Shown: one piece after another, positions 1 to 64,000 of the stretch
How the letters are laid out: each line of letters starts with the position of its first letter
Position numbering within the stretch: the stretch's first letter is position 1
Assembly (NCBI GenBank): GCA_949130485.1
Contig: OX422191.1
Coordinates: 5,519,754 to 5,583,753 of the forward strand
Direction of reading: 5' to 3'
Length of the DNA stretch: 64,000 nucleotides
From: Agelas oroides
Lineage: Eukaryota; Porifera; Demospongiae; Agelasida; Agelasidae
Notes under the pieces: generated by a model
Database searches by the model: none
What the model saw: the letters and a program-made list of their open reading frames with translations, nothing else
What the model was told of the DNA's origin: nothing
Translations under genes and position numbers: made by a program

Positions 1-2070
1 CACATAAACAGGCTTACACGAGCCTCACAGGACCTCCACAGTGGTAAAAACTGCTTTCTCCACCGTCTCTGGCACTTAATCAGGCGTCCATGTGCTTCAC
101 AGCTCCCCCTCCTAGATTAAAACGGTGGTATCAGGCCTTTACCCCACATAAACAAGCTTGCACCAAACTCACAGGGCTTCCCCAGCGGTCAAAACTGCAT
201 CCTCGATCTTCTCTGCCACTTAAACAGGCTTGTACGTGCTTCACAGTACCCCATCTGAGGTTAAAACGGCGTTATCATGTTTTTTCCGCACATAAACAGG
301 CTTACATGAGCCTCACACGACCTCCACAGTGGGAAAAACTGCTTTCTCGACAGTCTCTGGTACTTAAACAGGCCTACATGTGCTTCGAAGCATCTCCTCG
401 GAGGTTAAAACGGCATTATCAGGTCTTTCTCGCACATAAACAGGCATGCACGAGCATCAAAGCACTTCAACAGTGGTGAAAACTTCTTTCTCGACCGTCT
501 ACGGCTCTTAAACAGGCCTACACGCGCTTCATAGCACGCCCTCGGAGGTTAAAACGGCGTTATCAGGTCTTCTCAGCACATAAACAAGCTTGCACCAACC
601 TCACAGGGCTTCAACAGAGGTAAAAACTGCTTTCTCGATTTTCTGTGCTATTTAAACAGGCCTGTACGTGCTTCACAGTACCCCATTGGAGGTTAGAACG
701 GCGTTATCATGTGTTTCCGCACTTAAACAGGCTTACATGAGCCTCACAGGTCCTCAACAGTGGTAAAAACTGCCTTCTCGACCGTCCCTGTCACTTACAC
801 AGGCCTATACGTGCTTCACAGCACCCCCTCCGTGGTTAAAACGGTGGTATCAGGCAATTCCCGCTCATAAACAAGCTTGCACCAAACTCACAGGGCTTCC
901 ACAGCGGTCAAAAACTGCTTTCTCGACCTTCTCTGCCACTTAAAATGGCTTGTACGTGCTTCACAGTACCCCATCGGTGGTTAAATCGGCGTTATCATGT
1001 CTTTTCGGCACATAAACAGGCTTACATGAGCCTCACATCACCTCCACAGTGGTATAAACTGCTTTCTCGACCGTCCCTGGCACTTAAACAGGCCTACACG
1101 TGCTTCATAGCATCTCCTCGGAGGTTAAAACGGCGTTATCTGGTCTTTCTCGAACATATGCAGGGATTCACGAGCATCACAGGACTTCAACAGTAGTGAA
1201 AACTTCTTTCTCGATCGTCTACTGCTCTTAAACAGGCCTACACCAGCTTCATAGCACGCCCTCGGAGGTTAAAACGGCGTTATCAGGTCTTTTCAGCACA
1301 TAAACAAGCTTGCACCAAACTCACAGGGCTTCCACAGAGGTAAAAACAGCTTTCTCGATTTTCTGTGACACTTAAACAGGCCTGTACGTACTTCACAGTA
1401 CCCCATCGGAGGCTAAATCGGCATTAACATGTCTTTTCCGCACATAAACAGGCTTACATGAGCCTCACAGCACCTCCACAGTGGTATAAACTGCTTTCTC
1501 GACCGTCCCTGGCACTTAAACAGGCCTATACGTGCTTCACAGCACCCCCTCCGTGGTTAAAACGGTGGTATCAGGCCTTTCCCGCTCATAAACAAGCTTG
1601 CACCAAACTCACAGGGCTTCCACAGCGGTCAAAACTGCTTACTTGATCTTCTCTGCCACTTAAACAGGCCTGTACGTGCTTCACAGTACCCCATCGGAGG
1701 TTAAATCGGCGTTAACATGTCTTTTCCGCACATAAACAGGCTTACATGAGCCTCACAGCACCTCCACAGTGGTGTAAACTGCTTTCTCTACAATCCCTAC
1801 CACTTAAGCAGGCCTACACGTGCTTCATAGCATCTCCTCGGAGGTTAAAACGGCATTATTTGATCTTTCTCGCACATATGCAGGCATGCACGAGCATCAC
1901 AGGACTTCAACAGTGGTGTAAACGTCTTTCTCGATCGTCTACGGCTCTTAAACAGGCCTACACGTGCTTCATAGCACACCCTCGGAGGTTAAAACGGCGT
2001 TATCAGGTCTTTTCAGCACATAAACAAGCTTGCACCAACCTCACAGGGCTTCCACAGCTGTAAAAACTGC
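1..2070. repeat. Satellite segment duplicated at 4755-6824
   Basis: Nearly every base of 1-2070 recurs 4754 bp downstream; a difference I noticed is cataaacagg near 1734 against cataaagagg near 6487. The match stops at the sequence after cttccacagctg, where the two copies continue differently (tttttcaacc against tttctcgatt). The unit may begin upstream of the window. The offset is 33 monomers plus two bases, that is 11 trimers. Identity this high implies a recent unequal exchange, or an assembly duplication. Confidence 0.93.
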
Positions 2071-4754
2071 TTTTTCAACCTTCACTGTCAAATAAACAGG
2101 CCTGTACGTGCTTCACAGTACCCCATCGTAGGTTAAATCGGCGTTATCATGTCATTTCCGCATATAAACAGGCTTACATGAGCCTCACACCACCACCACA
2201 GTGGTATAAACTGCTTTCTCGACCGTCCCTGGCACTTAAACAGGCCTACACGTGCTTCATAGCATCTCCTCGGAGGTTAAAACGGCGTTATCTGGACTTT
2301 CTCGCACATATGCAGGCATGCACGAGCATCACAGGACTTCAGCAGTGGTGAAAACTTCTTTCTCGATCGTCTATGGCTCTTAAACAGGCCTACACGTGCT
2401 TCAAAGCACGCCCTTGGAGGTTAAAACGGCGTTATCTGGTCTTTTCAGCACATAAACAAGCTTGCACCAACCTCACAGGGCTTCCACAGAGGTAAAAACT
2501 GCTTTTTCGACCTTCTCTGCCACTTAAACAGGCCTGTACGTGCTTCACATTACACCATCGGAGGTTAAATGGGCGTTATCATGTCTTTTCCGGACATAAA
2601 CAGGCTTACATGAGCCTCACAGCACCTCCACAGTGGTATAAACTGCTTTCTCGACCGTCCTTGGCACTTAAACAGGCCTACACGTGATTCATTGCATCTC
2701 CTCGGAGGTTAAAACGGCATTATCTGGTCTTTCTCGCAAATATGCAGGCATGCACGAGCATCACAGGACTTCAGCAGTGGTGAAAACTTCTTTCTCGATC
2801 GTCTACGGCTCTTAAACAGGCCTACACGTGCTTCATAGCACGCCCTCGGAGGTTAAAATGGCGTTATAAGGTCTTTTCAGCACATAAACAAGCTTGCACC
2901 AACCTCACAGGGCTTCCACAGTGGTCAAAACTGCTTTCTCGACCTTCTCTGCCACTTAAACAGGCTTGTACGTGCTTCACAGTACCCCATCGGAGGTTAA
3001 ATCGGCGTTATCATGTCTTTTCCGCACATAAACAGGCTTACAAGGGCCTCACAGCACCTCCACAGTGGTATAAACTGCTTTCTCGACCGTCCCTGGCACT
3101 GAAACAGGCCTACACGTGCTTGATAGCATCTCCTCGGAGGTTAAAACGGCATTATCTGGTCTTTCTCGCACATATGCAGGGATGCACGAGCATCACAGGA
3201 CTTCAACAGTGGTGAAAATTTCTTTCTCGATCGTCGACGGCTCTTAAACAGGCCTACACATGCTTCATAGCACGCCCTAGGAGGTTCAAACGGCGTTATC
3301 ATGTCTTTCTCGCAAATAAACAGGCATGCACGAGCATCACAGGACTTCAACAGAGGTGAAAACTGCTTTCTCGATCGTCTATGGCTCTTAAACAGGCCTA
3401 AACGTGCTTCATAGCACGCCCTCGGAGGTTAAAACGGCGTTATCAGCTCTTTTCCGCACATAAACACGCTTGCACTAACCTCAAAGTGCTTCCACAGTGG
3501 TGAAAACTGATTTCTCGATCGTCCCTGGCACTTAAACCTACCTGCACATGCTTCACAGTACCCCCTCGGAGGTTAAAACGGCGTTATCAGGTCTTTCTCG
3601 CACATAAACAGGCTTGAAGGAGCATCACAGGGCTTCAACAGTGGTGAAAACTGCTTTCTCGATCGCCTATGGGAACTAAACAGGCCTACACTATTTTCAT
3701 AGTACGACCTCGGAGGTTAAAATCGGCGTTATCAGGTCTTTTCCGCACACAAACAGGCTTGCACTAACCTCACAGGGTCTCCACAGTCGTGAAAACTGCT
3801 TTCTCGATCTTCTCTGCTACTTAAAGCAGCCTGTACGTGCTTCACAGCACCTCCTCGGAGGTTAAAACGGCGTTATCATGTCTTTTCAGCACATAAACAA
3901 GCTTGCACCAACCTCACAGGGCTTCACCAGAGGTAAAAACTGCTTTTTCGATCTTCTCTGCCACTTAAACAGGCCTGTACGTACTTCACAGTACCCCATC
4001 GGAGGTTAAATCGGCGTTATCATGTCTTTTCCGCACATAAACAGGCTTACATGAGCCTCACAGGACCACCACAGTGGAGAAAACTGCTTTCTCGACCGTC
4101 CCTGGCACGTAAACAGGCCTACACGTGGTTCAAAGCATCTCCTCGGAGGTTAAAACGGCGTTATCAGGTCATTCTCACACATAAACAGGCATGCACGAGC
4201 ATCACAGGACTTCAACAGTGGTGAAAACTGCTTTCTCGATCGTCTATGGCTCTTAAACAGGCCTACACGTGCTTCACAGCACCTACTCAAACGATAAAAC
4301 GGCGTTATCAGGTCTTTTCAGCACATAAACAAGCTTACACCAACCTCACAGGGCTTCCACAGAGGTAAAAACTGCTTTCTCGATTTTCTCTTCCACTTAA
4401 ACAGGCCTGTACGTGCTTCACAGTACCCCATCGGAGGTTAAATCGGCGTTTTCATGTCTTTTCCGCACATAAACAGGCTTAAATGAGCCTCACAGGACTT
4501 CAACAGTTGGGAAAACTGCTTTCTCGATCGTCGATTGGTCCTAAACAGGCCTACACGTGCTTCATAGCACGACCACGGAGGTTAAAATCGGCGTTGCCAG
4601 GTCTTTTCCGCACATAAACAGGCTTGCACTAACCTCACAGGGCCTCCACAGTGGTGAAAACTGCTTTCTCGATTTTGTCTGCCATTTAAAGAGGCCTGTA
4701 CGTGCTTCACAGCACCTCCTCGGAGGTTAAAACGGCGTTATCAAGTCTTTTCCG

Positions 4755-6824
4755 CACATAAACAGGCTTACACGAGCCTCACAGGACCTCCACAGTGGTA
4801 AAAACTGCTTTCTCCACCGTCTCTGGCACTTAATCAGGCGTCCATGTGCTTCACAGCTCCCCCTCCTAGATTAAAACGGTGGTATCAGGCCTTTACCCCA
4901 CATAAACAAGCTTGCACCAAACTCACAGGGCTTCCCCAGCGGTCAAAACTGCATCCTCGATCTTCTCTGCCACTTAAACAGGCTTGTACGTGCTTCACAG
5001 TACCCCATCTGAGGTTAAAACGGCGTTATCATGTTTTTTCCGCACATAAACAGGCTTACATGAGCCTCACACGACCTCCACAGTGGGAAAAACTGCTTTC
5101 TCGACAGTCTCTGGTACTTAAACAGGCCTACATGTGCTTCGAAGCATCTCCTCGGAGGTTAAAACGGCATTATCAGGTCTTTCTCGCACATAAACAGGCA
5201 TGCACGAGCATCAAAGCACTTCAACAGTGGTGAAAACTTCTTTCTCGACCGTCTACGGCTCTTAAACAGGCCTACACGCGCTTCATAGCACGCCCTCGGA
5301 GGTTAAAACGGCGTTATCAGGTCTTCTCAGCACATAAACAAGCTTGCACCAACCTCACAGGGCTTCAACAGAGGTAAAAACTGCTTTCTCGATTTTCTGT
5401 GCTATTTAAACAGGCCTGTACGTGCTTCACAGTACCCCATTGGAGGTTAGAACGGCGTTATCATGTGTTTCCGCACTTAAACAGGCTTACATGAGCCTCA
5501 CAGGTCCTCAACAGTGGTAAAAACTGCCTTCTCGACCGTCCCTGTCACTTACACAGGCCTATACGTGCTTCACAGCACCCCCTCCGTGGTTAAAACGGTG
5601 GTATCAGGCAATTCCCGCTCATAAACAAGCTTGCACCAAACTCACAGGGCTTCCACAGCGGTCAAAAACTGCTTTCTCGACCTTCTCTGCCACTTAAAAT
5701 GGCTTGTACGTGCTTCACAGTACCCCATCGGTGGTTAAATCGGCGTTATCATGTCTTTTCGGCACATAAACAGGCTTACATGAGCCTCACATCACCTCCA
5801 CAGTGGTATAAACTGCTTTCTCGACCGTCCCTGGCACTTAAACAGGCCTACACGTGCTTCATAGCATCTCCTCGGAGGTTAAAACGGCGTTATCTGGTCT
5901 TTCTCGAACATATGCAGGGATTCACGAGCATCACAGGACTTCAACAGTAGTGAAAACTTCTTTCTCGATCGTCTACTGCTCTTAAACAGGCCTACACCAG
6001 CTTCATAGCACGCCCTCGGAGGTTAAAACGGCGTTATCAGGTCTTTTCAGCACATAAACAAGCTTGCACCAAACTCACAGGGCTTCCACAGAGGTAAAAA
6101 CAGCTTTCTCGATTTTCTGTGACACTTAAACAGGCCTGTACGTACTTCACAGTACCCCATCGGAGGCTAAATCGGCATTAACATGTCTTTTCCGCACATA
6201 AACAGGCTTACATGAGCCTCACAGCACCTCCACAGTGGTATAAACTGCTTTCTCGACCGTCCCTGGCACTTAAACAGGCCTATACGTGCTTCACAGCACC
6301 CCCTCCGTGGTTAAAACGGTGGTATCAGGCCTTTCCCGCTCATAAACAAGCTTGCACCAAACTCACAGGGCTTCCACAGCGGTCAAAACTGCTTACTTGA
6401 TCTTCTCTGCCACTTAAACAGGCCTGTACGTGCTTCACAGTACCCCATCGGAGGTTAAATCGGCGTTAACATGTCTTTTCCGCACATAAAGAGGCTTACA
6501 TGAGCCTCACAGCACCTCCACAGTGGTGTAAACTGCTTTCTCTACAATCCCTACCACTTAAGCAGGCCTACACGTGCTTCATAGCATCTCCTCGGAGGTT
6601 AAAACGGCATTATTTGATCTTTCTCGCACATATGCAGGCATGCACGAGCATCACAGGACTTCAACAGTGGTGTAAACGTCTTTCTCGATCGTCTACGGCT
6701 CTTAAACAGGCCTACACGTGCTTCATAGCACACCCTCGGAGGTTAAAACGGCGTTATCAGGTCTTTTCAGCACATAAACAAGCTTGCACCAACCTCACAG
6801 GGCTTCCACAGCTGTAAAAACTGC
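4755..6824. repeat. Second copy of satellite segment 1-2070
   Basis: Copy of 1-2070. Together with the preceding 2070-4754 stretch, its first 1.5 kb is repeated again further right (16596 to about 20809). Confidence 0.93.
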
Positions 6825-9800
6825 TTTCTCGATTTTCTGTGACACTTAAACAGGCCTGTACGTGCTTCAGAGTACCCCATCGGAGGTTAAAACGGCCTTA
6901 TCATGTCTTTCCGCACATAATCAGGCTTACATGAGCCTCACAGGACCGCCACAGTGGTAAAAACTGTTTTCTCGACCGTTGCTGGCACTTAAACAGGCCT
7001 ACATGTGCTTCATAGCACCCCCTTGGAGGTTAAAACGGCGTTATCGTGTCTTTCCGCACATAAACAGGCTTACATGAGCCTCACAGGACGACCACAGTGG
7101 AGAAAACTGCTTTCTCGACCGTTCCTGGCACTTAAACAGGCCTACACGTGCTTCATAGCATCTCCTCGGAGGTTAAAACGGCGTTATCTGGTCTTTCTCG
7201 CACATATGCAGGCATACACGAGCATCACAGGACTTCAACAGTGGTGAAAATTTCTTTCTCGATCGTCTACGGCTCTTAAACAGGCCTACACGTGCTTCAA
7301 AGCACGCCCTCGGAGGTTAAAACGGCGTTATCAGGTCTTTGCAGCGCATAAACAAGCTTGCACCAACCTCACAGGGTTTCCACAGAAGTAAAAACTGCTT
7401 TCTCGATTTTCTGTGACACTTAGACAGGCCTGTACGTGCTTCAAAGTACCCCATCGAGGATAAAACGGCGTTATCATGTATTTCCGCACATAATCAGGCT
7501 TACATGAGTCTCACAGGACCTCTACAGTGGTAAAAACTGCTTTCTCGACCGTCCCTGGCACTTAAACAGGCCTACACGTGCTTCATAGGACGCCCTCGGA
7601 GGTTAAAACGGCGTTATCAGGTCTATTCCGCACATAAACAGACTTGCACCAACATCACAGGGCATCCACAACAGTGCAAACTGCTTTCTCGATCGTCCCT
7701 GGTACTTAATCTGGCGTCTATCTGCTTCACAGCACCCCCTCCGAGGTTAAAACGGTGGTATCAGGACTTTCCCGCACATAAACAAGCTTGCACCAAACTC
7801 ACAGGGCTTCCACAGTGGTGAAAACTGCTTTCTCGATCTTTTTTGGCACTTAAACAGGCCTGCACGTGCTTCACAGTACCCCATCGGAGGTTAAAGCGGT
7901 GTTATCATGTCTTTTCCGCACATAAACAGGCTTACATGAACCTCACAGGACCTCCACAGTGGTGAAAACTGCTTTCTCGACAGTCCCTGGTACTTAAAGA
8001 GGCCTACACGTGCTTCATAGCATCTCCTCGGAGGTTAAAACGGCGTTATCTGGTCTTTCTCGCACATATGCAGGGATGCACGAGCATCACAAGACTTCAA
8101 CACTGGTGAAAACTTCTTTCTCGATCGTCTACGGCTCTTAAACAGGCCTACACATGCTTCATAGCACGCCCTCGGAGGTTAAAACGGCGTTATCAGGTCT
8201 TTTCAGCACATAAACAAGCTTGCACCAACCTCACAGGGCTTCCACAGAGGTAGAAATTGCTTTCTCGATTGTCTGTGACACTTAAACAGGACTGTACGTG
8301 CTTCAGAGTACCCCAACGGAGGTTAAAACGGTGTTATCATATCTTTCCGCACATAATCAGGTTTACATGAGCCTCACAGGACCTCCACAGTGGTAAAAAC
8401 TTCTTTCTCGACCGTCCCTGCCACTTAAACAGGCCTACACGTGCTTCATAGCACGCCCTCGGAGGTTAAAACGGCGTTATCAGGTCTTTTCAGCACATAA
8501 ACAAGCTTGCACCAACCTCACAGGGCTTCCACAGAGGTAAAAACTGCTTTCTCGATTTTCTGTGACACTTAAACAGTCCTGTACGTGCTTCAGAATACCC
8601 CATCGGAGGTTAAAACGACGTTATCATGTCTTTCCGCACATAATCAGGCTTACATGAGCCTCACAGGACCTCCACAGTTGTAAAAATTGCTTTCTCGACC
8701 GTCCCTGGCACTTAAACAGGCCTACACGTGCTTCATAGCACGCCCTCGGAGGTTAAAACGGCGTTATCAGGTCTTTTCCGCACATAAACAGACTTGCACC
8801 AACATCACAGGGCATCCACAACAGTGCAAACTGCTTTCTCGATCGTCCCTGGCACTTAATCAGGCGTCCATGTGCTTCACAGCACCCCCTCCGAGGTTAA
8901 AACGGTGGTATCAGGCCTTTCCCGCACATAAACAAGCTTGCACCAAACTCACAGGACTTCCACAACGGTAAAAATTGCTTTTTCGATCTTCTCTTCCACT
9001 TAAACAGGCCTGTACGTGCTTCACAGCACCCCATCGGAGGTTAAAACGGCGTTATCATGTCTTTTCCGCACACAAACAGGCTTACATGAGCCTCACAGCA
9101 TCTCCACAGTGGTATAAACTGCTTTCTCGAAAGTCCCTGGCACTTAAACAGGCCTACACGTGCTTCATAGCATCTCCTCGGAGGTTAAAACGGCATTATT
9201 TGATCTTTCTCGCACATATGCAAGCATGCACCAGCATCACAGGACTTCAACAGTGGTGAAAACGTCTTTCTCGATCGTCTACGGCTCTTAAACAGGCCTA
9301 CACGTGCTTCATAGCACGCCCTCGGAGGTTAAAACGGCGTTATCAGGTCTTTTCAGCACATAAACAAGCTTGCACCAACCTCACAGGGCTTCAACAGAGG
9401 TAAAAACTGCTTTCTCGATTTTCTGTGACACTTAAACAGGCCTGTACGTGCCTCAGAGTATCCCATCGGAGGTTAAAACGGCGTTATCATGTCTTTCCGC
9501 ACATAATCAGGCTTACATGAGCCTCACAGGACCACCACAGTGGTAAAAACTGTTTTCTCGACCGTTGCTAGCACTTAAACAGGCCTACACGTGCTTCATA
9601 GCACGCCCTCGGAGGTTAAAACGGCGTTATCATGTCTTTCCGCACATAAACAGGCTTACATGAGCCTCACAGGACCACCACAGTGGAGAAAACTGCTTTC
9701 TCGATCGTCCCTGGCACTAAAACAGGCCTACACGTGCTTCATAGCATCTCCTCGGAGGTTAAAACGGCGTTATCTGGTCTTTCTCGCACATATGCAGGGA

Positions 9801-10703
9801 TGCACGAGCATCATAGGACTTCAACAGTGGTGAAAACTTCTTTCTCGATCGTCTACGGCTCTTGAACAGGCCTACACGTGCTTCATAGCACGCCCTCGGA
9901 GGTTGAAACGGCGTTATCAGGTCTTTTCAGCACATAAACAAGCTTGCACCAACCTCACAGGGCTTCCACAGAGGTAAAAACTGCTTTCTCGATTTTCTGT
10001 GACACTTAAACAGGCCTGTACGTGCTTCAGAGTACCCCATCGGAGGTTAAAACGGCGTTACCATGTGTTTCCGCTCATAACCAGGCATACATGAGCCTCA
10101 CAGGACCTCCACAGTGGTAAAAACTGCTTTCTCGACCGTCCCTGGCACTTAAACAGGCCTACACGTGCTTCATAGCACGCCCACGGAGGTTAAAACGGCG
10201 TTATCTGGTCTTTCTCGCACATATGCAGGGATGCACGAGCATCACAGGACTTCAACAGTGGTGAAAACTTCTTTCTCGATCGTCTACGGCTCTTGAACAG
10301 GCCTACACGTGCTTCATAGCACGCCCTCGGAGGTTAAAACGGCGTTATCAGGTCTTTGCCGCACATAAACAGGCTTACATGAGCCTCACAGGACCTCCAC
10401 AGTGGGAAAAACTGCTTTCTCGACCGTCCCTGGCACTTAAACAGGCCTACACGTGCTTCGAAGCATCTCCTCGCAGGTTAAAACGGCATTATCAGGACTT
10501 TCTCGCACATAAACAGGCATGCACGGGCATCACAGGACTCCAACAGTGGTGAAAACTTCTTTCACGATCGTCTACGGCTCTTAAACAGGCCTACACGTGC
10601 TTCATAGCACGCCCTCGGAGGTTAAAACGGCGTTATCAGGTCTTTTCAGCACATAAACAAGCTTGCACCAACCTCACAGGGCTTCCACAGCGGTAAAAAC
10701 TGC

Positions 10704-13010
10704 TTTCTCAATTTTGTGTGACACTTAAACAGGCCTGTACGTGCTTCAGAGTACCCCATCGGAGGTTAAAACGGCGTTATCATGTCTTTCCGCACATAAT
10801 CAGGCTTACATGAGCCTCACAGGACCTCCACAGTGGTAAAAACTGCTTTCTCGACCGTTGCTGGCACTTAAACAGGCCTACACGTGCTTCATAGCACGCC
10901 GTCGGAGGTTAAAACGGCGTTATCGTGTCATTCCGCACATAAACAGGCTTACATGAGCCGCACAGGACGACCACAGTGGAGAAAACTGCTTTCTCGACCG
11001 TTCCTGGCACTTAAACAGGCCTACACGTGCTTCATAGCATCTCCTCGGAGGTTAAAACGGCGTTATCTGGTCTTTCTCGCACATATGCAGGCATACACGA
11101 GCATCACAGGACTTCAACAGTGGTGAAAATTTCTTTCTCGATCGTCTACGGCTCTTAAACAGGCCTACACGTGCTTCAAAGCCCGCCCTCGGAGGTTAAA
11201 ACGGCGTTATCAGGTCTTTGCAGCGCATAAACAAGCTTGCACCAACCTCACAGGGCTTCCACATAGGTGAAAACTGCTTTCTCGATTTTCTGTGACACTT
11301 AAACAGGCCTGTACGTGCTTCAGAGTACCCCATCGGAGGATAAAACGGCGTTATCATGTCTTTCCGCACATAATCAGGCTTACATGAGCCTCACAGGACC
11401 TCCACAGTGGTAAAAACTGCTTTCTCGACCGTCCCTGGCACTTAAACAGGCCTACACGTGCTTCATAGGACGCCCTCGGAGGTTAAAACGGCGTTATCAG
11501 GTCTATTCCGCACATAAACAGACTTGCACCAACATCACAGGGCATCCACAACAGTGCAAACTGCTTTCTCGATCGTCCCTGGCACTTAATCAGGCGTCCA
11601 TGTGCTTCACAGCACCCCCTCCGAGGTTAAAACGGTGGTATCAGGACTTTCCCGCACATAAACAAGCTTGCACCAAACTCACAGGGCTTCCACAGTGGTG
11701 AAAACTGCTTTCTCGATCTTTTTTGGCACTTAAACAGGCCTGCACGTGTTTCACAGTACCCCATCGGAGGTTAAAGCGGTGTTATCATGTCTTTTCCGCA
11801 CATAAACAGGCTTACATGAACCTCACAGGACCTCCACAGTGGTGAAAACTGCTTTCTCGACAGTCCCTGGCACTTAAACAGGCCTACACGTGCTTCATAG
11901 CATCTCCTCGGAGGTTAAAACGGCGTTATCTTGTCTTTCTCGCACATATGCAGAGATGCACGAGCATCACAGGACTTCAACAGTGGTGAAAACTTCTTTC
12001 TCGATCGTCTACGGCTCTTAAACAGGCCTACACATGCTTCATAGCACGCCCTCGGAGGTTAAAACGGCGTCATCAGGTCTTTTCAGCACATAAACAAGCT
12101 TGCACCAACCTCACAGGGCTTCCACTGAGGTAAAAACTGCTTTCTCGATTGTCTGTGACACTTAAACAGGCCTGTACGTGCTTCTGAGTATCCCATCGGA
12201 GGTTAAAACGGCGTTATCATATCTTTCCGCACATAATCAGGTTTACATGAGCTTCACAGGACCTCCACAGTGGTAAAAACTTCTTTCTCGACCGTCCCTG
12301 CCACTTAAACAGGCCTACACGTGCTTCATAGCACGCCCTCGGAAGTTAAAACGGCGTTATCAGGTCTTTTCAGCACATAAACAAGCTTGCACCAACCTCA
12401 CAGGGCTTCCACAGAGGTAAAAACTGCTTTCTCGATTTTCTGTTACACTTAAACAGGCCTGTACGTGCTTCAGAGTATCACCTCGGAGGTTAAAACGGCG
12501 TTATCATGTCTTTCGGCACATAATCAGGCTTACATGAGCCTCACAGGACCTCCACAGTGGTAAAAACTGCTTTCTCGACCGTCCCTGGCACTTAAACAGG
12601 CCTATACGTGCTTCATAGCACGCACTAGGAGGTTAAAACGGCGTTCTCAGGTCTTTTCCGCACATAAACAGACTAGCACCAACATCACAGGGCATCCACA
12701 ACAGTGCAAACTGCTTTCTCAATCGTCCCTGGCACTTAATCAGGCGTCCATGTGCTTCACAGCACCCCCTCCGAGGTTAAAACGGTGGTTTCAGGCCTTT
12801 CCCGCACATAAACAAGCTTGCACCAAACTCACAGGGCTTCCACAGCGGTAAAAACTGCTTTTTAGATCTTCTCTGCCACTTAAACAGGCCTGTACGTGCT
12901 TCACAGTACCCCATCGGAGGTTAAATCGGCGTTATCATGTCTTTTCCGCACATAAACAGGCTTACATGAATCTCACAGGACCTCCACAGTGGTGCAAACT
13001 GCTTTCTCGA
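10704..13010. repeat. Older duplicate of satellite 6825-9130
   Basis: Offset 3879 (27 monomers minus nine bases). Shared rare marks include the T-rich gatcttttttggcac at about 7836 and 11715, and ggacgaccacagtgg. Differences are scattered at a few percent, so this event is older than the 2444-bp and 4754-bp ones. The end is approximate. Confidence 0.75.
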
Positions 13011-14564
13011 CCGTCCTTGGCACTTAAACAGGCCTACACGTGCTTCATAGCACGCCCTCGGAGGTTAAAACGGCGTTATCAGGTCTTTTTAGCACATAAA
13101 CAAGCTTGCACCAACTTCATAGGGCTTCCACAGAGGTAAAAACTGCTTTCTCGATATTCTGTGACACTTGAACAGGCCTGTACGTGCTTCAGAGTACCCC
13201 CTCGGAGGTTAAAACGGCGTTATCAGGTCTTTTCCGCACATAAACAGATTTGCACCAACATCACAGGGCATCGACAACAGTGCAAACTGCTTCTCGATCG
13301 TCCCTGGCACTTAATCAGGCGTCCATGTGCTTCACAGCACCCCCTCCGAGGTTAAAACGGTGGTATCAGGACTTTCCCGCACATAAACAAGCTTGCACGA
13401 AACTCACAGGGCTTCCACAGTGGTAAAAACTGCTTTCTCGTTCTTCTCTGCCACTTAAACAGGCTTGTACGTGCTTCACAGTACCCCATCGGAGGTTAAA
13501 ACGGCGTTATCATGTCTTTGCCGCACATAAACAGGCTTACATGAGCCTCACAGGACCTCCACAGTGGGAAAAACTGCATTCTCCACCGTCCCTGGCACTT
13601 AAACAGGCCTACACGTGCTTCATAGCATCTCCTCGGAGGTTAAAACGGCATTATCAGGACTTTCTCGCACATAAACAGGCATGCACGGGCATCACAGGAC
13701 TCCAACAGTGGTGAAAACTTCTTTCTCGACCGCCTACGGCTCTTAAACAGGCCTACACGTGCTTCATAGCACGCCCTCAGAGGCTAAAACGGCGTTATCA
13801 AGGTCTTTTCAGCACATAAACAAGCTTGCACCAACCTCACAGGGCTTCCACAGAGGTAAAAACTGCTTTCTCGATTTTCTGTCTACTCAAACAGGCCTGT
13901 ACGTGCTTCACAGTACCCCATCGGATGCTAGAACGGCGTTATCATGTCTTTCCGCACATAAACAGGCATACATGAGCCTCACAGGTCCTCCACAGTGGTA
14001 AAAACAGCTTTCTCGACCGTCCCTGGCACTTAAACATGCCTACACGTGCTTCACAGCACCCCCTCCGTGGTTTAAACGGTGGTATCAGGTCTTTCCCGCT
14101 CATAAACAAGCTTGCACCAAACTCACAGGGCTTCCACAGAGGTAAAAACTGCTTTTTCAACCTTCACTGTCAAATAAACAGGCCTGTACGTGCTTCACAG
14201 TACCCCATCGTAGGTTAAATCGGCGTTATCATGTCATTTCCGCATATAAACAGGCTTACATGAGCCTCACACCACCACCACAGTGGTATAAACTGCTTTC
14301 TCGACCGTCCTTGGCACTTAAACAGGCCTACACGTGCTTCACAGCATCTCCTCGGAGGTTAAAACGGCGTTATCTGGACTTTCTCGCACATATGCAGGCA
14401 TGCACGAGCATCACAGGACTTCAGCAGTGGTGAAAACTTCTTTCTCGATCGTCTATGGCTCTTAAACAGGCCTACACGTGCTTCAAAGCACGCCCTTGGA
14501 GGTTAAAACGGCGTTATCTGGTCTTTTCAGCACATAAACAAGCTTGCACCAACCTCACAGGGCT
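12121..14564. repeat. 2444-bp tandem duplication, first copy
   Basis: Followed directly by a second copy at 14565-17008 (offset 2444, or 17 monomers minus four bases). Shared rare variants include cttctgagtatccc, gatattctgtgac, cttctcgatcg with one T missing, and aggcatacatgag. Seventeen is not a multiple of three, so this exchange shifted the trimer register by one monomer. Confidence 0.92.
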
Positions 14565-17008
14565 TCCACTGAGGTAAAAACTGCTTTCTCGATTGTCTGT
14601 GACACTTAAACAGGCCTGTACGTGCTTCTGAGTATCCCATCGGAGGTTAAAACGGCGTTATCATATCTTTCCGCACATAATCAGGTTTACATGAGCTTCA
14701 CAGGACCTCCACAGTGGTAAAAACTTCTTTCTCGACCGTCCCTGCCACTTAAACAGGCCTACACGTGCTTCATAGCACGCCCTCGGAAGTTAAAACGGCG
14801 TTATCAGGTCTTTTCAGCACATAAACAAGCTTGCACCAACCTCACAGGGCTTCCACAGAGGTAAAAACTGCTTTCTCGATTTTCTGTTACACTTAAACAG
14901 GCCTGTACGTGCTTCAGAGTATCACCTCGGAGGTTAAAACGGCGTTATCATGTCTTTCGGCACATAATCAGGCTTACATGAGCCTCACAGGACCTCCACA
15001 GTGGTAAAAACTGCTTTCTCGACCGTCCCTGGCACTTAAACAGGCCTATACGTGCTTCATAGCACGCACTAGGAGGTTAAAACGGCGTTCTCAGGTCTTT
15101 TCCGCACATAAACAGACTAGCACCAACATCACAGGGCATCCACAACAGTGCAAACTGCTTTCTCAATCGTCCCTGGCACTTAATCAGGCGTCCATGTGCT
15201 TCACAGCACCCCCTCCGAGGTTAAAACGGTGGTTTCAGGCCTTTCCCGCACATAAACAAGCTTGCACCAAACTCACAGGGCTTCCACAGCGGTAAAAACT
15301 GCTTTTTAGATCTTCTCTGCCACTTAAACAGGCCTGTACGTGCTTCACAGTACCCCATCGGAGGTTAAATCGGCGTTATCATGTCTTTTCCGCACATAAA
15401 CAGGCTTACATGAATCTCACAGGACCTCCACAGTGGTGCAAACTGCTTTCTCGACCGTCCTTGGCACTTAAACAGGCCTACACGTGCTTCATAGCACGCC
15501 CTCGGAGGTTAAAACGGCGTTATCAGGTCTTTTTAGCACATAAACAAGCTTGCACCAACTTCATAGGGCTTCCACAGAGGTAAAAACTGCTTTCTCGATA
15601 TTCTGTGACACTTGAACAGGCCTGTACGTGCTTCAGAGTACCCCCTCGGAGGTTAAAACGGCGTTATCAGGTCTTTTCCGCACATAAACAGATTTGCACC
15701 AACATCACAGGGCATCGACAACAGTGCAAACTGCTTCTCGATCGTCCCTGGCACTTAATCAGGCGTCCATGTGCTTCACAGCACCCCCTCCGAGGTTAAA
15801 ACGGTGGTATCAGGACTTTCCCGCACATAAACAAGCTTGCACGAAACTCACAGGGCTTCCACAGTGGTAAAAACTGCTTTCTCGTTCTTCTCTGCCACTT
15901 AAACAGGCTTGTACGTGCTTCACAGTACCCCATCGGAGGTTAAAACGGCGTTATCATGTCTTTGCCGCACATAAACAGGCTTACATGAGCCTCACAGGAC
16001 CTCCACAGTGGGAAAAACTGCATTCTCCACCGTCCCTGGCACTTAAACAGGCCTACACGTGCTTCATAGCATCTCCTCGGAGGTTAAAACGGCATTATCA
16101 GGACTTTCTCGCACATAAACAGGCATGCACGGGCATCACAGGACTCCAACAGTGGTGAAAACTTCTTTCTCGACCGCCTACGGCTCTTAAACAGGCCTAC
16201 ACGTGCTTCATAGCACGCCCTCAGAGGCTAAAACGGCGTTATCAAGGTCTTTTCAGCACATAAACAAGCTTGCACCAACCTCACAGGGCTTCCACAGAGG
16301 TAAAAACTGCTTTCTCGATTTTCTGTCTACTCAAACAGGCCTGTACGTGCTTCACAGTACCCCATCGGATGCTAGAACGGCGTTATCATGTCTTTCCGCA
16401 CATAAACAGGCATACATGAGCCTCACAGGTCCTCCACAGTGGTAAAAACAGCTTTCTCGACCGTCCCTGGCACTTAAACATGCCTACACGTGCTTCACAG
16501 CACCCCCTCCGTGGTTTAAACGGTGGTATCAGGTCTTTCCCGCTCATAAACAAGCTTGCACCAAACTCACAGGGCTTCCACAGAGGTAAAAACTGCTTTT
16601 TCAACCTTCACTGTCAAATAAACAGGCCTGTACGTGCTTCACAGTACCCCATCGTAGGTTAAATCGGCGTTATCATGTCATTTCCGCATATAAACAGGCT
16701 TACATGAGCCTCACACCACCACCACAGTGGTATAAACTGCTTTCTCGACCGTCCTTGGCACTTAAACAGGCCTACACGTGCTTCACAGCATCTCCTCGGA
16801 GGTTAAAACGGCGTTATCTGGACTTTCTCGCACATATGCAGGCATGCACGAGCATCACAGGACTTCAGCAGTGGTGAAAACTTCTTTCTCGATCGTCTAT
16901 GGCTCTTAAACAGGCCTACACGTGCTTCAAAGCACGCCCTTGGAGGTTAAAACGGCGTTATCTGGTCTTTTCAGCACATAAACAAGCTTGCACCAACCTC
17001 ACAGGGCT
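14565..17008. repeat. 2444-bp tandem duplication, second copy
   Basis: Second copy of 12121-14564, essentially identical by eye. After about 17008 the sequence rejoins the version seen after 2480. Confidence 0.92.
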
Positions 17009-20000
17009 TCCACAGAGGTAAAAACTGCTTTTTCGACCTTCTCTGCCACTTAAACAGGCCTGTACGTGCTTCACATTACACCATCGGAGGTTAAATGGGC
17101 GTTATCATGTCTTTTCCGGACATAAACAGCCTTACATGAGCCTCACAGCACCTCCACAGTGGTATAAACTGCTTTCTCGACCGTCCTTGGCACTTAAACA
17201 GGCCTACACGTGATTCATTGCATCTCCTCGGAGGTTAAAACGGCATTATCTGGTCTTTCTCGCAAATATGCAGGCATGCACGAGCATCACAGGACTTCAG
17301 CAGTGGTGAAAACTTCTTTCTCGATCGTCTACGGCTCTTAAACAGGCCTACACGTGCTTCATAGCACGCCCTCGGAGGTTAAAATGGCGTTATCAGGTCT
17401 TTTCAGCACATAAACAAGCTTGCACCAACCTCACAGGGCTTCCACAGTGGTCAAAACTGCTTTCTCGACCTTCTCTGCCACTTAAACAGGCTTGTACGTG
17501 CTTCACAGTACCCCATCGGAGGTTAAATCGGCGTTATCATGTCTTTTCCGCACAAACAGGCTTACAAGAGCCTCACAGCACCTCCACAGTGGTATAAACT
17601 GCTTTCTCGACCGTCCCTGGCACTGAAACAGGCCTACACGTGCTTGATAGCATCTCCTCGGAGGTTAAAACGGCATTATCTGGTCTTTCTCGCACATATG
17701 CAGGGATGCACGAGCATCACAGGACTTCAACAGTGGTGAAAATTTCTTTCTCGATCGTCGACGGCTCTTAAACAGGCCTACACATGCTTCATAGCACGCC
17801 CTAGGAGGTTCAAACGGCGTTATCATGTCTTTCTCGCAAATAAACAGGCATGCACGAGCATCACAGGACTTCAACAGAGGTGAAAACTGCTTTCTCGATC
17901 GTCTATGGCTCTTAAACAGGCCTACACGTGCTTCATAGCACGCCCTCGGAGGTTAAAACGGCGTTATCAGCTCTTTTCCGCACATAAACACGCTTGCACT
18001 AACCTCAAAGGGCTTCCACAGTGGTGAAAACTGATTTCTCGATCGTCCCTGGCACTTAAACCTACCTGCACATGCTTCACAGTACCCCCTCGGAGGTTAA
18101 AACGGCGTTATCAGGTCTTTCTCGCACATAAACAGGCTTGAAGGAGCATCACAGGGCTTCAACAGTGGTGAAAACTGCTTTCTCGATCGCCTATGGGAAC
18201 TAAACAGGCCTACACTATTTTCATAGTACGACCTCGGAGGTTAAAATCGGCGTTATCAGGTCTTTTCCGCACACAAACAGGCTTGCACTAACCTCACAGG
18301 GTCTCCACAGTCGTGAAAACTGCTTTCTCGATCTTCTCTGCTACTTAAAGCAGCCTGTACGTGCTTCACAGCACCTCCTCGGAGGTTAAAACGGCGTTAT
18401 CATGTCTTTTCAGCACATAAACAAGCTTGCACCAACCTCACAGGGCTTCACCAGAGGTAAAAACTGCTTTTTCGATCTTCTCTGCCACTTAAACAGGCCT
18501 GTACGTACTTCACAGTACCCCATCGGAGGTTAAATCGGCGTTATCATGTCTTTTCCGCACATAAACAGGCTTACATGAGCCTCACAGGACCACCACAGTG
18601 GAGAAAACTGCTTTCTCGACCGTCCCTGGCACGTAAACAGGCCTACACGTGGTTCAAAGCATCTCCTCGGAGGTTAAAACGGCGTTATCAGGTCATTCTC
18701 ACACATAAACAGGCATGCACGAGCATCACAGGACTTCAACAGTGGTGAAAACTGCTTTCTCGATCGTCTATGGCTCTTAAACAGGCCTACACGTGCTTCA
18801 CAGCACCTACTCAAACGATAAAACGGCGTTATCAGGTCTTTTCAGCACATAAACAAGCTTACACCAACCTCACAGGGCTTCCACAGAGGTAAAAACTGCT
18901 TTCTCGATTTTCTCTTCCACTTAAACAGGCCTGTACGTGCTTCACAGTACCCCATCGGAGGTTAAATCGGCGTTTTCATGTCTTTTCCGCACATAAACAG
19001 GCTTAAATGAGCCTCACAGGACTTCAACAGTTGGGAAAACTGCTTTCTCGATCGTCGATTGGTCCTAAACAGGCCTACACGTGCTTCATAGCACGACCAC
19101 GGAGGTTAAAATCGGCGTTGCCAGGTCTTTTCCGCACATAAACAGGCTTGCACTAACCTCACAGGGCCTCCACAGTGGTGAAAACTGCTTTCTCGATTTT
19201 GTCTGCCATTTAAAGAGGCCTGTACGTGCTTCACAGCACCTCCTCGGAGGTTAAAACGGCGTTATCAAGTCTTTTCCGCACATAAACAGGCTTACACGAG
19301 CCTCACAGGACCTCCACAGTGGTAAAAACTGCTTTCTCCACCGTCTCTGGCACTTAATCAGGCGTCCATGTGCTTCACAGCTCCCCCTCCTAGATTAAAA
19401 CGGTGGTATCAGGCCTTTACCCCACATAAACAAGCTTGCACCAAACTCACAGGGCTTCCCCAGCGGTCAAAACTGCATCCTCGATCTTCTCTGCCACTTA
19501 AACAGGCTTGTACGTGCTTCACAGTACCCCATCTGAGGTTAAAACGGCGTTATCATGTTTTTTCCGCACATAAACAGGCTTACATGAGCCTCACACGACC
19601 TCCACAGTGGGAAAAACTGCTTTCTCGACAGTCTCTGGTACTTAAACAGGCCTACATGTGCTTCGAAGCATCTCCTCGGAGGTTAAAACGGCATTATCAG
19701 GTCTTTCTCGCACATAAACAGGCATGCACGAGCATCACAGCACTTCAACAGTGGTGAAAACTTCTTTCTCGACCGTCTACGGCTCTTAAACAGGCCTACA
19801 CGCGCTTCATAGCACGCCCTCGGAGGTTAAAACGGCGTTATCAGGTCTTCTCAGCACATAAACAAGCTTGCACCAACCTCACAGGGCTTCAACAGAGGTA
19901 AAAACTGCTTTCTCGATTTTCTGTGCTATTTAAACAGGCCTGTACGTGCTTCACAGTACCCCATTGGAGGTTAGAACGGCGTTATCATGTGTTTCCGCAC

Positions 20001-20809
20001 TTAAACAGGCTTACATGAGCCTCACAGGTCCTCAACAGTGGTAAAAACTGCCTTCTCGACCGTCCCTGTCACTTACACAGGCCTATACGTGCTTCACAGC
20101 ACCCCCTCCGTGGTTAAAACGGTGGTATCAGGCAATTCCCGCTCATAAACAAGCTTGCACCAAACTCAGAGGGCTTCCACAGCGGTCAAAAACTGCTTTC
20201 TCGACCTTCTCTGCCACTTAAAATGGCTTGTACGTGCTTCACAGTACCCCATCGGAGGTTAAATCGGCGTTATCATGTCTTTTCGGCACATAAACAGGCT
20301 TACATGAGCCTCACATCACCTCCACAGTGGTATAAACTGCTTTCTCGACCGTCCCTGGCACTTAAACAGGCCTACACGTGCTTCATAGCATCTCCTCGGA
20401 GGTTAAAACGGCGTTATCTGGTCTTTCTCGAACATATGCAGGGATTCACGAGCATCACAGGACTTCAACAGTAGTGAAAACTTCTTTCTCGATCGTCTAC
20501 TGCTCTTAAACAGGCCTACACCAGCTTCATAGCACGCCCTCGGAGGTTAAAACGGCGTTATCAGGTCTTTTCAGCACATAAACAAGCTTGCACCAAACTC
20601 ACAGGGCTTCCACAGAGGTAAAAACAGCTTTCTCGATTTTCTGTGACACTTAAACAGGCCTGTACGTACTTCACAGTACCCCATCGGAGGCTAAATCGGC
20701 ATTAACATGTCTTTTCCGCACATAAACAGGCTTACATGAGCCTCACAGCACCTCCACAGTGGTATAAACTGCTTTCTCGACCGTCCCTGGCACTTAAACA
20801 GGCCTACAC
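16596..20809. repeat. Copy of satellite segment 2070-6285
   Basis: Matches 2070 to about 6285 at an offset of 14526. The offset becomes 14524 after a 2-bp deletion at about 17550 (cacaaacagg instead of cacataaacagg). It contains the type III trimer block and, from 19279, a third copy of the sequence that starts the window. Confidence 0.9.
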
Positions 20810-21324
20810 ATGCTTCATAGCATCTCCTCGGAGGTTAAAACGGCGTTATCTGGTCTTTCTCACACATATGCAGGCATGCACGAGCATCACAGGACTTCAA
20901 CAGTAGTGAAAACTTCTTTCTCGATCGTCTACTGCTCTTAAACAGGCCTACACCAGCTTCATAGCACGCCCTCGGAGGTTAAAACGGCGTTATCAGGTCT
21001 TTTCAGCACATAAACAAGCTTGCACCAAACTCACAGGGCTTCCACAGAGGTAAAAACAGCTTTCTCGATTTTCTGTGACACTTAAACAGGCCTGTACGTA
21101 CTTCACAGTACCCCATCGGAGGCTAAATCGGCATTAACATGTCTTTTCCGCACATAAACAGGCTTACATGAGCCTCACAGCACCTCCACAGTGGTATAAA
21201 CTGCTTTCTCGACCGTCCCTGGCACTTAAACAGGCCTACACATGCTTCATAGCATCTCCTCGGAGGTTAAAACGGCGTTATCTGGTCTTTCTCACACATA
21301 TGCAGGCATGCACGAGCATCACAG
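20461..21324. repeat. Exact tandem duplication of one 432-bp trimer
   Basis: 20461-20892 is repeated at 20893-21324 at an offset of exactly 432 (three monomers). Both start with gacttcaacagtagtg and contain cctacaccagcttc and ggaggctaaatcgg. It shows that the trimer is a unit of exchange. Confidence 0.88.
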
Positions 21325-24300
21325 GACTTCAACAGTGGTGAAAACTTCTTTCTCGATCTTGTACGGCTCTTAAACGGGCCTACACGTGCTTCATAGCACG
21401 CCCTCGGTGGTTAAAACGGCGTTATCAAGTCTTTTCAGCACATAAACAAGCTTGCACCAACATCACAGGGCATCCACAACAGTGCAAACTGCTTTCTCGA
21501 TCATTCCTGGCACTTAATCAGGTGTCCATGTGCTTCACAGCACCCCCTCCGAGGTTAAAACGGTGGTATCAGGCATTTCCCGCACATAACCAAGCTTGCA
21601 CCAAACTAACAGGCTTCCACAGAGGTTAAAACTGCTTTTTCGATCTACTCTGCCACTTAAACAGGCCTGTACGTGCTTCACAGTACCCCATCGGAGGTTA
21701 AATGGGAGTTATCATGTCTTTTCCGCACATAAACAGCCTTACATGAGCCTCACAGCACCCCTACAGTGGTATAAACTGCTTTCTCGACCGTCCCTGGCAC
21801 TTAAACAGGCCTAAACGTGCTTCATAGCACGCCCTCGGAGGTTAAAACGGCGTTATCAGGTCTTTTCAGCACATAAACAAGCTTGCACCAACCTCACAGG
21901 GCTTCCACAGAGGTAAAAACTGCTTTCTCGATCATCCCTGGCACTTAATCAGGCGTTCATGTGCTTCACAGCACACCCTCCGAGGTTACAACGGTGGTAT
22001 CAGACATTTCCCGCACATAAAAAAGCTTGCATCAAAATCACAGTGCTTCCACAGCGGTAAAAACTGCTTTCTCGTTCTTCTCTGCCACTTAAACAGGCTT
22101 GTACGTGCTTCACAGTACACTATCGGAGGTTAAAACGGCGTTATCATGTCTTTTCCACACATAAACAGGCTTACATGAGCCTCACAGGATCTCCACAGTG
22201 GGAAAAACTGCTTTCTCGACCGTCCCTGGCACTTAAACAGGCCTACACGTGCTTCGAAGCATCTCCTCGGAGGTTAAAACGGTGGTATCAGGCTTTTCCC
22301 GCTCATAAACAAGCTCGCACCAAACTCACAGGGTTTCCTCAGCGGTCAAACCTGCTTTCTCGACTTTCTCTGCCACTTAAACAGGCTTGTAAGTGCTTCA
22401 CAGTACCCAATCGGAGGTTAAATCGGCGTTATAAAGTCTTTTCCGCACATAAACAGGCTTACATGAGCATCACAGCACCTCCACAGTGGTATAAACTGCT
22501 TTCTCGACCGTCCCTGGCACTTAAACAGGCCAATACATGCTTCATAGCATCTCCTCGGAGGTTAAAACGGCGTTATCTGGTCTTTCTCGCACATATGCAG
22601 GCATTCACGAGCATCACAGGACTTCAACAGTGGTGAAAACTTCTTTCTCGATCTTGTACGGCCCTTAAACGGGCCTACACGTGCTTCAAAGCACGCCCTC
22701 GGTGGTTAAAACGGCGTTATCAGGTCTTTTCAGCACATAAACAAGCTTGCACCAACATCACAGGGCATCCACAACAGCGCAAACTGCTTTCTCGATCATT
22801 CCTGGCACTTAATCAGGCGTCCATGTTCTTCACAGCACCCCCTCCGAGGTTAAAACGGTGGTATCAGGCCGTTGCCGCACATAAACAAGCTTGCACCAAA
22901 CTCACAGGGCTTCCACAGTGGTAAAAACTGCTTTTTCGATCTTCTCTGCCACTTAAACAGGCCTGTACGTGCTTCACAGTACCCCATCGGAGGTTAAATC
23001 GGCGTTATCATGTCTTTACCGCACATAAACAGGCTTACATGAGCCTCACAGCACCTCCACAGTGGAATAAACTGCTTTCTCGACCGTCCCTGGCACTTAA
23101 ACAGGCCTTCACGTGCTTCATATGATATCCTCGGAGGTGTAAACAGCGTTATCTGGTCTTTCTCGCACATATGCAGGCTTGCACGAGCATCACAGGATTT
23201 CAACAGTGGTGAAAACTTCTTTCTCGATCGTCTACGGTTCTTAACCAGGCCTGTACGTGCTTCATAGCACGCCCTCGGAGGTTAAAACGGCGTTATCAGG
23301 TCTTTTCAGCACATAAACAAGCTTGCACCAACCTCACAGGGCTTCCACAGAGGTAAAAACTGCTTTCTCGATTTTCTGTGACACTTAAACAGGCCTGTAC
23401 GTGCTTCAGAGTACTCCATCGGAGGTGAAAACGGCGTTATCATGTCTTTCCGCACATAATCAGGCTTACATCAGCCTCACAGGACCTACACAGTGGTAAA
23501 AACTGCTTTCTCGACCGTCCCTGGCACTTAAACATGCCTACATGTACTTCAAAGCATCTCCTCGGAGGTGAAAATGGCTTAATAAGGTCTTTCTCGCACA
23601 TAAACCGGGATGCACGAGCATCACAGGACTTCAACAGTGGTGAAAACAGCTTTCTCGATCGTCTATGGCACTTAAACAGGCCTACACGTGCTTCAAAGCA
23701 TCTCCTCGGAGGTTAAAACGGCGTTATCAGGTCTTTCTCGCACATAAACAGGCATGCACGAGAAACACAGGACTTCAACAGAGGTGAAAACTGCTTTCTC
23801 AATAGTCTATGGCTCCTAAACAGGCCTAAACGTGCTTCATAGCACGCCCTCGGAGGTTAAAACGGCGTTATTAGCTCTTTTCCGCACATAAACAGGCTTG
23901 CACTAACTTCACAGGGCTTCCACAGTGGTGAAAACTGCTTTCTCCATCGTCCCTGGCACTTAAACCTACCTGCACATGCTTCACAGTACCCCCTCGGAGG
24001 TTACAACGGCGTTATCAGGTCTTTCTCGCACATAAACAGGCTTGAAGGAGCATCACAGGGCTTCAACAGTGGTGAAAACTGCTTTCTCGATCGCCTATGG
24101 GAACTAAACAGGCCTACACTTGTTTCATAGGACGACCTCGGAGGTTAAAATCGGCGTTATCAGGTCTTTTCCGCACACAAACAGGCTTGCACTAACCTCA
24201 CAGGGTCTCCACAGTCGTGAAAACTGCTTTCTCGATCTTCTCTGCTACTTAAAGCAGCCTGTACGTGCTTCACAGCACCTCCTCGGAGGTTAAAACGGCG

Positions 24301-27300
24301 TTATCATGTCTTTTCAGCACATAAACAAGCTTGCACCAACCTCACAGGGCTTCACCAGAGGTAAAAACTGCTTTCTCGATCTTCTCTGCCACTTAAACAG
24401 GCCTGTACGTACTTCACAGTACCACATCGGAGGTTAAATCGGCGTTATCATGTCTTTTCCGCACATAAACAGGCTTACATGAGCCTCACAGGACCACCAC
24501 AGTGGAGAAAATTGCTTTCTCGACCGTCCCTGGCACGTAAACAGGCCTAAACGTGGTTCAAAGCATCTCCTCGGAGGTTAAAACGGCGTTATCAGGTCAT
24601 TCTCACACATAAACAGGCATGCACGAGCATCACAAGACTTCAACAGTGGTGAAAACTGCTTTCTCGATCCTCTATGGCTCTTAAACAGGCCTACACGTGC
24701 TTCACAGCACCTACTCAAACGATAAAACGGCGTTATCAGGTCTTTTCAGCACATAAACAAGCTTACACCAACCTCACAGGGCTTCCACAGAGGTAAAAAC
24801 TGCTTTCTAGATTTTCACTTCCACTTAAACAGGCCTGTACGTGCTTCACAGTACACAATCGGAGGTTAAATCGGCGTTTTCATGTCTTTTCCGCACATAA
24901 ACAGGCTTACATGAGCCTCACAGGACCTCCACAGTGGGAAAAACTGCTTTCTCGACCGTCCCTGGCACTAAAACAGGCCTACACGTGCTTCGAAGCATCT
25001 CCACGGAGGTTAAAACGGCATTATCTGGTCTTTCTCGCACATAAACAGGCATGCACGAGCATCACAGCACTTCAACAGTGGTGAAAACTTTTTTCTCGAC
25101 CGTCTACGGCTCTTAAACAGGCCTACACGCGCTTCATAGCACGCCCTGGGAGGTTAAAACGGCGTTATCAGGTCTTTTCAGCACATAAACAAGCTTGCAC
25201 CAACCTCACAGGGATTCAACAGAGGTAAAAACTGTTTTCTCCATTTTCTGTGCTACTTAAACAGGCCTGAACGTGCTTCAAAGTACCCCATCGGAGGTTA
25301 GAACGGCGTTATCATTTGTTTCCGAACATAAACAGGCTTACATGAGCCTCACAGGTCCTCCACAGTGGTAAAAACTGCTTTCTCGACCGTCCCTGGCACT
25401 TAAACAGGCCTACACGTGCTTCACAGGAACCCCTCCGTGGTTAAAACGGTGGAATCAGGCCTTTCCCGCTCATAAACAAGCTTGCACCAAACTCCCAGCG
25501 CTTCCACAGCGGTCAAACTGCTTTCTCGTCCTTCTCTTCCTCTTAAACAGGCTTGTACGTGCTTCACAGTACCTCATGGGAGGTTAAATCGGCGTTATCA
25601 TGTCTTTTCCGCACATAAACAGGAGCCTCACATCACCTCCACAGTGGTATAAACTGCTTTCTCGACCGTCCCTGGCACTTCAACAGGCCTACACGTGCTT
25701 CATAGCATCTCCTCGGAGGTTAAAACGGCGTTATCTGGTCTTTCTCGCACATATGCAGGGATGCACGAGCATCACAGGTCTTCAGCAGTGGTGAAAACTT
25801 CTTTCTCGATCGTCTACGGCTCTTAAACAGGCCTACACATGCTTCATAGCACGCCCTCGGAGGTTAAAACGGCGTCATCAGGTCTTTTCAGCACATAAAC
25901 AAGCTTGCACCAACCTCACAGGGCTTCCACAGAGGTAAAAACTGCTTTCTCGATTTTCTGTGACACTTAAACAGGACTGTACGTGCTTCAGAGTACCCCA
26001 TCGGAGGTTAAAACGGCGTTATCATGTCTTTCCGCACATAATCAGGCTTACATGAGCCTCACAGGATCTACACAGTGGTAAAAACTGCTTTCTCGACCGT
26101 CCCTGGCACTTAAACAGGCCTTCACGTGCTTCAAAACATCTCCTCGGAGGTTAAAACGTCGTTATCAGGTCTTTCTAGCACATAAACAGGCATACACGAG
26201 CAACACAGGACTTCAACAGAGGTGAAAACTGCTTTCTCAATCGTCCATGGCTCTTAAACAGGCCTACACGTGCTTCATAGCACGCACTCGGAGGTTAAAA
26301 CGGCGTTATTAGCTCTTTTCCGCACATAAACAGGCTTGCACTAACCTCACAGGGCTTGCACAGTGGTGAAAAACTGCGTTCTCGATCGTCCCTGGCACTT
26401 AAACCTACCTGCACATGCTTCACAGTACCCCCTCGGAGGTTAAAACGGCGTTATCAGGTCTTTCTCGCACATAAACAGGCTTCCAGGAGTATCACAGGGC
26501 TTCAACAGTGGTGAAAACTGCTTTCAAGATCGCCTATGGGAACTAAACAGGCCTACACTTGTTTCATAGCACGACCTCGGAGGTTAAAATCGGCGTTATC
26601 AGGTCTTTTCCGCACACAAACAGGCTTGCACTAACCTCACAGGGCCTCCACAGTCGTGCAAACTGCTTTCTCGATCTTCTCTGCTACTTAAAGCAGCCTG
26701 TACGTGCTTCACAGCACCTCCTCGGAGGTTAAAACGGCGTTATCATGTCTTTTCAGCACATAAACAAGCTTGCACCAACCTCACAGGGCTTCACCAGAGG
26801 TAAAAACTGCTTTCTCGATCTTCTCTGCCACTTAAACAGGCCTGTACGTACTTCACAGTACCCCATCGGAGGTTAAATCGGCGTTATCATGTCTTTTCCG
26901 CACATAAACAGGCTTACATGAGCCTCACAGGACCACCACAGTGGAGAAAACTGCTTTCTCGACCGTCCCTGGCACGTAAACAGGCCTACACGTGGTTCAA
27001 AGCATCTCCTCGGAGGTTAAAACGGCGTTATCAGGTCATTCTCATACATAAACAGGCATGAACGAGCATCACAGGACTTCAACAGTGGTGAAAACTGCTT
27101 TCTCTATCGTCTATGGCTCTTAAACAGGCCTACACGTGCTTCACAGCACCTACTCAAAAGACAAAACGGCGTTATCAGGTCTTTTCAGCACATAAACAAG
27201 CTTACACCAACCTCACAGGGCTTCCACAGAGGTAAAAACTGCTTTCTCGATCTTCTCTTCCACTTAAACAGGCCTGTACGTGCTTCACAGTAACCCATCG

Positions 27301-30300
27301 GAGGTTAAATCGGCGTTTTCATGTCTTTTCCGCACATAAACAGGCTTACATGAGCCTCACAGGACTTCAACAGTTGTGAAAACTGCTTTCTCGATCGTCT
27401 ATTGGTCCTAAACAGGCCTACACGTGCTTCATAGCACGACCACGGAGGTTAAAATCGGCGTTGCCAGGTCTTTTCCGCACATAATCAGGCTTGCACTAAC
27501 CTCACAGGGCCTCCACAGTGATGAAAACTGCTTTCTCGATTTTGTCTGCCACTTAAAGAAGCCTGTACGTGTTTCACAGCACCTCCTCGGAGGTTAAAAC
27601 GGCGTTATCATGTCTTTTCCGCACATAAACAGGCTTACACGAGCCTCACAGGACCTCCAGAGTGGTAAAAACTGCTTTCTCCACCGTCTCTGGCACTTAA
27701 TCAGGCGTCCATGTGCTTCACAGCTCCCCCTCCTAGATTAAAACTGTGGAATGAGGCCTTTCCCCCACATAAACAAGCTTGCACCAAACTCACAGGGCTT
27801 CCCCAGCGGTCAAAACTGCTTTCTCGATCTTCTCTGCCACTTTAAGAAGCCTGCACGTGCGTCACAGCACCTCCTCGGAGGTTAAAACGGCGTTGTCAGG
27901 TCTTTTCAGCACATAAACAAGCTTGCACCAACCTCACAGGGCTTCCTCAGAGATAAAAACTGCTTTCTCGATTTTCTGTGCCACTTAAACAGGCTTCTAC
28001 GTGCTTCACAGTACCCCATCGGAGGTTAAAACGGCGTTATCATGTCTTTTCCGCACATAAACAGGCTTACATGAGACACACAGGACCTCCACAGTGGGAA
28101 AACTGCCTTCTCGACCGTCCCTGGCACTTAAACAGGCCTACACGTGCTTCGAAGCATCTCCTCGGAGGTTAAAACGGTGTTATCAGGTCATTCTCACATA
28201 TAAACAGGCATGCACGAGCATCACAGGACTTCAACAGTGGTGAAAACTTCTTTCTCGACCGTCTACGGCTCTTAAACAGGCCTACACGCGCTTCATAGCA
28301 CGCCCTCGGAGGTTAAAACGGCGTTATCAGGTCATTTCAGCACATAAACAAGCTTGCACCAACCTCACAGGGCTTCAACCGCGGTAAAAACTGCTTTCTC
28401 CATTTTCTGTGCTAATTAAACAGGCCTGTACGTGCTTCAAAGTACCCCATCGGAGGTTAGAACGGCGTTATCATGTCTTTCCGAACATAAACAGGCTTAC
28501 ATGAGCCTCATAGGTCCTCCACAGTGGTAAAAACTGCTTTCTCGACCGTCCCTGGCACTGAAACAGGCCTACACGTGCTTCACAGCACCCCCTCCGTGGT
28601 TAAAACGGTGGAATCAGGCCTTTCCCGCTCATAAACAAGCTTGCACCAAACTCACAGGGCTTCCACAGGGGTCAAAACTGCTTTCTCGACTTTCTCGGCC
28701 ACTTAAACAGGCTTGTACGTCCTTCACAGTACCTCATCGGAGGTTAAATCGGCGTTATCATGTCTTTTCCGCACATAAACAGGCTTACATGACCCTCACA
28801 TCACCTCCACAGTGGTATAAACTGCTTTCTCGACCGTCCCTGGCACTTAAACAGGCCTACACGTGCTTCATAGCATCTCCTCGGAGGTTAAAACGGAGTT
28901 ATCTGGTCTTTCTCGCACATATGCAGGGATGCACGAGCATCACAGGACTTCAACAGTGGTGAAAACTTCTTTCTCGATCGTCTACGGCTCTTAAACAGGC
29001 CTACACATGCTTCATAGCACGCCCTCGGAGGTTAAAACGGCGTCATCAGGTCTTTTCAGCACATAAACAAGCTTGCACCAAACTAACAGGGCTTCCACAG
29101 AGGTAAAAACTGCTTTCTCGATTTTCTGTGACACTTAAACTGGCCTGTACGTGCTTCAGAGTACCCCATCGGAGGTTAAAGCGACGTTATCATGTCTTTC
29201 CGCACATAATCAGGCTTACATGAACCTCACAGGACCTCCACAGTGGTAAAAACTGCTTTCTCGACCGTTCCTGGCACTTAAACAGGCCTACACGTGCTTC
29301 ATAGCACGCCCTCGAAGTTTAAAACGGCGTTATCAGGTCTTTTCCGCACAGAAACAGACTTGCACCAACATCACAGGGCATCCACAACAGTGCAAACTGC
29401 TTTCTCGATCGTCCCTGGCACTTAATCAGGCGTCTATATGCTTCACAGCACCCTCTCCGAGGTTAAAAATGTGGTATCAGGCGTTCCCCGCACATAAACA
29501 AGCTTGCACCAAACTCACAGGGCTTCCACAGCGGTAAAAACTGCTTTTTCGATCTTCTCTGCCACTTAAACATGCCTGTACGTGCTTCACAGTACCCCAT
29601 TGGAGGTTAAATCGGGGATATCATGTCTTTTCCGCACATAAACAGGCTTACATGAGCCTCACAGCACCTCCACAGTGGTATAAACTGCTTTCTCGACCGT
29701 CCCTGGCTCTTAAACAGGCCTACACGTGCTTCATAGCATCTCCTCGGAGGTTAAAACGGCATTATTTGATCTTTCTCGCACATATGCAGGCATGTACGAG
29801 CACCACAGGACTTCAACAGTGGTGAAAACTTCTTTCTCGATCGTCTACGGCTCTAAAACAGGCCTACACGTGCTTCATAGCACGCCCTCGGTTGTTAAAA
29901 CGGCGTTATCAGGTCTTTTCAGCACATAAACAAGCTTGCACCAACCTCACAGGGCTTCCACAGAGGTAAAAACTGCTTTCTCGATTTTCTGTGACACTTA
30001 AACAGGCCAGTACGTGCTTCACAGTACCCCACCGGAGGTTAAAACGTCGTTATCATGTCTTTCCGCACATAATCAGGCTTACATGAGCCTCACAGGACCT
30101 CAACAGTGGTAAAAACTGCTTTCTCGACCGTCCCTTGCACTTAAACAGACCTACACGTGCTTCATAGCACGCCCTCGGAGGTTAAAACGGCGTTATCAGG
30201 TCTTTACCGCACATAAACAGACTTGCACCAACATCACAGGGCATCCACAACAGTGCAAACTGCATTCTCGATGGTCCCTGGCACTTAATCAGGCGTCCAT

Positions 30301-30895
30301 GTGCTTCACAGCACCCCCTCCGAGGTTAAAATGGGTGGTATCAGGACTTTACCGCACATAAACAAGCTTGCACCAAACTCACAGGGCTTCAACCGCGGTA
30401 AAAACTGCTTTCTCGTTCTTCTCTGCCGCTTAAACAGGCTTCTACGTGCTTCACAGTACCCCATCGGAGGTTAAAACGGCGTTATCATGTCTTTTCCGTA
30501 CATAAACAGGCTTACATGAGCCTCACAGGACCTCCACAGTGGGAAAAACTGCTTTCGCGACCGTCCCTGGCACTTAAACAGGCCTACACGTGCTTCGAAG
30601 CATCTCCTCGGAGGTTAAAACGGCATTATCAGGTCTTTCTCTCACATAAACAGGCATGCACGAGCATCACAGGACTCCAACAGTGGTGAAAACGTCTTTC
30701 TCGACCGTCTGCGGCTCTTAAACAGGCCTACACGAGCTTCATAGCACGCCCTCGGAGGTTAAAACGTCCTTATCAAGGTCTTTTCAGCACATAAACAAGC
30801 TTGCACCAAACTCACAGGGCTTCCACAGAGGTAAAAACTGCTTTCTCGATTTTCTGTCTACTCAAACAGACCTGTACGTGCTTCACAGTACCCCA

Positions 30896-33800
30896 TCAGA
30901 GGTTAGAACGGCGTTATCATGTCTTTCCGCACATAAACAGGCGTACATGAGCCTCACAGGTCCTCCACAGTGGTAAAAACTGCTTTCTCGACCGTCCCTT
31001 GCACTTATACAGGCCTACACGTGCTTCACAGCACCCCCTCCGTGGTTAAAACGGTGCTATCAGGCCTTTCCCGCTCATAAACAAGCTTGCACCAAACTCA
31101 CAGGGCTTCCACAGCGATCAAAACTGCTTTCTCGACCTTCTCTGCCACTTAAACAGGCTTGTACGTGCTTCACAGTACCCCATCGGAGGTTAAATCGGCG
31201 TTATCATGTCTTTTCCGCACATAAACAGGCTTACATGAGCCTCACAGCACCTCCACAGTAGTATAAACTGCTTTCTCGACCGTCCCTGGCACTTAAACAG
31301 GCCTACACATGCTTTATAGCATCTCCTCGGAGGTTAAAACGGCGTTATCTGGTCTTTCCCGCACATATGCAGGGATTCACGAGCATCACAGGACTTCAAC
31401 AGTGGTGAAAACTTCTTTCTCGATCTTGTACGGCTCTTAAACAGGCCTACACGTGCTTCATGGCACGCCCTCAGAGGTTAAAACGGCGTTATCAGGTCTT
31501 TTCAGCACATAAACAAGCTTGCACCAACCTCACAGGGCTTACACAGAGGTAAAAACTGCTTTCTCGATTTTTTGTGACAATTAAACAGGCCTGTACGTGT
31601 TTTAGAGTACCCCATCGGAGGTTAAAACGGCGTTATCATGTCTTTCCGCAAATAATGAGGCTTACATGAGCCTCACAGGACCTCCACAGTGGTAAAAACT
31701 ACTTTCTCGACCGTCCCTGGCACTTAAACAGGCCTACACGTGCTTCATAGCACGCCCTCGGAGGATAAAACGGCGTTATTAGATCTTTTCCGCACATAAA
31801 CAGACTTGCACCAATATCACAGGGGATCCACAACAGTGCAAACTGCTTTCTCGATCATCCGTGGCACTTAATCAGGCGTCCATGTGCTTAACAGCACCCC
31901 CTCCGAGGTTAAAACGGTGGTATCAGGACTTTCCCGCACATAAACAAGCTTGCACCAAACTCACAGGGCTTCCACAGCGGTAAAAACTGCTTTCTCGATC
32001 TTGTCTGACACTTAAACAGGCCTGTACGTGCTTCACAGTACCCCATCGGAGGTTAAAACGGCGTTATCATGTCCTTTCCGCACATAAAGAGGCTTGCATG
32101 AGCCTCAAAGGACCTCCACAATGGTAAAAACTGCTTTACCGACCGTCCCTGGCACTTAAACAGGCCTACACGTGCTTCAAAGCATCTCCTCGGAGGTTAA
32201 AACGGCGTTATAAGGTCTTTCTCGCACATAAACAGGCATGCACGTGCATCACAGGACTTCAACAGTGGTGAAAACTGCTTTCTCGATCGTCTATGGCACT
32301 TAAACAGGCCTACACGTGCTTCAAAGCATCTCCTCGGAGGTTAAAACGGCGTTATCAGGTCTTTCTCGCACATAAACAGGCATGCACGAGTATCACAGGA
32401 CTTCAACAGAGGTGAAAACTGCTTTCTCGATCGTCCATGGCTCTTAAAGAGGCTTACACGTGCTTCATAGAACGCCCTCGGAGGTTAAAACGGCGTTATT
32501 AGCTCTTTTCCGCACATAAACAGGCTTGCACTAAACTCACAGGGCTTCCACAGTGGTGAAAACTGCTTTCTCGATCATCCCTGGCACATAAACCTACCTG
32601 CACATGCTTCACAGTACCCCCTCGGAGGTTAAAACGACGTTATCAGGTCTTTCTCGCACATAAACAGGCTTGCACGAGCATCACAGGGCTTCAACAGAGG
32701 TGAAAACTGCTTTCTCGATGGCCTAAGGGTCCTAAACAGGCTTACACGTTGTCCATAGCACGACCTCGAAGGTAAAAATCGGCGTTATCAGGTCTTTTCC
32801 GCACACAAACAGGCTTGCACTAACCTCACATGGCCTCCACAGTCGTGAAAACTGCTTTCTCGATCTTCTCTGCCACTTAAAGCAGACTGTACGTGCTTCA
32901 CAGCACCTCCTCGGAGCTTGAAACGGCGTTATCATGTCTTTTCAGCACAAACAAACTTGCACAAACCTCACAGGGCTTCCACAGAGGAGAAAACTGCTTT
33001 CTCGATCTTCTCTGCCACTTAAACAGGCCTGTACGTAATTCACAGTACCCAATCGGAGGTTAAATCGGCGTTATCATGTCTTTTCCGCACATAAACAGGC
33101 TTACATGAGCCTCACAGGATCACCACAGTGGAGAAAACTGCTTTCTCGACCGTCCCTGGCACTTAAACAGGCCTACACGTGTTTCATAGCATCTCCTCGG
33201 AGGTTAAAACGGCGTTATCTGGTCTTTCTCGCACATATGTAGGCATAAACGAGCATCCCAGGACTTCAACAGTGGTGAAAACTTCTTTCTCGATCGTCCC
33301 TGGCACTTAAACAGGCCTACACGTGCTTCACAGCACGCCCTCGGAGGTTAAAACGGCGTTATCAGGTCTTTGCAGCACATAAAGAAGCTTGCACCAACCT
33401 AACAGGGCTTCCACAGAGGTAAAAACTGCTTTCTCGATTTTCTGTGAACCTTAAACAGGCCTGTGCGTGCTTCAGAGTTCCCCGTGGGAGGTTAAAACGG
33501 CGTTATCATGTCTTTCCGCACATAATCAGGCTTACATGAGCCTCACAGGACCTCCACAGTGGCAAAAACTGCTTTCTCGACCGTCCCTGGCACTTAAACA
33601 GGCCTACACGTGCTTAATAGCACGCCCTCGGAGGTTAAAACGGCGTTATCAGGTCTTTTCCGCACATAAACAGACTTGCACCAACATCACAGGGCATCCA
33701 CAACAGTGCAAACTGCTTTCTGGATCGTCCCTGGCACTTAATCAGGCGTCCATGTGCTTCACAGCACCCCCTCCGAGGTTAAAACGGTGGTATCAGGCCT

Positions 33801-33900
33801 TTCCCGCTCATAAACAAGCTTGCACCAAACTCACAGGGCTTCCACAACGGTAAAAACTGCTTTCTCGATCTTCTCTGCCACTTAAACAGGCTTGTACGTG
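30896..33900. repeat. 3.02-kb tandem duplication, first copy
   Basis: Repeated at about 33914-36920. The offset falls from 3020 to 3018 (21 monomers, or seven trimers, minus a few bases). Diagnostic variants: ggcgtacatgag, acggtgctatcagg, gatttttt near 31565, aataatgaggc, cgtccatggctcttaaagagg. The second copy has a 4-bp loss after gattttttg and some substitutions. Confidence 0.9.
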
Positions 33901-33913
33901 CTTCACAGTACCC

Positions 33914-36900
33914 CATCGGAGGTGAAAACGGCGTTATCATGTCTTTCCGCACATAAACAGGCGTACATGAGCCTCACAGGTCCTCCACAGTGGTAAAAAC
34001 TGCTTTCTCGACCGTCCCTGGCACTTATACAGGCCTACACGTGCTTCACAGCACCCCCTCCGTGGTTAAAACGGTGCTATCAGGCCTTTCCCGCTCATAA
34101 ACAAGCTTGCACCAAACTCACAGGGCTTCCACAGCGATCAAAACTGCTTTCTCGACCTTCTCTGCCACTTAAACAGGCTTGTACGTGCTTCACAGTACCC
34201 CATCGGAGGTTAAATCGGCGTTATCATGTCTTTTCCGCACATAAACAGGCTTACATGAGCCTCACAGCACCTCCACAGTAGTATAAACTGCTTTCTCGAC
34301 CGTCCCTGGCACTTAAACAGGCCTACACATGCTTTATGGCATCTCCTCGGAGGTTAAAACGGCGTTATCTGGTCTTTCCCGCACATATGCAGGGATTCAC
34401 GAGCATCACAGGACTTCAACAGTGGTGAAAACTTCTTTCTCGATCTTGTACGGCTCTTAAACAGGCCTACACGTGCTTCATAGCACGCCCTCGGAGGTTA
34501 AAACGGAGTTATCAGATCTTTTCAGCACATAAACAAGCTTGCACCAACCTCACAGGGCTTACACAGAGGTAAAAACTGCTTTCTCGATTTTTTGACACTT
34601 AAACAGGCCTGTACGTGTTTTAGAGAATCCCATCGGAGGTTAAAACGGCGTTATCATGTCTTTCCGCAAATAATGAGGCTTACATGAGCCTCACAGGACC
34701 TCCACAGTGGTAAAAACTACTTTCTCGACCGTCCCTGGCACTTAAACAGGCCTACACGTGCTTCATAGCACGCCCTCGGAGGTTAAAACGGCGTTATCAG
34801 ATCTTTTCCGCACATAAACAGACTTGCACCAACATCACAGGGGATCCACAACAGTGCGAACTGCTTTCTCGATCATCCGTGGCACTTAATCAGGCGTCCA
34901 TGTGCTTAACAGCACCCCCTCCGAGGTTAAAACGGTGGTATCAGGACTTTCCCGCACATAAACAAGCTTGCACCAAACTCACAGGGCTTCCACAGCGGTA
35001 AAAACTGCTTTCTCGATCTTGTCTGACACTTAAACAGGCCCGTACGTGCTTCACAGTACCCCATCGGAGGTTAAAACGGCGTTATCATGTCCTTTCCGCA
35101 CATAAAGAGGCTTGCATGAGCCTCAAAGGACCTCCACAATGGTAAAAACTGCTTTATCGACCGTCCCTGGCACTTAAACAGGCCTACACGTGCTTCAAAG
35201 CATCTCCTCGGAGGTTAAAACGGCGTTATAAGGTCTTTCTCGCACATAAACAGGCATGCACGTGCATCACAGGACTTCAACAGTGGTGAAAACTGCTTTC
35301 TCGATCGTCTATGGCACTTAAACAGGCCTACACGTGCTTCAAAGCATCTCCTCGGAGGTTAAAACGGCGTTATCAGGTCTTTCTCGCACATAAACAGGCA
35401 TGCACGAGTATCACAGGACTTCAACAGAGGTGAAAACTGCTTTCTCGATCGTCCATGGCTCTTAAAGAGGCTTACACGTGCTTCATAGAACGCCCTCGGA
35501 GGTTAAAACGGCGTTATTAGCTCTTTTCCGCACATAAACAGGCTTGCACTAACCTCACAGGGCTTCCACAGTGGTGAAAACTGCTTTCTCGATCATCCCT
35601 GGCACATAAACCTACCTGCACATGCTTCACAGTACCCCCTCGGAGGTTAAAACGACGTTATCAGGTCTTTCTCGCACATAAACAGGCTTGCACGAGCATC
35701 ACAGGGCTTCAACAGAGGTGAAAACTGCTTTCTCGATCGCCTAAGGGTCCTAAACAGGCTTACACGTTGTCCATAGCACGACCTCGGAGGTTAAAATCGG
35801 CGTTATCAGGTCTTTTCCGCACACAAACAGGCTTGCACTAACCTCACATGGCCTCCACAGTCGTGAAAACTGCTTTCTCGATCTTCTCTGCCACTTAAAG
35901 CAGACTGTACGTGCTTCACAGCACCTCCTCGGAGTTTGAAACGGCGTTATCATGTCTTTTCAGCACAAACAAGCTTGCACCAACCTCACAGGGCTTCCAC
36001 AGAGAAGAAAACTGCTCTCTCGATCTTCTCTGCCACTTAAACAGGCCTGTACGTAATTCACAGTACCCAATCGGAGGTTAAATCGGCGTTATCATGTCTT
36101 TTCCGCACATAAACAGGCTTACATGAGCCTCACAGGATCACCACAGTGGAGAAAACTGCTTTCTCAACCGTCCCTGGCACTTAAACAGGCCTATACGTGC
36201 TTCATAGCATCTCCTCGGAGGTTAAAACGGCGTTATCTGGTCTTTCTCGCACATATGCAGGCATAAACGAGCATCCCAGGACTTCAACAGTGGTGAAAAC
36301 TTCTTTCTCGATCGTCCCTGGCACTTAAACAGGCCTACACGTGCTTCATAGCACGCCCTCGGAGGTTAAAACGGCGTTATCAGGTCTTTGCAGCACATAA
36401 AGAAGCTTGCACCAACCTCACAGGGCTTCCACAGAGGTAAAAACTGCTTTCTCGATTTTCTGTGAACCTTAAACAGGCCTGTGCGTGCTTCAGAGTTCCC
36501 CGTGGGAGGTTAAAACGGCGTTATCATGTCTTTCCGCACATAATCAGGCTTACATGAGCCTCACAGGACCTCCACAGTGGTAAAAACAGCTTTCTCGACC
36601 GTCCCTGGCACTTAAACAGGCCTACACGTGCTTAATAGCACGCCCTCGGAGGTTAAAACGGCGTTATCAGGTCTTTTCCGCACATAAACAGACTTGCACC
36701 AACATCACAGGGCATCCACAACAGTGCAAACTGCCTTCTGGGTCGTCCCTGGCACTTAATCAGGCGTCCATGTGCTTCACAGCACCCCCTCCGAGGTTAA
36801 AACGGTGGTATCAGGCTTTTCCCGCACATAAACAAGCTTGAACCAAACTCACAGGGCTTCCACAGCGGTCAAAACTGCTTTCTCGACCTTCTCTGCCACT

Positions 36901-36920
36901 TAAAAAGGCTTGTACGTACT
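33914..36920. repeat. 3.02-kb tandem duplication, second copy
   Basis: Second copy of 30896-33900. The right end is approximate. Confidence 0.88.
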
Positions 36921-39900
36921 TCACAGTACCCCATCGGAGGTTAAAACGGCGTTATCATGGCTTTTCCGCACATAAACAGGCTTACATGAGCATCACAGGA
37001 CCACCACAGTGGAGAAAACTGCTTTCTCGACCGTCCCTGGCACTTAAACAAGCCCGTACGTGCTTCACATCACCTCCTCGGAGGTTAAAAAGGTGTTATC
37101 ATGTCTTTTCAGCACATAAACAAGCTTGCACCAACTCACAGGGCTTCCACAGAGGTAAAAACTGCTTTCACGATCTTCTCTGCCACTTAAACAGGACTGT
37201 ACGTACTTCACAGTACCCCATCGGAGGTTAAAACGGCGTTATCATGTCTTTTCCGCACATAAACAGGCTTACATGAGCCTCACAGGACCACCACAGTTGA
37301 GAAAACTGCTTTCTCGACCGTCCCTGGCACTTAAACAGGCCTACACGTGCTTCAAAGCATCACCTCGGAGGTTAAAACGGCGTTATCAGGTCATTCTCAC
37401 AGATAAACAGGCATGCACAAGCATCACAGGACTTCAACAGTGGTGAAAACTGCTTTCTCGATCGTCTATGGCTCTTAAACAGGCCTACACGTGCTTCACA
37501 GCACCTACTTAAACGATACAACGGCGTTATCAGGTCTTTTTAGCACATAAACAAGCTTACACCAACCTCACAGGGCTTCCACAGAGGTAAAAGCTGCTTT
37601 CTCGATCTCCTCTTCCACTTAAACAGGCCTGTATGTGCTTCACAGTACCCAATCGGAGGTTAAAACGGCGTTATCATGTCTTTCCACACATAAACAGGCT
37701 TACATGAGCCTCACAGGACCTCCACAGTGGTAAAAACTGCTTTCTCGACCGTCCCTGGCACTTACACAGGCTTACACGTGCTTCATAGCATCTCCTCGGT
37801 GGTTAAAACGGCGTTATCTTGTCTTTCTCGCACATTTGCAGGCATGCACGAGCATCACAGGACTTCAACAGTGGTGAAAACTTCTTTCTCGATCGTCTAC
37901 GGCTCTGAAACAGGCCTACACGTGCTTCATAGCACGCCCTCGGAGGTTAATTCGTGTCTTTTCAGCACATAAACAAGCTTGCACCAAACTCACAGGGCTT
38001 CCACAGAGGTACAAACTGCTCTCTCGATTTTCTGTGACACTTAAACAGGCCTGTACGTGCTTCAGAGTACCCCATCGGAGGTTAAAACGGCGTTATCATG
38101 TCTTTCCGCACATAATCAGGCTTACATGAGCCTCACAGGACCTCCACAGTGGTAAAAACTGCTTTCTCGACCGTCCCTGGCACTTAAACAGGCGTACACG
38201 TGCTTCATAGCACGCCCTCGGAGGTTAAAACGGCGTTATCAGGTCTTTTCCGCACAGAAACAGACTTGCACCAACATCACAGGGCATCCACAACAGTGCA
38301 AACTGCTTTCTCGATCGTCCCTGGCACTTAATCAGGCGTCCATGTGCTTCACAGCACCTCCTCCGAGGTTAAAACGGTGGTATCAGGCTTTTCCCGCACA
38401 TAAACAAGCTTGCACCAAACTCACAGGGCTTCCACTGCGGTCAAAACTGCTTTCTCGACCTTCTCTGCCACTTAAACAGGCTTGTACGTACTTCACAGTA
38501 CCCCATCGGAGGTTAAAACGGCGTTATCATGTCTTTTCCGCACATAAACAGGCTTACATGAGCCTCACAGGACCACCACAGTGGAGAAAACTGCTTTCTC
38601 GACCGTCCCTGGCACTTAAACAAGCCCGTACGTGCTTCACAGCACCTCCTCGGAGGTTAAAACGGCGTTTTCATGTCTTTTCAGCACATAAACAAGCTTG
38701 CACCAACCTCACAGGGCTTCCACAGAGGTAAAAACTGCTTTCACGATCTTCTCTGCCACTTAAACAGGCCTCTACGTACTTCACAGTACCCCATCGGAGG
38801 TTAAAACGGCGTTATCATGTCTTTTCCGCACATAAACAGGCTTACATGAGCCTCACAGGACTTCAACAGTGGTGAAAACTGCGTTCTCGATCGTCTATGG
38901 TTCTTAAACAGGCCTACACGTGCTTCACAGCACCTACTCAAACGATAAAACGGCGTTATCAGGTCTTTTCAGCACATAAACAAGCTTACACCAACCTCAC
39001 AGGGCTTCCACAGAGGTAAAAACTGCTTTCTCGATCTTCTCTTCCACTTAAACAAGCCTGTACGTGCTTCACAGTGCCCAATCGGATGTTCAAACGCCGT
39101 TATCATGTCTTTTCCGCACATAAACAGGCTTACATGAGCCTCACAGGACCTCCACAGTGGTAAAAACTGCTTTCTCGACCGTCCCTGGCACTTAAACAGG
39201 CCTACACGTGCTTCATAGCACGCCCTCGGAATATCACAGGGCATCCACAACAGTGTAAACTGCTTTCTCGATCGTCCCTTGAACTTAATCAGGCGTCCAT
39301 GTGCTTAACAGCACCCCCTCCGAGGTTAAAACGGTGGTATCAGGCCTTTCCCACACATAAACAAGCATGCACCAAACTCACAGGGATTTCACAGCGGTAA
39401 TAACTGCTTTCTCGATCTTTTCTGCCACTTTAACTGGCCTGTACGTGCTTCACAGTACCCCATCGGAGGTTAAATCGTCGTTATCAGGTCTTTCTCGCAC
39501 ATAAACAGGCATGCACGAGCATCACAGGACTTCAACAGAGGTGAAAACTGCTTTCTCGATTGTCTATGGCTCTTAAACAGGCCTACACGTGCTTCATAGC
39601 ACGCCTTCGGATGTTAAAATGGCGTTATCAGCTCTTTTCCGCACATAAACAGGCTTGCACTAACCTCACAGGGCTTCCACAGTGGTGAAAACTGCTTTCT
39701 CGATCGTCCCTGGCACTTGAACCTACCTGTACATGCTGCACAGTACCCCCTCGGAGGTTAAAACGGCGTTATCAAGTCTTTCTCGCACATAAACAGGCTT
39801 GCACGAGAATCACAGGGCTTCAACAGTGGTGAAAACTGCTTTCTCGATCGCCTATGGGTCCTAAAGAGGCCTACACGTGTTTCATAGCACGACCTCGGAG

Positions 39901-40520
39901 GTTAAAATCGGCGTTATCAGGTCTTTTCCGCACACAAACAGGCTTGCACTAACCTCACAGGGCCTCCACAGTCGTGAAAACTGCTTTCTCGATCTTCTCT
40001 GCCACTTAAAGCAGCCTGTACGTGCTTCACAGCACCTCCTCTGAGGTTAAAACGGCGTTATCAGGCCTTTCCCGCACATAAACAAGCTTGCACCAAACTC
40101 ACAGGGCTTCTACAACGGTAAAAACTGCTTTCTCGATCTTCTCTGCCACTTAAACAGGCCTGTACGTGCTACACAGTACCATATCGGAGGTTAAATCGGC
40201 GTTATCATGTCTTTTCCGCACATAAACAGGCTTGCATGAGACTCACAGAACCTCCACTGTCGTAAAAACTGCTTTCTCGACCGTCCCTGGCACTTAAACA
40301 GGCCTACACGTGCTTCAAAACATCTCCTCGTAGGTTAAAACGGCGTTATCATGTCTTTCTCGCACATAAACAGGCATGCACGAGCATCACAGGACTTCAA
40401 CAGTGTTGAAAACTGCTTTCTCGATCGTCTATGGCACTTAAACAGGCCTACACGTGCTTCAAAGCATCTCCTCGGAGGTTTAAACGGCGTTATCAGGTCT
40501 TTCTCGCACATAAACAGGCA

Positions 40521-40720
40521 CACTGATAAAAATGGGGTGTCTTGTCCACACCTTTAAGGGTGTTCTAACTGCCACTAACCCCAAGCTCCCCTTGGGGTGT
40601 ATTCAAACACCCATGCGTGTGTAAATGTTGCACCCATCCAGAGGTACTGTCACACCCATATAGCGCTACTATTACACCCCTACATGGGTAATGCCACACC
40701 CACAAAATGGTACTGCGTGC
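40521..40720. repeat. Left terminus with subterminal ACACCC repeats
   Basis: Starts CACTGATAAAAATGGGG at 40521. Within about 170 bp there are seven exact ACACCC motifs, three read as GGGTGT and four as ACACCC, plus near matches (cacacctt, gcaccc). A 7-bp hairpin CCCCAAG/CTTGGGG lies at 40579-40597. In CACTA elements such clustered motifs are binding sites for the element's own protein; that role here is inferred. The rest, to the SAM gene stop at 40868, is AT-rich, with no canonical AATAAA seen for the minus-strand gene. Confidence 0.65.
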
Positions 40721-40867
40721 ATTCTTTTGACAATCTTTAACCTATATCAAATGTTGATATAAAATGCTTACACTGAACACTGAAAAGACAAAATATAAAA
40801 ATCTTAAACAATTACTAACAAAGCCTATCTATATAAATTATACAAGATCGAAGGTTGAGTACTACAA

Positions 40868-43800
40868 CTAGCTTAGTTTACTTAAATTACTAACAAGTTT
40901 AGAAGTTGTTGCAGGAACCACTTGATTGTCCTGAAGCTTAAAAACAGTATGTTGAAAAAAAAGCATCATTGCACAGACTGTCTTTGGATAGGCTATGTCG
41001 AATACATAGTAGGTTGCCATCAGATCAATGACGGCATCCCTCACAGTCTTGGATTCAGTTAGGACGGACTGCTCACAGCAAACATAGAACTGTGCGTTTT
41101 CGTCTCCTGCTGTTCCAGTCCATACAAGAAATGGAGCCGACTGCTCTATCTTGCTGACTTCTGTGTCCAGGTCTATGTCACATGTCTAAACAAAGGTAAA
41201 GAGTAATAATGATAAGCGCCACTTACTATGTAAATCACATGTATGCAATCTATGTAGCATCCTTGTTCCCAGACTCCCTTACCGAGCTTATCGTCACTTG
41301 CAGTACAGAAAAGAAGGAACATGGGTACTGCATAACACACCCAACATGAATTTAATGGACCAGGCTCTCTGGGAAGCTGGGTGGAGGCTTGTGAAAAAGG
41401 CTATCCATGCAGCCAACAAGTTGTTCCATCCGTAGACATCGTCTCTTGTAGCTGCACTATTAAATTTTACCTCCACTCAATATAACCACAAGCAAGCAGT
41501 ATATATTCACTCAAGGGAAAAAAGCAGCTTGGCGTGAATTTCAACTTAAAAAATGGGCTAATTCTTTGTTGCCATCATTATGGGTAGCCTCATTTCCAGG
41601 CTTTTGCTGCCTCCAGTATTGGATCGCTCCCAATATGCAATTATAGAGGGGGGAGGGGAGTGCTGATATGCAGTGATGTCATGTAATGTCAGGTGGACAG
41701 AAAGTAGATGCACATGCAGAGGGCAGTACCTGACAAAAAACCTTGAGGCCTTTCATTGTACTGTCCATCCAAGGACTGGAGGTCGGAACATAAGTATAAT
41801 CGGGACTGATCAACACGAATTACATGCCTGTCTACCTGATACAACATGACATCACCATACATGACAAGATCTCCTGGCCTTTCCCAGTTACACTGGAAGC
41901 AATTAAATACTGGAGGGGACGAAGGCCTGGAAACAAGGCTATCATGACCGTGAGTGAGTTGTTATAACTCATACCTCAAAATGCTTGATGAAAACTGCTT
42001 TCTTGCCAAGCCCTCGTGGGTACAATAGCTTTGAGAGCAGATCCAGACAGGTGGCATCACAGTGGTCTGTGTTGGAAGACATACACACAATTAATAATCT
42101 CACATAACTGAACATAAGTGTAGTTTGAATGTTCCCAGGCCTCTGTCCAGCTTACAGTGTGGAAAAGTTGCCTTGTTCCAATGCCACATGGGAAGAGGAA
42201 AGTGGCCTGGTATCCATCCACTGCTTGTGCATGTGCAACTAACTAGAAAGCATCTTTATATGCATCAAATCGTATCCAACTGCTGGTAATTCCAACTTTA
42301 CTGACAATTTTCAAACATACATAGATTCCCAGGTTTTCTGGGAATGGTCACATGTGCACAAGCAGTAGATAACAGGCTACTTTCCTCCTCCCACGTGGGC
42401 CTTGGAATGAGGCTAGGTGAGTGATGTCATGCACTATTGTTGTCAAGCAAAAATTATGGGTGGCAAGTTCTCCCAATGTAATGAAATTAGACTTATGGAG
42501 AATAGTAAGCTTTCCAGTCACACAACACAGCCATAATACTAGGGCCAGTAAGCACCCCAAGTTAGCTAGGTCTAGTTCAAAGACTGTTAAAACTTCGATT
42601 TCTCAACATAGAAAGCAAATGTGTTAAAGCACTCACCATCTGGACAAGCAACACCGTCTTTACTCTCTAAGTCACCCAGCAGCTTCTTTAGGACAGGTCG
42701 AGTGGCCGACTCCAACTTCGAAAACTGGATCAGCTTGTCCCTCCACTCAGGCCATGAGTCCATCAGTGAGCCAGCCGTTGTGTCAAGCGATGCCACAGAC
42801 CTGAATTCTCGGCGCAACTGTAATGATGGAAGATTAATTGTATGTTGTTAGCACACACGATAACCCTCTGTAAACGATGCTCAACATTCCAATTACAGCA
42901 CACCAAATCACAAATTGCAAGGTGTATGTGGTTAATTTTAAAATCTGATTATTAGACCTTTAGCCATTCAGGTGTATAAAAAATCTGTCAGGTGATAGTC
43001 ACATAATGCACATTAAAAGCATTGAGTAATTGAGTATGATGTAAGGACAAAAGCGACAATACTCTTTACTGTGTCATCTTTGTGCAACACGTACCCTACC
43101 TGGACTGTTCTAACTCCCACCCATTAATGCATAAACACAGATATGGAAGAGTACTTACCATTCTGCTTGTTTCTAAGCAGGGAAATCTCCCAATGACTTC
43201 TGAAACAAGAGGTCTCTCATTTTCAATCCATCTGCGTCTTCCTCTCCTTGTCCTCTCCATGAGCTGCTTTAGAAGTGCCTGGTTCCTACCCCGTTTACGC
43301 CCCTTCCTGTATTCTGTCTGCAACTCTTTAACTGCTGCCTCATATTCCTCATCGTTGAGCTCATCGTTGAGCTCTTCCCTGTCATCACCTATGGAGGTCC
43401 GCATCCGCTTAGATGGTGGCTCGAGATTTTTGCTGGCAGCAGTAGTGCGACGAACGATGGGGTCTCCGTTTTCGTCAGTAGGATGATCCCTTCTGAAATT
43501 CTTGAACGCGTTTCTTAGAGACATCCTCCAAGAGCCCTGCAGACAACATAAATACCCCATGAATATTAGTACCCAAGGTGGTTCCGACCGCTGCGCAATA
43601 ATTAGGTGGGTGGAGCTTCAGCAATGAGTGAACGACTGCCAACTGTATCTCTGGTTTTTGAAAAGCTACCAACATCGGACAAAGATTAGCTGACAAAGAG
43701 AGGCTCCAGGCCTAAAATATATTACAGCTTGAGCAGTTTCGGTTTTCGTGAATAAAATTTTCGTGATCTCGAGGTTAATCACGAAATTCACGCAAATATT

Positions 43801-44800
43801 GTGCCACGAAAATTTGGAGCGATACGGTACTTGCTCAGTTGATATTGCTATGAGAGGTACAGAGAACACGGAAAAAGACTATCACTTGGGACACTTACAA
43901 AGCCGTTTGTTCCAATTGGGTCACGAAGGTTGGGATACTTGGTCACAAGCTTCTGTGAAACAGCGATGTACTGCTCAGACACCGGGTAGAGTGTATGCAT
44001 CGAGATAAGGGTACGTAACATCTGCACAATCTCACGCCTTGCTTTCGACGACACCACACCTGTGTCGATAGCCCGCTGAACACTCCCAGAGAAGCTGTCA
44101 CGTTCCGGGATCTTGAATGATTGAAGCCAGTCAGACAGTTGACTGCCTGGTGTGCCTGATGTTGTCAGTACATTGCAGTCCTGAGGGAGTACAAAGATTA
44201 CATAATCATTTCTGTGCAGTCCATATATTACCACACTCCCCACTAAAGTATAAATGAACGCACTTATTGTTGAAGGACTAAACTATGAAACATGGTGTCA
44301 TTCTTAGGTTAAAAATACCTTTGCAGTCAGTGGTGACTTGTTATTCTGCCTTTGACTGCAGGTTTGTCCCTCTTTGTTTGTTCCACAGTCACTTGTAGCC
44401 TACAGAAGCAAACACAAGCGTCTTCACACGTAGCATGGTATCAAACACTCTTGGTGCATGAACTTTAAATATAAGTCTCACAAATCCACAAACAAGTAGA
44501 AGACTGTACCTCTTTCGCTTCCACGAGAAGTTTACGGACGTTCACTCGGTCTCCAATCACCGGCACCAGATCCTTCAGGTCATCTTCGCTGAGCCCTAGA
44601 AAGGTTGCACCAGATATCCTGTTGCGACTGAAACTGGTCACGACGTCCGAATGAAATCCCTTCTCCTCCAGTAGATAATCGCAGAACTCGTCGATTCCCA
44701 TCTCCTCAATTCGTGCCATGGTTCGTCGCAGATCGCAGTTACGCAGCTCCTTCTCGTTTGTCCTGACAAAAGATTTCACACTTATAAGGGTACCGGGCAT
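40868..44800 (-). CDS. SAM-domain protein, SAMD3-like, seven exons
   Basis: Read on the minus strand. Exons (high to low): 44800-44510, 44399-44319, 44180-43899, 43536-43159, 42817-42637, 42066-41975, 41185-40868. All borders are GT-AG and phases agree, giving 540 aa ending in TAG. Residues about 33-97 form a sterile alpha motif domain (MGIDEFCDYLLEE ... VNVRKLLVEAKE). Then follow the blocks I know from SAMD3-like proteins: GSWRMSLRNAFKNFRRD, a basic linker, RRRWIENERPLVSEVIGRFP, WPEWRDKLIQF, and a C-terminal domain with QFYVCCEQSVL and TYYVFDIAYP. A TTTTGTCAG acceptor upstream could make Met-28 (44719) the real start. A small extra exon inside the last intron (41186-41974) cannot be excluded, but direct joining fits the family. 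SAM domains mediate protein self-association; the biochemical role is unknown. It is divergent from the transposase and lies inside the element. Confidence 0.82.
43748..43815. repeat. Small imperfect inverted repeat in SAM gene intron
   Basis: In the intron 43537-43898, ttcgtgaa and ttttcgtgat face atcacgaaattcacg and cacgaaaattt across a short centre containing ctcgag. It looks like a remnant of a small palindromic repeat. Family unknown. Confidence 0.35.
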
Positions 44801-44820
44801 AATTTATCAAAGTTGGCACC

Positions 44821-45075
44821 TGGGTAAGCGCACGTGAGCAGTGACGTTCGTATTACGTAATCGAGTTGGTGCGAGCTAGCTGATCTGACAGCTGTGCCTG
44901 TGGCCGTCGTGCGAAGAATCGTGATCAACAACCCTATTGTGAACGGTGTCGGTGAGTTAAGTGGTAGTTGGGGGGAGGGGGGAGGGGGGAGAGATACGTC
45001 ATTTTATTAGATCAGTCAATCAGTTCCTTGCATGTGCAACCAGCCTGAGTTGTAACACTTGAAATTATACACGCG
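44821..45075. promoter_or_regulatory. Divergent promoter region of SAM and transposase genes
   Basis: This interval lies between the SAM gene start and the plus-strand leader. It holds a CACGTG E-box (44831-44836), a CRE-like TGACGT (44842-44847) followed five bases later by the palindrome TTACGTAA (44853-44860, a bZIP-type site), a possible splice donor tcg|gtgagt near 44950, and a G-rich tract. A shared bidirectional promoter is inferred from the geometry. No transcript data are available. Confidence 0.45.
44969..44990 (+). other. G-rich tract, possible G-quadruplex
   Basis: Three runs of six G separated by single A residues just inside the plus-strand leader. Long runs can supply four G-tracts, so an intramolecular quadruplex in DNA or leader RNA is possible. 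It could equally be a simple low-complexity tract. Confidence 0.4.
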
Positions 45076-45468
45076 ATGCCCAGAGAAGCAGCAATGGAAT
45101 TGTCCGTGACTGGAAGAAGGATCAAGCACAGAAGGCGAAAAGTAGTAGTTGAGAAAATTCATAGGACTAATTCAGTGAAGGACTGTGCATACACAGTCTC
45201 CCGTGACTCTGGAGGAAAGCCTTTGCTCTTGTTGAGTGCTGAAGTCTGCAGTAATGTGTCCAGTAGTACATACAATGTGAATTTTAGGCTTACACAAACA
45301 ACAAAGCTTAAACTATTGCACACTGGCTCTGCTCCTTATCCATACCATATTAAATGGACAATGAGAAAGCTGCGCTACCAACTGAAAGTATCCAAACTCT
45401 CGCTTATTTCTGGCTTGATCAGCTTAAATGAGTTGTTTGATGTGAAGCACATTCAACAGTTAGCTTGA
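45076..45468 (+). CDS. 130-codon leader ORF of unknown function
   Basis: An open frame with a basic start (RRIKHRRRKVVVEK) and no domain I recognise. Its TGA lies one base before a good donor (gag|gtatgt at 45470). That donor pairs with the ttttcctttag acceptor at 45547 that opens the transposase coding exon, so this ORF lies in the 5' leader of the transposase transcript and is not in frame with it. It may be an upstream ORF, a small second protein of the element, or chance. Confidence 0.25.
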   Translation: MPREAAMELSVTGRRIKHRRRKVVVEKIHRTNSVKDCAYTVSRDSGGKPLLLLSAEVCSNVSSSTYNVNFRLTQTTKLKLLHTGSAPYPYHIKWTMRKLRYQLKVSKLSLISGLISLNELFDVKHIQQLA

Positions 45469-45551
45469 GGTATGTTTTATGTGGCTACGATGTACATACT
45501 TTCCACTTGTATTTGATTCTGTGAACGTTAACTGATTTTTCCTTTAGGTCA

Positions 45552-46748
45552 ATGGCATCCTTGAATGCACAGTTGGTGTGCCCTCTGTGCCCCCATGAAA
45601 GGACAGCTCATCTTCATTTTGATTTGACTGGCTTTCTAAAGCATTTAAAGCTGTTTCATGCCCACCAGGCAGGCTTTAGAGTAACTTGCGGCATTAGTGG
45701 CTGCCAGAGAAGCTTTAGTAACTTTCTGACATTTCAGGGTCATGTGTCAGCTATGCATCGGTACCAGCAAGACCCTAACAATGTTGCCCCTGGTCTAGAC
45801 ACATGTCCAGGGGAAGACACAATGGACGATCAAAGTAGTGAGAGTGACTGCGGTCTTGGTGTTGGTGAAGAGGAAGAAGCTTGTAGCCAAGAGGTGCTAC
45901 AAAAATCGACCGCTTTGTTTCTGCTCGGACTCAAGGAGAAGCATAAGCTTACTCAAGCAGCTGTGCAAAGCGTAGTCGAGGGAGTTACAAGCCTGCTTCA
46001 GCAACGATTAGATATTCTGCATACACAAGTGTGTAGTAAGCTTACTGAAGCTGGTGTTACGTTGTTGCCAGGGCTAGATGGTCTCTTCAGTGAAGATGGA
46101 GCAAATGCACGTCCATTTTTGGGCCTTGAAACACAACATCAACAGCTGAAGTACTACAAGACCCACTTCAACTTCATCGTAAGTGCTTGCACCATAGGTG
46201 TGGGTACATATTGTATTTGCAAGACATACGTGCATCTGATTTATGTTATGACCACTACACAGTTCATGTACCCGGTATACTTATTTTTGTCTATAAGGAA
46301 CCGGTTCGTGTTCTACTTGGAGAACGGCACGTGTGGAAGGGTCGAGGTGCAAAGCGAAGGTGTGCCTCCAAAGAAGATCATGTGATCTACATTCCAGTGT
46401 TGGAAACACTTCAGGGCCTCTTGAAGAATGAAGCCGTTCTGTCAGAGGTATATAAATGAGTTGACAAATCATTGTGATGTATATTCCACTGCGATTAACA
46501 CCAATATAGGTCAATACAGTATCTAATCATTACAGCTGAACAAACCATAGCAACAAAGCTTTTTGTTATACAGGTGGAAAGTGGTCACAAGACTAGTTCT
46601 GGTCTCATGGAAGACTTCTGTGATGGGAAAGCTTTTGCTGCACATCCTCTTTTTTCCCTCCATTCAAAAGCGCTTCAAGTGCTCTTCTACTATGATGAGC
46701 TGGAGGTTGTTAATCCTCTGGGGTCCAAAACAAAGCTCCACAAATTGG
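45552..46748 (+). CDS. C2H2/Tnp2-like transposase, 5' exons
   Basis: First coding part of the host element's transposase. Exons: 45552-46178, 46298-46447, 46574-46748 (phases 0, 0, 1). The ATG lies just after acceptor ttttcctttag. Residues 10-36 and 46-69 are two C2H2 zinc fingers (C-x2-C-x17-H-x4-H and C-x4-C-x12-H-x4-H), likely for DNA binding. An acidic stretch follows, then a helical block (TALFLLGLKEKHKLTQAAVQ). Exon 3 adds EPVRVLLGERHVWK, and exon 4 has FYYDELEVVNPLGSKTKLHK with an acidic residue at about 300, a candidate first catalytic Asp. The frame continues in the exon at 50844 across an intron that holds the nested transposon. I recall this domain order from multicopy proteins annotated as uncharacterized in animals. 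The catalytic assignment is inference. Confidence 0.8.
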
Positions 46749-46786
46749 GTATGTTTAGTAGTGGGGGCTCATGAACACTGAATGTA

Positions 46787-47310
46787 CAGTGGAACCAGCA
46801 AAGAGAGCAAAAAGTGCTTTTTTTGACTTTACAGGCTCATATTTTTAAAAGTGAACATGACACAAGAAATACAAACACATTTTCATGATCTCCAGGAAAA
46901 ACTGAGTAAGACGGGTAGGTGCAAGGGCATCATGTGACAGTCATGTGACAGTACATGGCAGGGAAACAACCCTAGGTCAAAAAGTGACTTTTAGCATGGG
47001 ATTTGTCAAGCATTGCAATTTAAGGTCCCAAACTACTGCCATTGGAATCTCACCCAGGTAAGGTCCCTTGAACTGCACAAAGTATTCTTAACTGTCAGCA
47101 CTTTCAGAGAGCAGGGCCAAAGTAGCCATTTTTGAGCCCTCCAAGCGTTTAGCATGGTATGCGTGCAAACATACGAGTTAAGGTCTGAACTTTCAGTTAT
47201 CGAACACAAAGTCTTTATATTTTCAGCAACTAGTGACAGGGAACACTTCTCCGCGGCCAAATCCGAGAAACGCAGCCTTGTGAGCGCGAACGAGACTTTT
47301 CGACGGCCAT
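46787..47310 (+). repeat. Left terminal inverted repeat, 524 bp
   Basis: Pairs with 50262-50785. I noticed about four mismatches over the whole length. It contains a doubled catgtgacagt motif near 46930. Its inner edge carries GCCATCTTG (47306-47314), a YY1-like motif; the partner arm has AAAATGGC at the same place. A 75-codon open frame occurs in both arms but has no gene-like features. Confidence 0.95.
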
Positions 47311-47322
47311 CTTGCTGTTTTG

Positions 47323-47373
47323 TGACGTAGGGCTTGTCACGCGGAATAATACTAAACGTGACGAGGTCACGTG
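47323..47373 (+). promoter_or_regulatory. HIRAN gene promoter motifs
   Basis: Between the left inverted repeat and the ATG at 47388 lie TGACGTAG (47323-47330, CRE-like) and a perfect inverted repeat ACGTGAC-gag-GTCACGT (47356-47372) that overlaps a CACGTG E-box (47368-47373). These are motif matches only. Confidence 0.4.
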
Positions 47374-47387
47374 TATCGTTATTAACA

Positions 47388-48094
47388 ATGGCGACTAACC
47401 GTGTGCTGTTGGCGTTCTTTACCTGTCACTGCCGGGGGGTAAAGTTTTATGACTTGGCAGAGGTAGGCGCTAGGCAGGGGAGCAAAGTCAGATTCGTCAG
47501 GGACCCTGGCAATCCCTATGACACCAACTGTGTCGAAGTGTGGCTGTGTGAGGATGGTAGGAGGCAGAAGTTGGAGCATGTGGCTAAGGAAGCAGCAGAG
47601 TGGCTTTCTCCGATGCTTCTGGGCCCCTTTGACATCTCAGGGTAGGTTTTTTTGTGTTTTATTATAACTTGATAAAAATAATGCATGTGCATATACAGGA
47701 GGATCATGTCCCGTCCATACTCCATGCACCTGGAAGGGAATCGCTCTTGGAGATACCGGGTGATTGACATCCATATCTTCATTAGTGGTTCCTTCCTCCA
47801 CCAGGAGGGGGTCATTGAAGCATTGGAGGGAGGCAAATCTGTTCTGTCAGACCTGGAGGTATGTAAGGACTAACAAATGGTTCAGTACATCGCTGATACT
47901 GTTGATCTATTTCTGCCTCACAGTTTGGAGATGACTTAAAGACTGACGAACGGTTGACCTTAGACGGTGGACGTACAACCACGACTCACACAAACATTGA
48001 CAATGGACGTACATGTACAAGCACGACCCCCAAGAAGATTGCCAAACATTTTGACATACCTGACATCTCCATTGACGAACTCTTTGCTTGTTGA
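47388..48094 (+). CDS. HIRAN-domain protein carried by the nested transposon
   Basis: Three exons: 47388-47641, 47699-47858, 47924-48094. Introns are only 57 and 65 nt with GT-AG borders, and phases agree, giving 194 aa. The start has a good context (aacaATGg). Residues about 10-82 form a HIRAN domain: CHCRGVKFYDL, then VRFVRDPGNPYDTNCVEVW, then a KLEHVAKEAAEWLSPML helix that matches the end of the fold. In HLTF and Rad5 relatives this domain binds DNA, in HLTF specifically 3' single-stranded ends. Here it stands without helicase or nuclease domains; the second half (GGKSVLSDLE, a Thr-rich linker, KKIAKHFDIPDISIDELF) is unfamiliar. As it lies between the inverted repeats, convergent with the transposase, it is probably an accessory protein of the element or a cargo gene. 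No canonical polyadenylation signal follows; two histone-like hairpins do. Confidence 0.8.
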
Positions 48095-48121
48095 CGTGGA
48101 CTTACCTGGACATCCTTGACC

Positions 48122-48137
48122 GGCTCTTCTAAGAGCC
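48122..48137 (+). terminator. Histone-type 3' stem-loop candidate 1
   Basis: GGCTCTTCTAAGAGCC: a 6-bp stem GGCTCT/AGAGCC with a 4-nt loop TCTA, 28 nt after the HIRAN stop. This is the size, stem sequence and loop pattern (U at loop positions 1 and 3) of the replication-dependent histone mRNA stem-loop. It is followed by ACC, as is usual, and about 14 nt later by the purine-rich tcaaaagatag, a plausible histone downstream element. Function is inferred. Confidence 0.55.
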
Positions 48138-48186
48138 ACCGCATTTCAAAAGATAGCACCTTTCTGTTGACCTATATCCTTTCCCC

Positions 48187-48202
48187 GGCTCTCGTAAGAG
48201 CC
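48187..48202 (+). terminator. Histone-type 3' stem-loop candidate 2
   Basis: GGCTCTCGTAAGAGCC: the same six-base stem with loop CGTA, 93 nt after the HIRAN stop and 131 bp from the convergent transposase stop. The flanks fit the histone consensus less well than candidate 1. Being palindromic, both hairpins could act on either convergent transcript. Confidence 0.45.
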
Positions 48203-48332
48203 ATGTTTGTTGGCCAAGAGTTTATAACAGGAAGAGTGTGCAACTCCCATATGGTTTCTATACCCGCCATTTGGATAGGACAATCAGCATTGAATTACAC
48301 TGATTACAAAGATTACACTGATGTTACAAACG

Positions 48333-50177
48333 TTACCGATTACTACTGTTAATACGCCTATGTGACTTGTAAACTTTAACTCTCTCTTCTACAGCCTTTC
48401 CTATTAGTCCCTCCCTATATGCATGTTCGTAATCCCTACATGTTCGAAAGAACTTTTGTATCATTTCAGTACTTACACTATCAAGTCCTTTTGGTACAAT
48501 TTCTCTTAGACGTACGATCGACCCATTGGCATATGCACGTGTGTGCTTTTTTGAATGGCACCACACTCGTTCTATCGCACTAAGTTCGCAGTGGAATTTT
48601 GGATAAAACAGGCATAAGTGCCCTCGTCCTTCAATGTACTCTTCCAGAATTGTTTTTTGATTTTTAAAATCCGAATAAGTTTTCAATTTTTTTCTCATAT
48701 CTTCTGCTCTCATGTTCTTTGTATCCACTCCTCTTTCCTCCAGGATCATTTTCATTCCCTTCGCCTTGCCGTCTGCCCGTACCATTGTCTGCAGTGCACC
48801 ATTCCATGTAGTATCACGCATGATGGGCTGTTTGCCTCCCGGGCCAACGTTCATTTTATCAGCATTCAGGCTGTCATCTGATACTTTTCGATGAGAAGGC
48901 GCATTGTCAAACAGAAACAGTCCTTGTGCTTCAGGATGTACCCGTTCAAAAATGTTGACAGCTTTCTCCACCTGTTGCAGCAGCATGTCGTTATTAAAAT
49001 AACCCTCTCTGCTCGTTTCGAGCATGAGGCGTGCTTCATCTGAGCCATCTCTCAGAAATCCTATTACTTCATCCACAAAATCAGACACCATTATTGATGA
49101 CCCAAGAGACTTTTGCTTCAGAACATTGGTTTGATCATCTCCCCAAAAGAAAGATTGATCACAGTTCGAATAGTACGTGCTCTCGTCATGCACAACTCGA
49201 ATTATTGGTCTATCTCCTTCAGGAAGGGTAGGCGCTGGACCATCGCAAGTTATGGTCTTCTTGTCGAGTTCAGCCAATTTCGTCAAGAATTCATTTCTGT
49301 ACTCGACCACATCTTCGCGATTATGACCGTCAAAGTACACGCCCTTCTGATGGTGAAGCTGACTGAAGCCGAGGTTGTGGAGCCAGCTCCGAGCAGTTTC
49401 ATTGCAAACTTTTTGTCCATATGTTGTATGGATCCAGTCGGTAAACACTGATACTGTCAGATTGGGCTCCCCCTTCTTGCATGCACTGCTTCGGATAAAA
49501 GATCGAGCATTCAACTGAAACTCTTCATCAAAAAGGAGACTCTGGGGATGTGGTGAAGCGAGCCCTCTACCGGATGACAATTGAGCCTCAATATCCTCAT
49601 CAGTGACATTCTCTGGTGTTATCCTGATCATCTGAGAAAATGAGGTGAAGTACGAGTATGCCCATCCTCGAACGACTTGTGCAGAGTATCCCACAACGTC
49701 AGCAGCTAGTTGTGCTGCCTCTGTTATGTTGCATCCCCACTCTGTCATTGCAGTACCCATCACCGAAATGGCAAAAGCCTTCTGAATTTCCATTGATGTG
49801 TTTCTCTGCATGTATGAATTGATGCATCCCATCCCTGCCGAGAAAGTTGGTTTATCATCTTGAAAGATTCTGTACAGGGTACTAGGTGGCGAACCAGAGG
49901 CCTTTGAGAATCTGACTTCTGCAGCTGCTTTTGGGTTCCCCCTTGGAGAGTATTTTTTGCATTGAGCATGTATACTTTGCTCAGCTCTGCTCTTGCATGC
50001 TCTCTTTGTACACCTGTCATTGTCCAGCATGTTAGTAGAATCGCATAAAATAGCAGCGAGCCCACGCTTCCGTGTTTTCTTGGCTCCGGTAGCTCCACAG
50101 GAAGTGGTTTGGTTCTGAAAAGAACCGGTGGGTAGTGAAGAATTCGAAGTATTCATCGATAGCCAGCGCTCGAACAT
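48333..50177 (-). CDS. DDE transposase of the nested element, 614 aa
   Basis: An intronless frame of 614 codons from ATG at 50177 to TAA at 48333. The N-terminal 100 residues are basic and Cys-containing. Helix-turn-helix-like blocks follow (ITEAAQLAADVVGYSAQVV at 151-169; a second at about 241-271 with VCNETARSWLHNLGF). The DDE core is VVHDESTYYSN (Asp-331), FLFDNAPSH (Asp-424) and FYPKFHCELSAIERVW (Glu-536). IERVW matches the third block of Tc1/mariner-type DDE_3 transposases, but 111 residues separate Asp-424 from Glu-536, against 30-40 in classic Tc1/mariner. I recall the same blocks (GxSIMVSDF, GYFN, QGLFLFDNAPSH, HCELxxIE) in large multicopy fungal and animal DDE endonuclease proteins. 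Catalysis of cut-and-paste transposition at TA sites is inferred. The frame is intact, with all three acidic residues present. Confidence 0.92.
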   Translation of the reverse strand: MFERWLSMNTSNSSLPTGSFQNQTTSCGATGAKKTRKRGLAAILCDSTNMLDNDRCTKRACKSRAEQSIHAQCKKYSPRGNPKAAAEVRFSKASGSPPSTLYRIFQDDKPTFSAGMGCINSYMQRNTSMEIQKAFAISVMGTAMTEWGCNITEAAQLAADVVGYSAQVVRGWAYSYFTSFSQMIRITPENVTDEDIEAQLSSGRGLASPHPQSLLFDEEFQLNARSFIRSSACKKGEPNLTVSVFTDWIHTTYGQKVCNETARSWLHNLGFSQLHHQKGVYFDGHNREDVVEYRNEFLTKLAELDKKTITCDGPAPTLPEGDRPIIRVVHDESTYYSNCDQSFFWGDDQTNVLKQKSLGSSIMVSDFVDEVIGFLRDGSDEARLMLETSREGYFNNDMLLQQVEKAVNIFERVHPEAQGLFLFDNAPSHRKVSDDSLNADKMNVGPGGKQPIMRDTTWNGALQTMVRADGKAKGMKMILEERGVDTKNMRAEDMRKKLKTYSDFKNQKTILEEYIEGRGHLCLFYPKFHCELSAIERVWCHSKKHTRAYANGSIVRLREIVPKGLDSVSTEMIQKFFRTCRDYEHAYREGLIGKAVEERVKVYKSHRRINSSNR

Positions 50178-50190
50178 GAAAGATCTAGCA

Positions 50191-50216
50191 TTACGTAATC
50201 GTATGTCGTGACGTCA
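50191..50216 (-). promoter_or_regulatory. Transposase promoter motifs
   Basis: TTACGTAA (50191-50198) and a full CRE palindrome TGACGTCA (50209-50216) lie 14-39 bp upstream of the transposase ATG, between it and the right inverted repeat. The 12-mer attacgtaatcg is shared with the host element's divergent promoter at about 44852. These are motif matches only. Confidence 0.4.
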
Positions 50217-50261
50217 CAATCGCGATTATCTTAAGTACAGTGGTAACGCAGTAGCGCTAAA

Positions 50262-50785
50262 ATGGCCGTCGAAAAGTCGCGTTCGCGCTCACAAGGCTGC
50301 GTTTCTCGGATTTGGCCGCGGAGAAGTGTTCCCTGTCACTAGTTCCTGAAAATATAAAGACTTTGTGTTCGATAACTGAAAGTTCAGACCTTAACTCGTA
50401 TGTTTGCACGCATACCATGCTAAACGCTTGGAGGGCTCAAAAATGGCTACTTTGGCCCTGCTCTCTGAAAGTGCTGACAGTTAAGAATACTTTGTGCAGT
50501 TCAAGGGACCTTACCTGGGTGAGATTCCAATGGCAGTAGTTTGGGACCTTAAATTGCAATGCTTGACAAATCCCATGCTAAAAGTCACTTTTTGACCTAG
50601 GGTTGTTTCCCCGCCATGTACTGTCACATGACTGTCACATGATGCCCTTGCACCTACCCGTCTTACTCAGTTTTTCCTGGAGATCATGAAAATGTGTTTG
50701 TATTTCTTGTGTCATGTTCACTTTTAAAAATATGAGCCTGTAAAGCCAAAAAAAGCACTTTTTGCTCTCTTTGCTGGTTCCACTG
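50262..50785 (-). repeat. Right terminal inverted repeat, 524 bp
   Basis: Inverse copy of 46787-47310, ending GGTTCCACTG before the TA duplicate. It holds the presumed start region of the transposase transcript; the ATG is 84 bp inside it. Confidence 0.95.
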
Positions 50786-50843
50786 TAGTTACGAGAAAGG
50801 AGTAGCAGCTCACATGCAGGATATGTTCTGTACTTACACGTAG

Positions 50844-52126
50844 GTATTTTCTACTTCACATTGGGGAACTTGCCACCTAAGTACCGGTCGAGGCTTTCAG
50901 CTATACACCTTGTAGCCATTGTGAAGACAACCGTCCTTTCCGTGTATGGCATGGACAGTGTCCTGAGACCATTTGTTGATGACATCAAGAAGCTGGTACG
51001 AGTATGCACATGAAGTATTTTACACATTTAAAATTCAAATGAGATTGAGTATTTTGACATTTACAGTTGATGTCATGTATATTATGCATCATCTGACCTG
51101 TGTACATTGTTCCAAACTTAGGAACACGGAGTTCGTTTTGTGGCCGAGGGAAGACCGAAAGTCTACCATGGCACACTTGGTATAGTGTCAGCTGACAATC
51201 TCGGCAGTCTTGCTCTTGGTGGTTTTAAGGAGAGCTGCAGTGCTAGTCGAATGTGCCGACATTGCTTGGCTACAAAAGAAACTGCCCGAACACAGGTTTG
51301 TAGTGAAGTTGATGGAAGGTGCATGTGCTATAATGTCTGAAAAATAACACATCCCAGATTAAGCCCCATTGTACACGTCCATGTGTGTTCACTGACAGCT
51401 GTGGTTTTTATTCTAGTTTCAGGAGGACAAGTTTGTGCTGAGAAATGAAGCAGCACATAAGCAGCACTGTGCACTACTTGAAGAAGACGATACTGGTGAA
51501 ATCTCCAAACTGTATGGAATCAACCGGGACTCAATCCTGAATGAGCTCTCCTACTTTCATGTATGCAATGGCTCTCTTGTGCCTGATGTTATGCATGACA
51601 TACTTGAGGGGGCTCTTCAGTACGAGGTGAAGCTGATGCTGCAGTTCATGGTCGATACAGAGAGATATTTCACCCTCGACGAGCTTAACACGCGGCTGGA
51701 ACACATGGAACTGGGCTACATGGAGTGCAAGGATCGACCAACTGCGATTACAGCAACAACCTTGCATTCCTCTGGAAACTCTCTCAAACAGAAAGGTATG
51801 ATGGCAAGATACATATTGACACATTGTGTTTTATATACATATTTTATGCCTTATTCAACTGTAGCTGCACAGATGTGGCTCCTTGGCCGGATTCTTCCGG
51901 TGCTGGTTGGGGATCATGTTCCTGATGATGATGAACGCTGGCACAACTTTCTGGTGTTGATGGAGATTGTGGACCATTTGTTCTGCCCCCAGGTCACAGA
52001 AGACCAAGCTGCTTATGTTGCCACTCTGATCAGCGACCACCACCAGGACTTCTGCGAACTCTATCCGGACCACAATGTCATTCCAAAAATGCACTTCATG
52101 GTGCATATGCCTCGGCTTATGATCCA
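50844..52126 (+). CDS. C2H2/Tnp2-like transposase, 3' exons, truncated
   Basis: Continuation of the transposase begun at 45552. Exons: 50844-50995, 51122-51295, 51417-51795, 51865-52126, all with GT-AG borders and matching phases. The deduced partial protein is 639 aa. Conserved blocks in order: VFYFTLGNLPPKYRS-like start (here IFYFTLGNLPPKYRS); SADNLGSLALGGF with a CRHC pair (about residues 391-416), like the SADN/ACPVC region of Tnp2; PDVMHDILEGALQYEV (about 482-497), like the DVMHIEKN block of plant CACTA Tnp2; and IPKMHFMVHMPR near the end. The last exon ends at a good donor (cca|gtaagt, two bases into a codon), but no further exon exists: minisatellite and then satellite follow. Without splicing, translation would stop at once with TAA. 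The gene is therefore 3'-truncated and probably inactive. Confidence 0.82.
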
Positions 52127-52157
52127 GTAAGTATAGTGTTATTCATCAGCTGGCTAG

Positions 52158-52358
52158 CTCATCAGCCTGATGATCCTTGTGTTACTCTATACAGTGCTCA
52201 TCAGCCTGACGATCCTTGTGTTACTGTATATAGTGCTTATCAGCCTGACGATCCTTGTGTTACTCTATATAGTGCTCATCAGCCTGACGATCCTTGTGTT
52301 ACTGCTCATCAGCCTGACAATCCTTGTGTTACTCTATACAGTGCTCATCAGCCTGACG
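52158..52358 (+). repeat. 39-bp minisatellite at the broken right end
   Basis: Unit ctcatcagcctgacgatcc followed by ttgtgttactctatacagtg. Copies start at 52158, 52197, 52236, 52275 (only 30 bp), 52305 and 52344 (15 bp, broken off). The last partial unit runs into satellite through a shared acga. No transposon terminus lies here. Confidence 0.9.
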
Positions 52359-55300
52359 AGCATCACAGGACTTCAACAGTGTTGAAAACTGCTTTCTCGA
52401 TCGTCTATGGCACTTAAAAAGGCCTACACGTGCTTCAAAGCATCTCCTCGGAGGTTAAAACGGCGTTATATGGTCTTTCTCGCACATAAACAGGCATGCA
52501 CGAGCATCACAGGACTTCAACAGTGTTGCAAACTGCTTTCTCGAACGTCTAGGGCACTTAAACAGGCCTATACGTGCTTCAAAGCATCTCCTCGGAGGTT
52601 AAAACGGCGTTATCAGGTCCTTCTCGCACATAAACAGGTATGCACGAGCATCACAGGACTTCAACAGAGGTAAAACTGCTTTCTTGATCGTCCATGGCTC
52701 TTAAACAGGCCTACACGTGCTTCATAGCACGCCTTCGGAGGTTAAAACGGCGTTATCAGCTCTTTTCCGCACATAAACAGGCTTGCACTAACCTCACAGG
52801 GCTTCCACAGTGGTGAAAACTGCTTGCTCGATCGTCCCTGGCACTTAAACCTACCTGCACGTTTCACAGTACCCCCACGGAAGTTAAAACGACGTTATCA
52901 GGTCTTTCTCGCACATAAACAGGCTTGCACGAGCATCACTGGGCTTCAACAGTGGTGAAAACTGCTTTCTCGATCGCATATGGGTCCTAAACAGGCCTAC
53001 ACGTGTTTCATAGCACGATCTCGGAGGTTAAAATCGGCGTTATCAGGTCTTTTCCGCACACAAACAGGCTTGCACTAACCTCACAGGGCCTCCACAGTCG
53101 TGAAAACTGCTTTCTCGATCTTCTCTGCCACTTAAAGCAGACTGTACGTGCTTCACAACACCTCCTCGGAGTTTGAAACGGCGTTATCATGTCTTTTCAG
53201 CACAAACAAGCTTGCACCAACCTCACAGGGCTTCCACAGAGGTAGAAACTGCTTTCTCGATCTTCTCTGCCACTTAAACAGGCCTGTACGTACTTCACAG
53301 TACCCCATTGGAGACTAAAACGGCGTTATCATGTCTTTTCCGCACATAAACAGGCTTACATGAGCCTCACAGGACTACCACAGTGGAGAAAACTGCTTTC
53401 TCGACCGTCCCTGGCACTTAAACAGGCCTACACGTGCTTCAAAGCATCTCCTCGGAGGATAAAACGAAGTTATCAGGTCATTCTCACACATAAACAGGCA
53501 TGCACGAGCATCACAGGACTTCAACAGTGGTGAAAACTGCTTTCTCGATCGTCTATGGCTCTTAAACAGGCCTACACGTGCTTCACAGCACCTACTCAAA
53601 CGATAAAACGGCGTTATCAGGTCTTTTTAGCACATAAACAAGCTTACACCAACCTCACAGGGCTTCCACAGAGGTAAAAGCTGCTTTATCGATCTTCTCT
53701 TCCACTTAAACAGGCCTGTATGTGCTTCACAGTACCCAATCGGGAGGTTAAATTCGGCGTTATCATGTCTTTCCGAACATAAACAGGCTTACATGAGCCT
53801 CACAGGACCTCCAGTGGTAAAAACTGCTTTCTCGACCGTCCCTGGCACTTAAACAGGCTTACACGTGCTTCATAGCATCTCCTCGGTGGTTAAAACGGCG
53901 TTATCTGGTCTTTCACGCACATTTGCAGGCATGCACGAGCATCACAGGACTTCAACAGTGGTGAAAACTTCTTTCGCGATCGTCTACGGCACTTAAACAG
54001 GCCTACACGTGCTTCATAGCACGCCCTCGGAGGTGAAAACGGCGTTATCAGGTCTTTTCAGCACATAAACAAGCTTACACCAACCTCACAGGGCATCCAC
54101 AGAGTTAAAAACTGCTCTCTCCATTTTCTGTGACACTTAAACAGGCCTGTACGTGCTTCAGAGTACCCCATCGGAGGTTAAAACGGCGTTATCATGACTT
54201 TCCGCACATAATCAGGCTTACATGAGCCTCACAGGACCTCCACAGTGGTAAAAACTGCTTCTCGACCGTCCCTGGCACTTAAACAGGCCTACACGTGCTT
54301 CATAGCACGCCCTCGGAGGTTAAAACGGCGTTATCAGGTCTTTTCCGCACATAAACAGACTTGCACCAACATCACAGGGGATCCACAACAGTGCAAACTG
54401 CTTTCTCGATCGTCCCTGTCACTTATATCAGGCGTCCATGTGCTTTACAGCACACCCTCCGAGGTTAAAACGGTGGTATCAGGCCTTTCCCGCACATAAA
54501 CAAGCTTGCACCAAACTCACAGGGCTTCCACAGCGGTAAAAACTGCTTTCTCGATCTTCTCTGACACTTAAACAGGCCTGTACGTGCTTCACAGAACCCC
54601 ATCGGAGGTTAAATCGGCGTTATCAGGTCTTTCTCGCACATAAACAGGCATGCACGTGCATCACAGGACTTCAACCGAGGTGAAAACTGCTTTCTCGATT
54701 GTCTATGGCTCTTAAACAGGCCTACACGTGCTTCATAGCACGCCTTCGGAGGTTAAAACGGCGTTATCAGCTCTTTTCCGCGCATAAACAGGCATACATG
54801 AGCCTCACAGGACTACCACAGTGGAGAAAACTGCTTTCTCGACCGTCCCTGGCACTTAAACAGGCCTACACGTGCTTCAAAGCATCTCCTCGGAGGATAA
54901 AACGAAGTTATCAGGTCATTCTCACACATAAACAGGCATGCACGAGCATCACAGGACTTCAACAGTGGTGAAAACTGCTTTCTCGATTGTTTATGGCTTT
55001 TAAACAGGCCTACACGTGCTTCACAGCACTTACTCAAACGATAAAACGGCGTTATCAGGTCTTTTTAGCACATAAACAAGCTTACACCAACCTCACAGGG
55101 CTTCCACAGAGGTAAAAGCTGCTTTCTCGATCTTCTCTCCCACTTAAACGGCCTGTATGTGCTTCACAGTACCCAATCGGGAGGTTAAATTCGTCGTTAT
55201 CATGCCTTTCCGCACATAAACAGGCTTACATGAGCCTCACAGGACCTCCACAGTGGTAAAAACTGCTTTCTCGACCGTCCCTGGCACTTAAACAGGCCTA

Positions 55301-58300
55301 CACGTGCTTCATAGCATCTCCTAGGAGGTTAAAACGGCGTTATCTGGTCTTTCTCGCACATTTGCAGGCATGCACGAGCATCACAGGACTTCAACAGTGG
55401 TGAAAACTTCTCTCTCGATCGTCTACGTCACTTAAACAGGCCTACACGTGCTTCATAGCACGCCCTCGGAGGTTAAAACGGCGTTATCAGGTCTTTTCAG
55501 CACATAAACAAGCTTGCACCAACCTCACAGGGCATCCACAGAGATAAAAACCGCTCTCTTGATTTTCTGTGACACTTAAACAGGCCTGTACGTGCTTCAG
55601 AGTACCCGATCGGAGGTTAAAACGGCGTTATCATGTCTTTCCGCACATAATTAGGCTTACATGAGCCTCACAGGACCTCCAAAGTGGTAAAAACTGCTTT
55701 CTCGACCGTCCCGGGCACTTAAACAGGCCTACATGTGCTTCATAGCACGCCCTCAGACGTTAAAACGGCATTATCAGGTCTTTTCCGCACATAAACAGAC
55801 TTGCACCAACATCACAGGGGATCCACAACAGTGCAAACTGCTTTCTCGATCGTCCCTGTCACTTAATCAGGCGTCCATGTGCTTCACAGCACACCCTCCG
55901 AGGTTAAAACGGTGGTATCAGGCCTTTCCCGCACATAAACAAGCTTGCACCAAACTCACAGGGCTTCCACAGCGGTAAAAACTGCTTTCTCGATCTTCTC
56001 TGACACTTAAACAGGCCTGTACGTGCTTCATAGCACCCCATCAGAGGTTAAATCGGCGTTATCAGGTCTTTAACGCACATAAACAGGCATGAACGAGCAT
56101 CACAGGACTTCAACAGAGGTGAAAACTGCTTTCTCGATCGTCTATGGCACTTAAACAGGCCTACACGTGCTTCATAGCATCTCCTTGGAGGTTAAAACGG
56201 CGTTATCTGGTCTTTCTCGCACATTTGCAGGCATGCACGAGCATCACAGGACTTCAACAGTGGTGAAAACTTCTTTCGCGATCGTCTACGGCACTTAAAC
56301 CTACCTGCACATGATTCACAGTACACCCACGGAAGTTAAAACGACGTTATCAGGTCTTTCTCGCACATAAACAGGCTTGCACGAGCATCACAGGGCTTCA
56401 ACAGTGGTGAAAACTGCTTTCTCGATCGCCTATGGGTCCTAAATAGGCCTACACGTGTTCCATAGCACGACCTCGGAGGTTAAAATCGGCGTTATCAGGT
56501 CTTTTCCGCACACAAACAGGCTTGCACTAACCTCACAGTGCCTCCACAGTCGTGAAAACTGCTTTCTCGATCTTCTCTGCCACATAAAGCAGACTGTACG
56601 TGCTTCACAGCACCTCCTCGGAGGTTAAAACGGCGTTATCATGTCTTTTCAACACATAAACAAGCTTGCAACAACCTCACAGGGCTTCCACAGAGGTAAA
56701 AACTGCTTGCTCGATCTTCCCTGCCACTTAAACAGGCCTGTACGTACTTCACAGTACACCATCGGAGATTAAAACGGCGTTATCATGTCTTTTCCGCACA
56801 TAAACAGGCTTACATGAGCCTCACAGGACTACCACAGTGGAGAAAACTGCTTTCTCGACCGTCCCTGGCACTTAAACAGGCCTACACGTGCTTCATAGCA
56901 TCTCCTAGGAGGTTAAAACGGCGTTATCTGGTCTTTCTCGCACATTTGCAGGCATGCACGAGCATCACAGGACTTCAACAGTGGTGAAAACTTCTTTCGC
57001 GATCGTCTACGGCACTTCAACAGGCCTACACGTGCTTCATAGCACTCCCTCGGAGGTTAAAACGGCGTTATCAGGTCTTTTCCGCACATAAACAGACTTG
57101 CAACAACATCACAGGGGATCCACAACAGTGCAAACTGCTTTCTCGATCGTCCCTGGCACTTAATCAGGCGTCCATGTGCTTCACAGCACACACTCCGAGG
57201 TTAAAACGGTGGTATCAGGCCTTTCCCGCGCATAAACAAGTTTGCACCAAACTCACAGGGCTTCCACAGCGGTAAAAACTGCTTTCTCGATTTTCTCTGA
57301 CACTTAAACAGGCCTGTACGTGCTTCACAGCACCCCATCAGAGGTTAAATCGGCGTTATCCGGTCTTTCTAGCACATAAACAGGCATTAACGAGCATCAC
57401 AGGTCTTCAACCGAGGTGAAAACTGCTTTCTCGATCGTCTATGGCACTTAAACAGGCCTACACGTGCTTCATAGCATCTCCTTGGAGGTTAAAACGGCGT
57501 TATCAGGTCTTTATCGCACATTTGCAGGCATGCACGAGCATCACAGGACTTCAACAGTGGTGAAAACTTCCTTCGCGATCGTCTACGGCACTTAAACAGG
57601 CCTACACGTGCTTCATAGCATCTCCTCGGAGGATAAAACGGCGTTATCTGGTCTTTCTCGCGCATATGCAGGCATGCACGAGCATCACAGGACTTCAACA
57701 GTGGTGAAAACTTCTTTCTCGATCGTCTACTGCTCTTAAACTGGCCTACACGTGCTTCATAGCACGCCCTCGGAGGTTAAAATGGCGTTATCAGGGCTTT
57801 TCAGCACATAAACAAGCTTGCACCAAACTCACAGGGCTTCCACAGAAGTAAAAACTGCTCTCTCGATTTTCTGTGACACTTAAACAGGCCTGTACGTGCT
57901 TCAGAGTACCCCATCGGAGATTAAAACGGCGTTATCATGTCTTTCCGCACATAATCAGGCTTACATGAGCCACACAGGACCTCCACAGTGGTAAAAACTG
58001 CTTTCTCGACCGTCCCTGGCACTTAAACAGGCCTACACGTGCTTCATAGCACGCCCTCGGAGGTTAAAACGGCGTTATCAGGTCTTTTCCGCACATAAAC
58101 AGACTTGCACCAACATCACAGGGCATCCATAACAGTGCAAACTGCTTTCTCGATCGTCCCTGGCACTTAATCAGGCGTCCATGTGCTTCACAGCACCCCC
58201 TCCGAGGTTAAAACGGTGGTATCAGGCTTTCCCCGCACATAAACAAGCTTGCACCAAACTCACAGGGCTTCCACAGCGGTCAAAACTGCTTTCTCGACCT

Positions 58301-61300
58301 TCTCTGCCACTTAAACAGGCTTGTACGTACTTCACAGTACCCCATCGGAGGTTAAAACGGCGTTATCATGTCTTTTCCGCACATAAACAGGCTTACATGA
58401 GCCTCACAGGAACACCACAGTGGAGAAAACTGCTTTCATAGCACGCCCTCGGAGGTTAAAACGGCGTTATCAGGTCTTTTCCGCACAGAAACAGACTTGC
58501 ACCAACATCACAGGGCATCCATAACAGTGCAAACTGCTTTCTCGATCGTCCCTGGCACTTAATCAGGCGTCCATGTGCTTCACAGCACCCCCTCCGAGGT
58601 TAAAACGGTGGTATCAGGCTTTTCCCGCACATAAACAAGCTTGCACCAAACTCACAGGGCTTCCAGAGCGGTCAAAACTTCTTTCTCGAACTTCTCTGCC
58701 ACTTAAACAGGCTTGTACGTACTTCACAGTACCCCATCGGAGGTTAAAACGGCGTTATCATGTCTTTTCCATAAGTAAACAGGCTTACATGAGCCTCACA
58801 GGACCACCACAGTGGAGAAAACTGCTTTCTCGACCGTCCCTGGCACTTAAACAAGCCCGTACGTGCTTCACAGCACCTCCTCGGTGGTTAAAACGGCGTT
58901 ATCATGTCTTTTCAGCACATAAACAAGCTTGCACCAACCTCACAGGGCTTCCACAGAGGTAAAAACTGCTTTCACGATCTTCTCTGCCACTTAAACAGGC
59001 CTGTACGTACTTCACAGTACCCCATCGGAGGTTAAAACGGCGTTATCATGTCTTTTCCGCACATAAACAGGCTTACATGAGCCTCACAGGACCACCACAG
59101 TGGAGAAAACTGCTTTCTCGACCGTCCCTGGCACTTAAACAGGCCTACACGTGCTTCAAAGCATGTCCTCGGAGGTTAAAACGGCGTTATCAGGTCATTC
59201 TCACACATAAACAGGCATGCACGAGCATCACAGGACTTCAACAGTGGTGAAAACTGCTTTCTCGATCGTCTATGGCTCTTAAACAGGACTACACGTGCTT
59301 CACAGCACCTACTCAAACGATAAAACGGCGTTATCAGGTCTTTTTAGCACATAAACAAGCTTACACCAACCTCACAGGGCTTCCACAGAGGTAAAAACTG
59401 CTTTCTCGATCTTCTCTTCCACTTAAACAGGCCTGTACGTGCTTCACAGTGCCCAATCGGATGTTCAAACGCCGTTATCATGTCTTTTCCGCACATAAAC
59501 AGGCTTACATGAGCCTCACAGGACTTCCACAGAGTTAAAAACTGCTTTCTCGACCGTCCCTGGCACTTAAACAGGCCTACACGTGCTTCATAGCACGCCC
59601 TCGGAGGTTAAAACGGCGTTATCAGGTCTTTTCCGCACATAAACAGACTTGCACCAACATCACAGGGCATCCACAACAGTGCAAACTGCTTTCTCGATCG
59701 TCCCTGGCACTTAATCAGGCGTCCATGTGCTTCACAGCACCCCCTCCGAGGTTAAAACGGTGGTATCAGGCCTTTCCCGCACATAAACAAGCTTGCACCA
59801 AACTCACAGGGATTCCACAGCGTTAAAAACTGCTTTCTCGATCTTCTCTGCTACTTAAACAGGTCTGTACGTGCTTCACAGTACCCCATCGGAGGTTAAA
59901 TCGTCGTTATCAGGTCTTTCTCGCACATAAACAGGCATGCACGAGCATCACAGGACTTCAACAGAGGTGAAAACTGCTTTCTCGATTGTCTATGGCTCTT
60001 AAACAGGCCTACACGTGGTTCATAGCACGCCTTCGGAGGTTAAAACGGCGTTATCAGCTCTTTTCCGCACATAAACAGGCTTGCACTAACCTCAAAGGGC
60101 TTCCACAGTGGTGAAAACTGCTTTCTCGAGTGTCCCTGGCGCTTGAACCTACCTGTACATGCTGCACAGTACCCCCTCGGAGGTTAAAACGGCGTTATCA
60201 AGTCTTTCTCGCACATAAACAGGCTTGCACGAGAATCACAGGGCTTCAACAGTGGTGAAAACTGCTTTCTCGATCGCCTATGGGTCCTAAAGAGGCCTAC
60301 ACGTGTTTCAAAGCACGACCTCGGAGGTTAAAATCGGCGTTATCAGGTCTTTTCCGCACACAAACAGGCTTGCACTAACCTCACAGGGCCTCCACAGTCG
60401 TGAAAACTGCTTTCTCGATCTTCTCTGCCACTTAAAGCAGCCTGTACGTGCTTCACAGCACCTCCTCGGAGGTTAAAACGGCGTTATCAGGCCATTCCCG
60501 CACATAAACAAGCTTGCACCAAACTCATAGGGCTTCCACAACGGTAAAAACTGCTTTCTCGATCTTCTCTGCCACTTAAACAGGCCTGTACGTGCTTCAC
60601 AGTACCATATCGGAGGTTAAATCGGCGTTATCATGTCTTTTCCGCACATAAACAGGCTTGCATGAGCCTCACAGGACCTCCACAGTGGTAAAAACTGCTT
60701 TCTCGACCGTCCATGGCACTTAAACAGGCCTACACGTGCTTCAAAACATCTCCTCGGAGGTTAAAACGGCGTTATCATGTCTTTCTCGCACATAAACAGG
60801 CACGCACGAGCATCACAGGATTTCAACAGTGTTGGAAACTGCTTTCTCGATCGTCTATGGCACTTAAACAGGCCTACACGTGCTTCAAAGCATCTCCTCG
60901 GAGGTTAAAACGGCGTTATCAGGTCTTTCTCGCACATAAACAGGTATGCACGAGCATCACAGGACTTCAACAGAGGTGAAAACTGCTTTCTCGATTGTCT
61001 ATGGCTCTAAAACAGTCCTACACGTGCTTCATAGCACGCCTTCGGAGGTTAAAACGGCGTTATCAGCTCTTTTCCGCGCATAAACAGGCTTGCACTAACC
61101 TCACAGGGCTTCCACAGTGGTGAAAACTGCTTGCTCGATCGTCCCTGGCACTTAAACCTACCTGCACATGCTTCACAGTACCCCCACGGAAGTTAAAACG
61201 ACGTTATCAGGTCTTTCTCGCACATAAACAGGCTTGCACGAGCATCACAGGGCTTCAACAGTGGTGAAAACTGCTTTCTCGATCGCCTATGGGTCCTAAA

Positions 61301-64000
61301 CAGGCTTACACGTGTTTCATAGCACGAACTCGGAGTTTAAAATCGGCGTTATCAAGTCTTTTCCGCACACAAACAGGCTTGCACTAACCTCACAGGGCCT
61401 CCACAGTCGTGAAAACTGCTTTCTCGATCTTCTCTGCCACTTAAAGCAGACTGTACGTGTTTCACAGCACCTCCTCGGGGGTTAAAACGGCGTTATCATG
61501 TCTTTTCAGCACATAAACAAGATTGCACCAACCTCACAGGGCTTCCACAGAGGTAAAAGCTGCTTTCACGATCTTCTCTGCCACTTAAACAGGCCTGTAC
61601 GTACTTCACAGTACCCCATCGGAGATTAAAACGGCGTTATCATGTCTTTTCCACACATAAACAGGCTTACATGAGCCTCACAGGACCACCACAGTGGAGA
61701 AAACTGCTTTCTCGACCGTCCCTGGCACTTAAACAGGCCTACACGTGCTTCAAAGCATCTCCTCGGAGGATAAAACGAAGTTATCAGGTCATTCTCACAC
61801 ATAAACAGGCATGCACGAGCATCACAGGACTTCAACAATGGTGAAAACTGCTTTCTCGATCGTCTATGGCTCTTAAACAGGCCTACACGTGCTTCACAGC
61901 ACCTACTCAAACGATAAAACGGCGTTATCAGGTCTTTTTAGACATAAACAAGCTTACACCAACCTCACAGGGCTTCCACAGAGGTAAAAGCTGCTTTCTC
62001 GATCTTCTCTCCCACTTAAACAGGCCTGTATGTGCTTCACAGTACCCAATCGGGAGGTTAAAACGGCGTTATCAAGTCTTTCCGCACATAAACAGGCTTA
62101 CATGAGCCTCACAGGACCTCCACAGTGGTAAAAACTGCTTTCTCGACCGTCCCTGGCACTTAAACAGGCCTACACGTGCTTCATAGCATTTCCTCGGAGG
62201 TTAAAACGGCGTTATCTGGTCTTTCTCGCACATTTGCAGGCATGCACGAGCATCACAGGACTTCAACAGTGGTGAAAACATCTTTCGCGATCGTCTACGG
62301 CACTTAAACAAGCCTACACGTGCTTCATAGCACGCCCTCGGAGGTTAAAACGGCGTTATCAAGTCTTTGCAGCACATAAACAAGCTTGCACCAACCTCAC
62401 AGGGCATCCACAGAGTTAAAAACTGCTTTCTCGATTTTCCGTGACACTTAAACAGGCCTGTACGTGCTTCAGAGTACCCCATCGGAGGTTAAAACGGCGT
62501 TATCATGTCTTTCCGCACATAATCAGGCTTACATGAGCCTCACAGTACCTCCACAGTGGTAAAAACTGCTTTCTCGACCGTCCCTGGCACTTAAACAGGC
62601 CTACACGTGCTTCATAGCACGCACTCGGAGGTGAAAACGGCGTTATCAGGTCTTTTCCGCACATAAACAGACTTGCACCAACATCACAGGGGAACCACAA
62701 CAGTGCAAACTGCTTTCTCGATCGTCCCTGGCACTTAATCAGGCGTCCATGTGCTTCACAGCACCCCCTCCGAGGTTAAAACGGTGGTATCAGGCCTTTC
62801 CCGCACATAAACAAGCTTGCACCAAACTCACAGGGCTTCCACAGCGATAAAAACTGCTTTCTCGATCTTCTCTGACACTTAAACAGGCCTGTACGTGCTT
62901 CACAGTACCCCATCAGAGGTTAAATCGGCGTTATCAGGTATTTCTCGCACATAAACAGGCATGCACGAGCATCACAGGACTTCAACAGAGGTGAAAACTG
63001 CTTTCTCGATCGTCTATGGCTCTTAAACAGGCCTACAGGAGCTTCACAGCACCTACTCAAACGATAAAACGGCGTTATCATGTCTTTTTAGCACATAAAC
63101 AAGCTTACACCAACCTCACAAGGATTCCACGGAGGTAAAAGCTGCTTTCTCGATCTTCTCTTCCACTTAAACAGGCCTGTATGTGCTTCACAGTACCCAA
63201 TCGGAGGTTAAAACGGCGTTATCATGCCTTTCCGCACATAAACAGGCTTACATGTGCCTCACAGGACCTCTACAGTTGTAAAAACTGCTTCCTCGACCGT
63301 CCCTGGCACTTAAACAGGCCTACACGTGCTTCATAGCATCTCCTCGGAGGTTAAAACGGCGTTATCTGGTCTTTCTCGCACATTTGCAGGCATGCACGAG
63401 CATCACAGGACTTCAACAGTGGTGAAAACTTCTTTCACGTTCGTCTACACCTCATAAACAGGCCTACACGTGCTTCATAGCACGCCCTCTGAGGTTAAAA
63501 CGGCGTTATCAGGTCTTTTCAGCACATAAACAAGCTTGCACCAACCTCACAGGGCATCCACAGAGTTAAAAACTGCTTTCTCGATTTTCTGTGACACTTA
63601 AACAGGCCTGTACGTGCTTCAGAGTACCCCATTGGAGGTTAAAACGGCGTTATCATGTCTTTCCGCACATAAACAGGCTTACATGAGCCTCACAGGACCT
63701 CCACAGTGGTAAAAACTGCTTTCTCGACCGTCCCTGGCACTTAAACAGGCCTACACGTGCTTCATAGCACGCCCTCGGAGGTTAAAACGGCGTTATCAGG
63801 TCTTTTCCGCACATAAACAGACTTACAACAACATCACTGGGGATCCACAACAGTGCAAACTGCTTTCTCGATCGTCCCTGGCACTTAATCAGGCGTCCTT
63901 GTGCTTCACAGCACCCCCTCCGAGGTTAAAACGGTGGTATCAGGCCTTTCCCGCACATAAACAAGCTTGCACCAAACTCACAGGGATTCCACAGCGGTAA
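52356..64000. repeat. Right satellite array, same 144-bp family
   Basis: About 81 monomers of the same family continue to the window edge. The array resumes at acgagcatcacagg, where acga (52356-52359) is shared with the preceding minisatellite. Its register is the one the left array left off in, with only three bases (tgc) missing between 40520 and 52356. The first monomers carry the rare variant cagtgttg, also present at 40400 just left of the island and near 60835. The sequence from about 52490 to 54700 parallels about 60800-63000. No genes were seen inside. Confidence 0.97.
58453..63000. repeat. Uninterrupted paralogue of both island flanks
   Basis: The left half (58453 to about 60946) parallels 38222-40520, including the rare variants gtacatgctgcacag and cttaaagcagcctg. 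The offset grows from 20231 to about 20427 because the left copy lacks one monomer near 38860 and has a deletion at 39229. The right half (about 60800-63000) parallels about 52490-54700. It therefore runs straight through the register where the island is inserted and serves as an in-window empty site. Confidence 0.8.

Follow-up and report, generated by a model that had tools for sequence, protein, structure and literature searches.

Within the window, by which we mean the whole stretch of 64,000 nucleotides of Agelas oroides DNA analysed here, two genes lie back to back between a CACTG terminus and a truncated right side (Table 1). A sequence-only reading of this stretch had placed a seven-exon SAM-domain gene between that terminus and a Tnp2-like transposase, as the second gene of a CACTA-like element. 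The arrangement was confirmed: the terminus begins at 40521 exactly (genome position C9:5560274), the SAM gene reads as one open frame across seven GT-AG exons, and the readable part of the transposase stops with an exon whose last position is 52126. The ACACCC repeats claimed for the left end are likewise present, seven being seen in the 300 bp from 40519 against 0.47 expected, a count reached by none of 500 resampled sequences (first-order Markov). The terminal sequence occurs at two sites in the genome, the second of which (C1:10450559) has an unrelated flank. The window copy lacks its right end, together with the exon for the catalytic glutamate and any duplication on that side, and on its own therefore proves little.

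Table 1. Features of the element and its surroundings, in window positions.
Feature	Position	Strand	Remarks
Inserted block within 144-bp satellite	40521..52359	.	probable right-truncated two-gene element with nested insertion; minisatellite at end
Dinucleotide CA beside left end	40519..40520	.	candidate left half of 2-bp target-site duplication; right half lost
Left terminus	40521..40539	+	CACTGATAAAAATGGGGTG
Subterminal ACACCC/GGGTGT repeats	40521..40820	.	repeat count
SAM-domain gene	40868..44800	-	seven exons, 540 aa
Exon 1, SAM domain	44510..44800	-	below Pfam cut-off here; homologous exon of family 2 above
Exon 2	44399-44319	-	GT-AG gene model
Exon 3, first half of conserved core domain	43899..44180	-	homologues compared
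Exon 4, second half of conserved core domain	43159..43536	-	homologues compared
Exon 5	42817-42637	-	GT-AG gene model
Exon 6	42066-41975	-	GT-AG gene model
Foldback (MITE-like) repeat, SAM-gene intron 6	41585..41941	.	inverted repeats
Exon 7, conserved C-terminal exon	40868..41185	-	homologues compared
Spacer between divergent genes, 751 bp	44801..45551	.	presumed shared promoter region
C2H2 + Tnp2/CMC-like transposase gene	45552..52126	+	seven readable exons, 639 aa; 3' part lost
Readable transposase exons	45552-46178, 46298-46447, 46574-46748, 50844-50995, 51122-51295, 51417-51795, 51865-52126	+	
Nested DNA element, TA-flanked, transposase intron 3	46787..50785	.	529-bp inverted repeats
39-bp minisatellite, truncated right side	52157..52359	+	truncates element; satellite resumes beyond

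The SAM exon of the window falls below the Pfam cut-offs (SAM_2, 18.4 vs 20.5; SAM_1, 18.6 vs 23), whereas its counterpart in family 2, a set of related copies in the same genome, passes SAM_2 (22.6 vs 20.5). AlphaFold gave a poor model of this exon alone in single-sequence mode (pLDDT 46.6), and the name SAMD3 is absent among the matches listed for the homologue searches, in which a limited number of candidates was scored. The SAM exons show 0.75-0.89 synonymous vs 0.26-0.36 nonsynonymous differences per site, and purifying selection acts on them. In the transposase, D300, D393, C413/C416 and H629/H633 (window numbering) are invariant in all seven aligned sequences, and both C(2)C and H(3)H, the signature of the CMC group, are present; the catalytic glutamate truncated away here is retained in family 2 (RFEAKH). 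Against Pfam Transposase_21 (Tnp2) the truncated window protein scores 11.3 bits (cut-off 28.6) and protein P0003 scores 23.7 bits (E 3e-5), and a precomputed PF02992 annotation is carried by 3 of 101 homologues.

It is the rest of the 259-Mb genome that decides the matter. Nine both-ended copies of family 2 occur there, all at different sites with unlike flanks, each bounded by a perfect 2-bp duplication (TA in three, CA in four, TG and TT in one each). The 3-bp duplications that had been predicted did not materialise, a 3-bp match being found in 0/9 and a 2-bp match in 9/9. At least the last SAM exon is found in all nine, and complete copies without the SAM gene, named beforehand as evidence against a two-gene element, were not encountered among them, none of the nine lacking the gene entirely. 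SAM and transposase exons occur together, divergently oriented, in six copies, whose transposases carry internal deletions, and one 3.8-kb copy has the last SAM exon only. Three copies analysed whole (~9.13 kb, 99.8-99.9% identical) hold the SAM gene and transposase divergently inside them and lack transposase residues 1-368; about residues 94-303 are absent from the copy on C19. Given these deletions, these copies must have been mobilised by a transposase from elsewhere, and the open SAM frames of the three whole copies are weak evidence because those copies are near-identical. Since copies with both ends stand at many sites, the SAM gene moves along with the element, and in family 2 it is encoded inside the element's ends, as is expected of an accessory protein.

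Linkage across the genome points in the same direction. A SAM/core gene, one matched by the five SAM/core queries, lies within 10 kb of 24 of the 47 transposase loci (24/24 divergent) and within 15 kb of 27 (26/27 divergent), counts that are raised because two of the five SAM/core queries were derived from genes adjoining transposases, and in which copies within a family are not independent events. Random placement at 15 kb gives a mean of 0.40 and a maximum of 4 in 5000 placements; within 10 kb the window-gene queries alone paired 11 of the 47 loci, all 11 divergent, where random placement gives fewer than 1. The possibility that SAMD3-like genes are never linked to such transposases, which the sequence-only reading had held against itself, is rejected by these counts. 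There was no SAM/core match at 20 of the 47 transposase loci and no transposase match within 15 kb of 49 of the 76 SAM/core loci, few of either group having been inspected; as the latter are not near a transposase match, host copies may exist.

The divergent pairing extends to lineages whose transposases have only ~30-53% identity to that of the window, and the own core gene of each lineage adjoins its own transposase. Family 3 is represented by a 13.6-kb element (C1:5824587-5838196) with its core gene divergent from the transposase. Its left end, CACTCTTAGAAATAAAGTGG, stands at the predicted place in four further copies with four other flanks, its right end is common to two copies, and the sole both-ended copy has the duplication TG. 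Relatives of the gene-1 transposase have CA..TG ends and 2-bp target-site duplications; CA..TG termini together with duplications in the 2-5 bp range are found in 9/9 copies of family 2 and in the one both-ended copy of family 3, the window contributing its left end only. The family-3 core is recognised weakly from other lineages (E 0.011 and 0.038 per exon), its exon 4 matches an intron-poor lineage with E 3.5e-5, and no SAM domain is recognisable in family 3 with the Pfam profiles, its N-terminal part being different. The intron-poor lineage has a divergent core gene at C2:15.66M, C2:6.26M, C2:15.55M and C7:2.69M. With two exons joined manually at GT-AG sites, its SAM domain scores above the Pfam cut-offs at C2:15.66M (SAM_1, 24.1 vs 23; SAM_2, 22.8 vs 20.5) and for SAM_2 at the C7 locus (23.8, cut-off 20.5). 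A correction to the sequence-only reading is that the constant part of gene 2 is a conserved helical core, whereas the SAM domain, N-terminal where it occurs, is present in two out of three broad lineages examined and missing from one family.

Gene 2 sits inside the ends of transposed copies, is found again next to the transposase and in the same orientation in several divergent lineages, and its protein is constrained. Related copies in this genome and the linkage counts both support the proposal that a SAM gene is the second gene of such a CACTA-like element. We consider it probable that the window contains a right-truncated two-gene CMC (CACTA/EnSpm-like) cut-and-paste transposon, which encodes a C2H2 zinc-finger DDE transposase and an accessory SAM/core protein proposed to bind and bridge the ends. 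The accessory core would bind the subterminal repeats (ACACCC or CACACC), SAM polymerisation would bridge both ends of the element, and the transposase would pair and cut the bridged ends, a division of labour like that of TNPA and TNPD in the En/Spm element of plants. If this is true, a SAM-based second protein in animals would be a new way of building a transposition complex. In several of its lineages, this branch consists of two-gene systems, not lone transposases.

The SAM gene could also be resident in the element as a regulator or anti-silencing protein (e.g. one acting on chromatin) and not as a structural transposition factor, a reading that we regard as possible although unlikely. 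SAM domains are present in Polycomb proteins, the sole PDB match of the window protein is Sfmbt (E 0.38, not significant), and the different N-terminal part of family 3 would suit such a role, as would the TET/JBP genes of fungal EnSpm and other elements, which are said in the part of PMC12730594 examined to aid escape from methylation. The constant core, the divergent placement and the subterminal repeats, however, fit an end-binding factor, without proving one. It is far less probable that a host SAM gene was captured as cargo with no role in the life cycle of the element: the SAM/core loci away from transposase matches would agree with capture, but the protein is constrained, and the same divergent pairing recurs across distant lineages, each with its own core gene beside its own transposase. 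Finally, chance juxtaposition through nested insertion into the satellite, which the truncation of the window copy and its nested element might suggest, is refuted by the nine duplication-bounded copies elsewhere, which contain the SAM gene or at least its final exon.

Beyond the sponge, springtail protein P0092 has a SAM domain fused to a transposase, and hake gene model P0099 joins a transposase to the core (leave-one-out E 2.4e-6), both on the same strand provided that the model is correct; this hake core presumably resembles SAMD3-like animal genes, a label that comes from the sequence-only reading. These two proteins give no more than a hint that a two-gene element explains the multicopy SAMD3-like genes of other animals. 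We would tentatively suggest that a broad animal CMC branch may assemble its ends with a polymerising SAM accessory protein, and that multicopy SAMD3-like genes, perhaps SAMD3 itself, may descend from the second gene by repeated domestication. A SAM-based second protein in animals would also make transposon genes of a set of uncharacterised SAM/core genes and would offer SAMD3-like host genes a testable origin.

To our knowledge, it is mainly in plants (TNPA) and in Harbinger that a cut-and-paste transposon is known to encode a second protein. Harbinger/PIF is a two-gene cut-and-paste element with a transposase and a Myb-like protein, and differs from the sponge element in superfamily and in accessory protein. 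TNPA binds subterminal repeats of En/Spm, and the duplications of plant CACTA elements are 3 bp. None of the papers listed in searches of the open PMC literature describes, to judge by title and opening of the abstract, a CACTA/EnSpm element with a SAM gene. One of those listed, a zebrafish piRNA paper (PMC11760641), contains both EnSpm and SAM domain.

As described in the part of PMC1636069 examined, transposition of plant En/Spm needs two proteins, the TNPD transposase and TNPA, both from one alternatively spliced transcription unit. The transposases are of the same group, whereas the sponge element has two divergent genes, a SAM + core protein and a 2-bp duplication; the 3-bp duplication of plant-type CACTA/EnSpm, given also for fungal EnSpm in the examined part of PMC12730594, is seen in none of the nine family-2 copies. 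SmTRC1 and the other animal TRC elements (Schistosoma, Aedes, Tribolium) are CACTA relatives with Transposase_21 and 2-bp duplications, and the text of PMC1636069 examined gives no SAM gene for them; their termini are CCC, in contrast to the CAC termini and SAM gene of the sponge element. The CMC/CMCT group, treated in PMC12730594, where the word SAM is absent, comprises in the portion examined EnSpm, Mirage, Chapaev, Transib and Plavaka; its members have the motifs C(2)C and H(3-4)H, which lie between the second D and the E, make duplications of 2-5 bp and mostly end in CA..TG. The sponge element agrees with this group in its motifs, CA..TG ends and duplication length. Fungal EnSpm elements with TET/JBP genes, from the same portion of PMC12730594, also belong to this group of DNA transposons and likewise have a second, resident gene, which in their case encodes a dioxygenase.

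The satellite array of the window is interrupted by a single inserted block, at whose left end ACACCC repeats are concentrated (7 observed against 0.47 expected). The start and end that the sequence-only reading gave for the stretch from the CACTG end to the transposase proved exact to the base. Since the block terminates in a minisatellite and then satellite, the right end of the element has been lost, and the window copy by itself is insufficient to decide whether the SAM gene is part of the element. The block also has features of its own. An intron holds a nested, TA-flanked element (46787-50785) whose 529-bp inverted repeats differ by 5 mismatches. Its 626-aa ORF (48333-50213, minus strand) matches HTH_33 and DDE_3 weakly and below threshold; judged from these features, the element is probably IS630/Tc1-mariner-like and young. 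Intron 6 of the SAM gene contains a foldback repeat of about 357 bp (41585-41941) with an open frame resembling an exon, and a 139-aa open frame without a Pfam match lies between the two divergent genes (45049-45468).

Features of the window element and termini of related families (C numbers are contigs of the same assembly)
Feature	Position	Strand	Details
144-bp satellite	1-40518 and 52356-63998		fills almost the whole window
Left terminus CACTGATAAAAATGGGGTG	starts 40521		first bases of the inserted block
SAM gene	44800-40868	minus	seven exons, 540 aa, all introns GT-AG
Transposase gene	45552-52126	plus	seven readable exons; head to head with SAM gene
39-bp minisatellite	52157-52359		closes the inserted block; satellite then resumes
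Family-2 ends CACTGTAAAAAGTGGGGTG and CACAGTTAAAAATTGGGTG			three fully read copies
Family-3 C1 copy, CACTCTTAGAAATAAAGTGG and its inverse	C1:5824587 and C1:5838196		duplication TG

Copies with both ends are found in a sister family, family 2. Across the genome (259 Mb, 141 contigs), SAM exon 4 matched at least 18 places and transposase exon 6 at least 49, many of them adjacent. Three family-2 copies compared at full length are 99.8-99.9% identical along about 9.13 kb, have unlike flanks, and carry the SAM gene and transposase divergently inside. Pattern scans for the family-2 ends located 10 left ends; right ends matched exactly at 12 places and inexactly at 4 more, and the reversed-pattern control gave zero matches. 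These ends pair into nine copies of 3.8 to 10.8 kb, every one flanked by a perfect 2-bp duplication (CA four times, TA three times, TG and TT once each); the 3-bp duplications foreseen by the sequence-only reading occur in none of the nine. The last SAM exon is present in all nine and beside all 10 left ends, SAM exon 4 in eight of nine and transposase exon 6 in six; the three copies with no exon-6 match still hold SAM exons. Three more right ends have no left end, two of them adjoining transposase pieces (C11:0.895M, C3:13.62M). The transposases of the copies examined (L049, L050, L051, L058) have internal deletions, and these copies are nearly identical though at distant sites; they were probably moved by transposase supplied from elsewhere. 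For the window's own family, the genome has two left ends, the second (C1:10450559) next to a different flank. A family-2 copy at C4:4.40M is also inserted in a repeat related to the window's 144-bp satellite.

Merging the genome matches left 47 loci for the transposase and 76 for SAM/core, the core being the conserved helical part encoded by exons 3 and 4. A SAM/core locus lies within 5, 10 and 15 kb of 13, 24 and 27 transposase loci, divergently in 13, 24 and 26; random placement at 15 kb, with same-family copies treated as independent, gave a mean of 0.40 and a maximum of 4 in 5000 trials. Because two of the five SAM/core queries were taken from genes adjoining transposases, the fair count uses the three window-gene queries, with which 11 of 47 transposase loci, the window included, are paired within 10 kb, all divergently. 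At 15 kb, 20 transposase and 49 SAM/core loci are unpaired; of the former, two have a divergent partner 32 and 35 kb away and two more are the right-end fragments at C11:0.895M and C3:13.62M. Some of the latter may be host genes.

Family 3, of 13.6 kb, has four transposase matches of identical score (C1:5.83M, C2:17.26M, C2:19.54M, C10:0.27M) and was chosen as a test of the two-gene pairing since no SAM match lay near them. Upstream of its transposase, and divergent from it, is the conserved core, found at 12 genome places, nine with a transposase match within 10 kb. Its left end recurs in four further copies, each time at the distance from the core that was predicted and each time beside a different flank, and its right end is common to the C1 and C10 copies; a left end was sought in the C10 copy and not found. 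In a third, intron-poor lineage, core and transposase are divergent at C2:15.66M, C2:15.55M, C2:6.26M and C7:2.69M. Once exons were joined manually at GT-AG sites, a two-exon SAM domain exceeded Pfam cut-offs at C2:15.66M and C7; C2:6.26M has a weak SAM-like exon (E 0.043). With leave-one-out profiles, the intron-poor core was recovered at E 4.2e-7, family 3 only at per-exon values of 0.011 and 0.038. For exon 4 of family 3, the match to the intron-poor lineage reaches 3.5e-5. Core or SAM exons were present in all loci picked, non-randomly, for having no near SAM match (two family-3 copies, C2:6.26M, C7:2.70M and C2:15.66M, the last with a prior last-exon match 13.7 kb off). In the family-3 accessory gene, no Pfam match reaches its cut-off in the N-terminal segment that takes SAM's place (L052 2854-3531), which on visual inspection may adopt a ubiquitin-like fold. 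The lack of a recognisable SAM in family 3 points to the core as the essential part of the accessory protein and to an N-terminus that is replaceable. A 176-bp tandem array lies inside the right end of families 2 and 3 (L049 690-2438; L052 8645-10000; L055), parts of the units being 73-80% alike in opposite orientation, and the C7:2.70M element carries, by eye, a gag-pol-like LTR retroelement on the accessory-gene side (L081 2-4963).

The SAM-gene protein is constrained, its SAM exon included. Between the window and family 2 (exons 1, 3, 4, 5 and the last), 0.26-0.36 of nonsynonymous and 0.75-0.89 of synonymous sites differ, and as the latter are saturated no ratio is stated. Pfam scores the SAM domain under threshold in the window exon and over it in the homologous family-2 exon. 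Among the matches listed, the one named relative is a Dysidea protein (42% over 48% of the query); a profile search returned at least 51 proteins, namely this one, one window frame and 49 short proteins from unnamed sources.

The transposase has at least 101 homologues (E <= 1e-3), the best named among those listed being from the sponge Dysidea avara, followed by soft coral, sea cucumber, fish, sea urchins and scallop, with many metagenome proteins interspersed. These Dysidea matches make a sponge the probable source of the assembly. D300, D393, C413-x2-C416 and H629-x3-H633 (window numbering) are invariant in alignment A4 of seven sequences, the signature by which PMC12730594 characterises EnSpm, Mirage, Chapaev and Transib. 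Pfam Tnp2 scores under cut-off in the right-truncated window protein and is assigned in 3 of the 101 listed homologues. Outside sponges, an N-terminal SAM (27.9 bits against 23) is followed in the same protein by C2H2 and transposase in a springtail homologue (P0092, Orchesella dallaii), and a hake homologue (P0099) has the core C-terminal to the transposase (leave-one-out E 2.4e-6); core and SAM profiles matched none of the others at E 0.1. The hake gene model joins both on one strand, so that either the arrangement differs there or the model is chimeric.

Taken together, the element has two genes and makes duplications at its target sites, and the second of these genes is conserved and moves with it. 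The proposal that the SAM gene is that second gene is borne out by its conservation and its movement inside duplication-bounded copies, and we are nearly certain that it is resident in the element. Judged by titles and abstract starts, searches of open papers listed no publication on a SAM-gene-bearing element of the CACTA/EnSpm kind, and we regard the element as a CMC transposon whose second gene is of a novel type. For the SAM/core protein, we put an end-binding role at about even chances, the main rival being a regulatory or anti-silencing role. In the inferred mechanism, the transposase would recognise and cut the CA..TG ends, the SAM/core protein would bind the subterminal repeats, and SAM polymerisation would draw the element ends together. 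In plant En/Spm, TNPA binds the element ends. Transposition there needs both TNPA and TNPD, according to PMC1636069. The role proposed for the SAM/core protein would resemble the one presumed for TNPA.
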